Assembly (NCBI GenBank): GCA_947488655.1
Contig: CANKZZ010000001.1
Coordinates: forward strand, 310,001-374,000
Reading direction: 5' to 3'
From: an uncultured Psychroserpens sp.
GTDB taxonomy: Bacteria > Bacteroidota > Bacteroidia > Flavobacteriales > Flavobacteriaceae
DNA: 64,000 nucleotides
Below, piece after piece: positions 1 through 64,000 of this stretch (positions are counted from its first letter, which is position 1; the number at the start of each line of letters is the position of its first letter). Position numbers and translations under genes: made by a program. The notes under the pieces are model-generated. The model searched no databases, had not been told where the DNA came from, and saw only the letters and a program-made list of their open reading frames with translations.

Positions 1-1146
1 AGGATTATAAAAAATCGAAAGAAAAAAGAGATTAATTTAGGACTACGTTGTACACGACAAAACTTCATAAATGAACAATTCGTGAAAGGACATCCAGATT
101 ATAAGATTGAGAATCAACTCTTACTTAAATTGAAGACTAAAGCCTATGACATCATAAGAGATTTTAGACTTCAAGACTACGATTTCACCTTAAATGAATT
201 TGAAAATAAATTCAGAGGAAACGATATAGAATCAGAGAAAAATATAAATGCGATTTCGTTTTTTGATGAAATTATAACTGAAATGGAAGTAGCTGGTCGA
301 ATAGGTAATTCAAGAGCTTATAGAGAAACAAAAACGGCTCTAATTAAATATGCTGGTGACAACATTTATTTTAAAGAAATCACAGTTGGATTCTTAGAAA
401 AATTTGAATCAATTTTAAGACAAAACGGAAATGGAAATGGTGGAATAGCATTTAAAATGAGAGAATTGAGAGCATTATTTAATAAAGCGATTAATAGAGG
501 TTTGATAAGTCAGGATTTATATCCTTTTAAGCGGTACAAAATATCGAAGCTAAAGTTAAATAAGAATAAAAGAGCATTAACCATAGATGAGTTTAAAAGA
601 ATTAGAGATTTAGATTTATCGTCTCATCCTCATTTGCAAGAAGCACATAATTATTTCATGTTTTCATTTTATACTAGAGGCATGAATTTTATTGATTTAT
701 TAAAGTTAAAATGGACTGATATCCAAAATGGAAGAATCCACTATACACGTTCAAAAACAAAAGGACAATTTAGTATTGAAATCATTAAAAATGTTCAAGA
801 AATTTTAAACTTTTATAAAGCTCAGAATAGAGATACGGATTATGTTTTCCCTATTCTACTGAGTAACGAAATGACACCGAAACAAATAGACAATAGAAAG
901 CATAAAGTATTACAACGTGTAAACTTTCGACTTAAAGAAATAGGACATTTGGCTAATGTAGAAACAAAGCTTACTAGTTATGTTGCACGGCATAGTATGG
1001 CAACTATTTTAAAACAAATGGGGACAAGTACAGACATTATATCAGAGATAATGGGGCATAGTGATGTTCAAGTTACAATGACCTATCTTAAAGAGTTTGA
1101 CAACGATATTTTAGACAAAGAAAATAAAAAGCTTCTGGATTTATAG
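1..1146 (+). CDS. Tyrosine recombinase/integrase (5' end cut by window)
   Basis: The gene is a site-specific DNA recombinase that should catalyse integration and excision of the island. The frame is open without a stop from base 1 through the GTG at 82 to the stop at 1146. The upstream residues (R-I-I-K-N-R-K-K-K-E-I-N-L) resemble the start of the N-terminal arm of Bacteroidota integrases, so the gene is truncated by the window rather than starting at 82. The C-terminal catalytic domain shows the family residues: Arg in YTRGMN, Lys in the following beta hairpin (SKTKG), Arg in YVARHS, His in MGHSD and the nucleophile Tyr in MTYLKEF near the end. The Y-V-A-R box has Tyr where many relatives have His. 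A strong hairpin terminator follows. Its position at the end opposite the tRNA fragment fits a tRNA-targeting integrase. Confidence 0.93.
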   Translation, partial: RIIKNRKKKEINLGLRCTRQNFINEQFVKGHPDYKIENQLLLKLKTKAYDIIRDFRLQDYDFTLNEFENKFRGNDIESEKNINAISFFDEIITEMEVAGRIGNSRAYRETKTALIKYAGDNIYFKEITVGFLEKFESILRQNGNGNGGIAFKMRELRALFNKAINRGLISQDLYPFKRYKISKLKLNKNKRALTIDEFKRIRDLDLSSHPHLQEAHNYFMFSFYTRGMNFIDLLKLKWTDIQNGRIHYTRSKTKGQFSIEIIKNVQEILNFYKAQNRDTDYVFPILLSNEMTPKQIDNRKHKVLQRVNFRLKEIGHLANVETKLTSYVARHSMATILKQMGTSTDIISEIMGHSDVQVTMTYLKEFDNDILDKENKKLLDL

Positions 1147-1168
1147 ATTCAGATAATTATGAACATTC

Positions 1169-1202
1169 AAAGGTTAATTTCAGATTGAGATTAACCTTTT
1201 TT
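1169..1202. terminator. Intrinsic terminator after integrase
   Basis: A perfect 10-bp inverted repeat (AAAGGTTAAT and ATTAACCTTT) with an 11-base loop is followed by a T tract. It lies 22 bases past the integrase stop. Confidence 0.8.
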
Positions 1203-1236
1203 CATTTTAATATTAATTATTTTAAATACAAAAATT

Positions 1237-2109
1237 ATGGAATTAAGACCGTCAGAAAGAAAACAAGCCAAGATTAAAATGGCTTTACAAGGAAGTGCAG
1301 GGGCTGGCAAAACAATGTCAGCCCTTTTACTTGCAAAAGGATTAACCAATGACAACTTATCAAAAGTAGCTGTCATAGATACTGAAAATGGTAGTTCAGA
1401 CCTATATGCGCATCTAGGAAATTATGGCGTACTCAATTTACAACCACCTTATACACCAGAGAAGTATATTCAAGCAATTGATATTTGTCTTGAGGCAGGA
1501 ATGGAAGTTATTATCGTGGATAGCACAAGTCACTGTTGGGATGAATTAATAGATTTCCATAGTAAGTTGCCAGGAAACAGTTTCACAAATTGGAACAAGG
1601 TAACACCTAGACAAAAAGCTTTTGTAGATAAGATTTTACAATCACCAGCTCATTTTATTGCCACTATGAGAACCAAACAAGATTATGTACTGAACCAAAA
1701 GAATGGAAAGTATGTTCCTGAAAAGGTAGGACTGAAAGCTGTGCAAAGAGATGGTGTGGAATATGAATTTACATTAGTTTTTGATATTGACTCAAAACAT
1801 TTTGCAACTGCAAGTAAGGACAGAACTAACCTATTCAATGATAAACCAGAATTCATTATAAGCACAGCCACAGGCAAAAAAATCTTAGAATGGTGTAATG
1901 CACCAAGCTCTCAAGAAGATGTCTTAAAACGCATTAATGGATGTCTATCTATTAGTGAATTGATGAAGCTTTATAAAGAGTTTCCACAATTTCAACAGTC
2001 ATTGAATGCTCAATTTCAGGGCAAAAAACAACAATTAGAAAATTTAGTTAAACCAGAAAATTTTAGTTCAAATGGAATTAGTAAAAGTTCACCAAAGTCA
2101 GGACAATAA
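1237..2109 (+). CDS. AAA_24-type P-loop ATPase of mobile elements
   Basis: This is a cytosolic RecA-like nucleotide-binding protein of 290 residues. The Walker A motif GSAGAGKT is at about residues 19-26 and a Walker B-like strand VIIVDS is at about residues 87-92. The family is widespread in phages and integrative elements, often beside recombination genes, and is presumed to act in DNA metabolism of the element; no substrate is known to me. The ATG at 1237 follows the integrase terminator directly. Its end overlaps the next gene by 38 bases, so the two are probably co-translated. I see nothing linking it to the defence operons. Family assignment is fairly secure from the P-loop and context; the biological role is not. 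Confidence 0.75.
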   Translation: MELRPSERKQAKIKMALQGSAGAGKTMSALLLAKGLTNDNLSKVAVIDTENGSSDLYAHLGNYGVLNLQPPYTPEKYIQAIDICLEAGMEVIIVDSTSHCWDELIDFHSKLPGNSFTNWNKVTPRQKAFVDKILQSPAHFIATMRTKQDYVLNQKNGKYVPEKVGLKAVQRDGVEYEFTLVFDIDSKHFATASKDRTNLFNDKPEFIISTATGKKILEWCNAPSSQEDVLKRINGCLSISELMKLYKEFPQFQQSLNAQFQGKKQQLENLVKPENFSSNGISKSSPKSGQ

Positions 2110-3085
2110 TACTACCTTATTGTCTGATGGTAATAGACAATCTTCAGCAATTATGGAAGTACCATCAAATAGAGAAGCAAGAGAACCCAATCCTTTTATT
2201 GAAGCGAATACAACCCATGTGACACTAGAACACCTAAGGAATGATTGTATTGTTCCTGTGTTCAAGGATAATGAGGTTGCTATTAGTCATACCGAATTTG
2301 TAGAAACTGCAATTAATGCAGTATCTGCAATATTTGGGGATATAAAAATCGCACAACCACAATTAAGAATTTCCCACATGGTAAAAGGTCGTACACCAGA
2401 TGCCTTAAAAATTCCAACAAAGGAATTACTAGACCATCAAAAGACAATATATTATGAACGTCTTGCGTGGGTTTCAAAGATACCTTCACACACTAAGACA
2501 ATAAACGGAAATGAAATTTCTTTGTGTGTTGGTGGTGTAAAATCCTATTCAACTGATAATTTACATAGTAAACATTCTGTGCAACGTTTTAAGATGTTCA
2601 TTGGCTACATTAACAAAATTTGCACCAACTTATGTATTTCAACCGATGGTTATAAAGATGAAATAAAAGTAATGAGTACTGATGAACTTGGTCAAAAAGT
2701 AGAACAATTAGTCTCCAATTATGATGCTGATTATCATCTTAATGCTATGGAACGATTATCACAATTTACATTAAGTGAAAAACAGTTTGGTCAACTTATA
2801 GGTAAAGCAAAACTTTATAATTATCTACCGAAAATTGAAAAGCAAGAGTTGCCAAATTTAATGTTGACAGATAATCAATTCAGCACTATTGCAAAGGATT
2901 ATTATAACGATGTAAACTTTTGCAGAAATGAAGATGGTAGTATAGACTTATGGCGACTTTATAACTTATGCACAGGAGCTGCAAAGTCTAGTTATATTGA
3001 TACGTTCTTAAATCGAAACTTAAACGCATTTCAATTTGTAAATGGTTTAGCCGATACAGTTAATGGGGATTCAAATTCCTATTGA
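2072..3085 (+). CDS. DUF3871 family mobile-element protein
   Basis: The 337-residue protein has the N-terminal segment NPFIEANT followed by LEHLRNDCIVPVF that I associate with DUF3871, a family of unknown function found in Bacteroidota integrative elements. It has no signal peptide, membrane segment or recognisable catalytic motif. The ATG at 2072 lies within the end of the AAA_24 gene, and both genes probably belong to the element core module. A weak inverted repeat (about 3102-3137) follows and overlaps the end of the convergent small HTH gene. Function unknown; the family call is from memory of its conserved start. Confidence 0.7.
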   Translation: MELVKVHQSQDNNTTLLSDGNRQSSAIMEVPSNREAREPNPFIEANTTHVTLEHLRNDCIVPVFKDNEVAISHTEFVETAINAVSAIFGDIKIAQPQLRISHMVKGRTPDALKIPTKELLDHQKTIYYERLAWVSKIPSHTKTINGNEISLCVGGVKSYSTDNLHSKHSVQRFKMFIGYINKICTNLCISTDGYKDEIKVMSTDELGQKVEQLVSNYDADYHLNAMERLSQFTLSEKQFGQLIGKAKLYNYLPKIEKQELPNLMLTDNQFSTIAKDYYNDVNFCRNEDGSIDLWRLYNLCTGAAKSSYIDTFLNRNLNAFQFVNGLADTVNGDSNSY

Positions 3086-3118
3086 TGGTTTTTGAGTTGA
3101 ATAAGTCCCAGCTTCAAA

Positions 3119-3304
3119 TTATTTGGAGTTGGGCTTAATCAATTCTTCGATACTTTCTTTCTTATAAAAATATGCGTTACCTTTTTTTTCAAATTTTATA
3201 ATTCCTTTAAGGCGATAATGCATTAATTCACAATCTTTTAACTTTGTTGTTTTAATGACTTCTTTACTTGACAACCATTCTTTGTTTTTATCATTACAAC
3301 CCAT
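3119..3304 (-). CDS. Small winged-HTH (excisionase-like) protein
   Basis: The protein has 61 residues and matches the layout of helix-turn-helix proteins of the MerR/excisionase type: WLSSKEVIKTT (first helix pair), then HYRLKGIIKFEKKGNAYFY as the recognition region plus beta wing, and a final helix ESIEELI. Such proteins bind DNA as recombination directionality factors or as small repressors. It is divergent from the sspB-like gene with 126 bases between the two starts, so besides controlling excision it could regulate the defence operon. Both roles are inference. The small size and lysine-rich sequence are normal for the class. Confidence 0.6.
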   Translation of the reverse strand: MGCNDKNKEWLSSKEVIKTTKLKDCELMHYRLKGIIKFEKKGNAYFYKKESIEELIKPNSK

Positions 3305-3430
3305 AAGTGTCTGATATATAGTTTATTATTGTATTATTGTTTTTTTCTTAAAAATTTTTAGCACATGGCTCAATGCATCCATTTAGTTTTCCTTAAATTG
3401 CACTACTACTAAAAATACGATAATTAATTA

Positions 3431-4327
3431 ATGAATTCAAACAACACTGTTTTAAGGTTTTCAGGACACGATACATTTCACTGTAAAGAACAGTGGATAT
3501 TAAAAGGACTTCAACTAGTTGAATTACAGGAAAATAGAAATATTTTTCGTGAGGTTGAAACGATATCAAGATTGGGTGTTGGAAAAAATATGGTTAGGTC
3601 GATACAACATTGGTTAAGAGCTTTTGGTTTAATAAATGACGATTTAATCCCCACCGACTTTGCAAATTCTCTTTTTTTAAATGAAGCATTAGATCCTTAT
3701 TTAGAGTATGAGGGATCTCTTTGGTTACTACAATATTTTATTTGTAAGAGCCAATATGCATCTATCTATAGAATGATATTTTCTGAGTATTTTTCAGATA
3801 AGGCAACAAATGAATTTTCTGAATCACAAATATTTAGGTTTATAAATAAGAGATTGAAAGATAATGATCAAAAGCCTGTTACTAATAAAACCCTTGAATC
3901 TGATTTTAAGGTCTTTATTAGATCATATGTATCTCCAACAAAAAACCAAAAGACTGTTGAAGATGATTTTAATGTGCCTTTATTGTCGCTTAATTTAATT
4001 TCAGATACTGGAAGACAGAATGACAAAGGTCAGACAGTTTTTAGAGTTAATAAAACGAGCCAAAGTATTCCTTTGGAAATTCTTGCTTATTGCTTACTTA
4101 CTGAATTCGAAGGTGAATTAGCAATTAGCTTTGACAACGTTCGGAAGTCTGTAGGTTCTTATTTGTGCTTATCAAATGATTTGTTAGATGAATTGTTAAG
4201 CCAACTTCCGCAGCGGTTTAATGAGTTTGTTTATAAAGATGATGCAGGAATAAGGCAAATACAAATTAAAGTTAATAATGTCGAGTTTAAAAACGACATA
4301 CTTAGAGATTATTATGAATTACACTAA
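3431..4327 (+). CDS. sspB: DUF4007 protein, SspB-like DNA phosphorothioation component
   Basis: The 298-residue protein begins with RFSGHDTFHCKEQW, the signature start of DUF4007. From memory, DUF4007 is the domain of SspB, the nicking component of the single-strand DNA phosphorothioation system SspABCD. In that system SspB nicks one strand at the target so that sulfur can be placed on the backbone. It opens a plus-strand operon: the next gene (large ATPase) starts 14 bases before this stop, followed by a PP-loop sulfurtransferase, which matches the order sspB-sspC-sspD. No membrane segment is seen. The ATG at 3431 is preceded only by AT-rich sequence. The family call rests on the N-terminal motif plus neighbours. 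Nicking activity is inferred from the family and not visible in the sequence. Confidence 0.75.
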   Translation: MNSNNTVLRFSGHDTFHCKEQWILKGLQLVELQENRNIFREVETISRLGVGKNMVRSIQHWLRAFGLINDDLIPTDFANSLFLNEALDPYLEYEGSLWLLQYFICKSQYASIYRMIFSEYFSDKATNEFSESQIFRFINKRLKDNDQKPVTNKTLESDFKVFIRSYVSPTKNQKTVEDDFNVPLLSLNLISDTGRQNDKGQTVFRVNKTSQSIPLEILAYCLLTEFEGELAISFDNVRKSVGSYLCLSNDLLDELLSQLPQRFNEFVYKDDAGIRQIQIKVNNVEFKNDILRDYYELH

Positions 4328-7300
4328 TAATATATCAACTAATATATTAAGGGATCAATCAGTAAAGATAGATTACCTAGCAACACCAAATGCCAAAGAG
4401 ATTTTTGACAGAATGTTTCTTCATAATTATGGAGCGAATAAATCATTTAATTTAATTGGAAATTATGGAACAGGAAAGTCAACCTTTTTATGGGCGTTGG
4501 AAAAAAATCTAAAAAAAGAAGAGCCTTTTTTTACAAATATTCAGGGCTCAAAAAATATTATTGATTTCGATTTTATTAAGATTATAGGATCAAACACATC
4601 TTTAACGTCTGTTTTATCGAATGAATTAAAACTAAAAGGGAAAGTTGATTCTGAATTAATAATTAAGGCTCTTGAGAAAAGAAGAAAATCTTCAAAAGCA
4701 AAAGGTAAAGGCTTAATCATTATTATTGATGAATTCGGAAAACTATTAGAGTATGCCTCAAGTAATAACTCTACAGATGACATTTATTTATTACAACAAA
4801 TCTCTGAGTGGACTAACAATGACAAAAATGATACTTATTTTATAATAACGTTACATCAAAATTTTTCTAGTTACGGCAAGAAATTATCCAGTCAAGATAA
4901 ATTGGAGTGGGAAAAAGTAAAAGGAAGATTTGTTGATTTGGTCTTTAATGAACCAGTGGAACAGCTTATTTATTTTGCGAGTAAGAAACTAAAAGAATTT
5001 AAAAGACCGAAAAGTTTAAAAAGTAGGCATAGAGACTTAATAAGCTTAGTGGATAAGTCTAAACTTGTAAATCTCAAAACATCCGTAAATGATGATTTAA
5101 CTGATGCTCTATTTCCTTTAGATTGGCTTTCTGCTAATGTTTTAGTTAACTCATTACAAAGGTATGGTCAAAATGAAAGATCTTTATTCTCATTTTTAAA
5201 TGACAGCACTAAATTTGCTATTAATGGTTTTAACGAAGAGTTCTATACCGTATCAAATGTCTATGACTATTTAGTAAACTCATTACCTTCTGAAATTAAT
5301 AGTTTTGATAATCCACATAGAGCACAATGGTTAACCACATTTAGAGTATTAGAGAAGGCTGAGCTGATTTTTAATGATAATTACGAAATTGTTTCAGAAG
5401 TCATTAAAACGATTAGTTTGGTAAATATTTTTTCAAAAATAGGGGGCTTATTTAATGAGACTTTTATTGTCAATTATTTTAGCTTAACAAGGGAAACGGA
5501 TGTGTCAAAAATTCTTGACAAACTTCAAAAATCCGGAATAATTCGATTTTATAAACACAGTAACAAAATAAACTTCTTAGAGGGAACTGATATAGATTTG
5601 GAACAGGAATTAATAACTGTAAACAAAGAAATAAACAGTAAATTTTCACTGTCAAACGAGATTTTGAATAGAATAGATTTTCCAGTGTTATTGGCAAAAA
5701 GACATTCATTTTTAACAGGAACAAATAGATTTTTTGAGTTTAAAATTTTAGATTCCATAGATGATATTTCTAGTTCCGCAGGTGAGATAGATGGTTATAT
5801 TAATTTGATTTTTGATAATATTAACTTAACTAACCTAAAAAAGAAATCTAAAATTTATGAGGATAATTTATTTGTTATTTATGAGAATTCATCTCAAATT
5901 AGAGATGAAATTCTAACTATACTTAAGTTTGAAAAGTTGTTAGAAAAGCACCAATTAGATACAAATGCTCTAAAACTTTTAAGGGATGAAAAGAAGTATT
6001 ATGTTGGAAGACTAACAAACTTAATTTTAGATCAGCTTTTTGGTAGCAATGAAAACATATGGCTTTATAAAGGGAAAACAGAGGAGATTTTAAGCAGACA
6101 TAATTTATATGGGCGATTATCACAGATTTGTGATGAAATATATTCCGAGACTCCGATTTTTATAAATGAATTAATAAACAAAGAATTCATTAGCACCCCA
6201 ATAAATACGGCTAGGAAAGCTTTATTTAGAAAATTATTAGATAGCGAAGAATTTGAAAATTTAGGTTTTGAAGAAAACAAATTTCCACCCGAAAAAGCAA
6301 TTTATATTAGTCTGCTGAAAGAGACTGGAATTCACCAAAAAAATGAGGTCTTAGGTTATTTTCAATTAGATGAGCCAAATGAAGATTCAGAATTATACAG
6401 CCTCTGGCATAAATCTGAGGCTTTTTTAACTAGTTCAATATCCAACAAAAGAAATTTAAAAGAGTTTTACGAGGAACTTTTAAAAAAGCCATATAAATTA
6501 AAAAAGGGCTTCATTGACTATTGGGTGCCAATTTTCCTAATCGCAAAAAAGGAAGACTACGCTTTGTTTCATGTGGAAGGAGGCTTCATTCCATTTTTAA
6601 AGGAGGATACAATTGATTTAATTCATAAGAAGCCACAGGATTTTTTAATTAAAAGCTACGATGTTTCTGGTTTAAAATTAAATTTATTAGAGAGCTACAA
6701 GGAGCTTGTACAGCTAGGAAATTCAGAGGTTGGAAAAAAATCAACGTTCTTGTCTATTTTTGGTAATTTTTTGAGATTTCAAAGAGCTCTAAATAATTAC
6801 ACGCTTAAAACTAAAAAGCTCACGTCTAACGCAATTAAACTGCGTGAGGCTATAGTTTGTTCTAAAGATCCAGAAGATGCTTTATTTAATTTGTTTCCGT
6901 CAGCATTAGGGTATCACTCCCTCTCGATAAAAGAAAATGAAGAGGTGTTGAGCTCATTTACAAATCAAATCCAAGATGCAATTAGAGAAATCCGAACTGT
7001 TTATGATGAATTACTCGACAGAATTGAAAAGGTAATTATAAAAGCATTTCATTGTGAGGCTGAAGATTTTGATGGTTATAAAAATGAAATTGGAGAAAAA
7101 ATAGAAGAGTTAAATTTAGCTGTATTAAGTCAAAAGCAAAGTATATTTTATAAAAGATTAATATCACCGCTTGACGATAGAACAAGTTGGATTAAATCAG
7201 TTGCTGATGTAGCTTTAGGTAAGGGAATAGATGATATGTTAGACGAAGAAGAACCTATTTTAATAGAAAACATTAAAGACTTATCTTTAGGCTTGATAAA

Positions 7301-7532
7301 AGCTACTGAAATTCAGAAGTACAATAGTATTTCTACTAATGGAAAATTATATTCAATTAGGTTTTTTGAGGCAACAGGTGGTTTTAAAGATGAAAGAGTA
7401 TTTTTAGCATCGAATGAAGAAAACACATTTAAAGACGCTAAAGAAAAAATTCGAACGACAATTAATGGTTTAGATAAAGATAAAAGAAAGGAACTTTTGA
7501 TAGAATTACTCTCTAAAGAAATGAGCATATAG
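4314..7532 (+). CDS. sspC: Large P-loop ATPase, SspC-like
   Basis: This is a cytosolic ATPase of about 1072 residues. The Walker A motif GNYGTGKS is at about residues 49-56 and Walker B LIIIIDEFGK at about 134-143, with a following segment ending in TLHQN that resembles a sensor strand. The remaining 800 residues are helical and rich in Lys/Glu with no other motif I recognise. Its place between the DUF4007 gene and the PP-loop gene matches SspC, the ATPase of single-strand phosphorothioation. It could also be compared with BrxC/PglY ATPases of BREX, but no PglZ gene is present. I chose the ATG at 4314 over that at 4278: it overlaps the sspB-like stop by 14 bases and the encoded MNYTNN start avoids a 36-base extension. 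It ends one base before the next ATG. Confidence 0.72.
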   Translation: MNYTNNISTNILRDQSVKIDYLATPNAKEIFDRMFLHNYGANKSFNLIGNYGTGKSTFLWALEKNLKKEEPFFTNIQGSKNIIDFDFIKIIGSNTSLTSVLSNELKLKGKVDSELIIKALEKRRKSSKAKGKGLIIIIDEFGKLLEYASSNNSTDDIYLLQQISEWTNNDKNDTYFIITLHQNFSSYGKKLSSQDKLEWEKVKGRFVDLVFNEPVEQLIYFASKKLKEFKRPKSLKSRHRDLISLVDKSKLVNLKTSVNDDLTDALFPLDWLSANVLVNSLQRYGQNERSLFSFLNDSTKFAINGFNEEFYTVSNVYDYLVNSLPSEINSFDNPHRAQWLTTFRVLEKAELIFNDNYEIVSEVIKTISLVNIFSKIGGLFNETFIVNYFSLTRETDVSKILDKLQKSGIIRFYKHSNKINFLEGTDIDLEQELITVNKEINSKFSLSNEILNRIDFPVLLAKRHSFLTGTNRFFEFKILDSIDDISSSAGEIDGYINLIFDNINLTNLKKKSKIYEDNLFVIYENSSQIRDEILTILKFEKLLEKHQLDTNALKLLRDEKKYYVGRLTNLILDQLFGSNENIWLYKGKTEEILSRHNLYGRLSQICDEIYSETPIFINELINKEFISTPINTARKALFRKLLDSEEFENLGFEENKFPPEKAIYISLLKETGIHQKNEVLGYFQLDEPNEDSELYSLWHKSEAFLTSSISNKRNLKEFYEELLKKPYKLKKGFIDYWVPIFLIAKKEDYALFHVEGGFIPFLKEDTIDLIHKKPQDFLIKSYDVSGLKLNLLESYKELVQLGNSEVGKKSTFLSIFGNFLRFQRALNNYTLKTKKLTSNAIKLREAIVCSKDPEDALFNLFPSALGYHSLSIKENEEVLSSFTNQIQDAIREIRTVYDELLDRIEKVIIKAFHCEAEDFDGYKNEIGEKIEELNLAVLSQKQSIFYKRLISPLDDRTSWIKSVADVALGKGIDDMLDEEEPILIENIKDLSLGLIKATEIQKYNSISTNGKLYSIRFFEATGGFKDERVFLASNEENTFKDAKEKIRTTINGLDKDKRKELLIELLSKEMSI

Positions 7533-7533
7533 A

Positions 7534-8661
7534 ATGGCAAACGTCAAACATTTATTAGGTATATCAGGCGGAAAAGATAGCGCTGCTTTATCTATCTACA
7601 TGAGTAAAAATTTTCCGAGTTTGGATATTGAATACTATACATGTGATACAGGAAAAGAGTTAAAAGAAACGTATGACTTGATTAAGAAGCTAAATTCAGT
7701 TTTAGGTAAGGATATTGTTCTTTATAAGTCAATGGATGAAGATAATTCTCCCATGAAAAACCCATTTGACCATTTCTTGGCTATATACGGTGGTTATCTT
7801 CCGTCACCAACAGCAAGATGGTGCACTAACAAGATGAAATTACAACCTTTTGAAACCTATGTTGGTGACGAACCGACTATTTCTTATGTTGGTATAAGAG
7901 GAGATGAGAACAGAGAGGGATATATATCGAAAAGAGAAAATATTCAAACAATTTTTCCCTTCAGAAAAAATATTTGGAGTGAAGACGTCATAAAAAAGGT
8001 GCTAGCGAATTCTAATATAGATTTAATTAAAGGGTATTATAAAGATATTGCACCGAAGGATATATTTACAAGTGCGATACAATATATAGAGCAACCAATA
8101 TCTCCAAGGTTTACGCAAAGACAAAAGCTCAATGCATTAATGGATGTTGACGTAAAACTATTTAATAAAGTTATATTTCAATATCTAAAAACCACAGATT
8201 ATCCAATAGGAAAACTTGATTCTTTTCCTCTAATTGAAAATGATGAAGTCATAGTTTTAGATGACGTATTTAAAATTTTAGAAGATTCTGGTGTTGGTGT
8301 TCCGGCGTATTATAAGCCGATTGATTATGAGGTAGAGATTGATGGTGAAATTAAAACAGGCACTTACTCCAGAAGTAGGTCAGGTTGCTTTTTTTGCTTT
8401 TATCAACAAAAAATTGAGTGGGTTTGGTTACTAGAACAACATCCCGAATTATATGATAAAGCAATTGAATATGAAAAAGAAGGCTATACATGGATGGCAG
8501 AGCGTTTAGAAGAACTGAAACAGCCAGAACGTGTGCAAGCAATAAAAAAAGAACATTACTTAAGAATGAATAGAGAAAAAAGCAGATCTAGAACCGGTCA
8601 GTCTTGGCAAGATGAAATTTTGCAAGCTGAAGGTGAGGGTTGTGCTAGTTGTTTTATCTAA
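7534..8661 (+). CDS. sspD: PP-loop ATP pyrophosphatase, SspD/DndC-like sulfurtransferase
   Basis: The 375-residue protein is of the PAPS-reductase/PP-loop family used to activate DNA backbone phosphate for sulfur insertion. The PP-loop SGGKDS is at residues 11-16. Cysteines that could bind an iron-sulfur cluster or carry sulfur include C97 (RWCTNK), the pair C285/C288 (SGCFFC) and a C-terminal pair C370/C373 (GCASC). DndC and SspD of known systems also carry conserved cysteines. The start is one base after the ATPase stop. A cysteine desulfurase gene at the far end of the opposite operon would supply the sulfur. Alternatives such as a sulfate-assimilation PAPS reductase are unlikely here because no sulfur assimilation genes are nearby. 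Confidence 0.82.
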   Translation: MANVKHLLGISGGKDSAALSIYMSKNFPSLDIEYYTCDTGKELKETYDLIKKLNSVLGKDIVLYKSMDEDNSPMKNPFDHFLAIYGGYLPSPTARWCTNKMKLQPFETYVGDEPTISYVGIRGDENREGYISKRENIQTIFPFRKNIWSEDVIKKVLANSNIDLIKGYYKDIAPKDIFTSAIQYIEQPISPRFTQRQKLNALMDVDVKLFNKVIFQYLKTTDYPIGKLDSFPLIENDEVIVLDDVFKILEDSGVGVPAYYKPIDYEVEIDGEIKTGTYSRSRSGCFFCFYQQKIEWVWLLEQHPELYDKAIEYEKEGYTWMAERLEELKQPERVQAIKKEHYLRMNREKSRSRTGQSWQDEILQAEGEGCASCFI

Positions 8662-8666
8662 AAATT

Positions 8667-9758
8667 ATGAAATATACTACAAAAGAATGGACAGTTAAAA
8701 GCCTAATTGATTTGTACGCGAGGGGTGATTTAAGATTAAACCCACCGTATCAAAGAAATCCTGTTTGGTCCATTAAATCTCAGAAAGAGTTAATTGATTC
8801 TATAAAAATTGGTTACCCTTTGCCTGCGTTTTTCTTACACAAAGTAGGAGATAAAAATTATGATGTTGTCGATGGACAACAAAGGTCAAGAACGTTATTG
8901 AAATATTTCAATACTAATTCTTTAGACTCAAGTGGAGAAGACTTTAATTTTAAAAAAGACGAATTTTTAAAATATAAGTTGACTATAGTTGAGATTTATG
9001 ACGTCACAAAAAGTGATTATATCGAAGATTTTTACTATCGTGTTAATAAGTATGGATTAAGGGTAAATAGACCTGAAGAAATTAAATCAAAATTCTTTAA
9101 TACTAAATTTTTAGAGCTGGTACAAGAAATAGTTTTAAGTGAAGATTTTTTAAATCTTGAATTGGTTTCTAAAAACTCGAGAAACAGAATGCTAGACAGA
9201 GACCTAGTTGAGGAAATAGCCGCGTTACTTAAGAACGGCAATACAGATAAAAAAAAGGCGGTGGATAAAATTTATGAAGATGATCTTTCTCAAGAAGAAA
9301 TTGAAAGTTTAAAATTAAATTTTGAAAAGATATTGGGGATTTTAAATAAATGGAATGATATTTTTCCGCTTAAGGAAACGAGATATAGGCAAAGGAATGA
9401 TATTTATACAATCTTCGGATTACTTAATAATATTTCAGATTTTTCTGAAGATTCCTTAAGCTTAATTTATGAAGTTTTATTAGCCATAGAACCTGGAATT
9501 TTACCAAATAAATCTGCCTGTATTCCTTTAGCTGAATACGCATTTAATTGTATTTCTCAATCTAATTCAAAAAAGGCACGAGATATTAGGCTTGAAATAT
9601 TAAAAAGCATCCTTGTCAATAAAGAAGATACACCTAACGAGACACAAAAACAAATTATAGATTATTATCAATTAAATATTAGTGACACAATAACAAATAG
9701 AATGTTCACAACATTGAACCCCGAAAAGCTAAAACAGGTCGTAAACGTTCAAGAATGA
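8667..9758 (+). CDS. DUF262 protein with DGQQR motif, no HNH domain
   Basis: The protein has about 363 residues. The N-terminal 130 residues form a DUF262 (ParB/Srx-like) domain: NPPYQRNPVW near residue 30 and DGQQRSRTL with the DGQQR motif at residues 69-73. In SspE and GmrSD this domain binds and hydrolyses nucleotide, and in SspE it senses phosphorothioate DNA. SspE continues into a C-terminal DUF1524/HNH nuclease. Here the C-terminal 230 residues are helical and lack an HNH signature. The gene is not visibly broken, since its stop overlaps the ATG of the kinase (ATGA). I chose ATG 8667 rather than the TTG at 8649, because it sits 5 bases after the sspD-like stop. I infer a phosphorothioate sensor or NTPase that works with a separate effector. 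Confidence 0.75.
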   Translation: MKYTTKEWTVKSLIDLYARGDLRLNPPYQRNPVWSIKSQKELIDSIKIGYPLPAFFLHKVGDKNYDVVDGQQRSRTLLKYFNTNSLDSSGEDFNFKKDEFLKYKLTIVEIYDVTKSDYIEDFYYRVNKYGLRVNRPEEIKSKFFNTKFLELVQEIVLSEDFLNLELVSKNSRNRMLDRDLVEEIAALLKNGNTDKKKAVDKIYEDDLSQEEIESLKLNFEKILGILNKWNDIFPLKETRYRQRNDIYTIFGLLNNISDFSEDSLSLIYEVLLAIEPGILPNKSACIPLAEYAFNCISQSNSKKARDIRLEILKSILVNKEDTPNETQKQIIDYYQLNISDTITNRMFTTLNPEKLKQVVNVQE

Positions 9759-10684
9759 AATTGATAAGGCACTCAAATATAATTATTCTTTCACGTGATA
9801 AAAGAGATAATATCTTAACCACGCCTGAGAGGGAAACCTTTGAAATCGATAGTATCAATGGTGATGGACAAACTATTGTTGGTGGTAACGGGTGTCTTTT
9901 TAAGGTAATTTCATCTAACGATGGAGGGGAATATGCTCTAAAAGTATCAAGGTACTCTTATGAATTAGCAGAAGAAAATAAAAAAATAGAAAAGCGCGTT
10001 AAAAGATTTGAAAGAGAAATAGAAGCTATGTCTGTTTCGAGCACTAATTTTTTGGAACATGTTGTCCCTTTTTATTCAAGCGGAAATATTACTATTGACG
10101 GAAAAAGATTTCCTTATTTTATAATGGAACTTTGTGAATTTCATCTAGGCGATCTGGTAGCAGCAAGAAAAGAAATTCTAGACGACGGCGAAAGATTAAG
10201 AATTAGTGCGTTAATTGTGAGGGGAATTAAATCGCTAAACGAATTTGATATTTACCATAGAGACATTAAACATGAAAATATTCTATTCCTTGATGACCTT
10301 CCATACATAGCGGATTTAGGATTAAGTGATTACCGCCCTACAGATATAGACATAGATGAATTAGGCGAAAAAATCGGCCCAATTGGATGGCTATCTCCAG
10401 AAGCAACAAATAAGTACTTAACAGAAAAAACTTCTTACGTAGGGGACTATGATTGTGTTATTGATTCAAAATCGGATGTTTTTCAATTAGGTAAATTGAT
10501 TTGGTTTTTATTCCAAGGAAATCTTCCACTTGGTCAAATTTCAGAAACGGATTTTATTTCAGACGAAAAAGATATTTATCATATCGTAAAAGATGCTTTA
10601 GCGCACAATAAAGAAAACAGATTGTCAATTGATGATATGCTAGATAGATTAGAGGCATTATTTCCTAAGTATTTTTTATCTTAA
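9755..10684 (+). CDS. Soluble Ser/Thr protein kinase in defence operon
   Basis: The 309-residue protein is a eukaryotic-like kinase without a membrane segment. A degenerate glycine loop (GGNGCLFKV) leads to the ATP-binding Lys K63 (YALKVS). The catalytic loop YHRDIKHEN has H168-R169-D170, the metal-binding Asp D187 is in ADLGLSD (DLG in place of DFG), and WLSPEA stands for the APE motif. All key catalytic residues are present, so it is probably active. The start overlaps the DUF262 stop by four bases (ATGA), which implies translational coupling and a joint function. Kinases occur in other defence systems (for example Stk2-type abortive infection and PglW in BREX/Pgl), but I do not know one as a member of an Ssp or Dnd operon. 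It ends 30 bases from the end of the convergent operon. Confidence 0.85.
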   Translation: MKLIRHSNIIILSRDKRDNILTTPERETFEIDSINGDGQTIVGGNGCLFKVISSNDGGEYALKVSRYSYELAEENKKIEKRVKRFEREIEAMSVSSTNFLEHVVPFYSSGNITIDGKRFPYFIMELCEFHLGDLVAARKEILDDGERLRISALIVRGIKSLNEFDIYHRDIKHENILFLDDLPYIADLGLSDYRPTDIDIDELGEKIGPIGWLSPEATNKYLTEKTSYVGDYDCVIDSKSDVFQLGKLIWFLFQGNLPLGQISETDFISDEKDIYHIVKDALAHNKENRLSIDDMLDRLEALFPKYFLS

Positions 10685-10714
10685 TTTAAACACTATGAGA
10701 TTAAAATAAATAGA

Positions 10715-11206
10715 TTATTCATCTAACAAATCTAAAAAGCAGTTATCATTTAAAAAGAACGATTCTTCTTCATCCATTTTAGAACGTATTATATCAAATC
10801 CACCATTTGCATAGCCTTCTAAAAGACTTTTTAGCCCTGTGATTTTCTTTTCAACATCTTCTTCTTGCATGTTCTCTAACTCATTAAAATCAATATCTGA
10901 TTTAGCTAAAACCCCCATAATTACATAATCAGCGACATCATAAGGTTGCCACGATTTAATTTCAATAAATTTTTTCTTATTTGTACCGGCGGCAATAGGC
11001 AAATTATAGTCTTTTTTTAGCCCTAAGAGAGAGGCATACATGTACATTTCATAACGTGTCGAAAAGTATTTACCTTGTTTCCACCGTTCTTCCTCTGATG
11101 TTCTACCCATGCCACTACCTTGTTCGATAGTGAAATTTAAAATCATATCGAAATATCGAGAATCATACTCTGGAGCTCTATCTTTTATTCTTTTTAGTAA
11201 ATCCAT
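10715..11206 (-). CDS. Unrecognised 163-residue protein, last gene of minus defence operon
   Basis: I do not recognise this family. It is a soluble, acidic protein. Visible features are a segment GKYFSTRYEMYMYASLLGL, a short lysine cluster in KKKFIEIK, an aromatic patch SWQPYDVADYVIMG and a C-terminal EGYANGGFDII. There are no catalytic motifs or membrane segments. It starts two bases after the stop of the SMC-like ATPase gene, so the two are certainly co-expressed and probably form a complex. By position it could play the part of a small Dnd or SspFGH subunit. It is longer than DndE, and I see no resemblance I would defend. No equivalent gene occurs elsewhere in the window. Confidence 0.7.
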   Translation of the reverse strand: MDLLKRIKDRAPEYDSRYFDMILNFTIEQGSGMGRTSEEERWKQGKYFSTRYEMYMYASLLGLKKDYNLPIAAGTNKKKFIEIKSWQPYDVADYVIMGVLAKSDIDFNELENMQEEDVEKKITGLKSLLEGYANGGFDIIRSKMDEEESFFLNDNCFLDLLDE

Positions 11207-11208
11207 AA

Positions 11209-13395
11209 TTAATTTAGAGGCTTGATGTTAGTTGCTAATGAATTTCTGTTTGTACGTTCCTCTTCAGGAATATTTGGTGTAATCATATATACCTTACCAA
11301 GCTTAATGTCTTTGTTGTTTAAGAGTTCGTTACGAAGTTCTATATTTTTATAAAATTCCTTACTCATAATAATACTTTGCTTATAAACCTTACTTACAGT
11401 TTTACAGAAGCCGATAGTATAGTCATCCCCAAAAGCTGACATAGGGGCGTCAGTAATGAGAGTATATAAATCTGTATCTCTAGACCCTTTTCTGGCTGAG
11501 ATAATTGCCATAATCGTAGCCAACTTTATAAGTATAATGTTACCTGTGTTTAATTGAAGTAATACGTTTCCGTTCTCATCGACGAGTTCAGGCATATAGT
11601 TCTTATTACTTAATTCTTTTAGTTTTATTATACCTCTAGCTGAAAGATTGCCCTGTATCATTTCCTTGTAATGCTTATTCGCTTCTTCTTCTAACATATT
11701 AACTAATTGTTTAAAGATTCTCTCTCTGGTAGAATGTGCGATAGCTTTGAAATCTTCTAAAATCTCTACTTTTTCTTGAAGGAAAGCAGGGATTTCTCCA
11801 GTAACTAAATCACCTAATTCCTTATTGATTATTTCAATTTGTTTTTTGGTTCGTTCTTTTGAAACCTCTGTTAAGGTTAACTCCTTTTGAAAACGTTTAG
11901 CGTAGTCATTTTGTGATTGGTATGAACTTAGTAGGTTTTGAGCTTCTGAAACATCAATTGCTGACTCGGATATCATGCTTTCGACTTCTTTTTCTAACTT
12001 TTCTAGATCTTGAGAAAGAGTTTTTCTTTTAGTTGATAGCTTTTGAATATTTGTAAAGGTTTTAGAAATGTCGTCATCGATTCGCTTTATGTTGTGACTA
12101 AGACCTAAACCATTTTGATAAAGCTTTTTTAAGTCGTTGCTAAAATCGTGAATCGTAATTTCTTCATCTTCAATATTTTTTATTCTCAATTTAGAACGAT
12201 CAATTAATTCTTTCATTTTTAACCAAGGCTCAGAACCTTTTGGTGCTTCTCTATCACAAACTAAACAGTGCTCTTCGTCAAGCATTCTTTCTACATGAAT
12301 TGGCTCTGGCACATCAATAGGGAGTCTTGTTTGAAGCTCTTTAATCATGGCATTTTCAGCCTCTAACTGAGCCTTAACTTCAGCCATTTTGTTGAGTTTG
12401 ACTTTTTCATAAGAATTATACTTTTTACCATACTCTTCGAAAATGTTTTCAGTCCCTTTTAATACCCAGCGATTAGTAAATAGTTTTTTGTGCAAGTCAA
12501 TTTGTTCTTTGTTGAATTCTTGCTGTATGTTAATCAAATCATTTTCAATCGATTTTCTTCTATAGTCAACATCCTTTATTTTTTGAGCATCTGAAATTTT
12601 GTTTAACAACGCTTCAGCTTTTTGTTCGGCAGTAGATTGCTGATCTTGTTGACTTAATTCATCTTTCTCTAAATTTTTTAAGGTAATTATTAATTTTTTC
12701 CTCTCAATTTCAAGTTGTTCGCTTCGAGAAGTGTCTTTACTTAGTGAGCGTATTTTTTTATTATACTCTTTCGCTGATGATTCTTGCAACGAATCTGCAA
12801 GACTAGATATATTATCAAATCTTGAAATATCTGATAAGATATTTATCGCCTGGGTCAAAGTTTGAGATTTGTTAAAATCTATTATGGATTCGATTTGCTC
12901 ACCTTGAAACCACATGTATGGTTTAATATTATCAGGTAGTATTCTGTTTTTTAGATTTTCAATCTTTAAAGGATCATTGATTATTTTAGAATTTAAATAA
13001 GATAATTCTTTCCAGCTGATAATTTCTTCCGAGACATAATCTGGCGTTATAGTATCTTCTAATTTATTTACAAAGTACCTTCTTTGAATACTGTATTCAC
13101 TTCCTTTTTCAACATCATCAAAAGTAAGTGTTACAGAGGTTTTTACCCTGTCATCGTCCACTTCAAATAGTGCTTTATCTGAAACAATACTGTTTTTTAA
13201 TATCGATGTCTTGACGAACTCTTTTTTATTAGTGTCAAAGCATTCATCATACATTACCCAATAGAAGGCATCATACAATTTAGATTTGCCGTAACCATTA
13301 TCTCCAATAATTACATTTATTCCTTCCTTGAAGTCAAATTTATTATATCCATAATAGCACATAAAATTTTCTAACTCAATACTTTTTAATATCAT
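11209..13395 (-). CDS. SMC-like AAA ATPase with CxxC hook, DndD-like
   Basis: The 728-residue protein has an SMC/Rad50 layout. The N-terminal head carries Walker A GDNGYGKS near residue 31. Two coiled-coil arms flank a zinc-hook-like CLVC motif (C377/C380), and the C-terminal head has a degenerate signature LNTGNIILIKL and a Walker B-like segment LITDAPMS in which the usual Asp-Glu is Asp-Ala. DndD of the double-strand phosphorothioation system is the closest family I know, an ATPase thought to help alter DNA structure. SMC-like proteins also occur in restriction modules. The start overlaps the 72-residue gene by four bases. The altered Walker B may lower or change hydrolysis. Whether it modifies or restricts DNA cannot be told from sequence. 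Confidence 0.75.
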   Translation of the reverse strand: MILKSIELENFMCYYGYNKFDFKEGINVIIGDNGYGKSKLYDAFYWVMYDECFDTNKKEFVKTSILKNSIVSDKALFEVDDDRVKTSVTLTFDDVEKGSEYSIQRRYFVNKLEDTITPDYVSEEIISWKELSYLNSKIINDPLKIENLKNRILPDNIKPYMWFQGEQIESIIDFNKSQTLTQAINILSDISRFDNISSLADSLQESSAKEYNKKIRSLSKDTSRSEQLEIERKKLIITLKNLEKDELSQQDQQSTAEQKAEALLNKISDAQKIKDVDYRRKSIENDLINIQQEFNKEQIDLHKKLFTNRWVLKGTENIFEEYGKKYNSYEKVKLNKMAEVKAQLEAENAMIKELQTRLPIDVPEPIHVERMLDEEHCLVCDREAPKGSEPWLKMKELIDRSKLRIKNIEDEEITIHDFSNDLKKLYQNGLGLSHNIKRIDDDISKTFTNIQKLSTKRKTLSQDLEKLEKEVESMISESAIDVSEAQNLLSSYQSQNDYAKRFQKELTLTEVSKERTKKQIEIINKELGDLVTGEIPAFLQEKVEILEDFKAIAHSTRERIFKQLVNMLEEEANKHYKEMIQGNLSARGIIKLKELSNKNYMPELVDENGNVLLQLNTGNIILIKLATIMAIISARKGSRDTDLYTLITDAPMSAFGDDYTIGFCKTVSKVYKQSIIMSKEFYKNIELRNELLNNKDIKLGKVYMITPNIPEEERTNRNSLATNIKPLN

Positions 13396-13610
13396 TTTTC
13401 GCGATTTAAAAGTTGATTAATCTTTCTTGCTGTAACGTTTGTGCTTTCGCGTGAAATATCTCCTTCAATCGCGAGTTTAATTACTGATATTAAATCAGAA
13501 TTATCATTATCAGTCCATTTTATCTTCTCTACAGGAACGTTGATAAGATAATTTTTGTTCTCTACAATATCGTCTGATAAATAGATTTTAAGTAGTTCTT
13601 CTTTTGTCAT
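13392..13610 (-). CDS. Unrecognised 72-residue protein within defence operon
   Basis: This short soluble protein contains the segments LLKIYLSDDIVENKNYLINVPVEKIKW and TARKINQLLNREK in two stretches. I do not recognise it and see no motif. It is a real gene by context: its ATG overlaps the helicase stop (ATGA) and its stop overlaps the SMC-like ATPase start in the same way, so it is translated in line with both. It is likely a structural or regulatory subunit of the complex encoded by its neighbours. Confidence 0.65.
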   Translation of the reverse strand: MTKEELLKIYLSDDIVENKNYLINVPVEKIKWTDNDNSDLISVIKLAIEGDISRESTNVTARKINQLLNREK

Positions 13611-15856
13611 ACATTTATTATTTCGTTATAAATGGTATAAATATTTATTCCGTAATGGTCGCAAACTTCATTGAATACATTTTCTGTGTAATCTGGATTT
13701 TTTGATAGAGATGCAAAATACATAACTCTTTCTAATTCTTTTTCAACCATTTTTCTTTCAACTTTATTAGTATCTGAATCAATGTCAGATTGAGTTAAGT
13801 CAGGCACCACAACTAAATCATGAATTACGGCAAAGTGTTTGTCTTTGTGTTTTCTTAATATCCTTCCCCTTCTTTGAATAAATTGTCTCGGGTTTCCTGT
13901 ACTTGAGCAGAAGACCGCATGTTCGGCTCTCGGAATATCTACTCCTTCATCTAAACATTTCATCGATGCAATCACATGGATGTCACCTTCTTTAAACTGG
14001 TTTAAAACCTCATCTCTATCTTTCATTCCACCTATGAATTGATTAACCATAATAGAGCGATGAATTTTGCCAATTTCTCTGGTGTATTGATTAATGATTC
14101 TTATGTTATCCTCATCTTCATTTTCATCTTCATTTAATTCATACGTATTGCCCTCAGGAACATAAATGAAGGTGTATTTTAAATCACCATCATTTTGGAA
14201 TCGTTCTTTTAAAATTGAAATCGTTTTAGGTAATTTATTTTCTGCCTTGTGGATTATTTGTTTTCTTATTAATAAGAGTCTTTCTAGCCTATCTGATAGC
14301 TCAGGATTTTTATCTACTCCCTGAATACATCGGGAAATTTTTTTTGTAATCTCTATGTAGTTTTCTAATTCCTCTTTAGTTAGGCTAACTATATGTGGGT
14401 AATATTCATATTTACATAGGATATTTTCCTCAATAGCCCTATTCATGCTGAAACTGTAGGTGTAAGGCTCTTTGTCGTTAAAGAATTTTTCCAAAGTTTC
14501 ACTACCAACTTCATCATAAACTCTTTTTGGTGTAGCTGAGAGACCAATTCTTTTTTTACACTTAATTAGATCTAGTTTTTCTAATACGGATCTAGATCCT
14601 ACGTTATGTGCTTCATCTGCAATAAATAAAGTTTCTTTTGGTAGCTTGGACAAGTATTTATTGAAACGATCTCTGATAAAAGAGGCATAAGTACTTATAA
14701 TTATAAATGAAGTTGAAACCCTTTTAGCCATCGACAGTAAAGTCGATAATTCATTTTCCCAAGGGTTTTTTGATGAGACTTTAATCACGTAATTAAAGTT
14801 AAAACTTTTAGCTTCCTCTTCCCATTGATTTACTAATGTAATGGTAGGAACAAGGATTAGTGCTTGATAAATATTGTCGTTTTTTCTCGTTTCTTCAAGT
14901 AAGCAGTTTAATGACGTTATTGTTTTACCAGTTCCGGTAGCCATTGCAAAAATACCTTGAGAGTCGTTTTTTAACCATTTTTCATAGGCCTCAACTTGGT
15001 ATTCTCTAGGCTCTGATATTTTACCATCAAACCGAGGGAAATGAGGGAACTGTTCAGATTCTTCAAATTGTTCAATTTTCTTTTGTGCGGCTTTAAGAGA
15101 TTTACGAACTTTAGGGTTTCCTAGTAGTTTGTTTTTCTTTGTAATGAGCTCCTTTTCAGAAATTAATAATTCATTGATCGTTTTATTTCCAAATTCCTTT
15201 TGAATAGAAATAAGGATATCGTTAGGGTTAAGATAATCTACAAAGTCAGCATTACCACTGTAAATTCTATCAAAATAGTCCGTTAAACTTTTTATTCTTT
15301 TATCAGAGCTTGGATCCTCCCAAGACAAGTGACAGTCAAGTTCCTCTAAATTTTCCAATAACCCATAAGCCGTGAAGTTACATGAAGCCTTGAATCCAAC
15401 CTTATTAGTACCATCACCAAAAACACCAGATTTATAGTGTGAAATTCCTTTTCCACCAATTGGTTGAATGATTTTTACAGTAATTCGATTATTGCTTATC
15501 AGCCATGCTAGACACTCAAAAAAATGTTTATCAGATTCTTTTAGGGTATGTTGTAATTTAGTTATATTATTTAGGTCAAATTGGTTTTTTATAACATTAC
15601 CTTCAAGACCATTTTTAACCGCAATTTTATCTTGTTCGGATAGAATATTATTTATTATCATTCTTATTTTTCCACCGTTGTATATAAAATTAGCGAAACC
15701 TAATGAAAGTAAATTGATTGCAGAAGAACTAAAATAGCCAAGAAGCAGGTCAAATGTATTACTATTGCATAAAGCATCAAGATAGAACTGAAACGGCTCG
15801 TCTTCACTTCCTGTTTTATACCCTCTATCGTCAGCCCACTTTACGCTTCTAAGCAT
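13607..15856 (-). CDS. PLD-nuclease/DEAH superfamily 2 helicase
   Basis: The 749-residue fusion protein has an N-terminal phospholipase D-like nuclease domain, with HYK at about residues 140-142 followed by a distal Asp and KASCNF, matching the H-x-K and Ser/Asn positions of the family. A superfamily 2 helicase follows, with Walker A ATGTGKT (Lys about residue 308), DEAH near residues 414-417, motif III GLSATP, and motif VI RQFIQRRGR. The PLD domain probably cuts DNA and the helicase translocates. Proteins of this build serve as restriction subunits, and one helicase family is annotated as a phosphorothioation-linked restriction enzyme. Its ATG overlaps the desulfurase stop by eight bases. 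It is the best candidate for the cutting effector that attacks unmodified DNA. Confidence 0.82.
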   Translation of the reverse strand: MLRSVKWADDRGYKTGSEDEPFQFYLDALCNSNTFDLLLGYFSSSAINLLSLGFANFIYNGGKIRMIINNILSEQDKIAVKNGLEGNVIKNQFDLNNITKLQHTLKESDKHFFECLAWLISNNRITVKIIQPIGGKGISHYKSGVFGDGTNKVGFKASCNFTAYGLLENLEELDCHLSWEDPSSDKRIKSLTDYFDRIYSGNADFVDYLNPNDILISIQKEFGNKTINELLISEKELITKKNKLLGNPKVRKSLKAAQKKIEQFEESEQFPHFPRFDGKISEPREYQVEAYEKWLKNDSQGIFAMATGTGKTITSLNCLLEETRKNDNIYQALILVPTITLVNQWEEEAKSFNFNYVIKVSSKNPWENELSTLLSMAKRVSTSFIIISTYASFIRDRFNKYLSKLPKETLFIADEAHNVGSRSVLEKLDLIKCKKRIGLSATPKRVYDEVGSETLEKFFNDKEPYTYSFSMNRAIEENILCKYEYYPHIVSLTKEELENYIEITKKISRCIQGVDKNPELSDRLERLLLIRKQIIHKAENKLPKTISILKERFQNDGDLKYTFIYVPEGNTYELNEDENEDEDNIRIINQYTREIGKIHRSIMVNQFIGGMKDRDEVLNQFKEGDIHVIASMKCLDEGVDIPRAEHAVFCSSTGNPRQFIQRRGRILRKHKDKHFAVIHDLVVVPDLTQSDIDSDTNKVERKMVEKELERVMYFASLSKNPDYTENVFNEVCDHYGINIYTIYNEIINV

Positions 15857-16991
15857 GATTTAAATTTAAATGTTTATTTAAAGATTCTATAAAAAAATCT
15901 ATGTCGTCTGTAGTTGAATATTTATCAAGTGATATTCTTAAATAATTACTTTCGTAGATATCATTTGGAAACATCGCTTTTATAACATGTGAGACCTCCA
16001 TTACTTCAGAGTTGCAAGCTGAACCACTGCTTAAAGCAATATTTTTATATTTATCAATAAAAATGTTAGATTCTAATTTAGGAATTTTAATATACGAAAT
16101 ATGAGGAACGACAGCACCCTCTGTAGGTATTCTTATGACAGATGTAGTCGAATCAAGTTTGTTGAAAAGGTGTCTTTTTAAGGTTTCAATTTTTTTAGTG
16201 TTTTTGTCCAAATCTCTTAATGCAATTTCACAGGCTTGCCCTAAACCAACAATTAGAGGAGTATTATAAGTTCCGGATCTATTACCGTTTTCTTGATTAC
16301 CACCATGAATTAGTGGAGTAAGTTCAACATCGTTCCTTTTATATAGCACTCCAATACCTTTAGGGCCGTTTATTTTATGTCCAGAAAAGCATAACATATC
16401 AATATTGTCATTTTCAACATTAACAGGAATTTTTCCAATCGCTTGAGTCGCATCACAAAAAAAAGTAACATTCTTTTCTTTTGCTATTGCCCCAATTTCT
16501 TTTATTGGATGAATAATACCAGTTTCATTATTTACATACATAATTACAATTAAAGCAGTAGTTTTCTTTACGGAATTCCTCAATTCCTCAATTAATATGC
16601 GACCGTTTTCATCCAAATTTAAATATGTTACTTCGTAGCCTTTGGTTTCGAGATAATTACATGTTGATAAAACTGCCTTGTGTTCTGTTTTAACTGTAAT
16701 GATATGATTTCCTTTATCATAATTTGCTTCTAGAAAACCCTTTAATCCATAATTGATAGCTTCCGTAGCACCAGAAGTGAAAATAATATCCTCCTTATTT
16801 GAGTTGATAATTCGAGAAACTTGTGATCTAGAGTTTTCTATAGCTTGTTTAGATTTTTCTCCAAAATCATGTTTGCTGGAGGCGTTTCCATAATATTCTT
16901 CAAAATATGGTAACATCGTTTTAAAAACCGATTTATCAATTTTTGTTGTAGATGCGGAATCCAAATATGATTTGATACCATTAATTTTCAT
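15849..16991 (-). CDS. Cysteine desulfurase (DndA/SspA role)
   Basis: This 380-residue PLP enzyme converts cysteine to alanine and passes the sulfur on as persulfide. The PLP-binding Lys is K206 in SGHKINGPKG, and the catalytic Cys is C326 in the loop SSGSACNSE. The length and the loop are those of IscS/NifS-type and DndA/SspA enzymes. It is the first gene of the minus operon and overlaps the helicase by eight bases. The PP-loop sulfurtransferase in the opposite operon lacks a desulfurase of its own, so this gene probably feeds it and ties the two operons into one system. No Fe-S assembly genes are nearby, which argues against a housekeeping role. Confidence 0.88.
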   Translation of the reverse strand: MKINGIKSYLDSASTTKIDKSVFKTMLPYFEEYYGNASSKHDFGEKSKQAIENSRSQVSRIINSNKEDIIFTSGATEAINYGLKGFLEANYDKGNHIITVKTEHKAVLSTCNYLETKGYEVTYLNLDENGRILIEELRNSVKKTTALIVIMYVNNETGIIHPIKEIGAIAKEKNVTFFCDATQAIGKIPVNVENDNIDMLCFSGHKINGPKGIGVLYKRNDVELTPLIHGGNQENGNRSGTYNTPLIVGLGQACEIALRDLDKNTKKIETLKRHLFNKLDSTTSVIRIPTEGAVVPHISYIKIPKLESNIFIDKYKNIALSSGSACNSEVMEVSHVIKAMFPNDIYESNYLRISLDKYSTTDDIDFFIESLNKHLNLNHA

Positions 16992-17296
16992 AACGTAAAG
17001 TCAATAGGTGGAATGAGTATTTTGTAAATGTTCAATAAAAAGATTAAAGCTAAAGATATTAAGTGTAAAAAAGAATTTTTTTAAAATTTTTTACCCCTCT
17101 TCATTAATGCAGATGCAAAGCACCCTAGCTAAACACCCTCACTAACCTCTGCGAAAGGGGAACCCCACCCCTTTGTATATATTCCAAAATTAATCTTGTC
17201 GGCTAAAACTATATCAAGGTGATAGCTGTTATTCTTTAGCTGATGGTAGAAGACATTTTGGAACAAAACAAAAGTTCAACTCAAAATTTTAAAATC
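16992..17296. other. Intergenic region with GC-rich hairpin
   Basis: About 305 bases separate the divergent desulfurase and the next element gene. At 17154-17174 a hairpin with seven perfect pairs (AAAGGGG, loop of seven, CCCCTTT) stands out in AT-rich DNA. A TAATTTTG box on the minus strand (17192-17185) with a TTG 22 bases upstream fits a flavobacterial promoter and could drive the minus defence operon, although it lies about 190 bases from its start. No other gene is seen. Confidence 0.4.
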
Positions 17297-17689
17297 ATGG
17301 TACGAATTATTAACTACAATGAAAGAGAATCTGAAGATGGTTCTACATTCTTTGCTCTAACTATTCAGGGTGGAGTGGAATTACTTCAAAGTAAATCAAC
17401 AGGCAACTTTTATGCAACTGCAAAAAAAGCCAGTATAAGTTCAACCTTTGACAAGGAAACTTGTGAGGCACTTATTGGAACTGAAATGCCTGGTAAAATT
17501 GTGAAAAAGGAATGTGAACCATATTCTTACACCATCAAGGAAACAGGTGAGATTATTGAATTATCTCACAGGTATGAATATGAGACTGAAACACCATCAA
17601 AAATGGATGACATAAGTGAATCAACTATTGATGACTTTGTTACTAGTGAAGCTGTAAAGGAAGAGAATCATCCACTTATAGCAGGATAG
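17297..17689 (+). CDS. Conserved mobile-element protein of unknown function
   Basis: This soluble protein of about 130 residues starts MVRIINYNERESEDG and contains a repeated beta-strand pattern. I remember similar proteins in Bacteroidota integrative elements next to AAA_24 and DUF3871 genes, without a known function. An in-frame ATG at 17243 would add 18 residues. I prefer 17297 because family members start with MVRIINY and the extension looks unstructured. The C-terminal 30 residues are acidic. A hairpin terminator follows at once. It probably belongs to the element maintenance genes rather than to the defence system. Confidence 0.6.
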   Translation: MVRIINYNERESEDGSTFFALTIQGGVELLQSKSTGNFYATAKKASISSTFDKETCEALIGTEMPGKIVKKECEPYSYTIKETGEIIELSHRYEYETETPSKMDDISESTIDDFVTSEAVKEENHPLIAG

Positions 17690-17698
17690 AGTCTAATC

Positions 17699-17738
17699 AA
17701 TGCCCAGAATATTTTGTTTTGGGCATTTTAATTTTTTT
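17699..17738 (+). terminator. Intrinsic terminator
   Basis: The 8-bp arms AATGCCCA and TGGGCATT enclose an AT loop and are followed by TTTTAATTTTTTT. The hairpin lies 10 bases past the preceding stop and just before the RadC-like start. Confidence 0.75.
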
Positions 17739-17742
17739 GAAA

Positions 17743-18180
17743 ATGAATACAATTAAAGAAATTAGAGTTTCCTACTCTTCAGGAAATAATGATAAGATCA
17801 AAATCACCAATAGTAAAGATTCATATGAATTATTGAAATCTTGTTGGTCATTAAATACTATTGAATTACAAGAAGAATTTAAAGTCTTATTATTAAATCG
17901 AAACCATCAAGTCTTGGGAATTTATCCTTTATCCAAAGGCGGTGTTTCTGGCACTTTGGTAGATGCTAAATTAGTGTACAGTGTGGCTTTAAAATGTAAT
18001 GCCTCAAGTATAATTGTTGCACATAATCATCCAAGTGGAAATTTAAAGCCAAGTGAAGCCGATTTAAGATTAACACAGAAACTTAAACTAGCTGGAACAT
18101 ATTTAGACATTACGTTACTGGACCATTTAATAATTACAAGGAATGGGTATTATAGTTTTTCTGATGAATCTCAAATGTGA
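17743..18180 (+). CDS. RadC-like JAB/MPN metallopeptidase-fold protein
   Basis: The protein has 145 residues with the JAMM metal-binding motif: HNHPSG at about residues 94-99 followed by PSEAD, giving H-x-H...S...D, and an upstream Glu in ELQEEFK. RadC-family proteins are common cargo in mobile elements and are often placed beside anti-restriction or recombination genes; the true substrate is unknown and the old link to DNA repair is not supported. The ATG at 17743 is preferred to the upstream TTG at 17719, which would put the start inside the terminator hairpin. A weak TGAGG/CCTCA hairpin follows the stop at 18182-18199. Confidence 0.82.
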   Translation: MNTIKEIRVSYSSGNNDKIKITNSKDSYELLKSCWSLNTIELQEEFKVLLLNRNHQVLGIYPLSKGGVSGTLVDAKLVYSVALKCNASSIIVAHNHPSGNLKPSEADLRLTQKLKLAGTYLDITLLDHLIITRNGYYSFSDESQM

Positions 18181-18249
18181 TTGAGGCTAAAACACCTCAT
18201 TTTGGACATATTTTTAGTCAAAGTAAAATATAGAGATTATTATAAGTAG

Positions 18250-18483
18250 CTATTTTTTACTTTTTTCAAAGTAGAGTAATTCAGAAAGTGTAACAGATAA
18301 TCTATCGGCAATTTTACTTAAAGTATAAATTGTTGGGTTGGTGTTACCAGCTTCAATACGGCTAAAGTTTGATTTTTCAATATTACAAGCTGCTGCGACA
18401 TCTTGTTGTTGGATGTTTTTACTTTCCCTCAACTCTTTAATGCGTTTACCAATAGCTATTTGCAACTTCTTTTTGTCTGTCAT
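18250..18483 (-). CDS. XRE-family transcriptional regulator
   Basis: This DNA-binding protein of about 77 residues is nearly all HTH_3 domain: IGKRIKELRESKNIQQQDVAAACNIEKSNFSRIEAG followed by PTIYTLSKIADRLSV. The ATG at 18483 is preferred, as an upstream in-frame start would extend into the operator region. The gene is divergent from an exported protein gene, and the 104-base gap holds two palindromes (18512-18526, 18535-18550) that look like its operators. I infer that it represses itself and the divergent operon, as in lysogeny or toxin-antitoxin style switches. Confidence 0.85.
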   Translation of the reverse strand: MTDKKKLQIAIGKRIKELRESKNIQQQDVAAACNIEKSNFSRIEAGNTNPTIYTLSKIADRLSVTLSELLYFEKSKK

Positions 18484-18511
18484 TTTTAGGATTAATTGAC
18501 AAATCAAAGTT

Positions 18512-18563
18512 GTTATATATGATAACTAAGTTGGTTATCATAAATGATAATTGAATATATTTG
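18512..18563. promoter_or_regulatory. Two operator-like palindromes overlapping a TTG/TATATTTG promoter
   Basis: Palindrome one is GTTAT-N5-ATAAC (18512-18526). Palindrome two is TTATCAT-AA-ATGATAA (18535-18550). They share the half-site ATGATAA/TTATCAT. A flavobacterial -7 box TATATTTG is at 18556-18563, with TTG at 18531-18533 upstream, so the second palindrome sits between the promoter boxes of the gene at 18588. This is the expected geometry for repression by the XRE protein. Confidence 0.6.
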
Positions 18564-18587
18564 TTAACCTAAATAAAAAAGTATATT

Positions 18588-19040
18588 ATGAGTATTAGAA
18601 AGTATTTATACGTTTTCTTTTTAATTCCTTTATTGGCAATTTCCCAAGAAAAAAAATCATTTCATTTAAAAGATATTATCTATTTAAAAGCAAATGAAGG
18701 AGAGAAAGTTGATTCTTTTTTCAAGTCAAGGTATTTCGACTATCTGGGCATCGATTCTCAATCAAATTCACATGCTTATGCACTAAACTATGATAATTCA
18801 AATGGAGAAGCAACGACTTGGTGTTATAAATATTTAGACGGTCGAGTTAAAGTTTTAGAATCTGATGAGGGAAAGTTAATTATGTTTATTAAAGAGGAAT
18901 TAAACACCTATAAGTCAAATTTTGAATACCAAACGGATGGTTGGGTAATGACATCCTATTTTTATAAACAATATGCTATTGGAATCAGAGAGAATGACAT
19001 TTTAGATAAATATGAGTTATATATTGAAAACCAACTTTGA
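18588..19040 (+). CDS. Exported protein of unknown function
   Basis: The 150-residue protein has an N-terminal signal peptide (basic MSIRKY, hydrophobic stretch to LLAIS, then QEKKS), so it is probably exported to the periplasm. The mature part is mixed alpha/beta with no motif I recognise. It is controlled by a promoter overlapped by XRE-type operators, and the next gene follows 17 bases downstream. It is the only clearly exported product of the island. The pairing with a cytosolic partner and a dedicated repressor hints at a regulated accessory module, but the function is unknown. Confidence 0.65.
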   Translation: MSIRKYLYVFFLIPLLAISQEKKSFHLKDIIYLKANEGEKVDSFFKSRYFDYLGIDSQSNSHAYALNYDNSNGEATTWCYKYLDGRVKVLESDEGKLIMFIKEELNTYKSNFEYQTDGWVMTSYFYKQYAIGIRENDILDKYELYIENQL

Positions 19041-19057
19041 CGGTCAAAATTTTTTAA

Positions 19058-19627
19058 ATGATTTCTGCTTCAACCTATATTTCCGAATTTGAATCTCTTT
19101 CCGATAAAGGTATTTATTGTATAGCTAAAATTAAATGGTGGCTATTGAAACTCGAAGATGAATATAACAATATGCGAGAAGAAGAATCAGAACGCCACAT
19201 GTCTTTTATTGATAAAAATTGGGTAAAATTACCTCATTATTTTGATTCAAGAACACCAGAGGAAAAGTTTTTAAATCTTTTTGATACATTAAACTCTATA
19301 TCAGAACTTCATAGAGAAGAAGACTACTTTAAAGAAGAAATGGCTATTTATAAAGTCATTAAAAACGATTTTGAAAAAGTAAAAAAATGGTTAGCTAGAA
19401 ATGAACATTTTGGTACTAATAAATACTTTATGTTTTCCCTTGATTATTTTGGAGAAGTGGATGAAATAAAGAACGAATTTCATTTGCAAGTATCATTTCT
19501 ACAAGATAGCCATAAAAATATATTTATAGATAGAGATGATTTTAAATTCACCATAGAATTTACAAATACGTTTAATAGTGTTTATTGGTACTTATTAGAA
19601 GAATTGAATTTAAAAACACTCAATTAA
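19058..19627 (+). CDS. Hypothetical cytosolic protein
   Basis: This 189-residue protein is rich in aromatic and acidic residues, with no signal peptide, membrane segment or recognisable motif. The N-terminal 80 residues look helical (EFESLSDKGIYCIAKIKWWLLKLEDEY), and the later part alternates strands and helices. It follows the exported-protein gene by 17 bases and is presumably co-transcribed under the XRE-controlled promoter. It is the last complete gene before the island end. I do not recognise it. Confidence 0.6.
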   Translation: MISASTYISEFESLSDKGIYCIAKIKWWLLKLEDEYNNMREEESERHMSFIDKNWVKLPHYFDSRTPEEKFLNLFDTLNSISELHREEDYFKEEMAIYKVIKNDFEKVKKWLARNEHFGTNKYFMFSLDYFGEVDEIKNEFHLQVSFLQDSHKNIFIDRDDFKFTIEFTNTFNSVYWYLLEELNLKTLN

Positions 19628-19784
19628 TATCGCAGAAGTTGAGTTTACACCATTTATGTCAGAAGTTAAAATTCGTCTTTACCCAAGTGTTTTAAATCAT
19701 ATTAAACCATCAGAAAAAGATAATATTTTCTATTCGCCGATTCTGAACGGTACCTAATTTGAATATTATGATACTTATGTATAA
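19614..19784 (+). pseudogene. Possible gene remnant at island end
   Basis: A frame open from 19614, with an ATG at 19656, encodes protein-like sequence (EVEFTPFMSEVKIRLYPS) to a TAA at 19755. After that stop the same frame continues with FEYYDTYV to a second TAA at 19782-19784. One G-to-T change of GAA to TAA would explain the first stop. It may be the 3' remnant of a gene lost at the recombination border, or a chance open frame. Confidence 0.3.
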
Positions 19785-19972
19785 TGCAAACCTGCAATTA
19801 TTGCAAAGTTTGCAGGGCTGCATATAATGAAAAAACGACTGAAACATTACTGAAACAATTTATCGATTATTTGATAATACATGAAAGCGGATAAAAAGTC
19901 TAAATTATTTATTTTTTTGATATTCAGTTAGTTGAAACTAAATGAAAACAAATGTAGAGGAATTTATTTCGT

Positions 19973-20014
19973 CTCATAATCAGGTGGTCCTTGGTTCGAG
20001 CCCAAGTGGGACCA
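19973..20014 (+). other. attR: 3' fragment of a CAU-anticodon tRNA gene
   Basis: The segment folds as the 3' part of a tRNA. It has an anticodon loop CTCATAA with anticodon CAT at 19975-19977, the 3' anticodon strand TCAGG, a variable loop, a T arm CTTGG-TTCGAGC-CCAAG, the acceptor strand TGGGACC and discriminator A at 20014. The bases before CTCATAA do not pair with TCAGG, and no D arm or 5' acceptor strand is present, so this is not a working tRNA. A tRNA 3' end is the usual target of tyrosine recombinases. The intact tRNA (Met- or Ile-type CAU, 5' strand expected to begin GGTCCCA) should lie upstream of base 1. Confidence 0.85.
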
Positions 20015-20023
20015 CAAAAAAAG

Positions 20024-20058
20024 AAAGACTTTACTTTTAGTAAGGTCTTTTTTTTGTT
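20024..20058 (+). terminator. Terminator downstream of the original tRNA site
   Basis: The stem AAAGACTTTACT with AGTAAGGTCTTT (one G-T pair) and a long T tract follows the partial tRNA by 10 bases. It is probably the terminator of the original tRNA transcript, left behind at the island border. Confidence 0.7.
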
Positions 20059-20176
20059 TTATATGTATCTTTAATTTCATCAAAACATCGTTTTTGTAAC
20101 AAACTAATAGTCTAAAAGACATATAAAATAGAAACACTATGTTTTATAAATTAAATAAAATCTAGACCTAATCATT

Positions 20177-21037
20177 TTGAATTTAATCACAAAACCCATA
20201 TCACTAGAAGATTTAGAAGCATTAAGACAAGCAAAGTCTAATATGCTTAATGTAAGTTGGGCTATGCGTAATGTAAATAAACTTGGAGATACGGTAGAAA
20301 CAGGGATGACCTTTGTGCCAGAAAAAGTGTTGCTTAAATTACAGAAAATCACAAAATCTGTACTTATTAAAGTTATTAAAGCAAATTTATTGACCATACA
20401 AAAAAACAAAACTTTTAAAAAGCCTTCAAAAGTAGCTTACAAGAGTATTGTAACAGGTAGTGGTGCTTTAAGTGGCTTTTTTGGTGCTAGTACAGGTTTT
20501 GGTACAGCAATTTTTGTTTCAGAATTAACAATTACAACTAAGTTTATTATGCGCACTATTATGGATATTGCGCGTAGCGAAGGTGAAGATATTTACACGC
20601 TAGAAGGTCAAATGGCGTGCTTAGAAGTTTTTGCATTAGGAGGAGAATCTAAAGATGATGATGATTTAGACACAAGTTATTATACAACACGTATTGCTAT
20701 AAATTCTGCTTTAAATAATGTATCTACAACAAGTGTTAAAGTAGGATTAGACACATTAATAAAAGGAGCAAGTGCACTTGGCTCTGGAGCATTGAGTAAT
20801 TTTGTTTCTAAAATTGCTACGCGATTAAGCTTATTAATAAGCGAAAAATTTTTAGCTCAAGCTCTACCAATAGTTGGTGCTGTTGGAGGCGGTAGTTTAA
20901 ATTATATTTTTGTTGATCACTTTCAAAAAATGGCAACATCACATTTTACCATTAAACGCTTAGAGCGTCAATATGGAGAAGCAGAGGTGAAAATGGCTTA
21001 TGACACTATCAATGTTTCTAAGACTCTAGAGAGCTAA
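20177..21037 (+). CDS. EcsC family protein
   Basis: The 286-residue protein resembles the EcsC family: an N-terminal helical region (SLEDLEALRQAKSNMLNVSWAMRNVNKLG), a glycine-rich hydrophobic segment (GSGALSGFFGASTGFGTAIFVSELTITTKF) and a second one near the C-terminus (LPIVGAVGGGSLNYIFVDHF). The hydrophobic parts suggest membrane association. In Bacillus EcsC is named from an ABC transporter operon, but the molecular role is unknown. The only usable start is a TTG at 20177, since an in-frame stop lies at 20156 and the first ATG is 22 codons in. It is the first chromosomal gene after the island and has no operon partner. Confidence 0.75.
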   Translation: MNLITKPISLEDLEALRQAKSNMLNVSWAMRNVNKLGDTVETGMTFVPEKVLLKLQKITKSVLIKVIKANLLTIQKNKTFKKPSKVAYKSIVTGSGALSGFFGASTGFGTAIFVSELTITTKFIMRTIMDIARSEGEDIYTLEGQMACLEVFALGGESKDDDDLDTSYYTTRIAINSALNNVSTTSVKVGLDTLIKGASALGSGALSNFVSKIATRLSLLISEKFLAQALPIVGAVGGGSLNYIFVDHFQKMATSHFTIKRLERQYGEAEVKMAYDTINVSKTLES

Positions 21038-21134
21038 TAATATAATGCATCAATTTGTTTTTGGATAGTACATTATTAATGTATCTCAGCCTTCATAATT
21101 GAAGGTTTTTTTATGCCAAAACCCTATTTTATAA

Positions 21135-21204
21135 ACGAATTCTAAACCCTTCCCTACGAATTCTAGATACACCCAAATTTTACCTAAGTCTCCATATATC
21201 TTTG
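21135..21204 (+). promoter_or_regulatory. Direct repeats plus -7 box upstream of SH3 gene
   Basis: The 10-mer ACGAATTCTA occurs at 21135-21144 and again at 21156-21165, exactly 21 bases apart (two helical turns). A -7 box TATCTTTG is at 21197-21204. Paired direct repeats at this spacing just upstream of a promoter are typical of LytTR-type activators, and a LytTR regulator is encoded at 25210. No clear -33 TTG is seen. Confidence 0.45.
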
Positions 21205-21255
21205 AAGTATGAAACACCAAATAGGTGCTAAGTATAAACCCAAAAACAAGATATT

Positions 21256-21999
21256 ATGAAAACTTTAAAGAACACCCAAAACGAAAACAAAACACAAACA
21301 AGAATTTCAAAACTTTTTCAAGCAGTTATGATTTTAGCAATGTTATTTGTTGCGTCAAATATTTATGCTCAAGACAAAGAAGTAGAATTTGATGTTTACA
21401 CCAACTCTGCAGCCAAAGCGTCACAATATTTATTAGGAGATGATGTTGCTCTTAGAGATTGTGCCTCTGTACAATGCGAAAAACTAACAACTCTTAAAAT
21501 AGGTACAAATGTTAGATTACTGGCAAAAAGCGAAACTCCACAAACCATTAATGGTGTTACCAGTAGATTCTATAAAATAAAAATGGGACCACAAATAGGA
21601 TGGATTTGGGGCGGACTCATCTCACAAAAAACAATGGTTAGTCAATTAAATCCAGAAATTAAATTTGTCTTTGGAGAAGCAGGAGTAGATTATAAAGGCT
21701 ATAAGCGTTTTCAAATCAGAGCTGTAAAAAATGGAGAGGAAATAGATAAGATTTTTGTAAAATCTGAAATTTTAAACCACAATCTAGTGAGTATTGTAAG
21801 CAAAAAAGATAATAAATATAATACAGATGTTATTACACTTTGCAATCCAGATACCGAAAGTTGTGATGTCACAAGTAGTAACTCTTACATTGTATTTAAG
21901 AACGATAAATTAATGCAAACTTCAACATTAGTAGCATTAGAAAAAATAGAATTGCGACAAGAAAATTATGCAGTATCATGCGAGTTTGAAAACAAATAG
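21256..21999 (+). CDS. Exported SH3-domain protein
   Basis: The 247-residue protein has a long N-terminal region with a signal segment (LFQAVMILAMLFVASNIYAQ) and then a bacterial SH3 domain: GDDVALRDCASVQCEKLTTLKIGTNVRLL and GPQIGWIWGGLIS. Bacterial SH3 domains often bind cell-wall or protein ligands. Residues 140-247 form an extra domain with four Cys that could pair in the periplasm. The gene stands alone with its own terminator, and its promoter region carries the direct repeats described. Its closeness to the sensor kinase and LytTR pair suggests regulation by them. Confidence 0.7.
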   Translation: MKTLKNTQNENKTQTRISKLFQAVMILAMLFVASNIYAQDKEVEFDVYTNSAAKASQYLLGDDVALRDCASVQCEKLTTLKIGTNVRLLAKSETPQTINGVTSRFYKIKMGPQIGWIWGGLISQKTMVSQLNPEIKFVFGEAGVDYKGYKRFQIRAVKNGEEIDKIFVKSEILNHNLVSIVSKKDNKYNTDVITLCNPDTESCDVTSSNSYIVFKNDKLMQTSTLVALEKIELRQENYAVSCEFENK

Positions 22000-22028
22000 T
22001 TAGTTAATTGATGTTTAGTGATGTTTTT

Positions 22029-22064
22029 AGCGCTGTATCTCTAAAAGAGAGCAGCGCTTTTTTT
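22029..22064 (+). terminator. Intrinsic terminator after SH3 gene
   Basis: The arms AGCGCTG and CAGCGCT, extended by TCTCT/AGAGA, are followed by a T tract. Confidence 0.8.
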
Positions 22065-22111
22065 AGTCTAAAAAAATAGAAACACTAGAAGTATAAAAAA
22101 ATGCGTTCAAA

Positions 22112-22140
22112 ATTGTAAGTTGCATACTAGAACTTACAAT
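22112..22140. promoter_or_regulatory. Perfect 10-bp inverted repeat before sensor kinase
   Basis: The arms ATTGTAAGTT (22112-22121) and AACTTACAAT (22131-22140) have a 9-base loop. The repeat lies 40 bases before the TTG start of the sensor kinase. It could be an operator or a leader hairpin. The following sequence is T-rich but not a clean terminator tract. Confidence 0.45.
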
Positions 22141-22180
22141 ATTTTATTGAGCGCAATCAACACACATTAAAAGCAAAAAT

Positions 22181-25100
22181 TTGAAATTTAAAACGCGACA
22201 TAAATGCTTTCTTTTTTTCTTCGGAATTTTCTTCGGAAACCAACACGTAAGCTACGCTCAAAACAAACAATTACAGTCTTTAACTTTAGAAGACGGTTTG
22301 CCACAATCTCAAGTTTATGCCATTACTCAAGACAATCAAGGCTATTTATGGTTAGGAACTCAAGGTGGCGGATTAGCTCGTTACGATGGAAAGACATTTA
22401 ATGTATTTAACCAAAATCATGGTTTAGCTTCAAATTACATAAACGCCATTCAAAGTAAAAGTGACACCCTATTTATTGGGACTAAACGAGGGCTCTCAAT
22501 TAAAATTAAACAAAAATTTATAAACATTGATATTCCAGAAATTAATAAAATTTATCTATTTAATAAAAGCGTTTTATTGTTAACAATAAAAGGAGTGTAC
22601 ACCATTGGTGAAAATTTTACCGTTAAAAAAGTAAATCTAAATACAGAAATAGATAATCTCCAAACCAATGATATAGTCTACTATGACAATAGTTTTTGGT
22701 TGGCAACCCAAAAAGGTCTTTGGAAATTTAATGGTAAAATAGAGTCGTTAAAACAACTTAAAAAAATAGAGAGTGGTGATTTTAAATCTGTAATTGGAGT
22801 TGATAGTAAAATTGTAGCTTTTACATTTAATGATGGTACCATTGTATTTGATTCTCAAGATTTTGAAGATCAGATATTAATTAGAGAACCACTTAGAATT
22901 AATAATGCAACACTAATTAATAATCAATTATGGTTAGGTACGCAACATGATGGTGTGTCTGTAATAGATATTAATTCATGGTCTGAAACTTTGGTTTTAA
23001 ATACATCTAATGGATTATCTGTACCAGATGTAAAGCAAATTTATAAAGATCAACAAGCAAATATTTGGATAGCAACTTCTGGAGGTGGTTTGTATAAATA
23101 TTTTCAAAATAATTTTAAACATTTTGATACTTCAACTGGGCTTAATGGGAATAGGGTTTACGCAGTTCATCATAGTAATGATGCAATATGGATTTCAAAC
23201 TCTGAGGCAGGTTTAATAAAAATAGACCATTTTGGTGTGCATGACGTTGACATTCCAGATGCATTTTCTAACGTAAAAATAAAAACTATCGCTAGTGACA
23301 ACGATGGGAATATTTGGGCTGGATCAGATGGTAGAGGATTGCTTTTTAAGGGTGAAACTATAAGAGACTCTATTGCTTTTGACTCATTAAAGGGGCAAGT
23401 TTTAAAATTTCCGAAGCAAACTATAGTTTCAAAAGTATTGAGTACAGATAATGGTTTTCCGTTTGATTGGATTAGAAAAATTCATGTAGGTAAAGAAGCT
23501 ATTTATGCAGCGACATATTCTAGCGGGATTGTGAAATTTAATTATACTGCAAAAAATGATAGTTTAAAGGTTTATAAAACATTTGGTACGGTAGATGGGA
23601 TTGAAGACCTTTATATTAGAGATATGATTATTGATAGCGAAAATCGATTATGGTACGCGACTAAAAATGGTCATTTGGGGTATGTGTTTAATGATGAAAT
23701 CACGCATTTAGGTCGAGTATTGGGTCAAAATGTGCCAATAAATTCTTTAGTTTATAGAAATAAAACATTGTTTTTAGGAACTGCAGGACAAGGTATTTGG
23801 TGGTCTAGTAACGAGGATTTTGTGTCGTTTAGAAAATTGGAAGGAGCAAAAAAAGGCGCTTCAGAAAATATTTATCAGCTTATTTTTGATAATCAGGATT
23901 ATTTATGGGTTGGTACAGAGCGTGGTGTTGATAAACTAGAATTAGATAAAGACAATATTATAAAAGATGCATTTTTCTTTGGTAAAAACGATGGGTTTTT
24001 GGGTATTGAAACATGTTTAAACGCTGTAGATAAAGATAGTAAAGGTCATTTATGGTTTGGAGCTCTTTATGGTTTAACAGAGTATCAACCAACAGAGGTT
24101 AAGCATAATACCAGTAGACCTAATATTTTTTTAGAAGATGTTAAAGTAGAGTTTAAAAGTATAGATTCTCTTAATTTTTATGCGAGTAATACTGCTGTTT
24201 TACAATTAGATCCAGGACAACGACAAATGAGTTTTTCGTTTAAAACGGTAGATTTAGATCATCCAAATGCTGTTAATTATCGTTATAAATTAAATAAGAA
24301 TGATTGGAGCCCTTGGTCTAAAAATAATACTCAGGATTTACCAGAGCTTAATTATGGAGCTCATGATTTTTTTGTACAGTCTAGAAATTATCGTTGGATT
24401 GAGAGTGAGCCTCTAAAGTTTTCGTTTTATATAGATAGTCCCTTGCATAAAAAATCATGGTTTCAGTGGTTATTAGCTAGCATTATAATTTTGGTACTTG
24501 CGATGTTAGTTTATCAATATGTTGGACGATTAAAACGAAAAAATTCCGAAGAAAAAAGAAGGCTTGAACTAGAGAATCATCTTCTCACTTTGGAACAAAA
24601 GGCTTTGCGTTTGCAGATGAATCCGCATTTTATTTTTAATGTCCTTAATGGTATAAAAGCGATGGCACCAACAAAGCCAGATAAAATGAATGAAACAGTT
24701 AATAGTTTTGCCACCTTATTGCGAGAAACTTTGGTCAATTCTAGAAAAGATACAATAACTTTAGATCAGGAAATAAAGACTATTAGACATTATATTGAGG
24801 TTGAGCGACTAATGGCTGAGCAACCGTTTACATATGATATAGATTTAAAAACAAATTTGGATGCAGAGGAGATATTAATTCCTCCTATGCTTATTCAACC
24901 TTTTGTTGAAAATGCTATTAGGCATGGTATTTTAAAAGGACCTCGAGAAGGTAAATTATATATTGAATTTTCAAATACCGAAGATATTTTAAAAGTAACT
25001 ATTACCGATAATGGTGTTGGTATTTTTAGTTCACAACAAAACAAACCCAAGACAGATCACCAGTCTATGGCATTAACGGTAACGAAAGAACGTTTAGAGT

Positions 25101-25207
25101 CTATTTCTGGTGCAAATGCTCTAGAAATAAAAGAAATAAAATTAAAAGATGGTAGTATTGGTGGCACAACCATTGTGTTTAAAATCCCATTAGAAACAGA
25201 TTATTAA
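22181..25207 (+). CDS. Beta-propeller sensor histidine kinase (LytS-type)
   Basis: The protein has 1008 residues and starts at a TTG with a signal peptide (KCFLFFFGIFFGNQHVSYAQ). The periplasmic part is a two-bladed set of Reg_prop propeller repeats (for example GYLWLGTQGGGLARYDG and NIWIATSGGGLYKY) followed by a Y_Y_Y domain (PGQRQMSFSFKTVDLDHP). One membrane helix is at about residues 760-781. The cytosolic part is a His_kinase domain with the phospho-accepting His H816 in MNPHFIFN and the ATPase with PFVENAIRHG and TDNGVGI. It should sense an external ligand and phosphorylate the LytTR regulator encoded two bases downstream. The architecture resembles hybrid polysaccharide sensors but lacks the AraC output of those proteins. 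Confidence 0.92.
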   Translation: MKFKTRHKCFLFFFGIFFGNQHVSYAQNKQLQSLTLEDGLPQSQVYAITQDNQGYLWLGTQGGGLARYDGKTFNVFNQNHGLASNYINAIQSKSDTLFIGTKRGLSIKIKQKFINIDIPEINKIYLFNKSVLLLTIKGVYTIGENFTVKKVNLNTEIDNLQTNDIVYYDNSFWLATQKGLWKFNGKIESLKQLKKIESGDFKSVIGVDSKIVAFTFNDGTIVFDSQDFEDQILIREPLRINNATLINNQLWLGTQHDGVSVIDINSWSETLVLNTSNGLSVPDVKQIYKDQQANIWIATSGGGLYKYFQNNFKHFDTSTGLNGNRVYAVHHSNDAIWISNSEAGLIKIDHFGVHDVDIPDAFSNVKIKTIASDNDGNIWAGSDGRGLLFKGETIRDSIAFDSLKGQVLKFPKQTIVSKVLSTDNGFPFDWIRKIHVGKEAIYAATYSSGIVKFNYTAKNDSLKVYKTFGTVDGIEDLYIRDMIIDSENRLWYATKNGHLGYVFNDEITHLGRVLGQNVPINSLVYRNKTLFLGTAGQGIWWSSNEDFVSFRKLEGAKKGASENIYQLIFDNQDYLWVGTERGVDKLELDKDNIIKDAFFFGKNDGFLGIETCLNAVDKDSKGHLWFGALYGLTEYQPTEVKHNTSRPNIFLEDVKVEFKSIDSLNFYASNTAVLQLDPGQRQMSFSFKTVDLDHPNAVNYRYKLNKNDWSPWSKNNTQDLPELNYGAHDFFVQSRNYRWIESEPLKFSFYIDSPLHKKSWFQWLLASIIILVLAMLVYQYVGRLKRKNSEEKRRLELENHLLTLEQKALRLQMNPHFIFNVLNGIKAMAPTKPDKMNETVNSFATLLRETLVNSRKDTITLDQEIKTIRHYIEVERLMAEQPFTYDIDLKTNLDAEEILIPPMLIQPFVENAIRHGILKGPREGKLYIEFSNTEDILKVTITDNGVGIFSSQQNKPKTDHQSMALTVTKERLESISGANALEIKEIKLKDGSIGGTTIVFKIPLETDY

Positions 25208-25209
25208 TT

Positions 25210-25959
25210 ATGCTAACAGCAATTATAGTAGAAGATATGAAAGATGCAATGCAGCTCTTAAAAAGCGACATTGAAACTAATCATAAAGACATTAAAATTA
25301 TAAATACTGCACAAAGCGTTGTAGAAGCTGCAAAAGTGCTTCGTAAGGAGCAGCCAGATATTTTATTTTTAGATATTATGCTTGGTGATGGCACTGGTTT
25401 TGATGTTTTAGAGATATTTCCTGAGTTGTTATCTAAAATTATTTTCGTAACCGCTAGTGATGAGTATGCAATTAAGGCATTTAAATTTGCAGCAATAGAT
25501 TATGTGCTAAAACCATATACTCATATTGAATTAGCCGATGCAATTGATAGAGCAAAACAACAAATACAGCCTAATAATGAACGCCTATCAATTTTAAAAA
25601 ACACATTAACTGCACCAGAAAAAAAGCCTGATAAAATTTCATTGCATACTTTAGATAAAATTATCATTGTTAATTTAGATGATATTATACGTTGTGAGTC
25701 TGATAGTAATAATACCATGTTTCATTTAAAAGACGGAAGAAAAATTTTCGTAACAAAGACCTTAAAATATTTTGCTGATCTTTTAAAACCAACAGGGTTT
25801 TTGAGAATTCATCAAAGCCACTTGGTTAATTTACAATATATAAGTGCTTTTATAAAAACAGATGGAGGCTATTTAATGCTTAAAAATGGAGAAAATGTTC
25901 CTGTATCTGTGAGAAAAAAGGCTGAGGTTATTGAGATTTTAGATGAAATGCATAGATAA
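25210..25959 (+). CDS. LytTR-family response regulator
   Basis: The 249-residue protein has an N-terminal receiver domain with the phosphorylated Asp D55 (FLDIMLGDG), a Thr in VTASDE and Lys in YVLKPY. The C-terminal LytTR DNA-binding domain runs from about residue 145 (ISLHTLDKIIIVNLDDIIRCE to LRIHQSHLVNL and VPVSVRKK). It starts two bases after the sensor kinase and is its obvious partner. LytTR proteins bind paired direct repeats; the repeat pair at 21135-21165 is a candidate target. It is the last gene of this short operon. Confidence 0.93.
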   Translation: MLTAIIVEDMKDAMQLLKSDIETNHKDIKIINTAQSVVEAAKVLRKEQPDILFLDIMLGDGTGFDVLEIFPELLSKIIFVTASDEYAIKAFKFAAIDYVLKPYTHIELADAIDRAKQQIQPNNERLSILKNTLTAPEKKPDKISLHTLDKIIIVNLDDIIRCESDSNNTMFHLKDGRKIFVTKTLKYFADLLKPTGFLRIHQSHLVNLQYISAFIKTDGGYLMLKNGENVPVSVRKKAEVIEILDEMHR

Positions 25960-26215
25960 TAAAACCGTAGAAAAAACCAGAAATATAATTTTTTCGTAAA
26001 TAATACTGAACATAATAGACCTAATAACAATTATTTAAAACTAAAAAAACGTTCAAAATCATTAGATTATCGCAAAAAACCATATATTTGAATTTAATAT
26101 AATTTTAACGTAATTGGACAATTAAGCGTTGTTTGTCGAATATTTTTGCGTTTTACGGATGTTTTTTTGCTATTTTATTTTGTTGAGACCTTTTTTTTTA
26201 TACATTTACGCCATA

Positions 26216-26416
26216 ATGAGAATACAAAACAAGAAAATCCTAGCCTCGATCTTATTTGTTTTAATAAGCTTTGTATGCGCTGCTCAAGGTGGTGACCCAC
26301 CACCTCCTATGCCACCACCACCTCCAGGCTTGCCTATTGATGGCTTTACTACTTTTGCATTAGTTGTTGGTGCTTATCTTGGTATAAGGAAAACGATTAA
26401 AAATGTGAGAGATTAG
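26216..26416 (+). CDS. Small PID-CTERM-like exported protein
   Basis: This protein of about 66 residues has a signal peptide (KKILASILFVLISFVCAAQ), a proline-rich linker GGDPPPPMPPPPPGLPIDG and a C-terminal hydrophobic segment (FTTFALVVGAYLG) ending in basic residues. The P-I-D before a membrane segment is the mark of the PID-CTERM sorting signal of Flavobacteriia. Small proteins of this kind consist of little beyond the signals. I use the ATG at 26216, because the longer frame from a TTG at 26129 would place a second hydrophobic stretch ahead of the signal peptide. It is convergent with riboflavin synthase without a gap. Confidence 0.65.
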   Translation: MRIQNKKILASILFVLISFVCAAQGGDPPPPMPPPPPGLPIDGFTTFALVVGAYLGIRKTIKNVRD

Positions 26417-27007
26417 TTATAGTCTGTTTTCGTAGAGCTTTTGTATATATTTTCCTAAAACATCAAATTCTAAATTTATTTGAGATCCTTCTTTTAAGTA
26501 CTTAAAATTGGTATGCTCATAAGTGTATGGTATAATCGCTACACTAAAACTGCTTTTTTTAGAGTTTACAACAGTTAGACTTACACCATTAACAGTAGCA
26601 GATCCTTTTTCTATAGTAACATTTCCAAGTGTATCATCGTAACTAAACGTAAATACCCAACTACCATTATCTTCTACTATACTTTCGCATATACCTATTT
26701 GGTCTACATGACCTTGTACTATATGACCATCCAGACGATCACCTAATTTCATAGCACGCTCTAGATTAATTTCATCCCCAATCTTTAAATCACTTATATT
26801 AGTCTTATCTATTGTTTCTTTTATAGCTGTGACTGTATAACTATCATCAGAAATAGCAACTACAGTTAAACAAATACCATTATGAGCAACGCTTTGATCT
26901 ATTTTTAATTCATGAGTGATAGCGCTTTTAACGGTTAAGTGTAAATTGTCTTGTTCTATATCTAACTTTGTAACAATACCTAAATCTTCAATAATACCTG
27001 TAAACAT
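26417..27007 (-). CDS. ribE: Riboflavin synthase, alpha subunit
   Basis: The 196-residue enzyme forms riboflavin from two molecules of 6,7-dimethyl-8-ribityllumazine. It begins with the family start MFTGIIEDLG and has two similar lumazine-binding barrels: the first with HNGICLTVV, the second with GSATVNGVSLTVV. The linker GHIVQGHVDQIG is typical. The length is normal. It is divergent from pdxA with 59 bases between the starts, and it is not in an operon with other rib genes here. Confidence 0.95.
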   Translation of the reverse strand: MFTGIIEDLGIVTKLDIEQDNLHLTVKSAITHELKIDQSVAHNGICLTVVAISDDSYTVTAIKETIDKTNISDLKIGDEINLERAMKLGDRLDGHIVQGHVDQIGICESIVEDNGSWVFTFSYDDTLGNVTIEKGSATVNGVSLTVVNSKKSSFSVAIIPYTYEHTNFKYLKEGSQINLEFDVLGKYIQKLYENRL

Positions 27008-27024
27008 AGTGTCGAATAATTGGT

Positions 27025-27032
27025 TAAATTTG
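27025..27032 (+). promoter_or_regulatory. Candidate -7 box for pdxA
   Basis: TAAATTTG fits the Bacteroidota -7 consensus TAnnTTTG, 34 bases before the pdxA ATG. No good -33 TTG is seen at the usual distance. Confidence 0.35.
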
Positions 27033-27066
27033 CAGTTATAAAATTACGACAATTGATATATTCTAT

Positions 27067-28134
27067 ATGGAAAAAGATAAAAAAATAAAATTAGGGATTT
27101 CAATAGGAGATCTTAATGGAATAGGATCTGAAATAATTCTCAAAACATTTGAAGACAATAGAATGTTAGAGTTTTGTACACCAGTAATTTTTGGTTCTAT
27201 TAAAACAATGTCTTTTTTTAAAAAACACTTTAAAAGCACTATAAATTTTCATGGAATTAATCATGCAGATCAAATTGTTGATGGAAAAGTTAATGTTGTA
27301 AATGTTTGGAAAGAGAACGTTAATATAAATTTTGGAGAAGAAGATATTAAAATTGGAGAATATTCGGTTAAATCATTAGAAGCTGCAACAGCAGCATTAA
27401 TAAGTGATGCAATTGATGTTTTAGTAACAGCTCCAATACATAAACACAATATTCAATCAAGTACTTTTAAATTTCCAGGACACACAAATTATTTAGCCGA
27501 AAAATTAGGTGGTAAGAGTCTAATGTTTATGGTTACAGACTCATTAAAAGTAGGGTTGCTTACAGATCATGTACCAGTTAAAGACGTACCAAGTCAAATT
27601 ACAGCAGACCTTATCAACGAAAAAATAAATACAGTTTATAAATCTCTAATTGAAGATTTTAGAATAAGTAAACCTAAAATTGCAGTGTTAGGTATTAATC
27701 CTCATGCTGGTGATAATGGAGTAATAGGAGAAGAGGATGATACGGTTTTAAAACCAACATTAGACGCTATTAAAGATAAAATGGTTTACGGACCATACTC
27801 AGCAGATAGCTTTTTTGGCTCAGGCAACTACAAAAATTTTGATGCAATCATTGCCTCCTATCATGATCAAGGCTTAATTCCTTTTAAAACAATTGCTTTT
27901 GGACATGGTGTAAATTACACTGCAGGTTTAAATAAAGTGAGAACATCTCCAGATCATGGTACAGCATTTGAAATTGCAGGAAAAGGTGAAGCAGACAATG
28001 GCTCATTTAAAGAGGCTGTTTTTAAAGCAATTGAGATTTTTAATAATAAAAAAGAATATGATGAGTATTCTAAAGACCCATTAAAGAAGTCTCCAAAACG
28101 TTTAGAAAAACACTCACGTCAAAGAGAAAAATAG
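27067..28134 (+). CDS. pdxA: 4-hydroxythreonine-4-phosphate dehydrogenase
   Basis: The 355-residue NAD-dependent enzyme acts in pyridoxal phosphate synthesis by the DXP-dependent route, oxidising and decarboxylating 4-phosphooxy-threonine. It begins LGISIGDLNGIGSEIILKTF, carries the conserved TAPIHKHNIQ and FPGHTNYLAE segments, and the metal-binding His residues in LGINPHAGDNG and ASYHDQGLIPFK. The length is slightly above the usual 330 because of a lysine-rich C-terminal tail (KKSPKRLEKHSRQREK). It stands alone, divergent from ribE, and a promoter-like box separates it from the DUF177 gene. Confidence 0.95.
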   Translation: MEKDKKIKLGISIGDLNGIGSEIILKTFEDNRMLEFCTPVIFGSIKTMSFFKKHFKSTINFHGINHADQIVDGKVNVVNVWKENVNINFGEEDIKIGEYSVKSLEAATAALISDAIDVLVTAPIHKHNIQSSTFKFPGHTNYLAEKLGGKSLMFMVTDSLKVGLLTDHVPVKDVPSQITADLINEKINTVYKSLIEDFRISKPKIAVLGINPHAGDNGVIGEEDDTVLKPTLDAIKDKMVYGPYSADSFFGSGNYKNFDAIIASYHDQGLIPFKTIAFGHGVNYTAGLNKVRTSPDHGTAFEIAGKGEADNGSFKEAVFKAIEIFNNKKEYDEYSKDPLKKSPKRLEKHSRQREK

Positions 28135-28183
28135 GTTATCAACATTTTTTGTTTATAACCATAGTTTAATTAATTAATATTTA

Positions 28184-28191
28184 TATATTTG
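28184..28191 (+). promoter_or_regulatory. Candidate -7 box for DUF177-rpmF
   Basis: TATATTTG matches TAnnTTTG. Transcription would start near 28197, which leaves almost no leader for an ATG at 28202 and supports the later ATG at 28214. Confidence 0.4.
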
Positions 28192-28213
28192 CAGGCTCAA
28201 AATGAATGCGATG

Positions 28214-28756
28214 ATGAAGCCTTTAAAGGAATTTACGATACCATTTATTGGTCTTAAAGTAGCAAAGCACCATTTTGATTATCAGATTGATAAGAAGTTC
28301 TTTGAGTATTTTGAGTATGATGATTTTAACGATGTAGACGTTAATGCTAATCTTGTTTTTGAGAAAAAAACAACATTACTAGAGCTATATTTTGAAATTT
28401 CTGGAACTGTAAATGTTAACTGTGACCTTACAAATGAACCTTATGACCAAGCGGTTGAAGGAGAATTTAAGTTAGTAGTTAAGTTTGGAGATGAGTACAA
28501 TGATGAGTTTGAAGATATATTAATTATACCACATGGTGAGTATGAGCTTAACGTGGCACAATATATATATGAATTAATCATATTATCAATGCCAGCAAAA
28601 AGAATTCATCCTGGAGTTGAAGATGGTACTTTAGACTCAGACATACTTGAAAAATTAGAAGAATTAAGTCCTAAAAGTTTAGGCGAAAAAGAAGAAACAT
28701 CAGAGGAAATTGATCCTCGTTGGAATACATTAAAAAAACTATTAACGGATAAATAA
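28214..28756 (+). CDS. DUF177 (YceD-like) protein
   Basis: This soluble protein of about 180 residues starts [11 protein letters not shown]. The DUF177/YceD family is found next to rpmF in most bacteria and is linked to 23S rRNA or ribosome accumulation. The conserved central strand region [16 protein letters not shown] is visible, where CDLTxExY corresponds to the family CxRTL-type site, and the conserved C-terminal aspartate-proline segment IDPRW precedes the last helix. Earlier in-frame ATGs at 28202 and 28211 exist. It is followed by rpmF after 8 bases, the normal arrangement. Confidence 0.85.
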
Positions 28757-28764
28757 CATATAAA

Positions 28765-28968
28765 ATGGCACATCCTAAGAGAAAAATTTCGAAAACAAGA
28801 AGAGATAAGAGAAGAACACACTACAAAGCGTCTGTTCCTACTATAGCTACTTGTCCTACAACAGGAGAAGCACACCTTTACCATAGAGCTCACTGGCATG
28901 AAGGTAAATTATATTACAGAGGTCAAGTATTAATTGACAACTCAGAAAAAGAAGAAAACTTAGCATAA
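28765..28968 (+). CDS. rpmF: 50S ribosomal protein L32
   Basis: This small basic protein of 67 residues has the L32 start [21 protein letters not shown]. It contains CPTTGE and HRAHW as in Bacteroidota L32. The usual zinc-binding Cys set is reduced to one Cys, as in the C-minus form. It lies downstream of DUF177 and is followed by a terminator. Confidence 0.96.
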
Positions 28969-28990
28969 GTATTATGCAAGCATATAATAA

Positions 28991-29018
28991 AACGCTCATT
29001 CTTGGGCGTTTTTTTTGT
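28991..29018 (+). terminator. Intrinsic terminator after rpmF
   Basis: The arms AACGCTC and GGGCGTT flank a six-base loop and run into an eight-base T tract. Confidence 0.78.
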
Positions 29019-29146
29019 GTTTAATTTTCCAAAGTCTAAAAAAACCTTAATTTGCACGTTAATCGTTCAAAAATTAGTAAATTCATTAAAATTTTACCTT
29101 TTTTTAGCAATTTTTCTCATTTTTGAGACGATATTAAAAATTTAAT

Positions 29147-30142
29147 ATGAGTAAAATCACAGCTGCGATTACAGGAGTAGGAGCATACTTGCCTGAGTAT
29201 AAGTTGACCAACCAAATTTTGGAGACCATGGTCGATACTAACGATGAATGGATTACTACAAGAACAGGTATTAAAGAAAGAAGAATTCTAAAAGAAGAAG
29301 GTAAAGGAACCTCTTTTTTAGCAATTAAAGCTGCTCAAAATCTAATAGATAAAAGAGGACTAGATCCTAAAGATATAGAATTAGTCATTGTTGCAACAGC
29401 AACACCAGACATGAAAGCTGCCTCAACTGCAGCTTTTACTGCAACAGAGATTGGAGCAACCAATGCGTTTTCTTTTGACTTAGAAGCAGCATGTTCTAGT
29501 TTTCTCTTTGGCATGTCTGTAGCATCAAGCTACATTGAGTCTGGTAAATACAAAAACGTTCTACTCATTGGGGCAGACAAGAACTCATCATTTATTAATT
29601 ATAAAGATCGAGCAACCTGTATTATTTTTGGTGATGGAGCAGGAGCAGTTTTATTTGAACCAAATCACGAAGGATTAGGTTTACAAGATGAACTCTTAAG
29701 AAGTAATGGAGAAGGTCGAGAGTTTCTACAAGCTACATATGGAGGGTCTTCATATCCAATTACAGAAAACACATTTAACGAAGGCAAGCACTACGTTTTT
29801 CAAGAAGGAAAAACAGTATTTAAAAATGCAGTCTTTAATATGGCAGACGTTACAGAGCGTATTATGGAGCGCAATAATTTAACTAATGACGATATTTCGT
29901 GGTTAGCAGCTCACCAAGCCAATAAAAGAATAATAGAAGCAACAGCAAATAGAGTGTCTCTAGACCCTGGAAAGGTGATGATGAATATTCATAAATACGG
30001 AAACACGACATCGGCAACATTACCGTTACTATTACACGATTACGAATCACAACTTAAAAAAGACGACAAAATCATATTCGCAGCCTTTGGAGGCGGATTT
30101 ACTTGGGGCTCAATTTATTTTAAATGGGCATATAATTCATAA
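29147..30142 (+). CDS. fabH: 3-oxoacyl-ACP synthase III
   Basis: The 331-residue ketosynthase starts type II fatty acid synthesis by condensing acetyl-CoA (or branched acyl-CoA) with malonyl-ACP. The catalytic triad is visible: Cys C116 in EAACSSF, His H256 in AAHQANKRI and Asn near 286 in YGNTTSAT. The length and GxGxGxF end (FGGGFTWGS) are normal. It follows rpmF and precedes accB and accC, the usual lipid-synthesis neighbourhood. The type III polyketide synthase at 36741 is a distant relative with a different role. Confidence 0.95.
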   Translation: MSKITAAITGVGAYLPEYKLTNQILETMVDTNDEWITTRTGIKERRILKEEGKGTSFLAIKAAQNLIDKRGLDPKDIELVIVATATPDMKAASTAAFTATEIGATNAFSFDLEAACSSFLFGMSVASSYIESGKYKNVLLIGADKNSSFINYKDRATCIIFGDGAGAVLFEPNHEGLGLQDELLRSNGEGREFLQATYGGSSYPITENTFNEGKHYVFQEGKTVFKNAVFNMADVTERIMERNNLTNDDISWLAAHQANKRIIEATANRVSLDPGKVMMNIHKYGNTTSATLPLLLHDYESQLKKDDKIIFAAFGGGFTWGSIYFKWAYNS

Positions 30143-30180
30143 CCAAACTTTTAACTAACTAATTAAAACGAATATTAATT

Positions 30181-30666
30181 ATGGATATTAAGGAAATTCA
30201 GAACTTAATCAAATTTGTAGCCAAATCTGGTGCAAGTGAGGTTAAATTAGAAATGGACGATATTAAAATCACCATTAGAACTGGTGCAGATGATAAAGGA
30301 GAATCTACAACTTACGTTCAACAAATACCTGTAAACCAACCAGTAGCTCAAGCACTTCCTGCAGCAGCTCAACCGGTAGCTACAGTAACAACAGAAGCAG
30401 CTCCTGCAGTTGCCGAAGATTCAAAATATATAACTATAAAATCACCAATTATTGGTACATTTTATCGCAAACCATCTCCAGACAAACCTATGTTTGTTGA
30501 AGTAGGAACTCCTATTGGAGAAGGTGATGTGCTTTGTGTTATTGAAGCAATGAAATTATTTAACGAAATAGAATCTGAAGTATCAGGAAAAATCGTTAAA
30601 ATCTTAGTGGATGATGCATCTCCTGTAGAGTTCGATCAGCCATTATTTTTAGTAGATCCATCATAA
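30181..30666 (+). CDS. accB: Biotin carboxyl carrier protein of acetyl-CoA carboxylase
   Basis: The 161-residue protein has an N-terminal region (IQNLIKFVAKSGASEVKLEMDD), an Ala/Pro-rich flexible linker at about residues 45-85, and a biotinyl domain with the biotinylated Lys K125 in VIEAMKLFNEIE. It carries carboxybiotin between the carboxylase and transferase halves. The accC gene follows after 76 bases, within which an imperfect inverted repeat around TTCCAA/TTGGAA (30669-30729) may form a leader hairpin. Confidence 0.95.
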   Translation: MDIKEIQNLIKFVAKSGASEVKLEMDDIKITIRTGADDKGESTTYVQQIPVNQPVAQALPAAAQPVATVTTEAAPAVAEDSKYITIKSPIIGTFYRKPSPDKPMFVEVGTPIGEGDVLCVIEAMKLFNEIESEVSGKIVKILVDDASPVEFDQPLFLVDPS

Positions 30667-30742
30667 CCAAATTTAAGATTCCAAAAAACAGTTCTTAGAG
30701 TTATAAGAATTTGGAATTTGAAATTTTAAATACAAAATAGTT

Positions 30743-32095
30743 ATGTTTAAAAAAATATTAGTAGCCAATAGAGGTGAAATTGCACTACGTGTAATTAGAA
30801 CCTGTAAAGAGATGGGTATTAAAACTGTTGCTGTATATTCTACAGCAGATGCAGAAAGCTTACATGTTAAGTTTGCAGACGAGGCAGTTTGTATTGGTCC
30901 ACCAGCAAGTAGCGAATCTTATCTTAAAATATCAAACATTATAGCAGCAGCAGAAATTACGAATGCTGATGCCATACATCCTGGTTACGGATTTTTATCA
31001 GAAAATGCTAAATTTTCAAAAATCTGTGAAGAGCATGACATCAAATTTATTGGTGCATCACCAGAAATGATTGATAGAATGGGAGACAAGGCTAATGCAA
31101 AAGCAACAATGCTAGAAGCAGGAGTGCCATGTGTACCAGGAAGTGAAGGTGTCATAAAAGATTTTGAAGACTGCAAAAAAGTAGCTAAAGAAACCGGTTA
31201 TCCTGTAATGCTTAAAGCATCTGCAGGTGGTGGTGGTAAAGGTATGCGTGCAGTTTGGAAACCTGAAGATTTACAAAACGCATGGGAATCTGCAAGAGCA
31301 GAATCTAAAGCAGCCTTTGGTAATGACGATATGTATATGGAAAAACTCATTGAAGAGCCAAGGCATATTGAGATACAAATCGTTGGAGATTCTACTGGTA
31401 AAGCATGTCACTTGTCAGAAAGAGATTGTTCGATACAACGAAGACACCAAAAATTAACCGAAGAAGTTCCGTCACCATTTATGACCAACGCTTTGCGTAA
31501 AAAAATGGGCGAAGCAGCAGTAAAAGCAGCAGAGTATATTAAATACGAAGGTGCAGGTACTGTAGAGTTTTTGGTAGATAAGCACCGTAACTTCTACTTT
31601 ATGGAGATGAACACACGTATCCAAGTAGAGCACCCAATTACAGAGCAAGTTATAGACTTTGATTTAATTAGAGAGCAAATATTGGTTGCTGCAGGTGTTC
31701 CAATTTCAGGAAAAAACTATACACCAAACCTACATTCTATAGAATGTCGTATCAACGCAGAAGATCCATTTAATGACTTTAGACCATCACCAGGACGCAT
31801 CACAACATTGCACGCTCCAGGAGGTCATGGTGTACGATTAGACACACATGTTTATGCAGGTTATGTGATACCTCCAAACTATGATTCTATGATTGCAAAG
31901 TTAATTACAACAGCGCAAACCCGTGAAGAAGCCATTAATAAAATGAAACGTGCCTTAGATGAATTTGTCATAGAAGGTATCAAAACAACAATTCCTTTTC
32001 ATAGGCAATTAATGGATCATCCAGATTATTTAGCAGGAAACTATACCACTAAATTTATGGAAGATTTTAAAATTCAACCCATAGAAGAAGACTAA
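30743..32095 (+). CDS. accC: Biotin carboxylase subunit of acetyl-CoA carboxylase
   Basis: The 450-residue ATP-grasp enzyme carboxylates biotin on AccB. It shows the start [22 protein letters not shown], the flexible glycine loop [12 protein letters not shown] for ATP binding, and the active-site segments [33 protein letters not shown] and ECRINAEDP. Length and motifs are standard. It closes the fabH-accB-accC block and is followed by a strong terminator. Confidence 0.97.
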
Positions 32096-32100
32096 AATAA

Positions 32101-32134
32101 AAACTCCGAAAATATACTTTTTCGGAGTTTTTTT
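32101..32134 (+). terminator. Intrinsic terminator after accC
   Basis: The stem AACTCCGAAAA with TTTTTCGGAGTT and a T tract starts six bases after the accC stop. Confidence 0.85.
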
Positions 32135-32190
32135 ATGCTGTTACTCTTTTCCGCAGAAAGCTCCAAAGCGTCAGGCTCTCGTGGCTCGCT

Positions 32191-32208
32191 TCCCGATAGC
32201 TATCGGGA
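32191..32208. repeat. Perfect 18-bp intergenic palindrome
   Basis: TCCCGATAG-CTATCGGGA is a perfect palindrome in the 232-base gap between accC and the next gene, with outer CTCTC/GAGAG flanks. Similar palindromes are common between genes in Bacteroidota. It is probably a REP-like element rather than a regulatory site for one gene. The rest of the gap shows nothing else. Confidence 0.6.
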
Positions 32209-32327
32209 GAGCTCAAACAAACCACTCCATCCTTAACAGAGGAGAAAACCAATAGGCATATATCATATTTAGAGTTAGCATTCCAAAAATTACTATTTTT
32301 ACTCATCAATCAAACAAACTACATTTT

Positions 32328-33437
32328 TTGAATTTAAGTTACTGGGAAATAAAATCATGGCTTACCAAAATAGATTTTACTATCGTAGGTAGCGGTATAG
32401 TTGGACTTAACTGTGCGCTACAACTTAAAAATAAGTTTCCACAATCTAAAATACTTATATTAGAAAAAGGGCTCTTACCACAAGGAGCAAGTACAAAAAA
32501 TGCAGGATTTGCTTGTTTTGGGAGCTTAAGTGAAATTATTGATGATCTTAAAACACACTCTGAAGAAGAGGTGTTTAATCTGGTGAAAAAACGTATTGAC
32601 GGTCTACAATTATTAAGAGAAACATTAGGCGACTCAACCCTAGAATATCAAGAATATGGAGGTTATGAGTTGTTTACAAATACCAATTTATTAGAACAAT
32701 GTCAAGATAAAAAGGAAGCTGTAAACACATTGCTAAAACCACTTTTTAAGCAAGATGTATTTAGTTTCAAAACTAATCCATTTGGTTTTAAAAACTGCAA
32801 TGACACTTTAGGATTTAACCAATTTGAAGGTCAAATTGACACAGGTAAAATGATGGAGTCATTGATGCAATTGGTATTAAGTAAAGGGATAAAAATTCTT
32901 AACAACAGTACAGTAGAGCATATTTCTGAAGTAGATAATTCAGTAAAAGTTAAAACAGATCTGTTTGAGTTTTCTACGTCTAAACTACTCATAGCTACAA
33001 ATGGCTTTGCTTCACGTTTAGATATTTCCGAAGTAAAACCAGCGAGAGCGCAAGTGTTAATTACTAAACCAATAAAAAACCTACACATTAAAGGCACATT
33101 CCATTTAGATCAAGGATATTATTATTTTAGAAATATTGACGACAGAATACTTTTTGGTGGAGGACGAAACCTGGATTTTAAAGGCGAAGAAACTATGATT
33201 TTATCTCAAACCGATCTTATACAAAATAAACTAGAAGCGCTTTTAAAAACTACAATTTTACCAACAACACCTTTTGAAATCGATCATCGTTGGAGTGGGA
33301 TTATGGGTGTTGGTCAACAAAAAAAGCCAGTCCTTAAACAGATATCAAATAATGTGTATTGTGGAGTTCGTCTTGGCGGAATGGGAGTTGCTATAGGTAG
33401 TCTAATTGGAAAAGAATTAGCAGATTTGATAAACTAA
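32328..33437 (+). CDS. FAD-dependent amino-acid-oxidase-type oxidoreductase (DAO family)
   Basis: The 369-residue flavoprotein has the N-terminal Rossmann motif FTIVGSGIVGLNCALQL and, later, the family segments STKNAGFACFG, RARAQVL-like PARAQVLITKP and HRWSGIMGVGQQKKP, with the C-terminal nucleotide-binding strand VRLGGMGVAIGS. The family oxidises amines such as glycine or amino acids. The substrate cannot be told. Only a TTG start at 32328 is available before the FAD motif. It is monocistronic. Confidence 0.8.
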   Translation: MNLSYWEIKSWLTKIDFTIVGSGIVGLNCALQLKNKFPQSKILILEKGLLPQGASTKNAGFACFGSLSEIIDDLKTHSEEEVFNLVKKRIDGLQLLRETLGDSTLEYQEYGGYELFTNTNLLEQCQDKKEAVNTLLKPLFKQDVFSFKTNPFGFKNCNDTLGFNQFEGQIDTGKMMESLMQLVLSKGIKILNNSTVEHISEVDNSVKVKTDLFEFSTSKLLIATNGFASRLDISEVKPARAQVLITKPIKNLHIKGTFHLDQGYYYFRNIDDRILFGGGRNLDFKGEETMILSQTDLIQNKLEALLKTTILPTTPFEIDHRWSGIMGVGQQKKPVLKQISNNVYCGVRLGGMGVAIGSLIGKELADLIN

Positions 33438-33448
33438 AAAATTTATAT

Positions 33449-33475
33449 CCTGCAAGGTTTTTAAAACCTAGTAGT
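33449..33475. repeat. Degenerate copy of dispersed palindrome (copy 1)
   Basis: CCTGCAAGGTTTTTAAAACCT continuing to AGTAG is related to the palindromes at 41812-41838 and 44405-44437. It lies just past the preceding stop. Confidence 0.5.
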
Positions 33476-33503
33476 ATTACGTCCCGATTCTTTGCGCAAT
33501 CAC

Positions 33504-33511
33504 TAAATTTG
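33504..33511 (+). promoter_or_regulatory. Candidate -7 box for mtgA operon
   Basis: TAAATTTG matches TAnnTTTG and lies 21 bases before the mtgA ATG. No TTG at proper -33 spacing is seen. Confidence 0.35.
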
Positions 33512-33532
33512 TATTTTAGTACCGCTTAACAC

Positions 33533-34237
33533 ATGAAATTTATAAAACGCTTTTTTAAATTTATATTCAAAACCCTGTTTTGGCTTTTCGTGTTTTCTAT
33601 AGTTATCGTTATTGTTTTTAAATGGGTTCCTGTACCCATTACACCTTTAATGGTGATTAAAAACATAGAACAAAATGATACTAGTAAAAAAGGATGGGAA
33701 CATAATTGGGTGCCTATAGAAGAAATTTCTAAAAATATACAACTCGCAGTCATCTGTAGTGAGGATCAAAACTTTTTAAAACACCATGGGTTTGATGTTA
33801 AAGCTATTGAAAAGGCATACGAACACAACAAAAAAGGAAAACGTTTAAAAGGCGCTAGTTCAATTAGTCAACAAACTGCAAAAAATGTATTTCTTTGGCC
33901 ACAACGTAGTTGGTTACGCAAAGGCTTAGAAACGTACTTTACGTTTTTAATAGAACTAATTTGGAGTAAAGAACGTATTATGGAAGTTTATTTAAATAGT
34001 ATAGAAATGGGTCCTGGTATTTATGGCGTAGAGGCTGCATCACAATATTGGTTTAAAAAATCGGCAAGTAAATTAACAAAACAAGAAGCTGCTGCAATTG
34101 CATCTATTTTACCAAATCCATTGCGTTATAGAGCTAATCCTGCGACTATTTACATAGAGGGTAGAAAAACATGGATTATGAAACAAATGAACTATTTTGG
34201 ACCATTAAACTACCCAACTACAGATGACAAAGACTAA
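33533..34237 (+). CDS. mtgA: Monofunctional biosynthetic peptidoglycan transglycosylase
   Basis: The 234-residue GT51 enzyme polymerises lipid II into glycan strands. An N-terminal membrane anchor (FIFKTLFWLFVFSIVIVIVF) is followed by the GT51 motifs: SEDQNFLKHHGFD with the catalytic Glu, GASSISQQTAKNVFL, KERIMEVYLNSIEMG and YGVEAASQYWF. It lacks a transpeptidase domain, as expected for MtgA. The end overlaps the GreA-like gene by 14 bases. Confidence 0.94.
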   Translation: MKFIKRFFKFIFKTLFWLFVFSIVIVIVFKWVPVPITPLMVIKNIEQNDTSKKGWEHNWVPIEEISKNIQLAVICSEDQNFLKHHGFDVKAIEKAYEHNKKGKRLKGASSISQQTAKNVFLWPQRSWLRKGLETYFTFLIELIWSKERIMEVYLNSIEMGPGIYGVEAASQYWFKKSASKLTKQEAAAIASILPNPLRYRANPATIYIEGRKTWIMKQMNYFGPLNYPTTDDKD

Positions 34238-34685
34238 TCATATTAAACAAGATTTGTACAATCAATGTCTTTCATTTGTTGACAATCGTTTACAAACAAT
34301 ACAGAGTACGATTAAAGAAATTCAAGAATCATTAACTTCAGAAACTAAAAGTTCTGCAGGAGATAAACATGAAACTGGTCGTGCGATGTTACAATTAGAG
34401 CGCGAAAAAGCTGGTCAGCAATTAGCCGAAATTCAAAAAATTAGTCAGCTTTTAACTAAAATAGATATTTCTAAATCTTCAAACATCGTTAGTCTTGGTA
34501 ACGTTGTATATACTACACAAGCTAATTATTTTATAGCTATAAGTGCTGGAGAGTTTACCGTTAAAGATGAGAAATTTTATGCTATCTCTGCAATTACTCC
34601 AATAGCACAATTACTCATAGGTAAAAAGAGTGGAGATGTCATTAGTTTTAGAGACCAAAAATTTAAAATTATTAGTGTTATCTAA
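34224..34685 (+). CDS. GreA/GreB C-terminal-like protein
   Basis: This soluble protein of 153 residues has an N-terminal helical hairpin (about residues 1-75) followed by a compact beta domain (SLGNVVYTTQANYFIAISAGE, SPIAQLLIGK-like TPIAQLLIGKKSGD) that resembles the FKBP-like C-terminal domain of GreA. This fold binds RNA polymerase in Gre factors. Flavobacterial homologues are sometimes labelled 3-oxoacyl-ACP synthase, which the sequence does not support. The start lies within the end of mtgA, so the two are probably coupled. Confidence 0.65.
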   Translation: MTKTNHIKQDLYNQCLSFVDNRLQTIQSTIKEIQESLTSETKSSAGDKHETGRAMLQLEREKAGQQLAEIQKISQLLTKIDISKSSNIVSLGNVVYTTQANYFIAISAGEFTVKDEKFYAISAITPIAQLLIGKKSGDVISFRDQKFKIISVI

Positions 34686-34739
34686 AGACATTCTAAATCA
34701 TTTTCAGCTTATCTTTAAAAAAAGATTGATAGCTAAAAA

Positions 34740-35879
34740 TTGAAGACCAATAAACAACATTTTGATATTATCATTGTAGGAGGAGGATTAGCAGGTTTAT
34801 CTAGTGCAATTCACCTATCAAAAGCCAAATTAGATGTTTTAGTTATAGAGAAGAATAGCTATCCAAAACATAAAGTTTGCGGTGAGTACATATCTAATGA
34901 AGTTTTACCTTATTTAGAATATTTAGATGTAGATGTTTTTAAACTTGGTGCTAAAAAAATAGATAAATTTCAATTATCAACCTCCAAAGGACAGCTAATT
35001 ATGGCAAAACTACCATTGGGTGGTTTTGGTATTAGTAGATATTGCTTAGATGAGGCAATGGTAAATCAAGCGTTAGAGAGTGGTGCACATGTACTTCAAG
35101 ATACTGTTGAAGATATTCAGTTCATTAACGATTCATTTTTTGTAGAGACTAAAAATAACATCCGTTATGAGGCCAAAATAGTTATTGGTGCTTATGGTAA
35201 AAGAGCCAACCTTGATGTAAAGCTTAATCGTAAATTTATAAAGACAAAATCACCATATTTAGCAGTTAAAACCCATGTTAGAGGAAGTTTTCCTAATGAT
35301 TTGGTGGCACTTCATAACTTTGAAGGAGGTTACTGTGGTGTTTCAAAAGTAGAAAACGACAGTATAAATTTATGTTATATCACAAATTTTAAATCGTTTA
35401 AAAAATATAAGGATATTGAGGAGTTTCAAGAAAAAGTGGTATATAAAAATGACCATTTAAAGGCTATTTTTAATGAGACCACTTCTGTTTTTGAAAAGCC
35501 ATTAACTATAAGTCAAATTTCCTTTGAAGATAAAAAGCCAGTAGAAAACCATATCCTTATGTGTGGAGATACTGCTGCATTAATTCATCCGCTCTGTGGC
35601 AATGGTATGAGTATGGCAATTAGAAGTGCTCAAATAGCTTCTATTTTAATTATAGACTTTTTTAATTCTGAAATTCCACACAGAGAAACCCTCGAAAAAC
35701 AGTATCTTAGAGAATGGAATGCGACATTTAAATCGCGTTTAAGAACGGGTCATGTGGTAGCCGATTTTTTTAATCAACCTCAAATTTCCGAAGTTATGAT
35801 GCAAGCTCTAAAATGGTTTCCAGGTATTTTACCATTTATAATAAAAAGAACCCACGGAAAATTAATGACAATAAAATGA
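34740..35879 (+). CDS. FAD-dependent oxidoreductase of the geranylgeranyl-reductase type
   Basis: The 379-residue flavoprotein has the N-terminal FAD motif IIIVGGGLAGLSSAIHL, the KVCGEYIS segment and the C-terminal GDTAALIHPLCGNGMSMA signature of the GG-reductase/phenol hydroxylase group. The start is TTG at 34740. It overlaps the methyltransferase by four bases (ATGA), and the type III PKS follows. The trio oxidoreductase, methyltransferase and type III PKS recalls srsABC of Streptomyces, which makes and oxidises methylated alkylresorcinols. I infer that this enzyme oxidises the polyketide product or saturates a lipid chain. Confidence 0.78.
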   Translation: MKTNKQHFDIIIVGGGLAGLSSAIHLSKAKLDVLVIEKNSYPKHKVCGEYISNEVLPYLEYLDVDVFKLGAKKIDKFQLSTSKGQLIMAKLPLGGFGISRYCLDEAMVNQALESGAHVLQDTVEDIQFINDSFFVETKNNIRYEAKIVIGAYGKRANLDVKLNRKFIKTKSPYLAVKTHVRGSFPNDLVALHNFEGGYCGVSKVENDSINLCYITNFKSFKKYKDIEEFQEKVVYKNDHLKAIFNETTSVFEKPLTISQISFEDKKPVENHILMCGDTAALIHPLCGNGMSMAIRSAQIASILIIDFFNSEIPHRETLEKQYLREWNATFKSRLRTGHVVADFFNQPQISEVMMQALKWFPGILPFIIKRTHGKLMTIK

Positions 35880-36595
35880 GTTTGTTAGTTAGTACAAAAT
35901 ATAGAAGTGACCAAGAAGAAATCATGGATGATTTAGACTATAATGGTCCTATTCTTCATGATGCGCTAGATAAATTAGCGAAGATCAATCAATGGTTAGG
36001 TGGAAATCAAGTGACGATGCAAGGGCTCAAAAAAGCGCTAAATAATCATGATAAGAGCAAACCAATTACGATAATAGATTTAGGTTGTGGTGGAGGAGAT
36101 ATTTTAAGAGAAGTATCACGATTTGGAAAACAGAATGGGTATCAATTTAAATTGGTTGGTATTGATGCAAATCAACACACTGTTAATTATGCACAGTCGT
36201 TATCAAAAGATTATGAGAATGTTGAATTTAAAGCGATAGATATTTTTTCTTCGGAATTTAACAAACTAGATTATGATTTGGTTTTAACCACATTATTTCT
36301 ACATCATTTTAAAGAAGATGCCTTAGTCACGTTTTTAAAGCCTGTTTTAAAAAAAGCTAAATTAGGAATCGTGGTTAACGATTTACACAGACATAAATTA
36401 GCTTATTATTTATTTAAGCTGTTATGTACCACCATTAAAAATAAAACCATTGTAGAAGATGGATTAACGTCTGTTTTAAGAGGTTTTAAACGAGAAGAAT
36501 TAGAACATATATCACGACAATTAAATGCAAATTATCAATTACGTTGGAAATGGGCTTTCCGTTTTCAATGGATACTAAAAGATTCTAAATTTTGA
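35876..36595 (+). CDS. SAM-dependent methyltransferase of the PKS cluster
   Basis: The class I methyltransferase has about 239 residues with motif I IIDLGCGGGDILREV and motif II-like LVGIDANQ, followed by DLVLTTLFLHHF. The ATG at 35876 overlaps the oxidoreductase stop as ATGA; a longer frame from 35813 would overlap it by 66 bases and is not needed. By position it should methylate the type III polyketide product (compare SrsB or BpsB). Its own substrate is inferred. A 139-base gap with a hairpin separates it from the PKS. Confidence 0.8.
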   Translation: MSLLVSTKYRSDQEEIMDDLDYNGPILHDALDKLAKINQWLGGNQVTMQGLKKALNNHDKSKPITIIDLGCGGGDILREVSRFGKQNGYQFKLVGIDANQHTVNYAQSLSKDYENVEFKAIDIFSSEFNKLDYDLVLTTLFLHHFKEDALVTFLKPVLKKAKLGIVVNDLHRHKLAYYLFKLLCTTIKNKTIVEDGLTSVLRGFKREELEHISRQLNANYQLRWKWAFRFQWILKDSKF

Positions 36596-36716
36596 AATTA
36601 AAGTTTAAAATCAACATTTAAATTTTTAGGAAAATAATTCGTTAATAAGAGCAATTAGAATTTTGTGAGAATTTGTGTCATTCGTGGCAAAATATATTGA
36701 TTAATAATTAAAAAGA

Positions 36717-36734
36717 TTCCCACGTTCGTGGGAA
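36717..36734. repeat. Hairpin just upstream of type III PKS
   Basis: TTCCCAC-GTTC-GTGGGAA forms a seven-pair stem with a four-base loop and ends six bases before the PKS ATG. A related hairpin in the same position precedes the ACP gene at 40497-40514. The preceding text (TTTGTGTCATTCGTGGCAAA-like) resembles a common flavobacterial intergenic repeat. Confidence 0.5.
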
Positions 36735-36740
36735 GTGAGC

Positions 36741-37793
36741 ATGAGCGTAAAAATAACAGCAGTAGCAAAACAATTACCAAAATATACTAGAGAGACTAAG
36801 GATATTATTCCGTTTTTGAATATTTGGTTAGACGGTCAAGAAGATCGTTTTAAACGAAAAGTTATTAAGCTTTTTGAAAATGCAGGAGTAGATAGGCGCT
36901 ATTCTATTATGGATGCTGAGGAGGTATTTACAAAAACCTCTTTTGAAGAGAAAAATGACATTTATGCGCGCGAAATTCCCAAATTAGCAAAGCAATCTTT
37001 GGTGAAAGCGTTGGATAAAGCCAATTTAAAGCCAACAGATATTGATTATATCATCACAGTAAGTTGTACTGGTATTATGATTCCGTCTGTAGATGCCTAT
37101 TTGATTAATAATCTTAAAATGAAACAAGATATCGTAAGACTTCCTGTGACCGAAATGGGTTGTGCAGCAGGAGTTTCGGGTATTATTTATGCTAAGAATT
37201 TTTTAAAAGCAAATCCAAATAAACGTGCTGCAGTCATTGCTGTAGAATCTCCAACTGCAACATTTCAATTAGAGGATTACTCCATGGTTAATATTGTAAG
37301 TGCTGCTATTTTTGGTGATGGTGCCTCTAGCGTTATATTATCGTCTTATGAGAATGAAGACGGTCCAAAAATTATAGATGAAGCCATGTATCATTTTTAT
37401 GATGCAGAAACGATGATGGGATTTAAATTGGTAAACACTGGGTTACAAATGATATTGGATAAAGCAGTTCCAGAAACTATTTCAGAACATTTCCCAATGA
37501 TTGTGCACCCTTTTTTAGAACGAAATGGAATTAAAATAGAGGATATTGACCATTTAATTTTTCATCCTGGCGGAAAGAAAATAGTGCAAACCGTTGAAGA
37601 TTTATTTGGATCTCTTGGTAAAAATATTGATGACACTAAAGATGTTTTAAAACTATACGGAAACATGAGTAGCGCAACTGTACTATATGTTTTAGAACGC
37701 TTCATGGACAAAAAATTACCTAAAGGAGATCGAGGTTTAATGCTCAGTTTTGGTCCAGGATTTTCGGCACAACGTATATTATTAGAATGGTAG
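36741..37793 (+). CDS. Type III polyketide synthase
   Basis: The enzyme has about 350 residues of the chalcone/stilbene synthase family and shows the Cys-His-Asn triad: C141 in EMGCAAG, H275 in FHPGGKK and N308 in YGNMSSAT, with the terminal GFGPG loop as SFGPGFS. Such enzymes condense malonyl-CoA onto a starter acyl group to give pyrones, resorcinols or phloroglucinol. The ATG at 36741 is used; a GTG at 36735 lies in the hairpin. A flavobacterial type III PKS from Zobellia makes phloroglucinol. Here a neighbouring ACP, ketosynthase, dehydratase and enoyl reductase suggest an acyl starter made in place. Confidence 0.92.
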   Translation: MSVKITAVAKQLPKYTRETKDIIPFLNIWLDGQEDRFKRKVIKLFENAGVDRRYSIMDAEEVFTKTSFEEKNDIYAREIPKLAKQSLVKALDKANLKPTDIDYIITVSCTGIMIPSVDAYLINNLKMKQDIVRLPVTEMGCAAGVSGIIYAKNFLKANPNKRAAVIAVESPTATFQLEDYSMVNIVSAAIFGDGASSVILSSYENEDGPKIIDEAMYHFYDAETMMGFKLVNTGLQMILDKAVPETISEHFPMIVHPFLERNGIKIEDIDHLIFHPGGKKIVQTVEDLFGSLGKNIDDTKDVLKLYGNMSSATVLYVLERFMDKKLPKGDRGLMLSFGPGFSAQRILLEW

Positions 37794-37798
37794 CTTTA

Positions 37799-37882
37799 TG
37801 TCATTCAGAGCAAAGCGAAGAATCTCATTGGTAGAGTAAAGTCAAAATGTAATAGCTATGTCAAACTGAGCGCAGTCGAAGT
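37799..37882 (+). repeat. Pair of TGTCAnnC-GAGC-GAAG intergenic repeats
   Basis: Two related segments, TGTCATTCAGAGCAAAGCG and TGTCAAACTGAGCGCAGTCG, lie 60 bases apart in direct orientation. A third relative is at 40443-40467. This motif is a common intergenic repeat in Bacteroidota; no function is known to me. Confidence 0.5.
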
Positions 37883-37915
37883 ATGAAGCAAAGAATTTTT
37901 TAAGTAGTGATAAAT

Positions 37916-38710
37916 ATGAAAGACTTCAAAAATAAAAACTATTGGGCATTAGTTTTAGGTGGCTCCAGCGGATTAGGTTTAGCTACAGCAAAAAAGCTAG
38001 CCAAACACGGTATGAATATTTGTATCATTCACAGAAACTCAAGAACGCAAGAGGATGCTATTAATGCAGAATTTGATAGTATAAAAGCGGAAGGCATTCT
38101 ATTTAAATCGTACAATCTGGATGCTTTTAAACCTGAAAAACGAGCACACGTCATTTTAGAATTAAAAACATTATTTTCTTCGGAAGGTAAAATAAGAACG
38201 CTAGTCCATAGTGTAGCCAAAGGGAATTTGAAACCGATGATTTCCGAAGAAAAAGCAACACTAAAAAACGACGATTTTAATATCACAATCAATGCGATGG
38301 CTATTAGCTTGTATGATTGGACTCAAGCAATATTTGAAGCGCAGCTATTTGCAGAAGATGCTCGAATTATCAGTTTTACAAGTGAAGGAAACACGAAAGC
38401 TTGGCAAAATTATGCAGCAGTCTCTGCTGCTAAAGTAACTTTAGAAGCCATTTCTAGAAACATAGCGTTAGAGTTTGCACCTTTTGGTATTAGAGCCAAT
38501 TGCATCCAAGCTGGCGTAACAGATACAGCATCTTTAAGAATGATTCCGGGAAGTGAGCAAATAAAAGCACATAGCTTAAAACGTAATCCGTTTAAAAAAT
38601 TAACGCAGCCTGAAGATGTTGCCAATGCAGTATATCTATTATCTAAAGATGAAGCGCGTTGGATAAACGGTTGTGTAATACCTGTAGATGGAGGCGAACA
38701 TATTAGTTAA
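37916..38710 (+). CDS. FabL-like enoyl-ACP reductase (SDR)
   Basis: The short-chain dehydrogenase has about 264 residues with a cofactor loop GGSSGLGLATA and an active site NYAAVSAAK, where Tyr and Lys are six residues apart (Y-x6-K) rather than three. The Y-x6-K spacing is that of enoyl-ACP reductases FabI and FabL, and the surrounding sequence resembles FabL. It should reduce the trans-2-enoyl chain bound to the cluster ACP. The ATG at 37916 is preferred to the GTG at 37907. The gene is followed after three bases by a dehydratase, so the two act in sequence. Confidence 0.75.
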   Translation: MKDFKNKNYWALVLGGSSGLGLATAKKLAKHGMNICIIHRNSRTQEDAINAEFDSIKAEGILFKSYNLDAFKPEKRAHVILELKTLFSSEGKIRTLVHSVAKGNLKPMISEEKATLKNDDFNITINAMAISLYDWTQAIFEAQLFAEDARIISFTSEGNTKAWQNYAAVSAAKVTLEAISRNIALEFAPFGIRANCIQAGVTDTASLRMIPGSEQIKAHSLKRNPFKKLTQPEDVANAVYLLSKDEARWINGCVIPVDGGEHIS

Positions 38711-38713
38711 CAA

Positions 38714-39151
38714 ATGACATCAAATCAAATCATATCGCTATTACCTTATCAAGATCCATTTCTGTTTGTTGATAAACTCACTACGATTTCTTCGGAAGGC
38801 GTTACGGGAAACTACACCTTTAAAAAAGACGCCTATTTTTATGAAGGTCACTTTAAAAACAACCCAATTACACCAGGTGTTATTTTAACAGAGTGTATGG
38901 CACAAATAGGACTCGTATGTTTAGGAATTTTCATGCTGAAAGATGAATTTTTAGAAGGGAATCCACAAATTGCACTAACCTCAAGTCAAGTAGATTTCTT
39001 TTTACCTGTTTTTCCAGGTGAGAAAGTAACTGTGGTTTCAGAGAAAGAGGTGTTTCGTTTTAATAAACTAAAATGTAACGTGAAGTTATATAATGAAAAG
39101 AATGAACTGGTATGTCGCGGAAAAATTTCTGGAATGATAGCAGCGAATTAA
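38714..39151 (+). CDS. 3-hydroxyacyl-ACP dehydratase (FabZ-like hotdog)
   Basis: The 145-residue protein has the hotdog-fold catalytic segment FYEGHFKNNPITPGVILTECMAQ, with His and Glu in the FabZ positions, after an N-terminal LLPYQDPFLFVDK typical of FabZ. It should dehydrate 3-hydroxyacyl-ACP to the enoyl form used by the reductase encoded just upstream. The ketosynthase begins seven bases later. The size is that of a FabZ subunit, which usually forms hexamers. Confidence 0.85.
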   Translation: MTSNQIISLLPYQDPFLFVDKLTTISSEGVTGNYTFKKDAYFYEGHFKNNPITPGVILTECMAQIGLVCLGIFMLKDEFLEGNPQIALTSSQVDFFLPVFPGEKVTVVSEKEVFRFNKLKCNVKLYNEKNELVCRGKISGMIAAN

Positions 39152-39158
39152 ATAGAAC

Positions 39159-40427
39159 ATGAAAAATAGAGTAGTAATTACAGGTTTAGGAGTAGTCGCA
39201 CCAAATGGTGTTGGACTCCATGCGTTTTCAAAAGCCATTAAAAATGGTCAATCTGGGATTACGTTTCATCAACAATTAGCCGACTTAAATTTTTCTTGCC
39301 AAATTGGTGGAGTTCCGCAAATTTCCGAAGAAAAAAAGCTGGATTATTTAACACCTTTGCAATTAAGAGGATTTAACAGCTCAGGGATTTTATATGGCTG
39401 TATGGCTGGAATTGATGCTTGGAAAGATGCTGGATTTACCGTAGACGACAATAGCGAATTAGATTTTGATAGCGGAACCATTTTTGGTACTGGGACTTCT
39501 GGTGTAGAGAAATTTAGAGAAGCGATTTACAAACTTGATGATAAGCAAGTAAAACGTTTAGGAAGCACTGTTGTTGTTCAAACGATGGCCAGTGGCATTA
39601 GTGCGTTTCTTGGTGGGATTCTAGGCTTAGGAAATCAAGTCACCACAAATTCTTCTGCTTGCACCACAGGAACCGAAGCCATTTTAATGGGATTTGATCG
39701 TATTAAAAATGGACAAGCAAAACGCATGCTCGTTGGCAGTTGTAGTGATGATGGACCTTACATTTGGGGAGGATTTGATGCCATGCGAGTCATGACTTAC
39801 AAACATAATGAGAGTCCAGAAAAAGGCTCAAGACCAATGAGTGCAAGTGCTTCTGGATTTGTACCTGGAGCTGGAGCAGGTGCGTTGGTTTTAGAATCTC
39901 TAGAAAGTGCATTAGATAGAAATGCAACAATATATGCTGAGGTTTTAGGCGGAAATATCAACTCAGGAGGTCAACGTGATGGCGGAACAATGACTGCGCC
40001 AAATGCAGACGCTGTGCAACGCTGTATCAAAGACGCACTAAAAAATGCGAATATTTCTGCGGAAGAGATTGATACCATTAACGGACATTTAACCGCTACC
40101 TCAAAAGATAGTTTAGAGATTGAAAATTGGACCAAAGCATTGAATCGAAAAGGTGAAGATTTCCCATATATTAATTCCTTAAAATCTATGGTAGGTCATT
40201 GTTTAGCAGCTGCAGGCAGTATAGAATCTGTAGCAACAGTTTTGCAATTAAAGGAGCAATTTGTGTTTCCAAATATTAATTGTGAGGATGTGCATCCTGA
40301 AATTATAGAGCTAATTTCTGAAGAAAAAATAATAACTCAAGCATTAAAAACAAACCTAAATATTGCTGCTAAGGCTAGTTTTGGGTTTGGTGATGTAAAC
40401 GGTTGTGTTATCTTTAAGAGGTATTAA
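39159..40427 (+). CDS. FabF-type beta-ketoacyl-ACP synthase
   Basis: The 422-residue condensing enzyme has nucleophile Cys C168 in NSSACTTGTE and His residues in INGHLTATSKDS and KSMVGHCLAAAGS. The first His box departs from the common HGTST form, which is seen in secondary-metabolism ketosynthases. It should extend the acyl-ACP in the cluster. It follows the dehydratase and precedes the ACP. No ketoreductase is encoded beside it, so a general FabG would be needed. Confidence 0.88.
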   Translation: MKNRVVITGLGVVAPNGVGLHAFSKAIKNGQSGITFHQQLADLNFSCQIGGVPQISEEKKLDYLTPLQLRGFNSSGILYGCMAGIDAWKDAGFTVDDNSELDFDSGTIFGTGTSGVEKFREAIYKLDDKQVKRLGSTVVVQTMASGISAFLGGILGLGNQVTTNSSACTTGTEAILMGFDRIKNGQAKRMLVGSCSDDGPYIWGGFDAMRVMTYKHNESPEKGSRPMSASASGFVPGAGAGALVLESLESALDRNATIYAEVLGGNINSGGQRDGGTMTAPNADAVQRCIKDALKNANISAEEIDTINGHLTATSKDSLEIENWTKALNRKGEDFPYINSLKSMVGHCLAAAGSIESVATVLQLKEQFVFPNINCEDVHPEIIELISEEKIITQALKTNLNIAAKASFGFGDVNGCVIFKRY

Positions 40428-40442
40428 TATTTAAATAAAGAA

Positions 40443-40514
40443 TGTCTGTTCGAGCGGAGTCGAAATGCCAAAAAAAGAAATGTATAATTAATAAGATTCC
40501 TATTTTCATGGGAA
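40443..40514. repeat. Intergenic repeat plus hairpin before ACP gene
   Basis: TGTCTGTTCGAGCGGAGTCG (from 40443) is a third relative of the repeat at 37799-37882. TTCCTATTTTCATGGGAA (40497-40514) is an 18-base hairpin of the same size and placement as that at 36717-36734, and it ends six bases before the ACP ATG. Confidence 0.45.
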
Positions 40515-40520
40515 ATAAAT

Positions 40521-40775
40521 ATGACTAAAGACCAATTAATTGCGAAGTTAAAAACGATTGTTCAACCTTATATTCAGGATGAAGAAGCGTTTAATAAGTT
40601 ATCTGAAGAGACAGATTTCATCAACGATTTAAAAATAAATTCGGCTAATTTAGTAGATGTGATTTTAGATGTTGAGGATGAATTTGATATTAGAATCGAA
40701 AACGATGACATGGAGAAAATGACCTCTGTAAAAGCTGCCATGGATATCGTAAACGAAAAATTGGCTGCAAAATGA
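40521..40775 (+). CDS. Acyl carrier protein of the PKS cluster
   Basis: The acidic 84-residue protein is of the phosphopantetheine-binding family. The attachment Ser lies in DLKINSANLVDVI (the DSL box as NSA), followed by the acidic helix EDEFDIRIEND. It carries the growing chain for the ketosynthase, dehydratase and enoyl reductase. Its stop overlaps the start of the phosphopantetheinyl transferase gene (ATGA), so the carrier and its activating enzyme are made together. Confidence 0.9.
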   Translation: MTKDQLIAKLKTIVQPYIQDEEAFNKLSEETDFINDLKINSANLVDVILDVEDEFDIRIENDDMEKMTSVKAAMDIVNEKLAAK

Positions 40776-41341
40776 TAGGCAATGATATTGTCGATTTAAA
40801 ATACAGCGCTGTAAATTGGAAAAGGCCACGTTTTTTAGCTAAAGTCTTCACTAAAGAAGAACAAACACTTATTTTTTCTTCGGAAAATAAACATCAAACA
40901 GTTTGGTTACTTTGGAGTATGAAAGAGGCTGCTTATAAAATTCATGTGCAGCAATTTGGAGAGCGTTTTTTTAATCCTAAACGATTGGTGTGTGAGCTAA
41001 TTTCCGAAGATAGAGGTTTGGTTAGAATAGATGATAACAGTTATTTTACAACATCAACAGTTACTGAAGATTATATACATACGATTGCAACATTGAGCGC
41101 GTCTAACACAAATATGAGCTCTATTTTTAAATCTGAAATATCATCACATCACATTCAAAGTAATGTATTAAAAACAGCATTACTCACATCTATTTCTACA
41201 ACGAAACAATTACCATTTCAAGATCTAAAGATTAAAAAAACTAGCATTGGTGTTCCAGAATTATTTTGTGATGATTCTAAACTACCTCTTTCTTTTTCGT
41301 TGACCCATTGCGGACGCTTTTCTGGGTTTGTTTATCAGTAA
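40772..41341 (+). CDS. 4'-phosphopantetheinyl transferase
   Basis: The 189-residue enzyme transfers phosphopantetheine from CoA to the carrier protein Ser. The two metal and CoA signatures are present: GNDIVDL at residues 3-9 and WSMKEAAYK at about 50-58. The C-terminal SLTHCGRFSGFVY resembles the Sfp-type ending. It is the last gene of the cluster and overlaps the ACP by four bases, and it is very probably dedicated to that ACP. Confidence 0.88.
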   Translation: MIGNDIVDLKYSAVNWKRPRFLAKVFTKEEQTLIFSSENKHQTVWLLWSMKEAAYKIHVQQFGERFFNPKRLVCELISEDRGLVRIDDNSYFTTSTVTEDYIHTIATLSASNTNMSSIFKSEISSHHIQSNVLKTALLTSISTTKQLPFQDLKIKKTSIGVPELFCDDSKLPLSFSLTHCGRFSGFVYQ

Positions 41342-41479
41342 AACAAAAAAGCAGACAAACCGAAGTTAGCCCACCTTTTCCTCTCTAAAATAAATTTTTT
41401 GGCTCCACCAAAATCCCTCATATTGATGGAGCATGACTACTAAATCATTGCTTAAAGTAGTCGTAAAAGAACTTAAAAT

Positions 41480-41794
41480 TTATTGAGTTTCGTATATTTT
41501 GTCTCTCCTGTCTATTTCGCCTAAGGGGCTTCCTTTGAAAGTTAAAATATTTACAAACCCATTTTTTTTGGTAATTAAAGAGTCTTTCTCTTTAACAGCT
41601 CCAATGTCTTTGTTACCATAATTTCCAGTAAGTTTATTTGTTGCTGGATCAACGTCTCCCCAAAGTTTGTCTGGTTTACCGTTGTCTATGGGTTCAACAA
41701 AATAGGTGATACCTGTAATTTTTGAGCTTACAATAAATCGTCCTGTTTTGTCTGTTGCTGTGAGAAATCGTTTCATTAATTCTTGACGTTGCAT
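41480..41794 (-). CDS. Conserved hypothetical protein
   Basis: This soluble protein of 104 residues has a predicted beta-rich core (TDKTGRFIVSSKITGITYFVEPI) and a C-terminal segment ending DRRDKIYETQ. I see no motif and do not know a function. The phosphoesterase gene lies upstream on the same strand, 53 bases away across a palindrome. A second Met is seven codons in. Confidence 0.55.
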   Translation of the reverse strand: MQRQELMKRFLTATDKTGRFIVSSKITGITYFVEPIDNGKPDKLWGDVDPATNKLTGNYGNKDIGAVKEKDSLITKKNGFVNILTFKGSPLGEIDRRDKIYETQ

Positions 41795-41811
41795 AACTTC
41801 TCATTTATTTA

Positions 41812-41838
41812 CCTACAAGGTTTTTGAAATCTTGTAGG
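41812..41838. repeat. Dispersed palindrome (copy 2)
   Basis: CCTACAAG and CTTGTAGG enclose GTTTTTGAAAT, giving a 27-base near-palindrome between two minus-strand genes. It matches the copies at 33449-33475 and 44405-44437. Confidence 0.6.
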
Positions 41839-41847
41839 AGATTAATA

Positions 41848-42411
41848 TTAATTTTTAAATGGTGCTTCCCATGTTTTTAAACTCATAATGTTTTTAACCT
41901 CTTCGTATGTAAGCGGGTAGAAATCGTGACAATCTACACCTACATCAAAACTGTTCATTGTTGGGTCGTCTTTTAAAGTACCATGTGAATGACCGTAGAG
42001 ATGCCACGTGCCTCTAAAGCTTGATCGCCAAACGCGCATTGCGTAATGCATGAGCATTATTTTTTGCTTACCGTTAGGTGCATCTGCATCATTGACGTTG
42101 AGCTCAAAGTAATCTTTAATCCATTCAAACCGGTTTGGGTTTGCTTGTGCAGCACCTTCATGATTACCACGTATTAAAAATATTTTTCCGTTTAATTGCT
42201 CAAGTATGTCTCGCATTCGCTCTGCTTTACAGAGTCCGAAATCACCCAAATGATATACCTTATCGTTTTTATTAACTCGACTATTCCATCGTTTTATGAG
42301 TTCTTGGTCCATCTCTTCCACACTACCAAATGGACGATTGGTGAATTTTATAATATTCTCATGACCAAAGTGATGGTCTGAAGTGAAATATATGTTTCTT
42401 GTTTTATTCAT
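41848..42411 (-). CDS. Calcineurin-like metallophosphoesterase
   Basis: The 187-residue protein has the metal-binding motifs of the family: TSDHHFGHEN (D-x-H), YHLGDFG (GD), IRGNHEG (GNHE), LMHYAMR (H) and LYGHSHG (GHxH). It should hydrolyse phosphoester bonds with two metal ions. The short form of about 180 residues is common among phage and bacterial phosphoesterases of unknown substrate. It is probably co-transcribed with the 104-residue gene downstream. Confidence 0.85.
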   Translation of the reverse strand: MNKTRNIYFTSDHHFGHENIIKFTNRPFGSVEEMDQELIKRWNSRVNKNDKVYHLGDFGLCKAERMRDILEQLNGKIFLIRGNHEGAAQANPNRFEWIKDYFELNVNDADAPNGKQKIMLMHYAMRVWRSSFRGTWHLYGHSHGTLKDDPTMNSFDVGVDCHDFYPLTYEEVKNIMSLKTWEAPFKN

Positions 42412-42455
42412 GTTTTCTATAGTGTTTTACTGAAAATCTTTTAAGACATTCAGGT

Positions 42456-43005
42456 TTATTTTTTTTTCTTTTTCTGCTTCCTTTTCTTCTTCTTTTTAGA
42501 TTTGGAAGACTTCTTTTTCTTTGGTTTTAACTTGTTCTTGACTCTATTCATTTCAGAATCTATGAACGAATTGAAACTGTTGTTGTAAACGAACAACTTC
42601 GCTTTTTTAAAAGTTTTTAATGCTTTTTTATACGCTTCTTGACATTCAAAAAGTTGTGCTTGTAAAACTAAAAGTTCGCCTTTCCCAACAGCTTTTACTG
42701 TGTGAGCAAAATCTAGTAATTTTTTTTGCTTCGTCGAAATCGTGATTCCAAATTAAAACCAAGATGTACTTTGGATAGACTTTTATAAAATCCATTTTAT
42801 TTGCTAATGCCTCAGCAAAGTAGTACTTGGCTTTTTCGTAATCTCCAAACTGCTCTGCTTGCAAACGTCCCATGAGATATAGTGCGTAGGGATTATGACT
42901 CTCGTATGACAAAGCGTAGTTTAGATTTTCTACGGTTTCTTCTAAATCGTATGGATAAGCATCTATGGCTTTTAACACGTAGTTGTTTAACAAATTCGTG
43001 TCCAT
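42456..43005 (-). pseudogene. TPR protein with apparent frameshift in an A8 run
   Basis: The first 90 residues from ATG 43005 read as tetratricopeptide repeats (YALYLMGRLQAEQFGDYEKAKYYFAEAL). At a run of eight A on the coding strand (42727-42720) the frame leaves the TPR pattern and soon meets a stop. One added A would continue the repeats (LLVLQAQLFECQEAYKKALK) and end at 42456 with a lysine-rich tail. The family is a protein-binding scaffold. The break may be a sequencing slip, a true mutation, or slippage during expression. I give the reconstructed span. Confidence 0.65.
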
Positions 43006-43150
43006 TGTTTTTTTATTTTAATAATTCATTTTGAATTACAATGAAACGTTTTGACTGTGCTCAACATGACATCGCTATTCACTTTATAACTGTTTTGGAG
43101 GAGGTTTAACCGAAATGGTTAAGGATGAGGTGCTGAAATTAATTCAGAAT

Positions 43151-43189
43151 AAAAAAAAATCCGAAACAGTATTTTACTTGCTTCGGATC
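43151..43189 (-). terminator. Intrinsic terminator on minus strand
   Basis: On the minus strand ATCCGAAGCAAG pairs with CTGTTTCGGAT (one mismatch) around a TAAAATA loop, followed by nine T. It terminates the short transcript that would carry the small ORF at 43217-43291. Confidence 0.75.
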
Positions 43190-43216
43190 TTTCATTTATA
43201 ATTTGAGAAAGTTTAT

Positions 43217-43291
43217 CTAACGATAATCACGAAGCATCACAAAAGGCAGAATTCCTTTTGGATTGTTTTGATATGTTACAAATAAACTCAT
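43217..43291 (-). CDS. Possible 24-residue peptide with its own terminator
   Basis: An ATG at 43291 opens a 24-codon frame (starting MSLFVTYQNN and ending FVMLRDYR) that stops at 43217, 28 bases before a clear terminator. The upstream sequence (TTAAAAATTAGAAACT) resembles flavobacterial leaders. It could be a small protein or a leader peptide. The remaining sequence from 43006 to 43478 holds an AT hairpin ATAATAC-GAA-GTATTAT (43412-43428) and nothing else that I can see. Confidence 0.4.
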   Translation of the reverse strand: MSLFVTYQNNPKGILPFVMLRDYR

Positions 43292-43478
43292 AGTTTCTAA
43301 TTTTTAATTCAACTTTTGTTTGTTGTGTTTTGGTTGAAATGCGTTGCAAAGATTTACATTTATTTTTGACTTTTCAAAATTTATTTTTTGTTTTTCTGAA
43401 AAATTGACCACATAATACGAAGTATTATATTTTTTTGAAAAAACCAAATTTTTTTTAATACAGCGTCTAAAATGACAA

Positions 43479-44390
43479 TTAATTAGAGATATTTAAGAAG
43501 ATAATTTGATCATTTTTATAGTTATTTGGACTGTAACAGAATATTTTTTCACCATCTAAATTAGCTTCAACCAAATAGTAATTGCCTTTAAAATAACTTG
43601 TAATCACTATTGCTTTTAAATTTGATTTCTCGACTACATTAAGTTGATGAGCATAAATAATTTTGTTATTTATGATATTAAATTCTCCAAAAAATGATGC
43701 AATTAAAGGTGTTTTAGGATCTTTAAATAATGCTTTTGGTGTATCGTAGGCTTCTATTTTTTGATTATTTAAAATCATCATATTATCTGCAAAACCAAGT
43801 ACATCGTTATTATCATGAGTGGCTACAAGACATGTGATTTTTTTATCTTTTAAATATTTAAAGACATTACGTCTAAGTGATCGTCTTTGAAAATTATCGA
43901 TATGACTAAATGGCTCGTCGAGCAAAATTATTTCGGGCTGTTTAGCCAAAGCTCTCGCTAGTGCAACGCGTTGTTTTTGTCCGCCAGATAGGGTTTTTAC
44001 TTTTGTTTTGGCAAATGCTGTTAACTCTACGACTTCTAGTAACTCTTGTGTGCGCTCTTTCTTCTCTTTAGGGAAAAAGTTTGAGAGAAATTTTCCTATA
44101 TTTTCTTCTACTGAAATAAAAGGCATTAATTCAAATTCTTGTGCAACATATTTCATAAAATCGTAACCAGTGACGAGATTATATTTTGGACCTAGAATCT
44201 CATTATCTTTCCAGTAGATGTTTCCGAAGTTAAGATCATATTCACCATATAACAGTTTTAAAAGTGTGCTTTTACCTGAACCACTTTCTCCAATAATAGC
44301 AAGGTTTTCGCCTTTTTCAACTTTAAATGAAAGCTCTTTTAGAATTGGAGTTTTATGATAAGAAAAAGTGAGGTTTTTTACGTTTAGCAT
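43479..44390 (-). CDS. ABC transporter ATP-binding protein
   Basis: The 303-residue protein has the full ABC ATPase set: Walker A GESGSGKST, Q-loop region YVAQEFELMPF, signature LSGGQKQRVALARAL, Walker B IILLDEPFSHID, and H-loop VATHDNND. The C-terminal 80 residues form an extra beta domain like the regulatory domain of importer ATPases. No permease or binding protein is adjacent, so the substrate is unknown and the partner must lie elsewhere. Confidence 0.88.
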   Translation of the reverse strand: MLNVKNLTFSYHKTPILKELSFKVEKGENLAIIGESGSGKSTLLKLLYGEYDLNFGNIYWKDNEILGPKYNLVTGYDFMKYVAQEFELMPFISVEENIGKFLSNFFPKEKKERTQELLEVVELTAFAKTKVKTLSGGQKQRVALARALAKQPEIILLDEPFSHIDNFQRRSLRRNVFKYLKDKKITCLVATHDNNDVLGFADNMMILNNQKIEAYDTPKALFKDPKTPLIASFFGEFNIINNKIIYAHQLNVVEKSNLKAIVITSYFKGNYYLVEANLDGEKIFCYSPNNYKNDQIIFLNISN

Positions 44391-44404
44391 TTGGTGAATG
44401 TAAA

Positions 44405-44437
44405 AGACCTACAAGGTTTTGAAAACCTTGCAGGTCT
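44405..44437. repeat. Dispersed palindrome (copy 3, best preserved)
   Basis: AGACCTACAAGGTTTT and AAAACCTTGCAGGTCT surround one central G, with a single mismatch in 16 pairs. It lies between the ABC ATPase and the prolyl oligopeptidase genes. Confidence 0.65.
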
Positions 44438-44459
44438 AAAATTTGAATATATTTTATAA

Positions 44460-46628
44460 TTATCCTTTTACTTTTTCTTTTGTTTTACTTGGTAACACAT
44501 CAAATCCCATATTGTAAAGTGTAAACCCAAAAATATCGGCATATTGCTCTATAGTTTTAGATACTGGAGTTCCTGCACCATGACCAGCATCTGTTTCAAT
44601 ACGAATTAGTGTAGGATTGTTCCCTGTTTGTTTAGCTTGTAACTCAGCAGCAAATTTAAAACTGTGAGCAGGTACTACACGATCATCATGATCTCCAGTA
44701 GTTACCATTGTTGCAGGATACTGAACGCCTTCTTTTACATTATGTACTGGAGAATAGCCTTTAAGATAATCAAACATTTCTTTGTTATCATCTGAAGTAC
44801 CATAATCATAAGCCCATCCTGCTCCTGCTGTAAATGTGTGATATCTTAACATGTCTAGTACACCAACTGCTGGCAAAGCAACCTTCATCAAATCTGGACG
44901 TTGTGTCATTGTAGCTCCAACTAATAAACCTCCATTAGATCCTCCTCTAATAGCTAAATAATCACTAGAAGTATAATTCTCTGCAATTAAATACTCTGCA
45001 GCTGCAATAAAATCATCAAAAACATTTTGTTTTTTTAGTTGTGTACCTGCATCGTGCCAAGCTTTACCATATTCTCCTCCACCTCTAAGGTTAGGAACTG
45101 CGTAAATACCACCTTGCTCCATCCAAACTGCGTTAGCAATGCTAAATGAAGGTGTTAGACTAATATTAAAACCTCCATATCCATAAAGAATTGTTGGGTT
45201 TTTACCATTGAGTTCTAATCCTTTTTTATGGGTAATAATCATTGGAACTTTTGTACCGTCTTTTGAGGTGTAAAATACTTGCTTGCTTTCGTAATCTTCT
45301 GGATTGAAATCGATATCTGGTTTTACGAAAACTTCTGAAGTTCCGTTTTTTATATCGTATTTGTAAATACTTCCTGGAGTAACATAGTTTGTGAATGAGT
45401 AAAAAAGCTCTGTATCTTCTTTTTTAGCTCCAAATCCACCTGCACTGCCAACACCTGGTAGTTTTACCTCTCTTACTAATTTCCCTTCATAATCATACTG
45501 CATAACTTTAGATACAGCATCAACCATATACTCTGCAAATAAATAACCACCACCTGTAGAAGGACTCAACACGTTTTTGGTTTCGGGAATTAAATCCACC
45601 CAATTTTCTGGTCCAGGGTTAGAAGCATCTACAGTAACAATTTTTTTGTTTGGTGTATCTAGATTAGTTACTAAAAATAGTTTGCTACCAACATTTTCAA
45701 TTGGGTAGGTGTCACTATTAGTATGGTCTAAAATGGTTACTAATGGACTATTTGGTTGTGATAGGTCTTTGATAAATAATTTATTACCAGAAGTTGATAC
45801 GCTTGCAGTAATTACAAGGTATTTATTATCTTCTGAAACATTACCACCAACATATCTATGCTTTTGTGTTGCTGTACCTCCAAAAATTACAGGATCATCT
45901 TTTTGAGAGGTCCCTAATTTATGGTAATATAATTTATGCTGATCGGTCTTAGCAGAGAGCTCGCTTCCTTTTGGTTTATCATAACTAGAATAATAGAATC
46001 CTTCATTTTTATACCAAGACATTCCGCTAAATTTAACATCAATTAAAGTGTCTTCTATAATTTCTTTTGTTTCGGTATTCATAATTAGAATTTTTCTCCA
46101 ATCGCTTCCTCCTTCGGAAATAGCATACGCTAAGATTTCGCCATTTTTAGAAAAACTTGTGCCTCCGAGTGAGATGGTACCATCTTCTGTGAATGTATTT
46201 GGATCTAAGAAAACCTCTGCAGTTTCTGGATCATCACCTGTTTTATAACGATAAATCACATATTGATTTTGCAGACCATCATTTTTATAGAAATATGTAT
46301 AGTTGCCTTCTTTAAAAGGAGAGCCTACTTTTTCATAATTCCAGAGTTTAGACAATCTTTCTTTTAATTCTTCGCGATATGGTATATTATCTAAATACCC
46401 ATAAGTAGATTGGTTTTGCGCGTTTACCCAATTTTCTGTTTCGGTGCTTCTGTCATCTTCGAGCCAACGGTATGGGTCTTCTACTTTTGTTCCGAAGTAA
46501 TCTGTAATTGTATCAACCTTTTTTGTTTCAGGATAGTTTACCACAATATCTCGTTTTTGTTCTTTTGGTTCTTCTTTACATGCACTAAAGGCAAGTATTG
46601 CTATTAATATTATTGAAATGTGTCTCAT
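44460..46628 (-). CDS. Prolyl oligopeptidase family (S9) lipoprotein
   Basis: The serine peptidase of about 722 residues cleaves after proline in short peptides. It has a lipoprotein signal ([17 protein letters not shown] with the lipobox Cys), an N-terminal seven-bladed propeller region starting with the S9 segment DPYRWLEDD, and a C-terminal hydrolase domain with nucleophile Ser in RGGSNGG, Asp in GDHDDRVVP and His in AGHGAG. The ATG at 46628 is preferred, as the longer frame to 46670 would add a non-signal extension. It is probably anchored to the periplasmic face or outer membrane. It stands alone. Confidence 0.92.
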
Positions 46629-46670
46629 GATTTTTATATATTGATTAGTCGTTCTATCAAAAATAAACAA

Positions 46671-46700
46671 AAAAGCCTCTACATAATATTGTAGAGGCTA
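46671..46700 (-). terminator. Intrinsic terminator after first FG-GAP gene
   Basis: The arms AGCCTCTACA and TGTAGAGGCT form a ten-pair stem, with a T tract on the minus strand. It lies 23 bases past the stop at 46723. Confidence 0.8.
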
Positions 46701-46722
46701 TTTTAAGATATTGTTAAGATGT

Positions 46723-49137
46723 TTATTGTTTTATAAACTTCTGACTTTTAATTTTGTTACCAGATACAATTCTTAATATGTAATTACCTGTATTAAGTGT
46801 ACTTACATCGATCGTGTTTTGGTTTAATTTTGAATTCATAATACGTCTACCATTAATATCAAAAATGGTATAGATAGCATCTTGAAGACTTTCTGTACTA
46901 GAAATTCTTAATATATCTTTTGTAGGATTAGGGTAAATTACTAAATCGTTTACAAAAGAATTTTCTAAAGTAAGCGTAGCTCCTTCAACAACCTCTAAAG
47001 GTGTGTTGATAGCAGGATCTGTAATAATATCTATTACGCCAGATGGCCAATAAATTGTAATGTTATTAATTTCAGTATCTGTTCCAATTCCGAAGTGAGT
47101 ATTTAACGTACTCATATACTCAAAACCTTCTCCGCTTCTTACATCTCTAATTTGTGTACCGCTATTTGTTGTGAGTTCAACTCTTGCACCAATACCATCT
47201 ATATTACTCATTACACCTATAGTGTTTATTGTTATCCAATTGTTTGGTGTTGTAAGATTCCAGTAGATGTTGCCATTATAGTAGGCATCTAAAAAGCCAT
47301 CATTATTTAAATCTCCAATAGAACCATTTTTATAATTTAGTTGGTTAGCATCAGCATCTTCAAAGGTTAAATCGCCTTTTCCGTAGAGAATTGTACCGTT
47401 ACATAAAATATCTAAATAACCGTCATTATCGATATCATGACTTATATTTTCATGACCAGTTGGCGCTACACCAACACCAGATCCAGTAGTAACTTCTACA
47501 AAAATACCGTTACCATCATTTCTTATAAGTTTGTGGTTTCCAGAACTTGCTCCTACAAATAAATCCATATCACCATCATTGTCATAATCTCCCCAAGAAG
47601 AAGACCAAGTTTGCATTGGATCATCTAATTGAAGTATTGCTGCATTTTCTGTATATGTACCATCACCATTGTTGGTTAACATATTGTTTCTTCTTCTATC
47701 TTCTTCTCCACCACATTTTGCAATAAACATGTCCATATCTCTATCATTGTCATAATCTATCCAAATAGAACCATAGTTTCCACCTGAAGAGTAATCACCT
47801 AAATTTACTGGCGCATTAGGTGTTACAGCAGATTGATAGTAGGTTAAATTACCATTGCCATCATTAATAAAATACACGTTTGGAGCAACATCATGACAAA
47901 CAAATGCATCTAAATGTCCGTCGTTATTGATATCAATAAAATTAGAACGTTGAGAAAAAACATATTCTGTAGTAGAGGTTTGTGTAAATCCTGTGCCATC
48001 GCTATTCGATTGCATAAATGAGACACCATTACCAGCACCATATAATAAATCTGTTTGACCGTTTCTATCATAATCTGCAGCAGCCATACTCCATCCTGGT
48101 AAGAAATCTGCATTTGGCGAAGGAATGTTGACTTCATTAAATCCACCAGTTGCTAATTGATAATGCACATTTACATTATTTGAAGATACTGATACGATAT
48201 CATCTAAATGATCTCCATTCATATCTACAACTGCAAGATCATAATTACCTATTGGCATAGCTTGTGTAGTATAGTTAACACGAGAATTAACTAGAGTAGT
48301 AAATGATAAAGGTCCAATCCAATTACTATAATCTGTACCACCACAAAATCCTCTTACAAATACCTCATAAGTTGTAGATGAAGATAGCCCAGATAATGGA
48401 TAAGGATTATTTGATGTTGTAGGAGTTCCAGATCCAGAAGGAACACCAGAACCAGGGTTTTGGACAACTATCTCCCAACTTGTTTCTGTACTACCTTGTT
48501 GCCAGCTAATATTTGCAGCATTTGTACTAACGTTAGATACGTTTAGATTAGAAATGTTAGGACAAGCAGGAGGTATTTGAGAACTAATTGTTGGAGAACT
48601 AAAGCAAAAACCATAACCCCAAATGTTGTTATCATCGTAAGAAATTCTATATCTAAAATTACTTAATTGGTTTGCTGTAAATGTTGAAATATCTAAGGCT
48701 GAAGAGTTATAGCCTTCATTATTACCAGAACAAAAATTGTTTGTTGGTGGATTGGCAGTACCAGATAACTCATCTCCCCAATTTACCCATGAATTTGCAT
48801 CTGCATCCCAATATTGAAGGATTAAGATTTCGCCAAAATCATGAAATACATAACTAGCACCTACAGATATCCAAGTTTCGTTGGCATTATAAGCAGCTGT
48901 AAGATTTGTTATTGGAGATTCTGCAGCAATATCATCATCATGACCACTTTGAGCATCATCATCGTCATACGAGAAGTTAGATGAAACTCTAGGGTCTGCT
49001 TCAAAAACATCTGTGTTTGTAAGATAATTTCCTGTGATTGACCAATTAGAATTTGGCCAACTCGCAGGTTGATTTAAGGTTTGTGAAAAACTAAAATAGG
49101 CACTTAATAAGAAAAATGCGAGGGTAATTTTTTTCAT
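46723..49137 (-). CDS. T9SS-secreted FG-GAP/VCBS repeat protein with fibronectin III domain
   Basis: The 804-residue exported protein has a signal peptide (ITLAFFLLSAYFSFS), an N-terminal domain, a fibronectin type III module around residues 190-280 (PNISNLNVSNVSTNAANISWQ), then FG-GAP/VCBS repeats with calcium-binding style DxNxDGxxD motifs (DMNGDHLDD, DINNDGHLDA, DYDNDGDMDL), an ASPIC/UnbV domain (NTIGVMSNIDGIGARVEL) and a T9SS type A sorting domain (LVIYPNPTKDIL to KSQKFIKQ). It should be displayed or released by type IX secretion. It is a paralogue of the next gene and has its own terminator. Confidence 0.9.
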   Translation of the reverse strand: MKKITLAFFLLSAYFSFSQTLNQPASWPNSNWSITGNYLTNTDVFEADPRVSSNFSYDDDDAQSGHDDDIAAESPITNLTAAYNANETWISVGASYVFHDFGEILILQYWDADANSWVNWGDELSGTANPPTNNFCSGNNEGYNSSALDISTFTANQLSNFRYRISYDDNNIWGYGFCFSSPTISSQIPPACPNISNLNVSNVSTNAANISWQQGSTETSWEIVVQNPGSGVPSGSGTPTTSNNPYPLSGLSSSTTYEVFVRGFCGGTDYSNWIGPLSFTTLVNSRVNYTTQAMPIGNYDLAVVDMNGDHLDDIVSVSSNNVNVHYQLATGGFNEVNIPSPNADFLPGWSMAAADYDRNGQTDLLYGAGNGVSFMQSNSDGTGFTQTSTTEYVFSQRSNFIDINNDGHLDAFVCHDVAPNVYFINDGNGNLTYYQSAVTPNAPVNLGDYSSGGNYGSIWIDYDNDRDMDMFIAKCGGEEDRRRNNMLTNNGDGTYTENAAILQLDDPMQTWSSSWGDYDNDGDMDLFVGASSGNHKLIRNDGNGIFVEVTTGSGVGVAPTGHENISHDIDNDGYLDILCNGTILYGKGDLTFEDADANQLNYKNGSIGDLNNDGFLDAYYNGNIYWNLTTPNNWITINTIGVMSNIDGIGARVELTTNSGTQIRDVRSGEGFEYMSTLNTHFGIGTDTEINNITIYWPSGVIDIITDPAINTPLEVVEGATLTLENSFVNDLVIYPNPTKDILRISSTESLQDAIYTIFDINGRRIMNSKLNQNTIDVSTLNTGNYILRIVSGNKIKSQKFIKQ

Positions 49138-49167
49138 AGTGGAATTAATTAAAGTTTTAAATGTAAT

Positions 49168-49201
49168 AAAAAAGCCTCTATATTATTAATAAAGAGGCTT
49201 T
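49168..49201 (-). terminator. Intrinsic terminator after second FG-GAP gene
   Basis: The arms AAAGCCTCT and AGAGGCTTT form a stem with a T tract on the minus strand, just past the stop at 49207. Confidence 0.8.
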
Positions 49202-49206
49202 AATAT

Positions 49207-51228
49207 TTAGTATTTAATAAATTTTTGACTCTTAATGGAAGTACCGGATACGATTCTTAAAACATAATTACCAGGCGCTAATTTTGAAATATCTATTGAG
49301 GACTTTTCTAGTTTTGAGTTTAAAACTCTTTTACCAGTTATATCAAAAATAGTATAAATCATAGAGTCGTTTAATTCTAAAGAATTGATGTTTAAAACAT
49401 TTTTAGCAGGATTAGGATATATTACCAATTCATCTGTTAAAGAATTTTCTAAACTTAAAGTGTCTCCTTCAATAATTTCTAGGGCACCATTTATAGATGG
49501 GTTTGTAATTGTATCGATAATTCCAGATGGCCAATAGATTACCACACTGTTAATATTAGTATCTGTTCCTATACCAATATGAGTGTTTAGTGAGTTCATG
49601 TATCTAAAACCATCTCCACTCTTTACATCTCTAATTTTAACTCCCGATGGTGTGTGTACTTCTACACGAGCGCCAATACCGTTAATATTACTTACTGTTC
49701 CAATAGTGTGAATTTTAATCCAATTATTATTGCTTTCTGCGTTATTATAATATATAACTCCAGAGTTAAAGGCATCTATATAACCATCGTTATTTAAATC
49801 ACCATATGCACCAGAACCAGGAAATACCTCAGTATAAAGATCAAATGTCATGTCACCTTTACCAAATAATATATTACCACCAGAAACTAAATCTAAGTTA
49901 CCGTCATTATCAAAGTCAAATGTTACAGTTTCTGTTGAGTTGCTAGTAAGAGTGTTTACGCCTGATCCAGTAGAAATATCTGTAAAGTTTCCATTATCAT
50001 TTCTCATAAGTTTATGATCTCCAGAACTTGCTCCAACAAATACATCCATATCACCATCACCATCAAAATCTCCCCAGGCAGCAGACCATGTTTGCATAGG
50101 ATCTGCAAGACCTATAGCAGCTGCATTTTCGGTGTAATTTTCATTTCCATCGTTGGTATACATTACATTCGTTCTTCTAGCTACTTCACCACCACATTTT
50201 GCAATAAATAAATCTAAATCTCTATCATTATCGTAATCAACCCATATAGATCCATAATCACCACCAGATGGGTAATTACCTAGCTCATAAGGAGCACTAG
50301 GGTCGTTAGATTGATAATAAATAAGATTTCCAGAGCCATCGTTTAAATAGTATACATTTGGTGCAACATCATGACACATGAAGGCATCAAGATTTCCATC
50401 ATTATTTATATCTACGAAGTTTGATCGTTGAGAAAATACATCTTCAGGTCCAGATATTTCGGTAAAACCAGTTCCTGTGCTATTTGCTCTCATAAAGGTA
50501 ACTCCATTTGTAGCTCCATATAATAAATCTGTGTAACCATTTCTATCATAATCTGCAGCAGATAAACTCCATGTTGGAGGAAAATCTGCACTTGTAGTTT
50601 CAATATTTTTAGTAGTAAAACCACCACTACTATTTTGTTCTCTAATATTTACATTTGTTGAAGATATTGAAACTAAATCATCAAGAAAATCACCATTCAT
50701 ATCTACAACTGCAATTTTGTAACTTCCTGTAGTACCCGATGCTTGAGAACTAAAAGTAACTGGAGAAGGAGGAGGTGGAGTGAAGTCTAAAGTTTCTAAA
50801 CAAAATGCAACGTCAGAATCAGTTGCATAATCATAAATTTGAATGATTAAATTATCATTAACATTCCAACCAGAAATAGCCTCTGTAACAAAGGTGTTAG
50901 TACAAGCAATTTCTACAGTTCCTGTTTCGTCCCACACTACTATTCCAGGATTTCCTGGACTTTCAGATGAGAAAAATAAACCTGTATGCGTGGCTGTCCA
51001 TGTAAAAAACTGGTCGTTAGCAGATGGCGTACAAGATCCTTGCACTCCACTATCTGTAGTCCCATCTGTAGTAAAAGGAAGATAAAAACCAGGTGTAGCG
51101 CAACCAGTGCCTTCAGGAGAAGGAGTAATTGGGATTGCACCACTAATATTGTCATTAGCAGGTTGTCCAAATGATAGCGAGCAAAAAGCTACAGCTAAAA
51201 TTGTTAATGTGAGTAATTTTAATTTCAT
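49207..51228 (-). CDS. T9SS-secreted FG-GAP/VCBS repeat protein
   Basis: The 673-residue exported protein has a signal peptide (LTLTILAVAFCSLSFG), an N-terminal beta domain (NDNISGAIPITPSPEG onward) in place of the fibronectin module of its neighbour, seven FG-GAP-like segments (DMNGDFLDDL, DINNDGNLDAF, DFDGDGDMDVF), an ASPIC/UnbV domain (HTIGTVSNINGIGARVEV) and a T9SS type A C-terminus (LVIYPNPAKNVL to KSQKFIKY). The repeat region is strikingly similar to the next gene downstream (46723), pointing to tandem duplication with swapped N-terminal domains. A di-haem lipoprotein gene lies 17 bases upstream. Confidence 0.9.
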   Translation of the reverse strand: MKLKLLTLTILAVAFCSLSFGQPANDNISGAIPITPSPEGTGCATPGFYLPFTTDGTTDSGVQGSCTPSANDQFFTWTATHTGLFFSSESPGNPGIVVWDETGTVEIACTNTFVTEAISGWNVNDNLIIQIYDYATDSDVAFCLETLDFTPPPPSPVTFSSQASGTTGSYKIAVVDMNGDFLDDLVSISSTNVNIREQNSSGGFTTKNIETTSADFPPTWSLSAADYDRNGYTDLLYGATNGVTFMRANSTGTGFTEISGPEDVFSQRSNFVDINNDGNLDAFMCHDVAPNVYYLNDGSGNLIYYQSNDPSAPYELGNYPSGGDYGSIWVDYDNDRDLDLFIAKCGGEVARRTNVMYTNDGNENYTENAAAIGLADPMQTWSAAWGDFDGDGDMDVFVGASSGDHKLMRNDNGNFTDISTGSGVNTLTSNSTETVTFDFDNDGNLDLVSGGNILFGKGDMTFDLYTEVFPGSGAYGDLNNDGYIDAFNSGVIYYNNAESNNNWIKIHTIGTVSNINGIGARVEVHTPSGVKIRDVKSGDGFRYMNSLNTHIGIGTDTNINSVVIYWPSGIIDTITNPSINGALEIIEGDTLSLENSLTDELVIYPNPAKNVLNINSLELNDSMIYTIFDITGKRVLNSKLEKSSIDISKLAPGNYVLRIVSGTSIKSQKFIKY

Positions 51229-51245
51229 GACTATAATAATTTAAT

Positions 51246-52616
51246 TTATTGACATTCTCCATCAAGAGAATTAATCCATTCTTCTATTAACCTAACACCT
51301 TCTTCGTGTTTAAGTGTTCTACCTATTAAAGGCATTCTATTTTGTTCTTCTATAGATGTAACTCTAAACCTTAATACCGAAGCATCTATGTTTCCAGGAG
51401 CCACTATATGTGTTGTACCTTCAATTTGAGTGTCTGGATCTACACAAACACCCTTGTTTGTATCATCTTCATTTTCATGAAATGCAAAACGCATAGGTCT
51501 ATATTCACAATAGCTTTCTTCTGAGTGACAATGTGCACAGTTGATATCTAAATAAGAGCGTAATCTTAAATTTAAATCTAGTGTTTCATCTTCCCAATTT
51601 ACTGTCGATACTATTGATGTTGGAAGATTGTTTTCTAAATAACCTACCTCTATCATTTTTAACAATTGATTGGTTGTACTGCCATCTGGATAACTTAAAT
51701 CTCTATTTAAGTTTTGTGGTTTAGGACCAATTGGCAAAGGTGTACCAAATTTGTTATGACACGTAAAACATTCATTTCTTGACGGTATTCTATAGGTAAC
51801 ATTATTGGTAATACCGTTTTCTATCCATTCTAAATTTTTAAAACTTCCAGCGTTTGTAAAAGTTGCCTCTGTTTGGTCGTCGTTCCATACGTATTTGGCG
51901 AAATCCCAACCATCTGCAGTCATGTACATAAGACGCGTTTCTATAATAAAAGTCGTATTACTTGGTTGTACATTATCGTAATAGAAATTTTTTATTAACA
52001 CTGAGCCAATAGGGAAATCTAATGGTGTAAAATCACTATTGTAATTAGCTTTTGTTCCGTCTGGCATCCATACAAATCGCTTTTTATGAGCATAATCTGT
52101 AAATAATGTTGAGTTTAAGTCATACGGTAAAACGCCAAACGCAGGATTTAAATCTTTTAATTCACCATCAAAAAAATTATATTCTGAAAGTGTATTATAG
52201 GGAATCTCATCTAAATTAAAGACAACTTCAGAAACAGGAGTTACGGTTACATTAACAGTTCCATTTCCGCAGTTATTGTTTTCATCGCAAATTGAATATT
52301 GAAAAGTATCACTACCTACAAAACCATTATTTGGTGTATATAGGATAACATCGTCTGAAGGATTGTTGGTTGTATTATTAGGGTCTAAAACTTGTATTAC
52401 ACCATTTTGTGAAGTTAACTCACTTAATACTCCAGTATTAGGCACATTAACATCATTATCTAAAACATCTATAGTAATAGAACTATTTTGTGATACTTCT
52501 ACTACATCAGTATTAGCTTCAATTGTAATTGGCACATAATTATCATCTTCACTACAAGATACAAATAAGAGTAGTAAGGTGATTATGCTTAAGAAGTTTA
52601 GGTAATTTCTTAACAT
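51246..52616 (-). CDS. Di-haem c-type lipoprotein with cadherin-like domain
   Basis: The 456-residue lipoprotein (signal MLRNYLNFLSIITLLLLFVSC) has an N-terminal Ig/cadherin-like domain (IDVLDNDVNVP, GFVGSDTFQYSICDENNNCGNGTVNVTV) and a C-terminal region with two c-type haem sites, CFTCH near residue 279 and CAHCH near 361. It resembles the SO2930 group of di-haem proteins. It may carry electrons at the cell surface or in the periplasm. It heads a three-gene minus-strand set with the two FG-GAP proteins, 17 bases away, which suggests a joint surface function. Confidence 0.8.
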   Translation of the reverse strand: MLRNYLNFLSIITLLLLFVSCSEDDNYVPITIEANTDVVEVSQNSSITIDVLDNDVNVPNTGVLSELTSQNGVIQVLDPNNTTNNPSDDVILYTPNNGFVGSDTFQYSICDENNNCGNGTVNVTVTPVSEVVFNLDEIPYNTLSEYNFFDGELKDLNPAFGVLPYDLNSTLFTDYAHKKRFVWMPDGTKANYNSDFTPLDFPIGSVLIKNFYYDNVQPSNTTFIIETRLMYMTADGWDFAKYVWNDDQTEATFTNAGSFKNLEWIENGITNNVTYRIPSRNECFTCHNKFGTPLPIGPKPQNLNRDLSYPDGSTTNQLLKMIEVGYLENNLPTSIVSTVNWEDETLDLNLRLRSYLDINCAHCHSEESYCEYRPMRFAFHENEDDTNKGVCVDPDTQIEGTTHIVAPGNIDASVLRFRVTSIEEQNRMPLIGRTLKHEEGVRLIEEWINSLDGECQ

Positions 52617-52816
52617 TTATAGTAAAATTTGGATAGTAAATATAATTACAATCAAATCCTAAATAGAATTAATTAGTTGTAATACACTTTTTATCAGTCA
52701 ACAAGAGATTAAATGTCTAAAAAACCTATTAAAGTATTTTGAACTAGAAATACACTTGCATTTTGTTAATAAAACAATTTGCAGAGAAAAAAACCTACCT
52801 AAAAAGTTAAGTTTTT

Positions 52817-53806
52817 TTATAATAAATTTTGTTCTAATAGATATTCGGCTATTTGGATTGTGTTTGTTGCAGCTCCTTTTCTCAGATTATCACTTACAAC
52901 CCAAAGATTTAGCGTATTAGGTTGAGAACCATCACGTCTAATTCTACCAACGAAAACATCATCTTTTCCGTTAGCATAAATTGGCATAGGATACGTGTTT
53001 ACATCAATGTTATCTTGTACCACAATACCTGGAGATTCATTTAATAAATGTCTTACCTCTACTAAATCAAAATCATTTTCAAACTCTACATTAATGGCTT
53101 CACTATGTCCTCCTGCTGTAGGTATTCTAACTGCAGTAGCAGTGACAGCAATAGTGCGATCATCTAATATTTTTTGAGTTTCTCTAACCAATTTCATTTC
53201 CTCTTTTGTGTAGCCATTGTCTTCAAAAACATCGCAATGAGGTATTGCATTTTGGTGTATAGGGTAAGGATAAGCCATTTCTCCTTTTATACCAGCCATT
53301 TCATTTTCTAATTGTTTTACAGCCTTTACACCAGTTCCTGTAATAGATTGGTATGTAGATACTACTATACGTTTAATTTTATATTTTTTATGAAGTGGTG
53401 CTAAAGCAACTACCATTTGTATGGTTGAACAATTTGGATTTGCTATTATTTTATCTTCGGAAGTTAATTGAGACGCGTTAATCTCTGGAACAACCAGTCT
53501 CTTAGATTGATCCATTCTCCAAGCCGAAGAATTATCTATAACAGTAATGCCAGCTTCGGCAAATTTTGGAGCCCATTCTAAAGAGGTTTCTCCACCTGCC
53601 GAGAACAACGCTACATTTGGTTTCATGTCAATAGCAGTTTGTTTACCAACTACTTTATAGTCCTTACCTTTAAAAGAAATGAGTTTACCTATAGAGCGCT
53701 CTGAAGCAACAGGTATTAATTCGGTAACAGGGAAATTACGTTCTGCAAGAACTTTAAGCATGACTTCGCCAACTAAACCAGTGGCACCAACTACAGCAAC
53801 TTTCAT
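52817..53806 (-). CDS. asd: Aspartate-semialdehyde dehydrogenase
   Basis: The 329-residue NADPH enzyme converts aspartyl phosphate to the semialdehyde for lysine, threonine, methionine and peptidoglycan synthesis. The start KVAVVGATGLVGEVMLKVL is the nucleotide-binding loop, the catalytic Cys C126 lies in NPNCSTIQ, and the substrate site His is in PTAGGHSEA. Length and sequence are typical. The gap upstream to mscL carries only a terminator, and the 200 bases downstream show no gene. Confidence 0.96.
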   Translation of the reverse strand: MKVAVVGATGLVGEVMLKVLAERNFPVTELIPVASERSIGKLISFKGKDYKVVGKQTAIDMKPNVALFSAGGETSLEWAPKFAEAGITVIDNSSAWRMDQSKRLVVPEINASQLTSEDKIIANPNCSTIQMVVALAPLHKKYKIKRIVVSTYQSITGTGVKAVKQLENEMAGIKGEMAYPYPIHQNAIPHCDVFEDNGYTKEEMKLVRETQKILDDRTIAVTATAVRIPTAGGHSEAINVEFENDFDLVEVRHLLNESPGIVVQDNIDVNTYPMPIYANGKDDVFVGRIRRDGSQPNTLNLWVVSDNLRKGAATNTIQIAEYLLEQNLL

Positions 53807-53944
53807 ATTAAAAAATTTAAAAGGTAAAATTATAGCTTTTATTAAATTAAACCATTTTTACTACACACTTTTTTTGTTAAAAAAACACTCTTTAAAATGC
53901 GTTATTTTAACTTATCCAGCTAAATTCTAATAATTCTATAAAAA

Positions 53945-53970
53945 AAACCACTTCAATTACGAAGCGGTTT
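53945..53970 (-). terminator. Intrinsic terminator after mscL
   Basis: The arms AAACCACTTC and GAAGCGGTTT (one mismatch) are followed by seven T on the minus strand, 43 bases past the mscL stop. Confidence 0.7.
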
Positions 53971-54012
53971 AAGTTTTACTAAATATATAATGTAGCGGTT
54001 AGCTATTTGTCA

Positions 54013-54414
54013 TTATTTTTTTAATGAATCTCTAATTTCTTTTAAGATATCAAGTTCTGTTGGTCCTGCTGGAGCTGGTGCTTCAACTGGAGCTTTTGTT
54101 TTATTGTAAGCTTTTACAATCATAAATAATACAAAACCAACAATAATTAAGTTGATAATTGAATTTACCCATTTACCATACATTATCGCGTTTTCTGGCT
54201 TAGTAATTGTACCATCTGCAGCAACAACAGCTGGAGATAAAACATGCTTTAAGTCAGCAAAATCTACACCTCCTGCAAAATTACCTACAATTGGCATCAT
54301 AATATCGCTAACAAAACCGTTAACAACTAGTCCTACTGCACCTGCAAGGATAACAGCAACTGCTAAATCAATGACATTACCTGTCATTATGAAATTCTTA
54401 AATTCTTTCAACAT
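54013..54414 (-). CDS. mscL: Large-conductance mechanosensitive channel
   Basis: The 133-residue inner-membrane channel opens under membrane tension to release solutes. It begins MLKEFKNFIMTGNVIDLAVAVILAGAVGLVVNGFV with the first membrane helix, has a periplasmic loop around residues 48-80 and a second helix (WVNSIINLIIVGFVLFMIVKAY). The C-terminal bundle (ELDILKEIRDSLKK) is the usual ending. It forms a pentamer. The gene is single with a terminator. Confidence 0.96.
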   Translation of the reverse strand: MLKEFKNFIMTGNVIDLAVAVILAGAVGLVVNGFVSDIMMPIVGNFAGGVDFADLKHVLSPAVVAADGTITKPENAIMYGKWVNSIINLIIVGFVLFMIVKAYNKTKAPVEAPAPAGPTELDILKEIRDSLKK

Positions 54415-54489
54415 AATTTTTAATATTTATTAGTTAGTTATAAGACACTAATGTAATTAAAAAGTCACAATTTTCTAAGAAATTGATAA

Positions 54490-55596
54490 TTAAGTTATAA
54501 TTACACGTTTAACACGTTGTGATATTGCTGTGATAATTTCATAAGATATCGTATTTGCAGTTTGTGCAAATTGAGAAGCATTTGTGTGGTCTCCAAATAT
54601 AATAACTTCGTCACCTTCATGGCAGTCAATGTTAGTAATATCAACCATGATCATATCCATACAAACATTACCTATAATAAATGCTTTTTTACCAGCAATG
54701 GTTACAAAGCCTTTTTTGTTGCCATATTGTCTACCAATACCATCTGCATGACCAATAGGTATGGTGGCAGTTTTTTCTAAACCAAGACTTTTATACGCTC
54801 TATTGTATCCTACGGTTTCACCACTTTTAATAGTATGAATTTGAGAAATAACAGATTTTAAAGTTGCAATAGGTTTAAGGTTCTTATTTTCTTCTTCAGA
54901 GTTTCCATAGCCATACAAACCAATTCCGCTTCTTACCATATCTAAATGTGCATCTACATAATTTAGAATACCAGATGTATTAGCCAAATGTAACATAGGT
55001 TTGTATCCCATACGTTCTGTAAACGTATTTGAAATTTGTGTGAAACGTTCAATCTGCTGTCTTGTAAATTCGCGCTCGTTTAAATTTTCACTTTCAGCTA
55101 AATGTGAAAAAATAGATTTTACTTTAATGGCAGATGTTTCCGAAGTTAGTGAAACCACATTATCTACATCATTTTCCTGAAAACCCAATCTATTGAGTCC
55201 GGTATTAAATTTAATATGAACAGGATAATTGGTTTGTTTCTCTTGGGAAGCTACTTGTATAAATTCGTTTAAAATTTTAGCATTATATAAACTAGGCTCT
55301 AAGCAACGTTCTATTAAGGTTTTAAAATTTACTGCTTGAGGATGAAGTATTAAAATAGGTGTTTTAATTCCTGCATCACGAAGCGCAACTCCTTCATTTA
55401 TATAAGCAACTGCAAAGTAATCAACCTTTAAATCTTGTAAATATTTAGCAATTTCATTAGCATCACTACCATAAGCAAAAGCTTTAACAACTGCTAAAAA
55501 TTTGGTGTTGCCATTAAGTTTAGATTTAAGATACTCATAATTATTTTTGAGTGCGTTTAAATCTATTTCTAAGACAGTTTCTTTAGCTTTAGGCAT
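54490..55596 (-). CDS. alr: Alanine racemase
   Basis: The PLP enzyme of about 368 residues makes D-alanine for peptidoglycan. The PLP Lys is K38 in AVVKAFAYG, the second base Tyr is in VGYNRAYKS, and the PLP-contact ring residues lie in [10 protein letters not shown] and [10 protein letters not shown]. The ATG at 55596 is used rather than the frame start at 55635, since [16 protein letters not shown] matches the usual N-terminus. It overlaps tdk by eight bases, so the two are coupled. Confidence 0.95.
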
Positions 55597-56236
55597 TTTG
55601 ATTACTGTCTTGGTTAGGGATTTCTTCTGGATCATTAACCTTCATGTGAGGTAATTTATCTCGTAACATAGCTTTATAATAGGCAGCTCTACTAAGTGGT
55701 TCATACTCATTGACTTCTCCCAATAAAACCAGAGCTTCACTTGTTGCTTTTCTATAGCTATATTGTGCCAAATTTCCAGTTCTCGTACAAACAGCATGTA
55801 CTTTGGTAACATACTCTGCAGTGGCCATTAAATTTGGCATAGGACCAAAAGGATTACCTTTAAAATCCATATCTAATCCTGCAACAATTACACGAATTCC
55901 TTTATTGGCTAAATCATTACAAACTCTAACAATTTCATCATCAAAAAACTGAGCTTCATCAATACCAACCACATCACAACCATCTGCCAAAATAGGAATA
56001 TTTGCAGCAGCAGGAACAGGTGTTGACCGTATTTCATTAGCATCATGAGATACTACCATTTCTTCATCATAGCGCACATCTACAGCTGGTTTAAAAATTT
56101 CAACTTTTTGCTTTGCAAATTGTGCGCGTTTGAGTCTCCGAATTAATTCTTCGGTTTTTCCAGAAAACATTGAGCCACAAATGACTTCAATCCATCCAAA
56201 TTGTTCTTTCTGATTTACTGTATTTTCGAGAAACAT
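55589..56236 (-). CDS. tdk: Thymidine kinase
   Basis: The 215-residue TK1-type enzyme phosphorylates thymidine and deoxyuridine. P-loop [11 protein letters not shown] is near residue 21, the catalytic and DxxQF box [11 protein letters not shown] at about 95, and the thymidine-binding lasso region [13 protein letters not shown] follows. The zinc-binding Cys pairs of many TK1 enzymes are mostly missing: only one Cys is seen in AVCTRTGN. This reduced lasso is seen in other Bacteroidota to my knowledge. It overlaps alr. Confidence 0.95.
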
Positions 56237-56290
56237 TTCGTAATTTTAACACTAAAACCAACCAACTGTTCGTTTTGTATAAAGGTGAAG

Positions 56291-56298
56291 CAAATTTA
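56291..56298 (-). promoter_or_regulatory. Candidate -7 box for tdk-alr
   Basis: On the minus strand TAAATTTG matches TAnnTTTG, 55 bases before the tdk ATG. No clear -33 element is seen. Confidence 0.35.
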
Positions 56299-56339
56299 TT
56301 AAAAATCAAAAACCTAATAGGGAATAAAAAATAAAAGTT

Positions 56340-57074
56340 ATGAAGAAGAAGCTTGAAGCCGACTTAATAAGCATCGCACATAGAATTTTAAAGCTAAAAG
56401 GGAAAGAAGATGTCGTAAAATTACATGCCGAAGCTGGTGCTTTATATGAAAAATTGAGCGTACTTAAATTTGCAAATGAGAATTTTGAAGGCGATTTACC
56501 AACTATAGGTAGTGACTCTTCATTTTTTGATATGTTAGACACAGCATTCAATAATAAAGTAAGTGATAATATTGAACTAGAAGATAAAATCTATGTTAAT
56601 CTAGACGAACACGAAGATGATGGTATTTATGAGCCAGTAATGGAAAAAATTAAAGATATGGTTGCTCAAATGCCTCAAGAAACTCATCAAGTAGATGATA
56701 TTGTTGCAACTGCAGTAGCAAGAAAAGAAAACCCTAAAACTCACCTAGAAGATATAACTGCAGGATTTGAAGATATTCCTGTTTTTGAACCTGTAGACCA
56801 AGCCAATGAGAATTTTAGAAAATCTCTTAATGATAAACTTAAAAATGGTGGATTAAATATTGGTTTAAACGATAAATTAGCATTTATAAAACACCTTTTT
56901 AATGGTAAAATAGAAGATTATGAACGCGTTTTATCTCAATTAAACACTACAAGTTCTTTTAAAGATGCCTCTCATTTAATTAATAATATTGTTAAACCAG
57001 ATTACAATAACTGGGACGGAAAAGAAGAGTTCGAAACTCGTTTTCTAAACATTATTGAGCGCAAGTTTGACTAA
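56340..57074 (+). CDS. Conserved flavobacterial protein of unknown function
   Basis: The 244-residue acidic cytosolic protein has two parts: an N-terminal helical region (LISIAHRILKLKGKEDVVKLHAEAGALYEKL) and a C-terminal conserved domain (FIKHLFNGKIEDYERVLSQLNTTSSF, KPDYNNWDGKEEFETRFLNIIERKFD). The middle is low-complexity and acidic. I remember homologues in most Flavobacteriia next to core genes, without a function. It is divergent from tdk. No motif points to catalysis. Confidence 0.7.
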   Translation: MKKKLEADLISIAHRILKLKGKEDVVKLHAEAGALYEKLSVLKFANENFEGDLPTIGSDSSFFDMLDTAFNNKVSDNIELEDKIYVNLDEHEDDGIYEPVMEKIKDMVAQMPQETHQVDDIVATAVARKENPKTHLEDITAGFEDIPVFEPVDQANENFRKSLNDKLKNGGLNIGLNDKLAFIKHLFNGKIEDYERVLSQLNTTSSFKDASHLINNIVKPDYNNWDGKEEFETRFLNIIERKFD

Positions 57075-57110
57075 TTTATCTCTTATTTTTTCTTCGGAAA
57101 TTTTAAGTAA

Positions 57111-60100
57111 TTAATAATTGAGATAGAGCCAACCAAATAATGGCTTTTCTCCAGTATTTAAATCAAGTAGATAAAAATACGTACCAACCGGAAGAATCTC
57201 TGACGTTTTTGGTGTTCCCTTATTTGCTCTCCCATCCCAATCGTTTTGGTAATTATTACTTTCATAGATTTGAAGGCCATATCTATTAAAAATCTTAATA
57301 CTATTACCAGGAAAATCATCAATACATTCTATATAAAAGGTATCATTAATGCCATCATTATTTGGTGATAAACCATCTGTGATATAGAAACAATTATCCA
57401 CTATAACTTCAGCATCATCCATATTATTTGTTGCATCTCTATCTGGCTCACTTACAGAATTAAGTAATGCTACATTTAGCAGCGCTGTACTAGATGTTAC
57501 TTGAGCAACTATGGTTAAAGTTTGAGATTGGTTACTAGATAGTGTATCAATAGTCCATAACAAAATGGTGTTATCAAAAAGTCCTCCAGAAACTGAAGCA
57601 GATATGAAATTCATCCCATTAGGAAATACATCTAGAATTTCAATTTCTGTAGCTTCGGTAGTTCCTAGATTTGTTGCTGTAATTTGAAATGTTACCTGAT
57701 CTCCTATAGACACTTCTTGAGGAGATACATTTTTAATGATTTCGATGTCAACATCAGATCCATCGTCTAAAACAATTAGTGTTGCATTGGTTTGTGAGGT
57801 GTCTATATTATTTTGATTTTCAAAATTGTTAGTATCGTTGAGGTAAGTACCAGGAGCATTAGACGTCACATTAACACTAAAAGTACAAGACGCTACACCA
57901 TCTGGAAATGTCAAATTTGAAACTCCAGCAAAACTATCACCACTATTGCCTATAAAAGTTGCAGTACAGCCATTTTGTGTGACCCATTGCGGTTGTGAAG
58001 TAAGCGTAATTTCCGAAGGAAAAACGTCTGTAAACGAAATATTACTCTGTGCCGAATTATCAGACAAATTATTAACTGTAAATGTCAATGTACTCTCTTC
58101 TCCAACGGTAATAGTTGTAGGATTATAACTTTTAATTAGTGTAGGAGCAATCACTTGCACATTACTAATTGAGATATTGGTTTCTGGTGAGATTTCACGA
58201 TTATCATTTTCGTCTGGTGTAGCAGTAGCGATGTTATTGTATGCGCCTCCAAAACTTGGCGCAGCAACTGGTATTCTAATTCTTATAGTTGAGCCAGCAT
58301 CCATATTTGCGATAGTACCAGTGACATTATTATTGGCAGTTTCAACATTAGAGATACATGTTGCATTTCCGTTGGTAACCACACAAGTAGGTGTTCCTAT
58401 AATTGTAAACACGTCATTTACAGTATCTTCAAAGTCTATATTTATAGCGTTAGAACTGTTTTCACTGTTGGTAATATCAATAATCCAATCAAAATTTTGA
58501 TTGACGTTAACTTGCGTAAACTCAGGAAACGTTTGAACTACTAAATCTACACAAGGCGCAAAAAATGTAATAACTTCTGCCTCGTTATTATTTAAGTCAC
58601 TATCAACATTGCTATTACTATTTGCAACTATTACTTTATTATTTACAGGAACAGGGTTTACCGAGCACTCAGTACTCCACAATACTATGAGCTCAAAAGT
58701 AACAGAGCTATTGGCTGGTAAACTCCAATTATCTTCTGGTAATATTTCCCAAAAAATGTCTGGTTCTCCTCCTTGAGGTATACCATCAAACTCAACACCA
58801 ATATTTGTATTTAAAATATCAAAACAAGTTGCTGTTCCTGTTGTAGAAACACAATCTACAGCTACGAGTGTACCTGTATAAGCAACCATTCCTGGTCCAG
58901 GAATAAACTCTTGTAGTTCTATAAAAGTGTCTATGTCACTTGGGTTTGTAACGGTTATTTCGTAAGTGACTTCTCCTAATTCTATTGGGTTTTGAGTAGA
59001 TGCACCGTTAGGTAGTTCTGGGCTTATTTGTGTTTTTGTTACATTTAAATTCACAAACTCACAAGCAGATGTTGGTGGTAATAAAACATAATCGTTTTGA
59101 GAATTATTTGTAATGTTAGAATCTAAAATATTTTCTTCTAAAACATTAGAGCCACTTCTAATTAGTGCCTGATTATTTTCGGTATTGATAGAGCATTCGG
59201 GTTCTATAAAGATTGCTACTGTTCTAACGGTTATTGTAGCATCTACAGGCATAACAAATGCGTTTGTAAACCAAAAAAGATCATTTACTGTGAAAGTGAT
59301 AGCGTCACAAGATGCACTTCCTGTCGTCATTATACACTCAACCGATTGAATTTGCCAATCCACTGTTGGCGATAAATTTTGAAGAAAAAAAGAAATATTT
59401 GCATCTAAAGGTCCATTATTACAAACCGTTGTTTCAAATGTAACATCTTGATTCCAATTGGCAACAATTAAAGGATTTGGATCTATTTGTATGGTATCAA
59501 TACATATATCTGTAGTTTCGCATAACTCAGCCTCTATTAAATTTGTAACTACAGGATTAGAAAGACTATTACCAGAATTAATGTGATCTAGGGTAATTTC
59601 TACTCTACTTTGAACATTAATTTGATTTAACTCTATAGCACAAGATGGGTCTAAAAATTGATAAACAGCTTCAAAAGTAATTGATCCTCCTGCTGTATAA
59701 ATATGAGAAGTCGTAAAATTAAAAATATCTGAGATAGCACTAACCAAAACTGGATTTCCAGAAACTCCTGCAACGTTTGGGCATTCTGTACCGTTAGTTG
59801 TTTCAACACACTCAAGTGAGATGAGTTGCACGTTAGGTCGTCCAAAATCTAAATCGGTTAATAACGTCAAACGTGCTTCTATAGCATCTACAGGAAAATC
59901 TATTGCACTATTATTGGTTATTGTAAATTGATAGGTTACAGGAGAATTCCATGATGGTATTGGTGTGCCTGGTGCAGGAGAAATTTGTTCATGACTAATA
60001 GAGAAATTAATTTCTACATCAATCACATCTATAGAAATTAGAGATTGGTTATTATTGGTGTTGGTATCTGTTGTTCCGTTTGGTGGAGAGATTATTGCAT

Positions 60101-60506
60101 TTATTGCAATACCACCAACAAAAGATGGTGCAGTAACATCAATTTTTATCTCAACGCTAGAGTCTGTTGGGAGGTTAGCAACCGATCCTGTTAATATATT
60201 TGTTGCAGAGAGATTAAAGCCACCAGCATTAGAAGCGCCTCCAGTATTATTTTGAGAAGAAATACTCGCTATGGTAAGATTTTGTAAATCTTCATCCATA
60301 GAGATTTCAAACGCTGCACTGCTAACTGGATTTCCAGAATTTATAATTGTTACTATATATTGAAAATCTCCAAAGATTTCTACCTGAGAAATACTTGTGC
60401 CTATTGTACTTTGAGCTTGTGCAACAATTGATAAATCTGTAGTTTGCGCAGATAATTGCGCAGAAAAAAAGACAAAAAATATAAAGCGTAATAATCTCTT
60501 AATCAT
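57111..60506 (-). CDS. T9SS type B (gliding-associated) protein with DUF11 repeats
   Basis: The 1131-residue exported protein has a signal peptide (LLRFIFFVFFSAQLSA), then about seven DUF11-like beta-sandwich repeats marked by Cys pairs and phrases such as VTYQFTITNNSAIDFPV and VSIGDQVTFQITATNLGTTEATE, and a C-terminal gliding-motility-associated sorting domain (YITDGLSPNNDGINDTFYIE to FNRYGLQIYESNN and PVGTYFYLLDL). It should be secreted by T9SS and act as an adhesin-like surface filament or matrix. It is single, divergent from rsmI. Confidence 0.9.
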   Translation of the reverse strand: MIKRLLRFIFFVFFSAQLSAQTTDLSIVAQAQSTIGTSISQVEIFGDFQYIVTIINSGNPVSSAAFEISMDEDLQNLTIASISSQNNTGGASNAGGFNLSATNILTGSVANLPTDSSVEIKIDVTAPSFVGGIAINAIISPPNGTTDTNTNNNQSLISIDVIDVEINFSISHEQISPAPGTPIPSWNSPVTYQFTITNNSAIDFPVDAIEARLTLLTDLDFGRPNVQLISLECVETTNGTECPNVAGVSGNPVLVSAISDIFNFTTSHIYTAGGSITFEAVYQFLDPSCAIELNQINVQSRVEITLDHINSGNSLSNPVVTNLIEAELCETTDICIDTIQIDPNPLIVANWNQDVTFETTVCNNGPLDANISFFLQNLSPTVDWQIQSVECIMTTGSASCDAITFTVNDLFWFTNAFVMPVDATITVRTVAIFIEPECSINTENNQALIRSGSNVLEENILDSNITNNSQNDYVLLPPTSACEFVNLNVTKTQISPELPNGASTQNPIELGEVTYEITVTNPSDIDTFIELQEFIPGPGMVAYTGTLVAVDCVSTTGTATCFDILNTNIGVEFDGIPQGGEPDIFWEILPEDNWSLPANSSVTFELIVLWSTECSVNPVPVNNKVIVANSNSNVDSDLNNNEAEVITFFAPCVDLVVQTFPEFTQVNVNQNFDWIIDITNSENSSNAINIDFEDTVNDVFTIIGTPTCVVTNGNATCISNVETANNNVTGTIANMDAGSTIRIRIPVAAPSFGGAYNNIATATPDENDNREISPETNISISNVQVIAPTLIKSYNPTTITVGEESTLTFTVNNLSDNSAQSNISFTDVFPSEITLTSQPQWVTQNGCTATFIGNSGDSFAGVSNLTFPDGVASCTFSVNVTSNAPGTYLNDTNNFENQNNIDTSQTNATLIVLDDGSDVDIEIIKNVSPQEVSIGDQVTFQITATNLGTTEATEIEILDVFPNGMNFISASVSGGLFDNTILLWTIDTLSSNQSQTLTIVAQVTSSTALLNVALLNSVSEPDRDATNNMDDAEVIVDNCFYITDGLSPNNDGINDTFYIECIDDFPGNSIKIFNRYGLQIYESNNYQNDWDGRANKGTPKTSEILPVGTYFYLLDLNTGEKPLFGWLYLNY

Positions 60507-60547
60507 AAAACAATTACTTTCTATAAAGATGCAAAAATCCCTAAAGG

Positions 60548-60581
60548 TTGCGTTAATATATATGAAAACATTGTAAATTTG
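60548..60581 (+). promoter_or_regulatory. Promoter of rsmI (TTG-N23-TAAATTTG)
   Basis: TTG at 60548-60550 and TAAATTTG at 60574-60581 fit the flavobacterial -33/-7 layout. Transcription would start about 13 bases before the ATG. Confidence 0.5.
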
Positions 60582-60600
60582 AAATGAAATCTCTCACAAT

Positions 60601-61272
60601 ATGAGCAAACTTTATATCGTACCAACACCTATCGGAAATTTAAAAGACATGACTTTTCGTGCTGTTGAAATTTTAAAAGACGTCGATTTAATTTTGGCTG
60701 AAGATACGCGCACCTCAGGAAAACTTCTTAAACACTTTGAAATAAGTACACAGATGCATAGTCACCATATGCATAATGAGCATAAGATGGTAGATAGTTT
60801 AGTAGAAAAATTAAAGAGCGGTATGTCAATAGCACTCATTAGTGATGCAGGAACTCCAGCAATTTCAGATCCTGGATTTTTACTAACCAGAGCCTGTGTA
60901 GAACACAATATTGAGGTAGATTGCCTACCTGGTGCAACAGCGTTTGTGCCAGCACTTGTAAACTCAGGATTACCAAATGATAAATTTGTTTTTGAAGGTT
61001 TTTTACCTGTAAAAAAAGGAAGACAAACACGATTAAAATTACTTGCAGAAGAAACCCGTACCATTATTTTTTATGAAAGTCCGCATAAATTAATAAAAAC
61101 ACTAACGCATTTTTGTGAATATTTTGGAGAAGAGAGGCCAGTTTCGGTATCTAGAGAATTGACAAAGTTGTATGAAGAAACCGTTAGAGGAACAGCTAAA
61201 GAAGTGTTACTGCATTATACAAATAAACCTCCTAAGGGTGAGATTGTAATAATTGTTGGTGGTAAGAAATAA
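60601..61272 (+). CDS. rsmI: 16S rRNA (cytidine(1402)-2'-O)-methyltransferase
   Basis: The 223-residue SAM-dependent enzyme methylates the ribose of C1402 in the decoding centre. It shows the family start LYIVPTPIGNLKDMTFRAVEIL, then LAEDTRTSGKLLKHF, the glycine-rich ISDAGTPAISDPGF and LPGATAFVPALVNSGLP, with FEGFLPVKKG. The length is close to the catalytic core; the C-terminal helical extension of longer homologues is short here. It has its own promoter and no operon partner, since the next gene has a separate candidate -7 box (TAGATTTG at 61319-61326). Confidence 0.95.
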   Translation: MSKLYIVPTPIGNLKDMTFRAVEILKDVDLILAEDTRTSGKLLKHFEISTQMHSHHMHNEHKMVDSLVEKLKSGMSIALISDAGTPAISDPGFLLTRACVEHNIEVDCLPGATAFVPALVNSGLPNDKFVFEGFLPVKKGRQTRLKLLAEETRTIIFYESPHKLIKTLTHFCEYFGEERPVSVSRELTKLYEETVRGTAKEVLLHYTNKPPKGEIVIIVGGKK

Positions 61273-61353
61273 TAGTATAAGGGTTAACTTTTAAAGCGTA
61301 TACACTACAAAGCAGTCATAGATTTGATTAATTTTAAATCAATATAAAAAGCT

Positions 61354-62715
61354 ATGAAAAAACAACATTATAATGTCTTTGTAATTGGTAGTGGAATTGC
61401 AGGTCAAACCGTTGCAGAAACTTGTGTTAAAAATGGGCTATCTGTAGCTATTGCAGATAAAAGAGAATTTGGTGGTACTTGTGCTATTAGAGGATGTGAT
61501 CCCAAAAAAATATTAATTCAATTTGCAGATTTAGTACATAAAACAAATAAATTGACTGGATTAGGTGTAGTAGATCCTTTAAAGATTAAATGGAAATCTG
61601 TACAAAAGTTTAAATCAACATTTACTGAGCCAGTACCATTATCTACAGAGCAAGATTTAAAAGATTTAGGTATAACTTTATACCACCAATCTCCAAAGTT
61701 TATTAGTGAGAACGAAGTATTAGTAGAAGGCAAAACAATCTCTGCAGATACTTTTGTTATTGCAACAGGTTTAGTACCTAGAACTTTAAAGTTTAAAGGA
61801 GCAGAGACATTAAAGACGAGTGATGCTATTCTCAATCTTAAAAAAATCCCTAAATCGGCAACGTTTATAGGTTCTGGTTATGTTGGGATGGAGTTTGCTT
61901 ATATGCTGTCTACTCTAGGTTGTAAGGTTACCATTTTAGAGCAAAGTGAAAGAGCACTTTCGGTATTTGATTCGTACTTAGTAAATCAACTCGTAAGTAG
62001 CCTAAAAAATAATGGCGTTACATTTAAATTTAATGCCCAGACGATTTCAGTAGAAAAATTAAGAAAAAACAGTAAAATTACGTTTAAGCATAAAAAGAAA
62101 ACAAAAACGATTAAATCAAGGTACGTTTTTAATACCTCAGGTAGAGTGCCAGCAATCGAGCTTTTAGATTTGGAAAAAGCTAATATTAAAAGCGATAATT
62201 CTGGGGTTTTAGTTAATGATTTTTTACAGAGTAACAGTAATAAAAATGTCTATGCTTGTGGAGATGTGTCTAGTAAGTCTGTGCCATTAACACCACTTTC
62301 TGGCTTGCAAGGTTATATTGTTGGTGAAAACATATTATTAGGAAATAAGAAAAAATTTGAAGATCCCTTGGTACCCTCTGTTGTATTTACTTATCCTAAT
62401 TTAGCAATGGTTGGTTATACCGAAGATGAAGCTAAAAAACGTTATAAAAATATTAGAGTTTTTAAAGGAGATGCGTCTAATTGGTATAATGTTAAAAAGG
62501 AAAATGGAGATACTTATGCTTATAAAATAATAGCCAATGAGCGTACCAATAAAATTGTTGGTGCACATTTATTAAGTGCTCATGCAAACGAAACTATAAA
62601 TATTTTAACTACTGCAATGAATAATGACATGACGGTAGACCAATTTAAAAAAATGATTTTTACATACCCATCTTACGCTAATGATTTAAAAAGTATGATG
62701 AAAGACGAGGATTAA
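61354..62715 (+). CDS. Pyridine nucleotide-disulfide reductase-like flavoprotein
   Basis: The 453-residue flavoprotein has FAD loop VIGSGIAGQTVAE, a redox-active Cys pair C-x4-C in GGTCAIRGCDPKK, and the NAD(P)-binding loop FIGSGYVGMEFAYML, followed by a dimerisation domain. In glutathione and dihydrolipoamide reductases a C-terminal His-Glu pair acts as the base. Here the region reads FTYPSYANDL, with Tyr in place of His, so the chemistry may differ or the substrate be another disulfide. The next gene begins one base after its stop, suggesting co-expression with the UDG-like protein. Confidence 0.85.
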   Translation: MKKQHYNVFVIGSGIAGQTVAETCVKNGLSVAIADKREFGGTCAIRGCDPKKILIQFADLVHKTNKLTGLGVVDPLKIKWKSVQKFKSTFTEPVPLSTEQDLKDLGITLYHQSPKFISENEVLVEGKTISADTFVIATGLVPRTLKFKGAETLKTSDAILNLKKIPKSATFIGSGYVGMEFAYMLSTLGCKVTILEQSERALSVFDSYLVNQLVSSLKNNGVTFKFNAQTISVEKLRKNSKITFKHKKKTKTIKSRYVFNTSGRVPAIELLDLEKANIKSDNSGVLVNDFLQSNSNKNVYACGDVSSKSVPLTPLSGLQGYIVGENILLGNKKKFEDPLVPSVVFTYPNLAMVGYTEDEAKKRYKNIRVFKGDASNWYNVKKENGDTYAYKIIANERTNKIVGAHLLSAHANETINILTTAMNNDMTVDQFKKMIFTYPSYANDLKSMMKDED

Positions 62716-62716
62716 A

Positions 62717-63289
62717 ATGATGCAAGATTTACTGCTCGAAATAAGACAATGTAGAATTTGTGAAGCACACTTACCGTTAGGTGCCAGACCAATTTCCGAA
62801 GCTCATAAAAACTCTAAAATTGTATTGTTAAGTCAAGCTCCTGGAAGAGTTGCACATCAAAAAGGTATAGCATGGATGGATGCCAGCGGAAAGCGACTAC
62901 GAGAATGGCTTGGTGTTGACGAAGACACTTTTTATAATCCCCAAAACTTTGCTATTATGCCAATGGGTTTTTGCTATCCAGGAAAAGGAAAAAGTGGAGA
63001 CTTGCCACCAAGACCAGAATGTGCACCAACATGGCATGACTTATTATGGCAAGAATTCAAAAATGTAGAGTTAGTAATTTTAATTGGAGCATATGCTCAA
63101 AAACAATATTTAAAAGAGCAAGCCAAACGCACATTAACAGAGACGGTTGCTAACTATAACAACTATTTACCAAAATATTTTGTGCTTCCACATCCAAGCC
63201 CTAGAAATCGGTTTTGGTTAACAAAAAATCCTTGGTTTGAAGAGGAGGTATTATTAGAATTAAAAATGAAGATTAATACAATTTTGTAA
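62717..63289 (+). CDS. Uracil-DNA glycosylase superfamily protein
   Basis: The 190-residue protein shows the UDG fold: an N-terminal Cys pair CRIC, motif A-like LLSQAPGRVAHQKG, the hydrophobic core VELVILIGAYAQKQY and the C-terminal motif LPHPSPRN (H-P-S-P). Two further Cys (GFCYPGKG and PEC) with CRIC could bind an iron-sulfur cluster as in family 4 enzymes. It should remove damaged bases, but specificity cannot be told. Motif A lacks the usual Asp or Asn after Gly-Gln. It starts at the second codon of the ATGATG pair and follows the flavoprotein gene by one base. Confidence 0.8.
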   Translation: MMQDLLLEIRQCRICEAHLPLGARPISEAHKNSKIVLLSQAPGRVAHQKGIAWMDASGKRLREWLGVDEDTFYNPQNFAIMPMGFCYPGKGKSGDLPPRPECAPTWHDLLWQEFKNVELVILIGAYAQKQYLKEQAKRTLTETVANYNNYLPKYFVLPHPSPRNRFWLTKNPWFEEEVLLELKMKINTIL

Positions 63290-63330
63290 AAAAACCTCCA
63301 ATTTCCGTAGTAAGAAAAAAGAGGTTATTT
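63288..63330. terminator. Bidirectional terminator-like hairpin
   Basis: The arms AACCTC and GAGGTT enclose 22 bases, with an A tract before and T-rich sequence after, so it can serve the genes converging on it from both sides. Confidence 0.5.
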
Positions 63331-63356
63331 CTAAGTTAAAAAGTTTTTACTAATTA

Positions 63357-63959
63357 TTAGTATTTAGACCCATCATGCTTTCCTACTTCAAAACCATGCT
63401 TACCTAAATATTGGTTACCACTTTCTACAGCACCTTCTTCAATATCAGTACCCATAGAGTCGTTCCAACGGTTGAGGTAACCAAAAAGAGAAATTACACC
63501 AAGCATTTCTACAATTTCGCCTTCATCCCAATGTTCATATAAACGTTTTTTAATATCTGCATCAACACCATTTGGCACTTGAGAAGCAGCTAAACTAAAA
63601 TCTAGCGCAGCACGCTCTGCATCAGAAAATGCACTATGTGTTCTATATTCCCAAATATTGTCTAATTGCTCTTGCTCTGCACCATAACGCTCTGCAGCTC
63701 TAATAGCATGAGCTTGGCAATAACGACAACCCGTAGAGTTACTAGATACCCAAGCAATCATACGTTTTAAAGCAGATGTTACACGACCTTCATTGGCCAT
63801 AACTGCCTTATTTAGGTTTATAAAAGCTTTAGAAATTGCAGGACGACGCTGCATGGTTAATACAGAGTTTGGGCAAAACCCAAGAGTCTCATTAAAAAAC
63901 TCTGCAAGCTTTTTTGTTTCTGGATCATGTTCTGCAGATAAAGGAGTAACTAATGCCAT
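63357..63959 (-). CDS. AhpD-like carboxymuconolactone decarboxylase family protein
   Basis: The 200-residue protein has the AhpD-type redox site CRYCQAH (C-x-x-C-x-x-H) in a helical core beginning with ALKRMIAWVSSNSTG, with the family segment YRTHSAFSDAERAALDFSLAAS. Such proteins reduce peroxides or act as peroxidase-related enzymes, using the Cys pair. It is cytosolic. The gene stands alone at the end of the window, with its promoter region partly outside. Confidence 0.85.
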   Translation of the reverse strand: MALVTPLSAEHDPETKKLAEFFNETLGFCPNSVLTMQRRPAISKAFINLNKAVMANEGRVTSALKRMIAWVSSNSTGCRYCQAHAIRAAERYGAEQEQLDNIWEYRTHSAFSDAERAALDFSLAASQVPNGVDADIKKRLYEHWDEGEIVEMLGVISLFGYLNRWNDSMGTDIEEGAVESGNQYLGKHGFEVGKHDGSKY

Positions 63960-64000
63960 AGATTTGTTTTTTTTAGTAGTATTTTTGAGTTAACAATAAA

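What the first reader, a model, noticed from the sequence alone, without database searches (positions are those of the whole stretch)
3431..16991. Composite phosphorothioation-type defence locus in two convergent operons
Visible directly: two sets of five genes with overlaps or gaps of at most five bases, ending 30 bases apart. The plus set reads DUF4007, large P-loop ATPase, PP-loop sulfurtransferase, DUF262, kinase. The minus set reads cysteine desulfurase, PLD-helicase, 72-residue protein, SMC-like ATPase, 163-residue protein. Known: SspABCD does single-strand DNA phosphorothioation, with SspE or SspFGH as restriction partners, and DndA/C/D do double-strand modification. The combination here places SspBCD-like genes together with a DndD-like ATPase, a PLD-helicase, a kinase and a DUF262 protein without nuclease. 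I know no described system with this full set. It may be a new hybrid of modification and restriction in which the DUF262 protein or the kinase replaces SspE.
Basis: partly seen in the sequence, partly recalled or inferred. Interest (0 to 1): 0.85.

Follow-up and report, generated by a model that had tools for sequence, protein, structure and literature searches.

The report
Sulfur-marking defence locus with kinase cassette
Two facing operons encode a known way of marking the cell's own DNA with sulfur (SspABCD), a known DNA-blocking module usually seen with a different sulfur-marking system (PbeABCD), and between them a conserved sensor-plus-protein-kinase gene pair, for which we found no description, that is swapped like a cassette among related loci.

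Summary
The ten genes are there as described. The plus set is SspB, SspC, SspD, a DUF262-only protein and a Ser/Thr kinase; the minus set is a cysteine desulfurase (SspA) plus PbeABCD in canonical order (PbeA and PbeC firm, PbeB and PbeD by position and weak matches). So the 'DndD-like ATPase and PLD-helicase' are not a new hybrid but a known module, described with Dnd marking and found here with Ssp marking. That pairing recurs at 13 loci (Bacteroidota, Alphaproteobacteria), once as an eight-gene same-strand run. The new part is the DUF262-kinase pair: after SspD in 11 loci, beside Ssp genes on three plasmids, in 0 of 13 control DUF262 loci. It occupies a slot between marking and blocking modules that elsewhere holds DndB, deoxyribosyltransferase-like or DUF262-SIR2 cassettes; between two Hymenobacter loci it was exchanged with both flanks conserved. 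Best reading: a DNA- or PT-state sensor (ParB-like fold, DGQQR motif) driving a kinase output, a second effector layer in SspE's place. Module identity is nearly certain; the kinase's role is inferred, with no bench test. New variant of a known kind.

The parts
3431..4327 (+). SspB (DUF4007), DNA-binding part of the single-strand phosphorothioation module
   Evidence: PADLOC PDLC02760 3.7e-92; Pfam DUF4007 3.7e-69; PDB SspB 6juf 1.1e-11
4314..7532 (+). SspC, ATPase (listed ORF starts 4278; the ATG at 4314 is the likelier start)
   Evidence: PDLC02776 1139.7 bits; Walker A GNYGTGKS at residue 61 of the listed ORF
7534..8661 (+). SspD, PP-loop/PAPS-reductase-like sulfurtransferase, long form (375 aa)
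   Evidence: PDLC02782 1.6e-86; SGGKDS at residue 11
8667..9758 (+). DUF262-only protein (ParB-like fold, no DUF1524/HNH match), putative sensor (listed ORF starts at TTG 8649)
9755..10684 (+). Ser/Thr protein kinase, catalytic residues present
   Evidence: Pkinase 1.7e-20; mad6 4.2e-27; K63, HRD 168-170, DLG 187-189; these residues invariant in 11 aligned rows
10715..11206 (-). PbeD-like, 163 aa
   Evidence: TIGR04062 dnd_assoc_4 2.4e-6, below its cut-off (27.8 of 74.25 bits); BLASTP 3e-19 to the PbeD-position protein of L037
11209..13395 (-). PbeC-like ABC-type ATPase with CxxC hook
   Evidence: PDLC02714 4.4e-34; Walker A at 31; CLVC at 377
13392..13610 (-). PbeB-position small protein, 72 aa
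   Evidence: size and place; family match only to the same-position proteins of L062 and L160
13607..15856 (-). PbeA, PLD nuclease-like domain plus SF2 helicase
   Evidence: PDLC02706 1058.1 bits, full length; HxK..D at 140, Walker A 308, DEAH 414
15849..16991 (-). SspA/DndA cysteine desulfurase
   Evidence: PDLC02759 1.4e-139; PLP motif SGHK 203, GSAC 323

Best explanation
The locus is a three-module anti-phage system. (1) SspA frees sulfur from cysteine and SspB, SspC and SspD put single-strand phosphorothioate (PT) marks on the cell's DNA; this is by homology, the motif here being unknown. (2) PbeA-D is the restriction module: PbeC and PbeD engage DNA, PbeA (helicase plus PLD-type nuclease fold) acts on it, and unmarked DNA is stopped from replicating. 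(3) The DUF262 protein and the kinase form a separate sensor-output pair in the position after SspD: the DUF262 protein reads marked or unmarked DNA, or DNA-bound Ssp complexes, through its ParB-like/DGQQR nucleotide pocket and switches on the kinase, which phosphorylates host or phage proteins to stop infection. It works like SspE with the nuclease replaced by a separate kinase. Shown: gene identities, intact catalytic motifs, conserved neighbourhood, cassette exchange. Inferred: PT sensing, kinase activation, kinase targets, and that Pbe here depends on the mark.
For: Profiles. Pbe order and sizes as published. SspBCD with Pbe at 13 loci: window, L033-L036, L157, L160, L062, L065, L040, L041, L150, L151; in L151 as one same-strand run SspA-B-C-D-PbeA-B-C-D. 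In 395 phylum genomes 10 have PbeA at 280 bits or more; 7 of these 10 sit at SspBCD. DUF262-kinase after SspD at 11 loci: window, L050, L057, L058, L059, L061 (same as L054), L062-L065, L164; next to Ssp genes on 3 plasmids, L131, L143, L132. In the 395-genome sample only three DUF262 matches exceed 380 bits and all three follow SspD; the next scores 130. 0 of 13 control DUF262 loci have this kinase family within three genes. Exchange: L057 against L153, SspB/C/D and the facing 820-830-aa protein 83-87% identical, slot genes DUF262-kinase in one and a distant DUF262 plus SIR2 in the other, DNA similarity breaking at the slot. L064 has the pair but no match to the Pbe, ~815-aa ATPase or triad-helicase profiles in its 21 kb. 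Fold and motifs.
Confidence: 0.5

Rival explanations
1. The DUF262-kinase pair is a regulator, not an effector: a DndB-like ParB-superfamily sensor of PT density that, through phosphorylation, tunes SspBCD activity or holds back the restriction module so that the host is not attacked.
For: DndB-type genes with a ~175-180-aa partner sit in the same slot in L034, L043 and L162 (DndB alone in L165); L162 by sequence clustering only. The pair accompanies SspBCD whatever restriction module is there: Pbe, the ~815-aa ATPase, or SspFGH on a plasmid. DndB's role is described in PMC10853773 (passages).
Against: A SIR2-domain gene takes the kinase's place in L153, which suits a killing effector better. 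The slot is exchanged between close loci, unlike a regulator that co-adapts with its core. L064 has no other effector recognised by the profiles used.
Confidence: 0.3
2. The DUF262-kinase pair is an independent defence pair that merely travels in the island and has nothing to do with PT.
For: DUF262-only proteins with other partners exist far from Ssp. DUF262 systems without DUF1524 are known: Menshen, Dazbog, PD-T4-2 (PMC10952713, passages). L060 has the pair without SspB or SspC.
Against: The strong-scoring clade was found only after SspD in the 395-genome sample. All 3 plasmid records with a kinase match at E 1e-15 or better also carry SspC.
Confidence: 0.12
3. Pbe does not read PT here; it is a stand-alone module and SspABCD is paired only with the DUF262-kinase pair.
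For: Pbe-type modules often occur without PT genes: 320 of 553 PbeAC without dndCD (PMC6459918, passages); also L038 and L168-L170 here, where no PT-marking gene was recognised or annotated in the stretch.
Against: SspABCD and Pbe form one same-strand run in L151; 7 of 10 strong PbeA genomes in the sample sit at SspBCD; Ssp linkage of PbeA needs at least two changes on the tree.
Confidence: 0.15

Closest known systems
SspABCD-SspE (single-strand PT system)
   Same: All four modification proteins match; a DUF262 protein with DGQQR lies directly downstream of SspD
   Different: No DUF1524/HNH match in the DUF262 protein; a kinase gene follows; Pbe is present
DndCDEA-PbeABCD (Xiong et al. 2019)
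   Same: Restriction genes PbeA-B-C-D in the same order and similar sizes, cysteine desulfurase present
   Different: Modification is SspBCD, not DndCDE; a DUF262-kinase pair is added
SspABCD-SspFGH (Wang et al. 2021)
   Same: Same modification module; DUF262-kinase also accompanies SspFGH on a Pseudanabaena plasmid
   Different: No SspF, SspG or SspH match in the ten proteins
IscS-DndBCDE-DndI
   Same: DUF262 N-domain with the P-x-Y-Q and DGQQR positions that serve PT response and ATP hydrolysis in DndI
   Different: DndI carries its own HNH domain; double-strand marking
MADS (MAD6 kinase) and type 2 BREX (PglW kinase)
   Same: Ser/Thr kinase within a modification-based defence locus; mad6 is the best PADLOC match of the kinase (4.2e-27)
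   Different: Methylation rather than PT (recalled for MADS); apart from the SspC/BrxC and SspD/BrxP kinship, no other defining MADS or BREX gene among the listed matches

Membership tests
SspABCD modification module | SspB (DUF4007), SspC ATPase, SspD sulfurtransferase in one operon | tested here: met
SspABCD modification module | Cysteine desulfurase SspA or a housekeeping IscS | tested here: met
   15849-16991, PDLC02759 1.4e-139; SspA and DndA models score alike (463.6 and 458.8 bits)
SspABCD modification module | PT in DNA (CpsCA in known cases) | not testable with these tools
   needs mass spectrometry or iodine cleavage
PbeABCD | PbeA with PLD, ResIII and helicase domains | tested here: met
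   PDLC02706 1058.1 bits, ResIII, Helicase_C, HxK motif; no Pfam PLD domain match at E 0.1; TIGR04095 411.6 bits, below its cut-off of 600
PbeABCD | PbeB, small protein between A and C | tested here: inconclusive
   72 aa in place; no informative library match; homologous only to the same-position proteins of L062 and L160
PbeABCD | PbeC ABC-type ATPase with CxxC hook | tested here: met
   PDLC02714 4.4e-34 (116.3 bits), CLVC at 377
PbeABCD | PbeD, ~150-aa dnd-associated protein 4 / DndE cognate | tested here: inconclusive
   TIGR04062 2.4e-6 but 27.8 bits against a cut-off of 74.25; no PADLOC match
PbeABCD | Gene order A-B-C-D | tested here: met
SspE | N-terminal DUF262 with DGQQR | tested here: met
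   no PADLOC SspE model matched at E 0.1
SspE | C-terminal DUF1524/HNH nuclease | tested here: not met
   no Pfam match beyond GmrSD_N in 369 aa; EHxxP absent in 13 of 13 relatives examined
SspFGH | SspF, SspG, SspH | tested here: not met
   none among the listed matches of the ten proteins (lists of the kinase and the PbeC-like ATPase were cut at 25 of 28 and 29)
DndCDE modification | DndC and DndE | tested here: not met
   DndC at most 18.5 bits on SspD, no DndE among the listed matches
Type 4 BREX | PglZ and BrxL | tested here: not met
   neither among the listed matches of the ten proteins
MADS | MAD1-MAD8 set (recalled) | tested here: not met
   only mad6, on the kinase, among the listed matches

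The most novel reading that the evidence does not exclude
Ssp loci carry an exchangeable effector slot between the PT-marking and restriction modules, and one recurrent cassette is a new class of PT-state-sensing effector: a nuclease-less DUF262 sensor that switches on a protein kinase (or a SIR2 enzyme), making PT immunity a signalling system rather than only a DNA-cutting one, layered on an interchangeable restriction module.
Probability: 0.4. Interest if true: 0.78.

Novelty: new variant of a known kind. Interest (0 to 1): 0.6.

Why it matters
If right, it links single-strand PT marking to the Pbe module known from Dnd systems and to protein phosphorylation, and shows that PT defence is built from separately swappable marking, sensor-effector and restriction parts. 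Wang et al. found sspFGH or sspE at only 7.3% and 7.4% of 2,678 sspBCD loci, with 36 more holding both (PMC8092258, passages); Pbe, the ~815-aa ATPase, the helicase triad and the slot cassettes seen here are candidates for part of the remainder. It also makes a clean question testable: can one PT mark feed a nuclease-type and a kinase-type response at once?

Tried and rejected
Rejected: SspFGH, MADS or BREX identity. Rejected: 'new hybrid with DndD' (it is PbeC-like). A mirror-tree test of SspC, SspD, DUF262 and kinase over 9 loci gave no usable signal; even SspC against SspD had rho 0.24, reached by 436 of 2000 permutations. A structure of the facing ~815-aa ATPase-like protein came out at pLDDT 56.9 and was not used. 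No terminator seen between the operons: hairpin z -0.42; promoter-like and terminator-like counts are near shuffled levels. The viral-contig scan gave 60 loci with at most 38% identity in the best segment; their neighbourhoods were not examined. The 750-aa DUF262 protein of L048 matched no SspE model at E 1e-4. One paper search was wasted by asking for a word stem as a whole word (0 papers).

Print status: library searches for PbeABCD with SspBCD (1 paper; its passages, name the systems separately), SspB + phosphorothioat + kinase + DUF262 (2 papers), phosphorothioat + DUF262 + kinase, SspABCD + protein kinase, SspBCD + Bacteroidetes and SspBCD + kinase; also SspABCD + SspFGH, PbeABCD + phosphorothioat and DUF262 + HEPN. 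I opened ten papers, of most only passages; of the 15 I opened three. In what I saw there is no description of SspBCD-Pbe pairing or of the DUF262-kinase pair. Subscription journals, preprints and supplementary tables were not seen, so this is not proof of absence from print.
Full report
Observation. All ten ORFs are present at the stated places. The two operons converge with 30 bases between their stops.

Identity. Against PADLOC, Pfam and NCBIfam the plus set is SspB (3.7e-92), SspC (1139.7 bits), SspD (1.6e-86), a DUF262/GmrSD_N-only protein and a protein kinase. The minus set is a cysteine desulfurase (SspA and DndA models alike), PbeA (1058.1 bits, full length), a 72-aa protein, a PbeC-like ATPase (4.4e-34) and a 163-aa protein that matches 'DNA phosphorothioation-associated protein 4' weakly (2.4e-6). 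Xiong et al. 2019 (PMC6459918, passages) describe PbeABCD with PbeB of 66 aa and PbeD of 152 aa; Rakesh et al. 2024 (PMC10853773, passages) reinterpret PbeA as an HKD nuclease fused to an SF2 helicase, PbeC as a hook-bearing ABC ATPase and PbeD as a DndE cognate. Window PbeA has an HxK..D motif (H140), Walker A and DEAH; PbeC has Walker A and CxxC; the kinase has K63, HRD168 and DLG187; DUF262 has PPYQR32 and DGQQR75. The PbeA HxK motif was present in 11 of 11 relatives scored above 900 bits and the PbeC CxxC in 10 of 10 above 700 bits.

SspBCD with Pbe is a recurring pair. In 395 genomes drawn from the phylum, SspD (E at most 1e-20) occurs in 22 and PbeA of at least 280 bits in 10. Of those 10, seven lie at SspBCD (G000, G296, G265, G324, G218, and with diverged Pbe G167, G270), two lie beside DndC/DndD-like genes, judged by size and cross-matches only (L037, L039), and for one (L038) no modification gene was recognised. 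A class sample of 395 genomes had SspD in 16; six of these were already in the first sample, and two of the ten new loci, L157 and L160, add Pbe. So 9 of 32 SspD-positive genomes have Pbe at SspBCD. Outside these samples: L062 and L065, Rhizobium indigoferae plasmid L150 (Pbe in another order) and Sphingomonadaceae plasmid L151, where SspA-B-C-D-PbeA-B-C-D run on one strand. In L040, L041 and L151 PbeB and PbeD were not recognised by sequence and are named by place. On a PbeA tree of 22 rows, the 13 Ssp-linked rows need 3 changes, at least 2 forced by well-supported branches; as few arose in 1 of 500 label shuffles. So Pbe seems to have changed marking partner more than once.

The DUF262-kinase pair. 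One genome-contig scan with a two-row DUF262 alignment gave 11 loci. In 9 of 11 (L057-L065) a kinase follows DUF262 (in L057 after small ORFs), and in 8 of those 9 an Ssp-type SspD precedes it; L060 has only a PAPS-reductase-like gene, L066 is a DUF262 fragment after SspD without kinase, L067 has neither. L061 is the same locus as L054. Adding the window, L050 (DUF262 interrupted) and L164 gives 11 distinct loci after SspD. On plasmids the pair lies next to Ssp genes in two Asticcacaulis records and one Pseudanabaena record, there behind SspF-G-H; in Sphingopyxis DUF262 follows SspFGH while the kinase sits beside SspD about 38 kb away. With a 10-row profile, 23 of 395 genomes match at 1e-20, but only three matches exceed 380 bits, all after SspD; the next is 130. 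In SspD-driven terms the pair is present in 4 of 32 SspD-positive genomes (window, G188, G385, G662). Thirteen weaker DUF262 loci (98-152 bits) were examined: none has this kinase family within three genes. In the E. coli plasmid record the partner is annotated as a HEPN-like nuclease. The kinase's K63, HRD and DLG residues are invariant over 11 aligned rows. In a 13-row count HRD is present in 13 of 13 kinases and D[LF]G in 12 of 13; DGQQR is present in 12 of 13 DUF262 proteins, the count including the interrupted L050, whose frame lacks the N-terminal part.

A slot. I listed the genes after SspD at 27 loci with the long-form SspD. This set is not unbiased: seven of them (L057, L059, L061-L065) had been fetched because they carry this DUF262 protein, although L061 is also G385 of the SspD sample; two (L152, L153) came from an SspC search of plasmids; a contig-end locus (L163), short-form and weak SspD loci were left out. 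After SspD come DUF262-kinase in 9, a deoxyribosyltransferase-like protein with a ~210-225-aa partner in 4 (L033, L043, L064, L157), DndB-type genes in 4 (L034, L043, L162, L165), DUF262-SIR2 in 1 (L153), and in the rest other genes or a restriction module directly. L064 and L043 carry two cassettes each. The other side is Pbe, a ~815-aa protein with a weak GHKL-type ATPase match, or a helicase + MzaB-like ATPase + DrmC-like PLD triad; not every locus shows one. On an SspC tree of 25 rows, with the same bias, the restriction type (23 rows with a known type) needs 8 changes and the slot label 7; the labels are still somewhat clustered (as few changes in 9, 78 and 87 of 500 shuffles for Pbe, the ~815-aa protein and the triad). 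The clearest exchange is Hymenobacter siberiensis (L057) against Hymenobacter sp. YIM 151858-1 (L153): SspB 83%, SspC 83%, SspD 87% and the facing protein 84% identical, but a 36%-over-64-residue DUF262 match and kinase against SIR2 in between, with DNA similarity (blastn, 1e-10) covering 4703-9993 and 13037-15501 of L057 and nothing between. In L063 against L065 SspD is 93% identical, DUF262 41% and kinase 39%, and the restriction modules differ, so there slot and restriction side both changed.

Novelty. Marking module and restriction module are known; their pairing and the DUF262-kinase cassette were not found in print in the searches named under Tried and rejected. It is a new variant of a known kind, with a bolder reading left open.

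Noticed in passing
window 82-3085 and 17243-18507: The locus is flanked by genes of mobile-element type (tyrosine integrase, AAA_24, DUF3871 on the left; a 148-aa protein, RadC and an HTH gene on the right), so it looks like cargo of an integrative element; the ends were not mapped.
   Followed up: partly
L057 13027-15519, L153 15236-17704, L054 5222-7675, L063, L043, L050, L164, L165, L047: A conserved ~800-830-aa protein with a weak GHKL-type ATPase match faces or follows SspBCD in these loci; it may be an undescribed restriction partner. The model was too poor to use.
   Followed up: partly
L042, L048, L049, L051, L152, L159, L166: A three-gene set (PbeA-like helicase, MzaB-like ATPase, DrmC-like PLD protein) sits beside SspBCD and may be another restriction partner; profiles were run on the L042 and L152 sets, the others by clustering.
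   Followed up: partly
L153 13361-15239: SspBCD is followed by a distant DUF262 protein (29% over 217 residues to the window's) and a SIR2-domain protein in place of DUF262-kinase.
   Followed up: yes
L033 9057-10083, L157 8293-9344, L064 12140-13193, L043 8802-9819: A recurring cassette of a nucleoside 2-deoxyribosyltransferase-like protein and a ~210-225-aa protein without a Pfam match after SspD (L043 by clustering).
   Followed up: partly
L132 119-11179 and L155: On a Pseudanabaena plasmid DUF262-kinase directly follows SspF-G-H, so the pair also travels with that restriction module.
   Followed up: yes
L060 9097-12051: In a candidate division WOR-3 contig DUF262-kinase follows a PAPS-reductase-like gene without SspB or SspC.
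   Followed up: no
L050 8515-9630 (G188): The DUF262 gene is interrupted by a stop while open frames for the kinase, SspB, SspC and SspD are present.
   Followed up: no
L160 5816-9418: Another slot content with SspA-Pbe: 550-aa, 371-aa (weak AAA and BrxC/D-like matches) and 275-aa proteins of unclear family.
   Followed up: no
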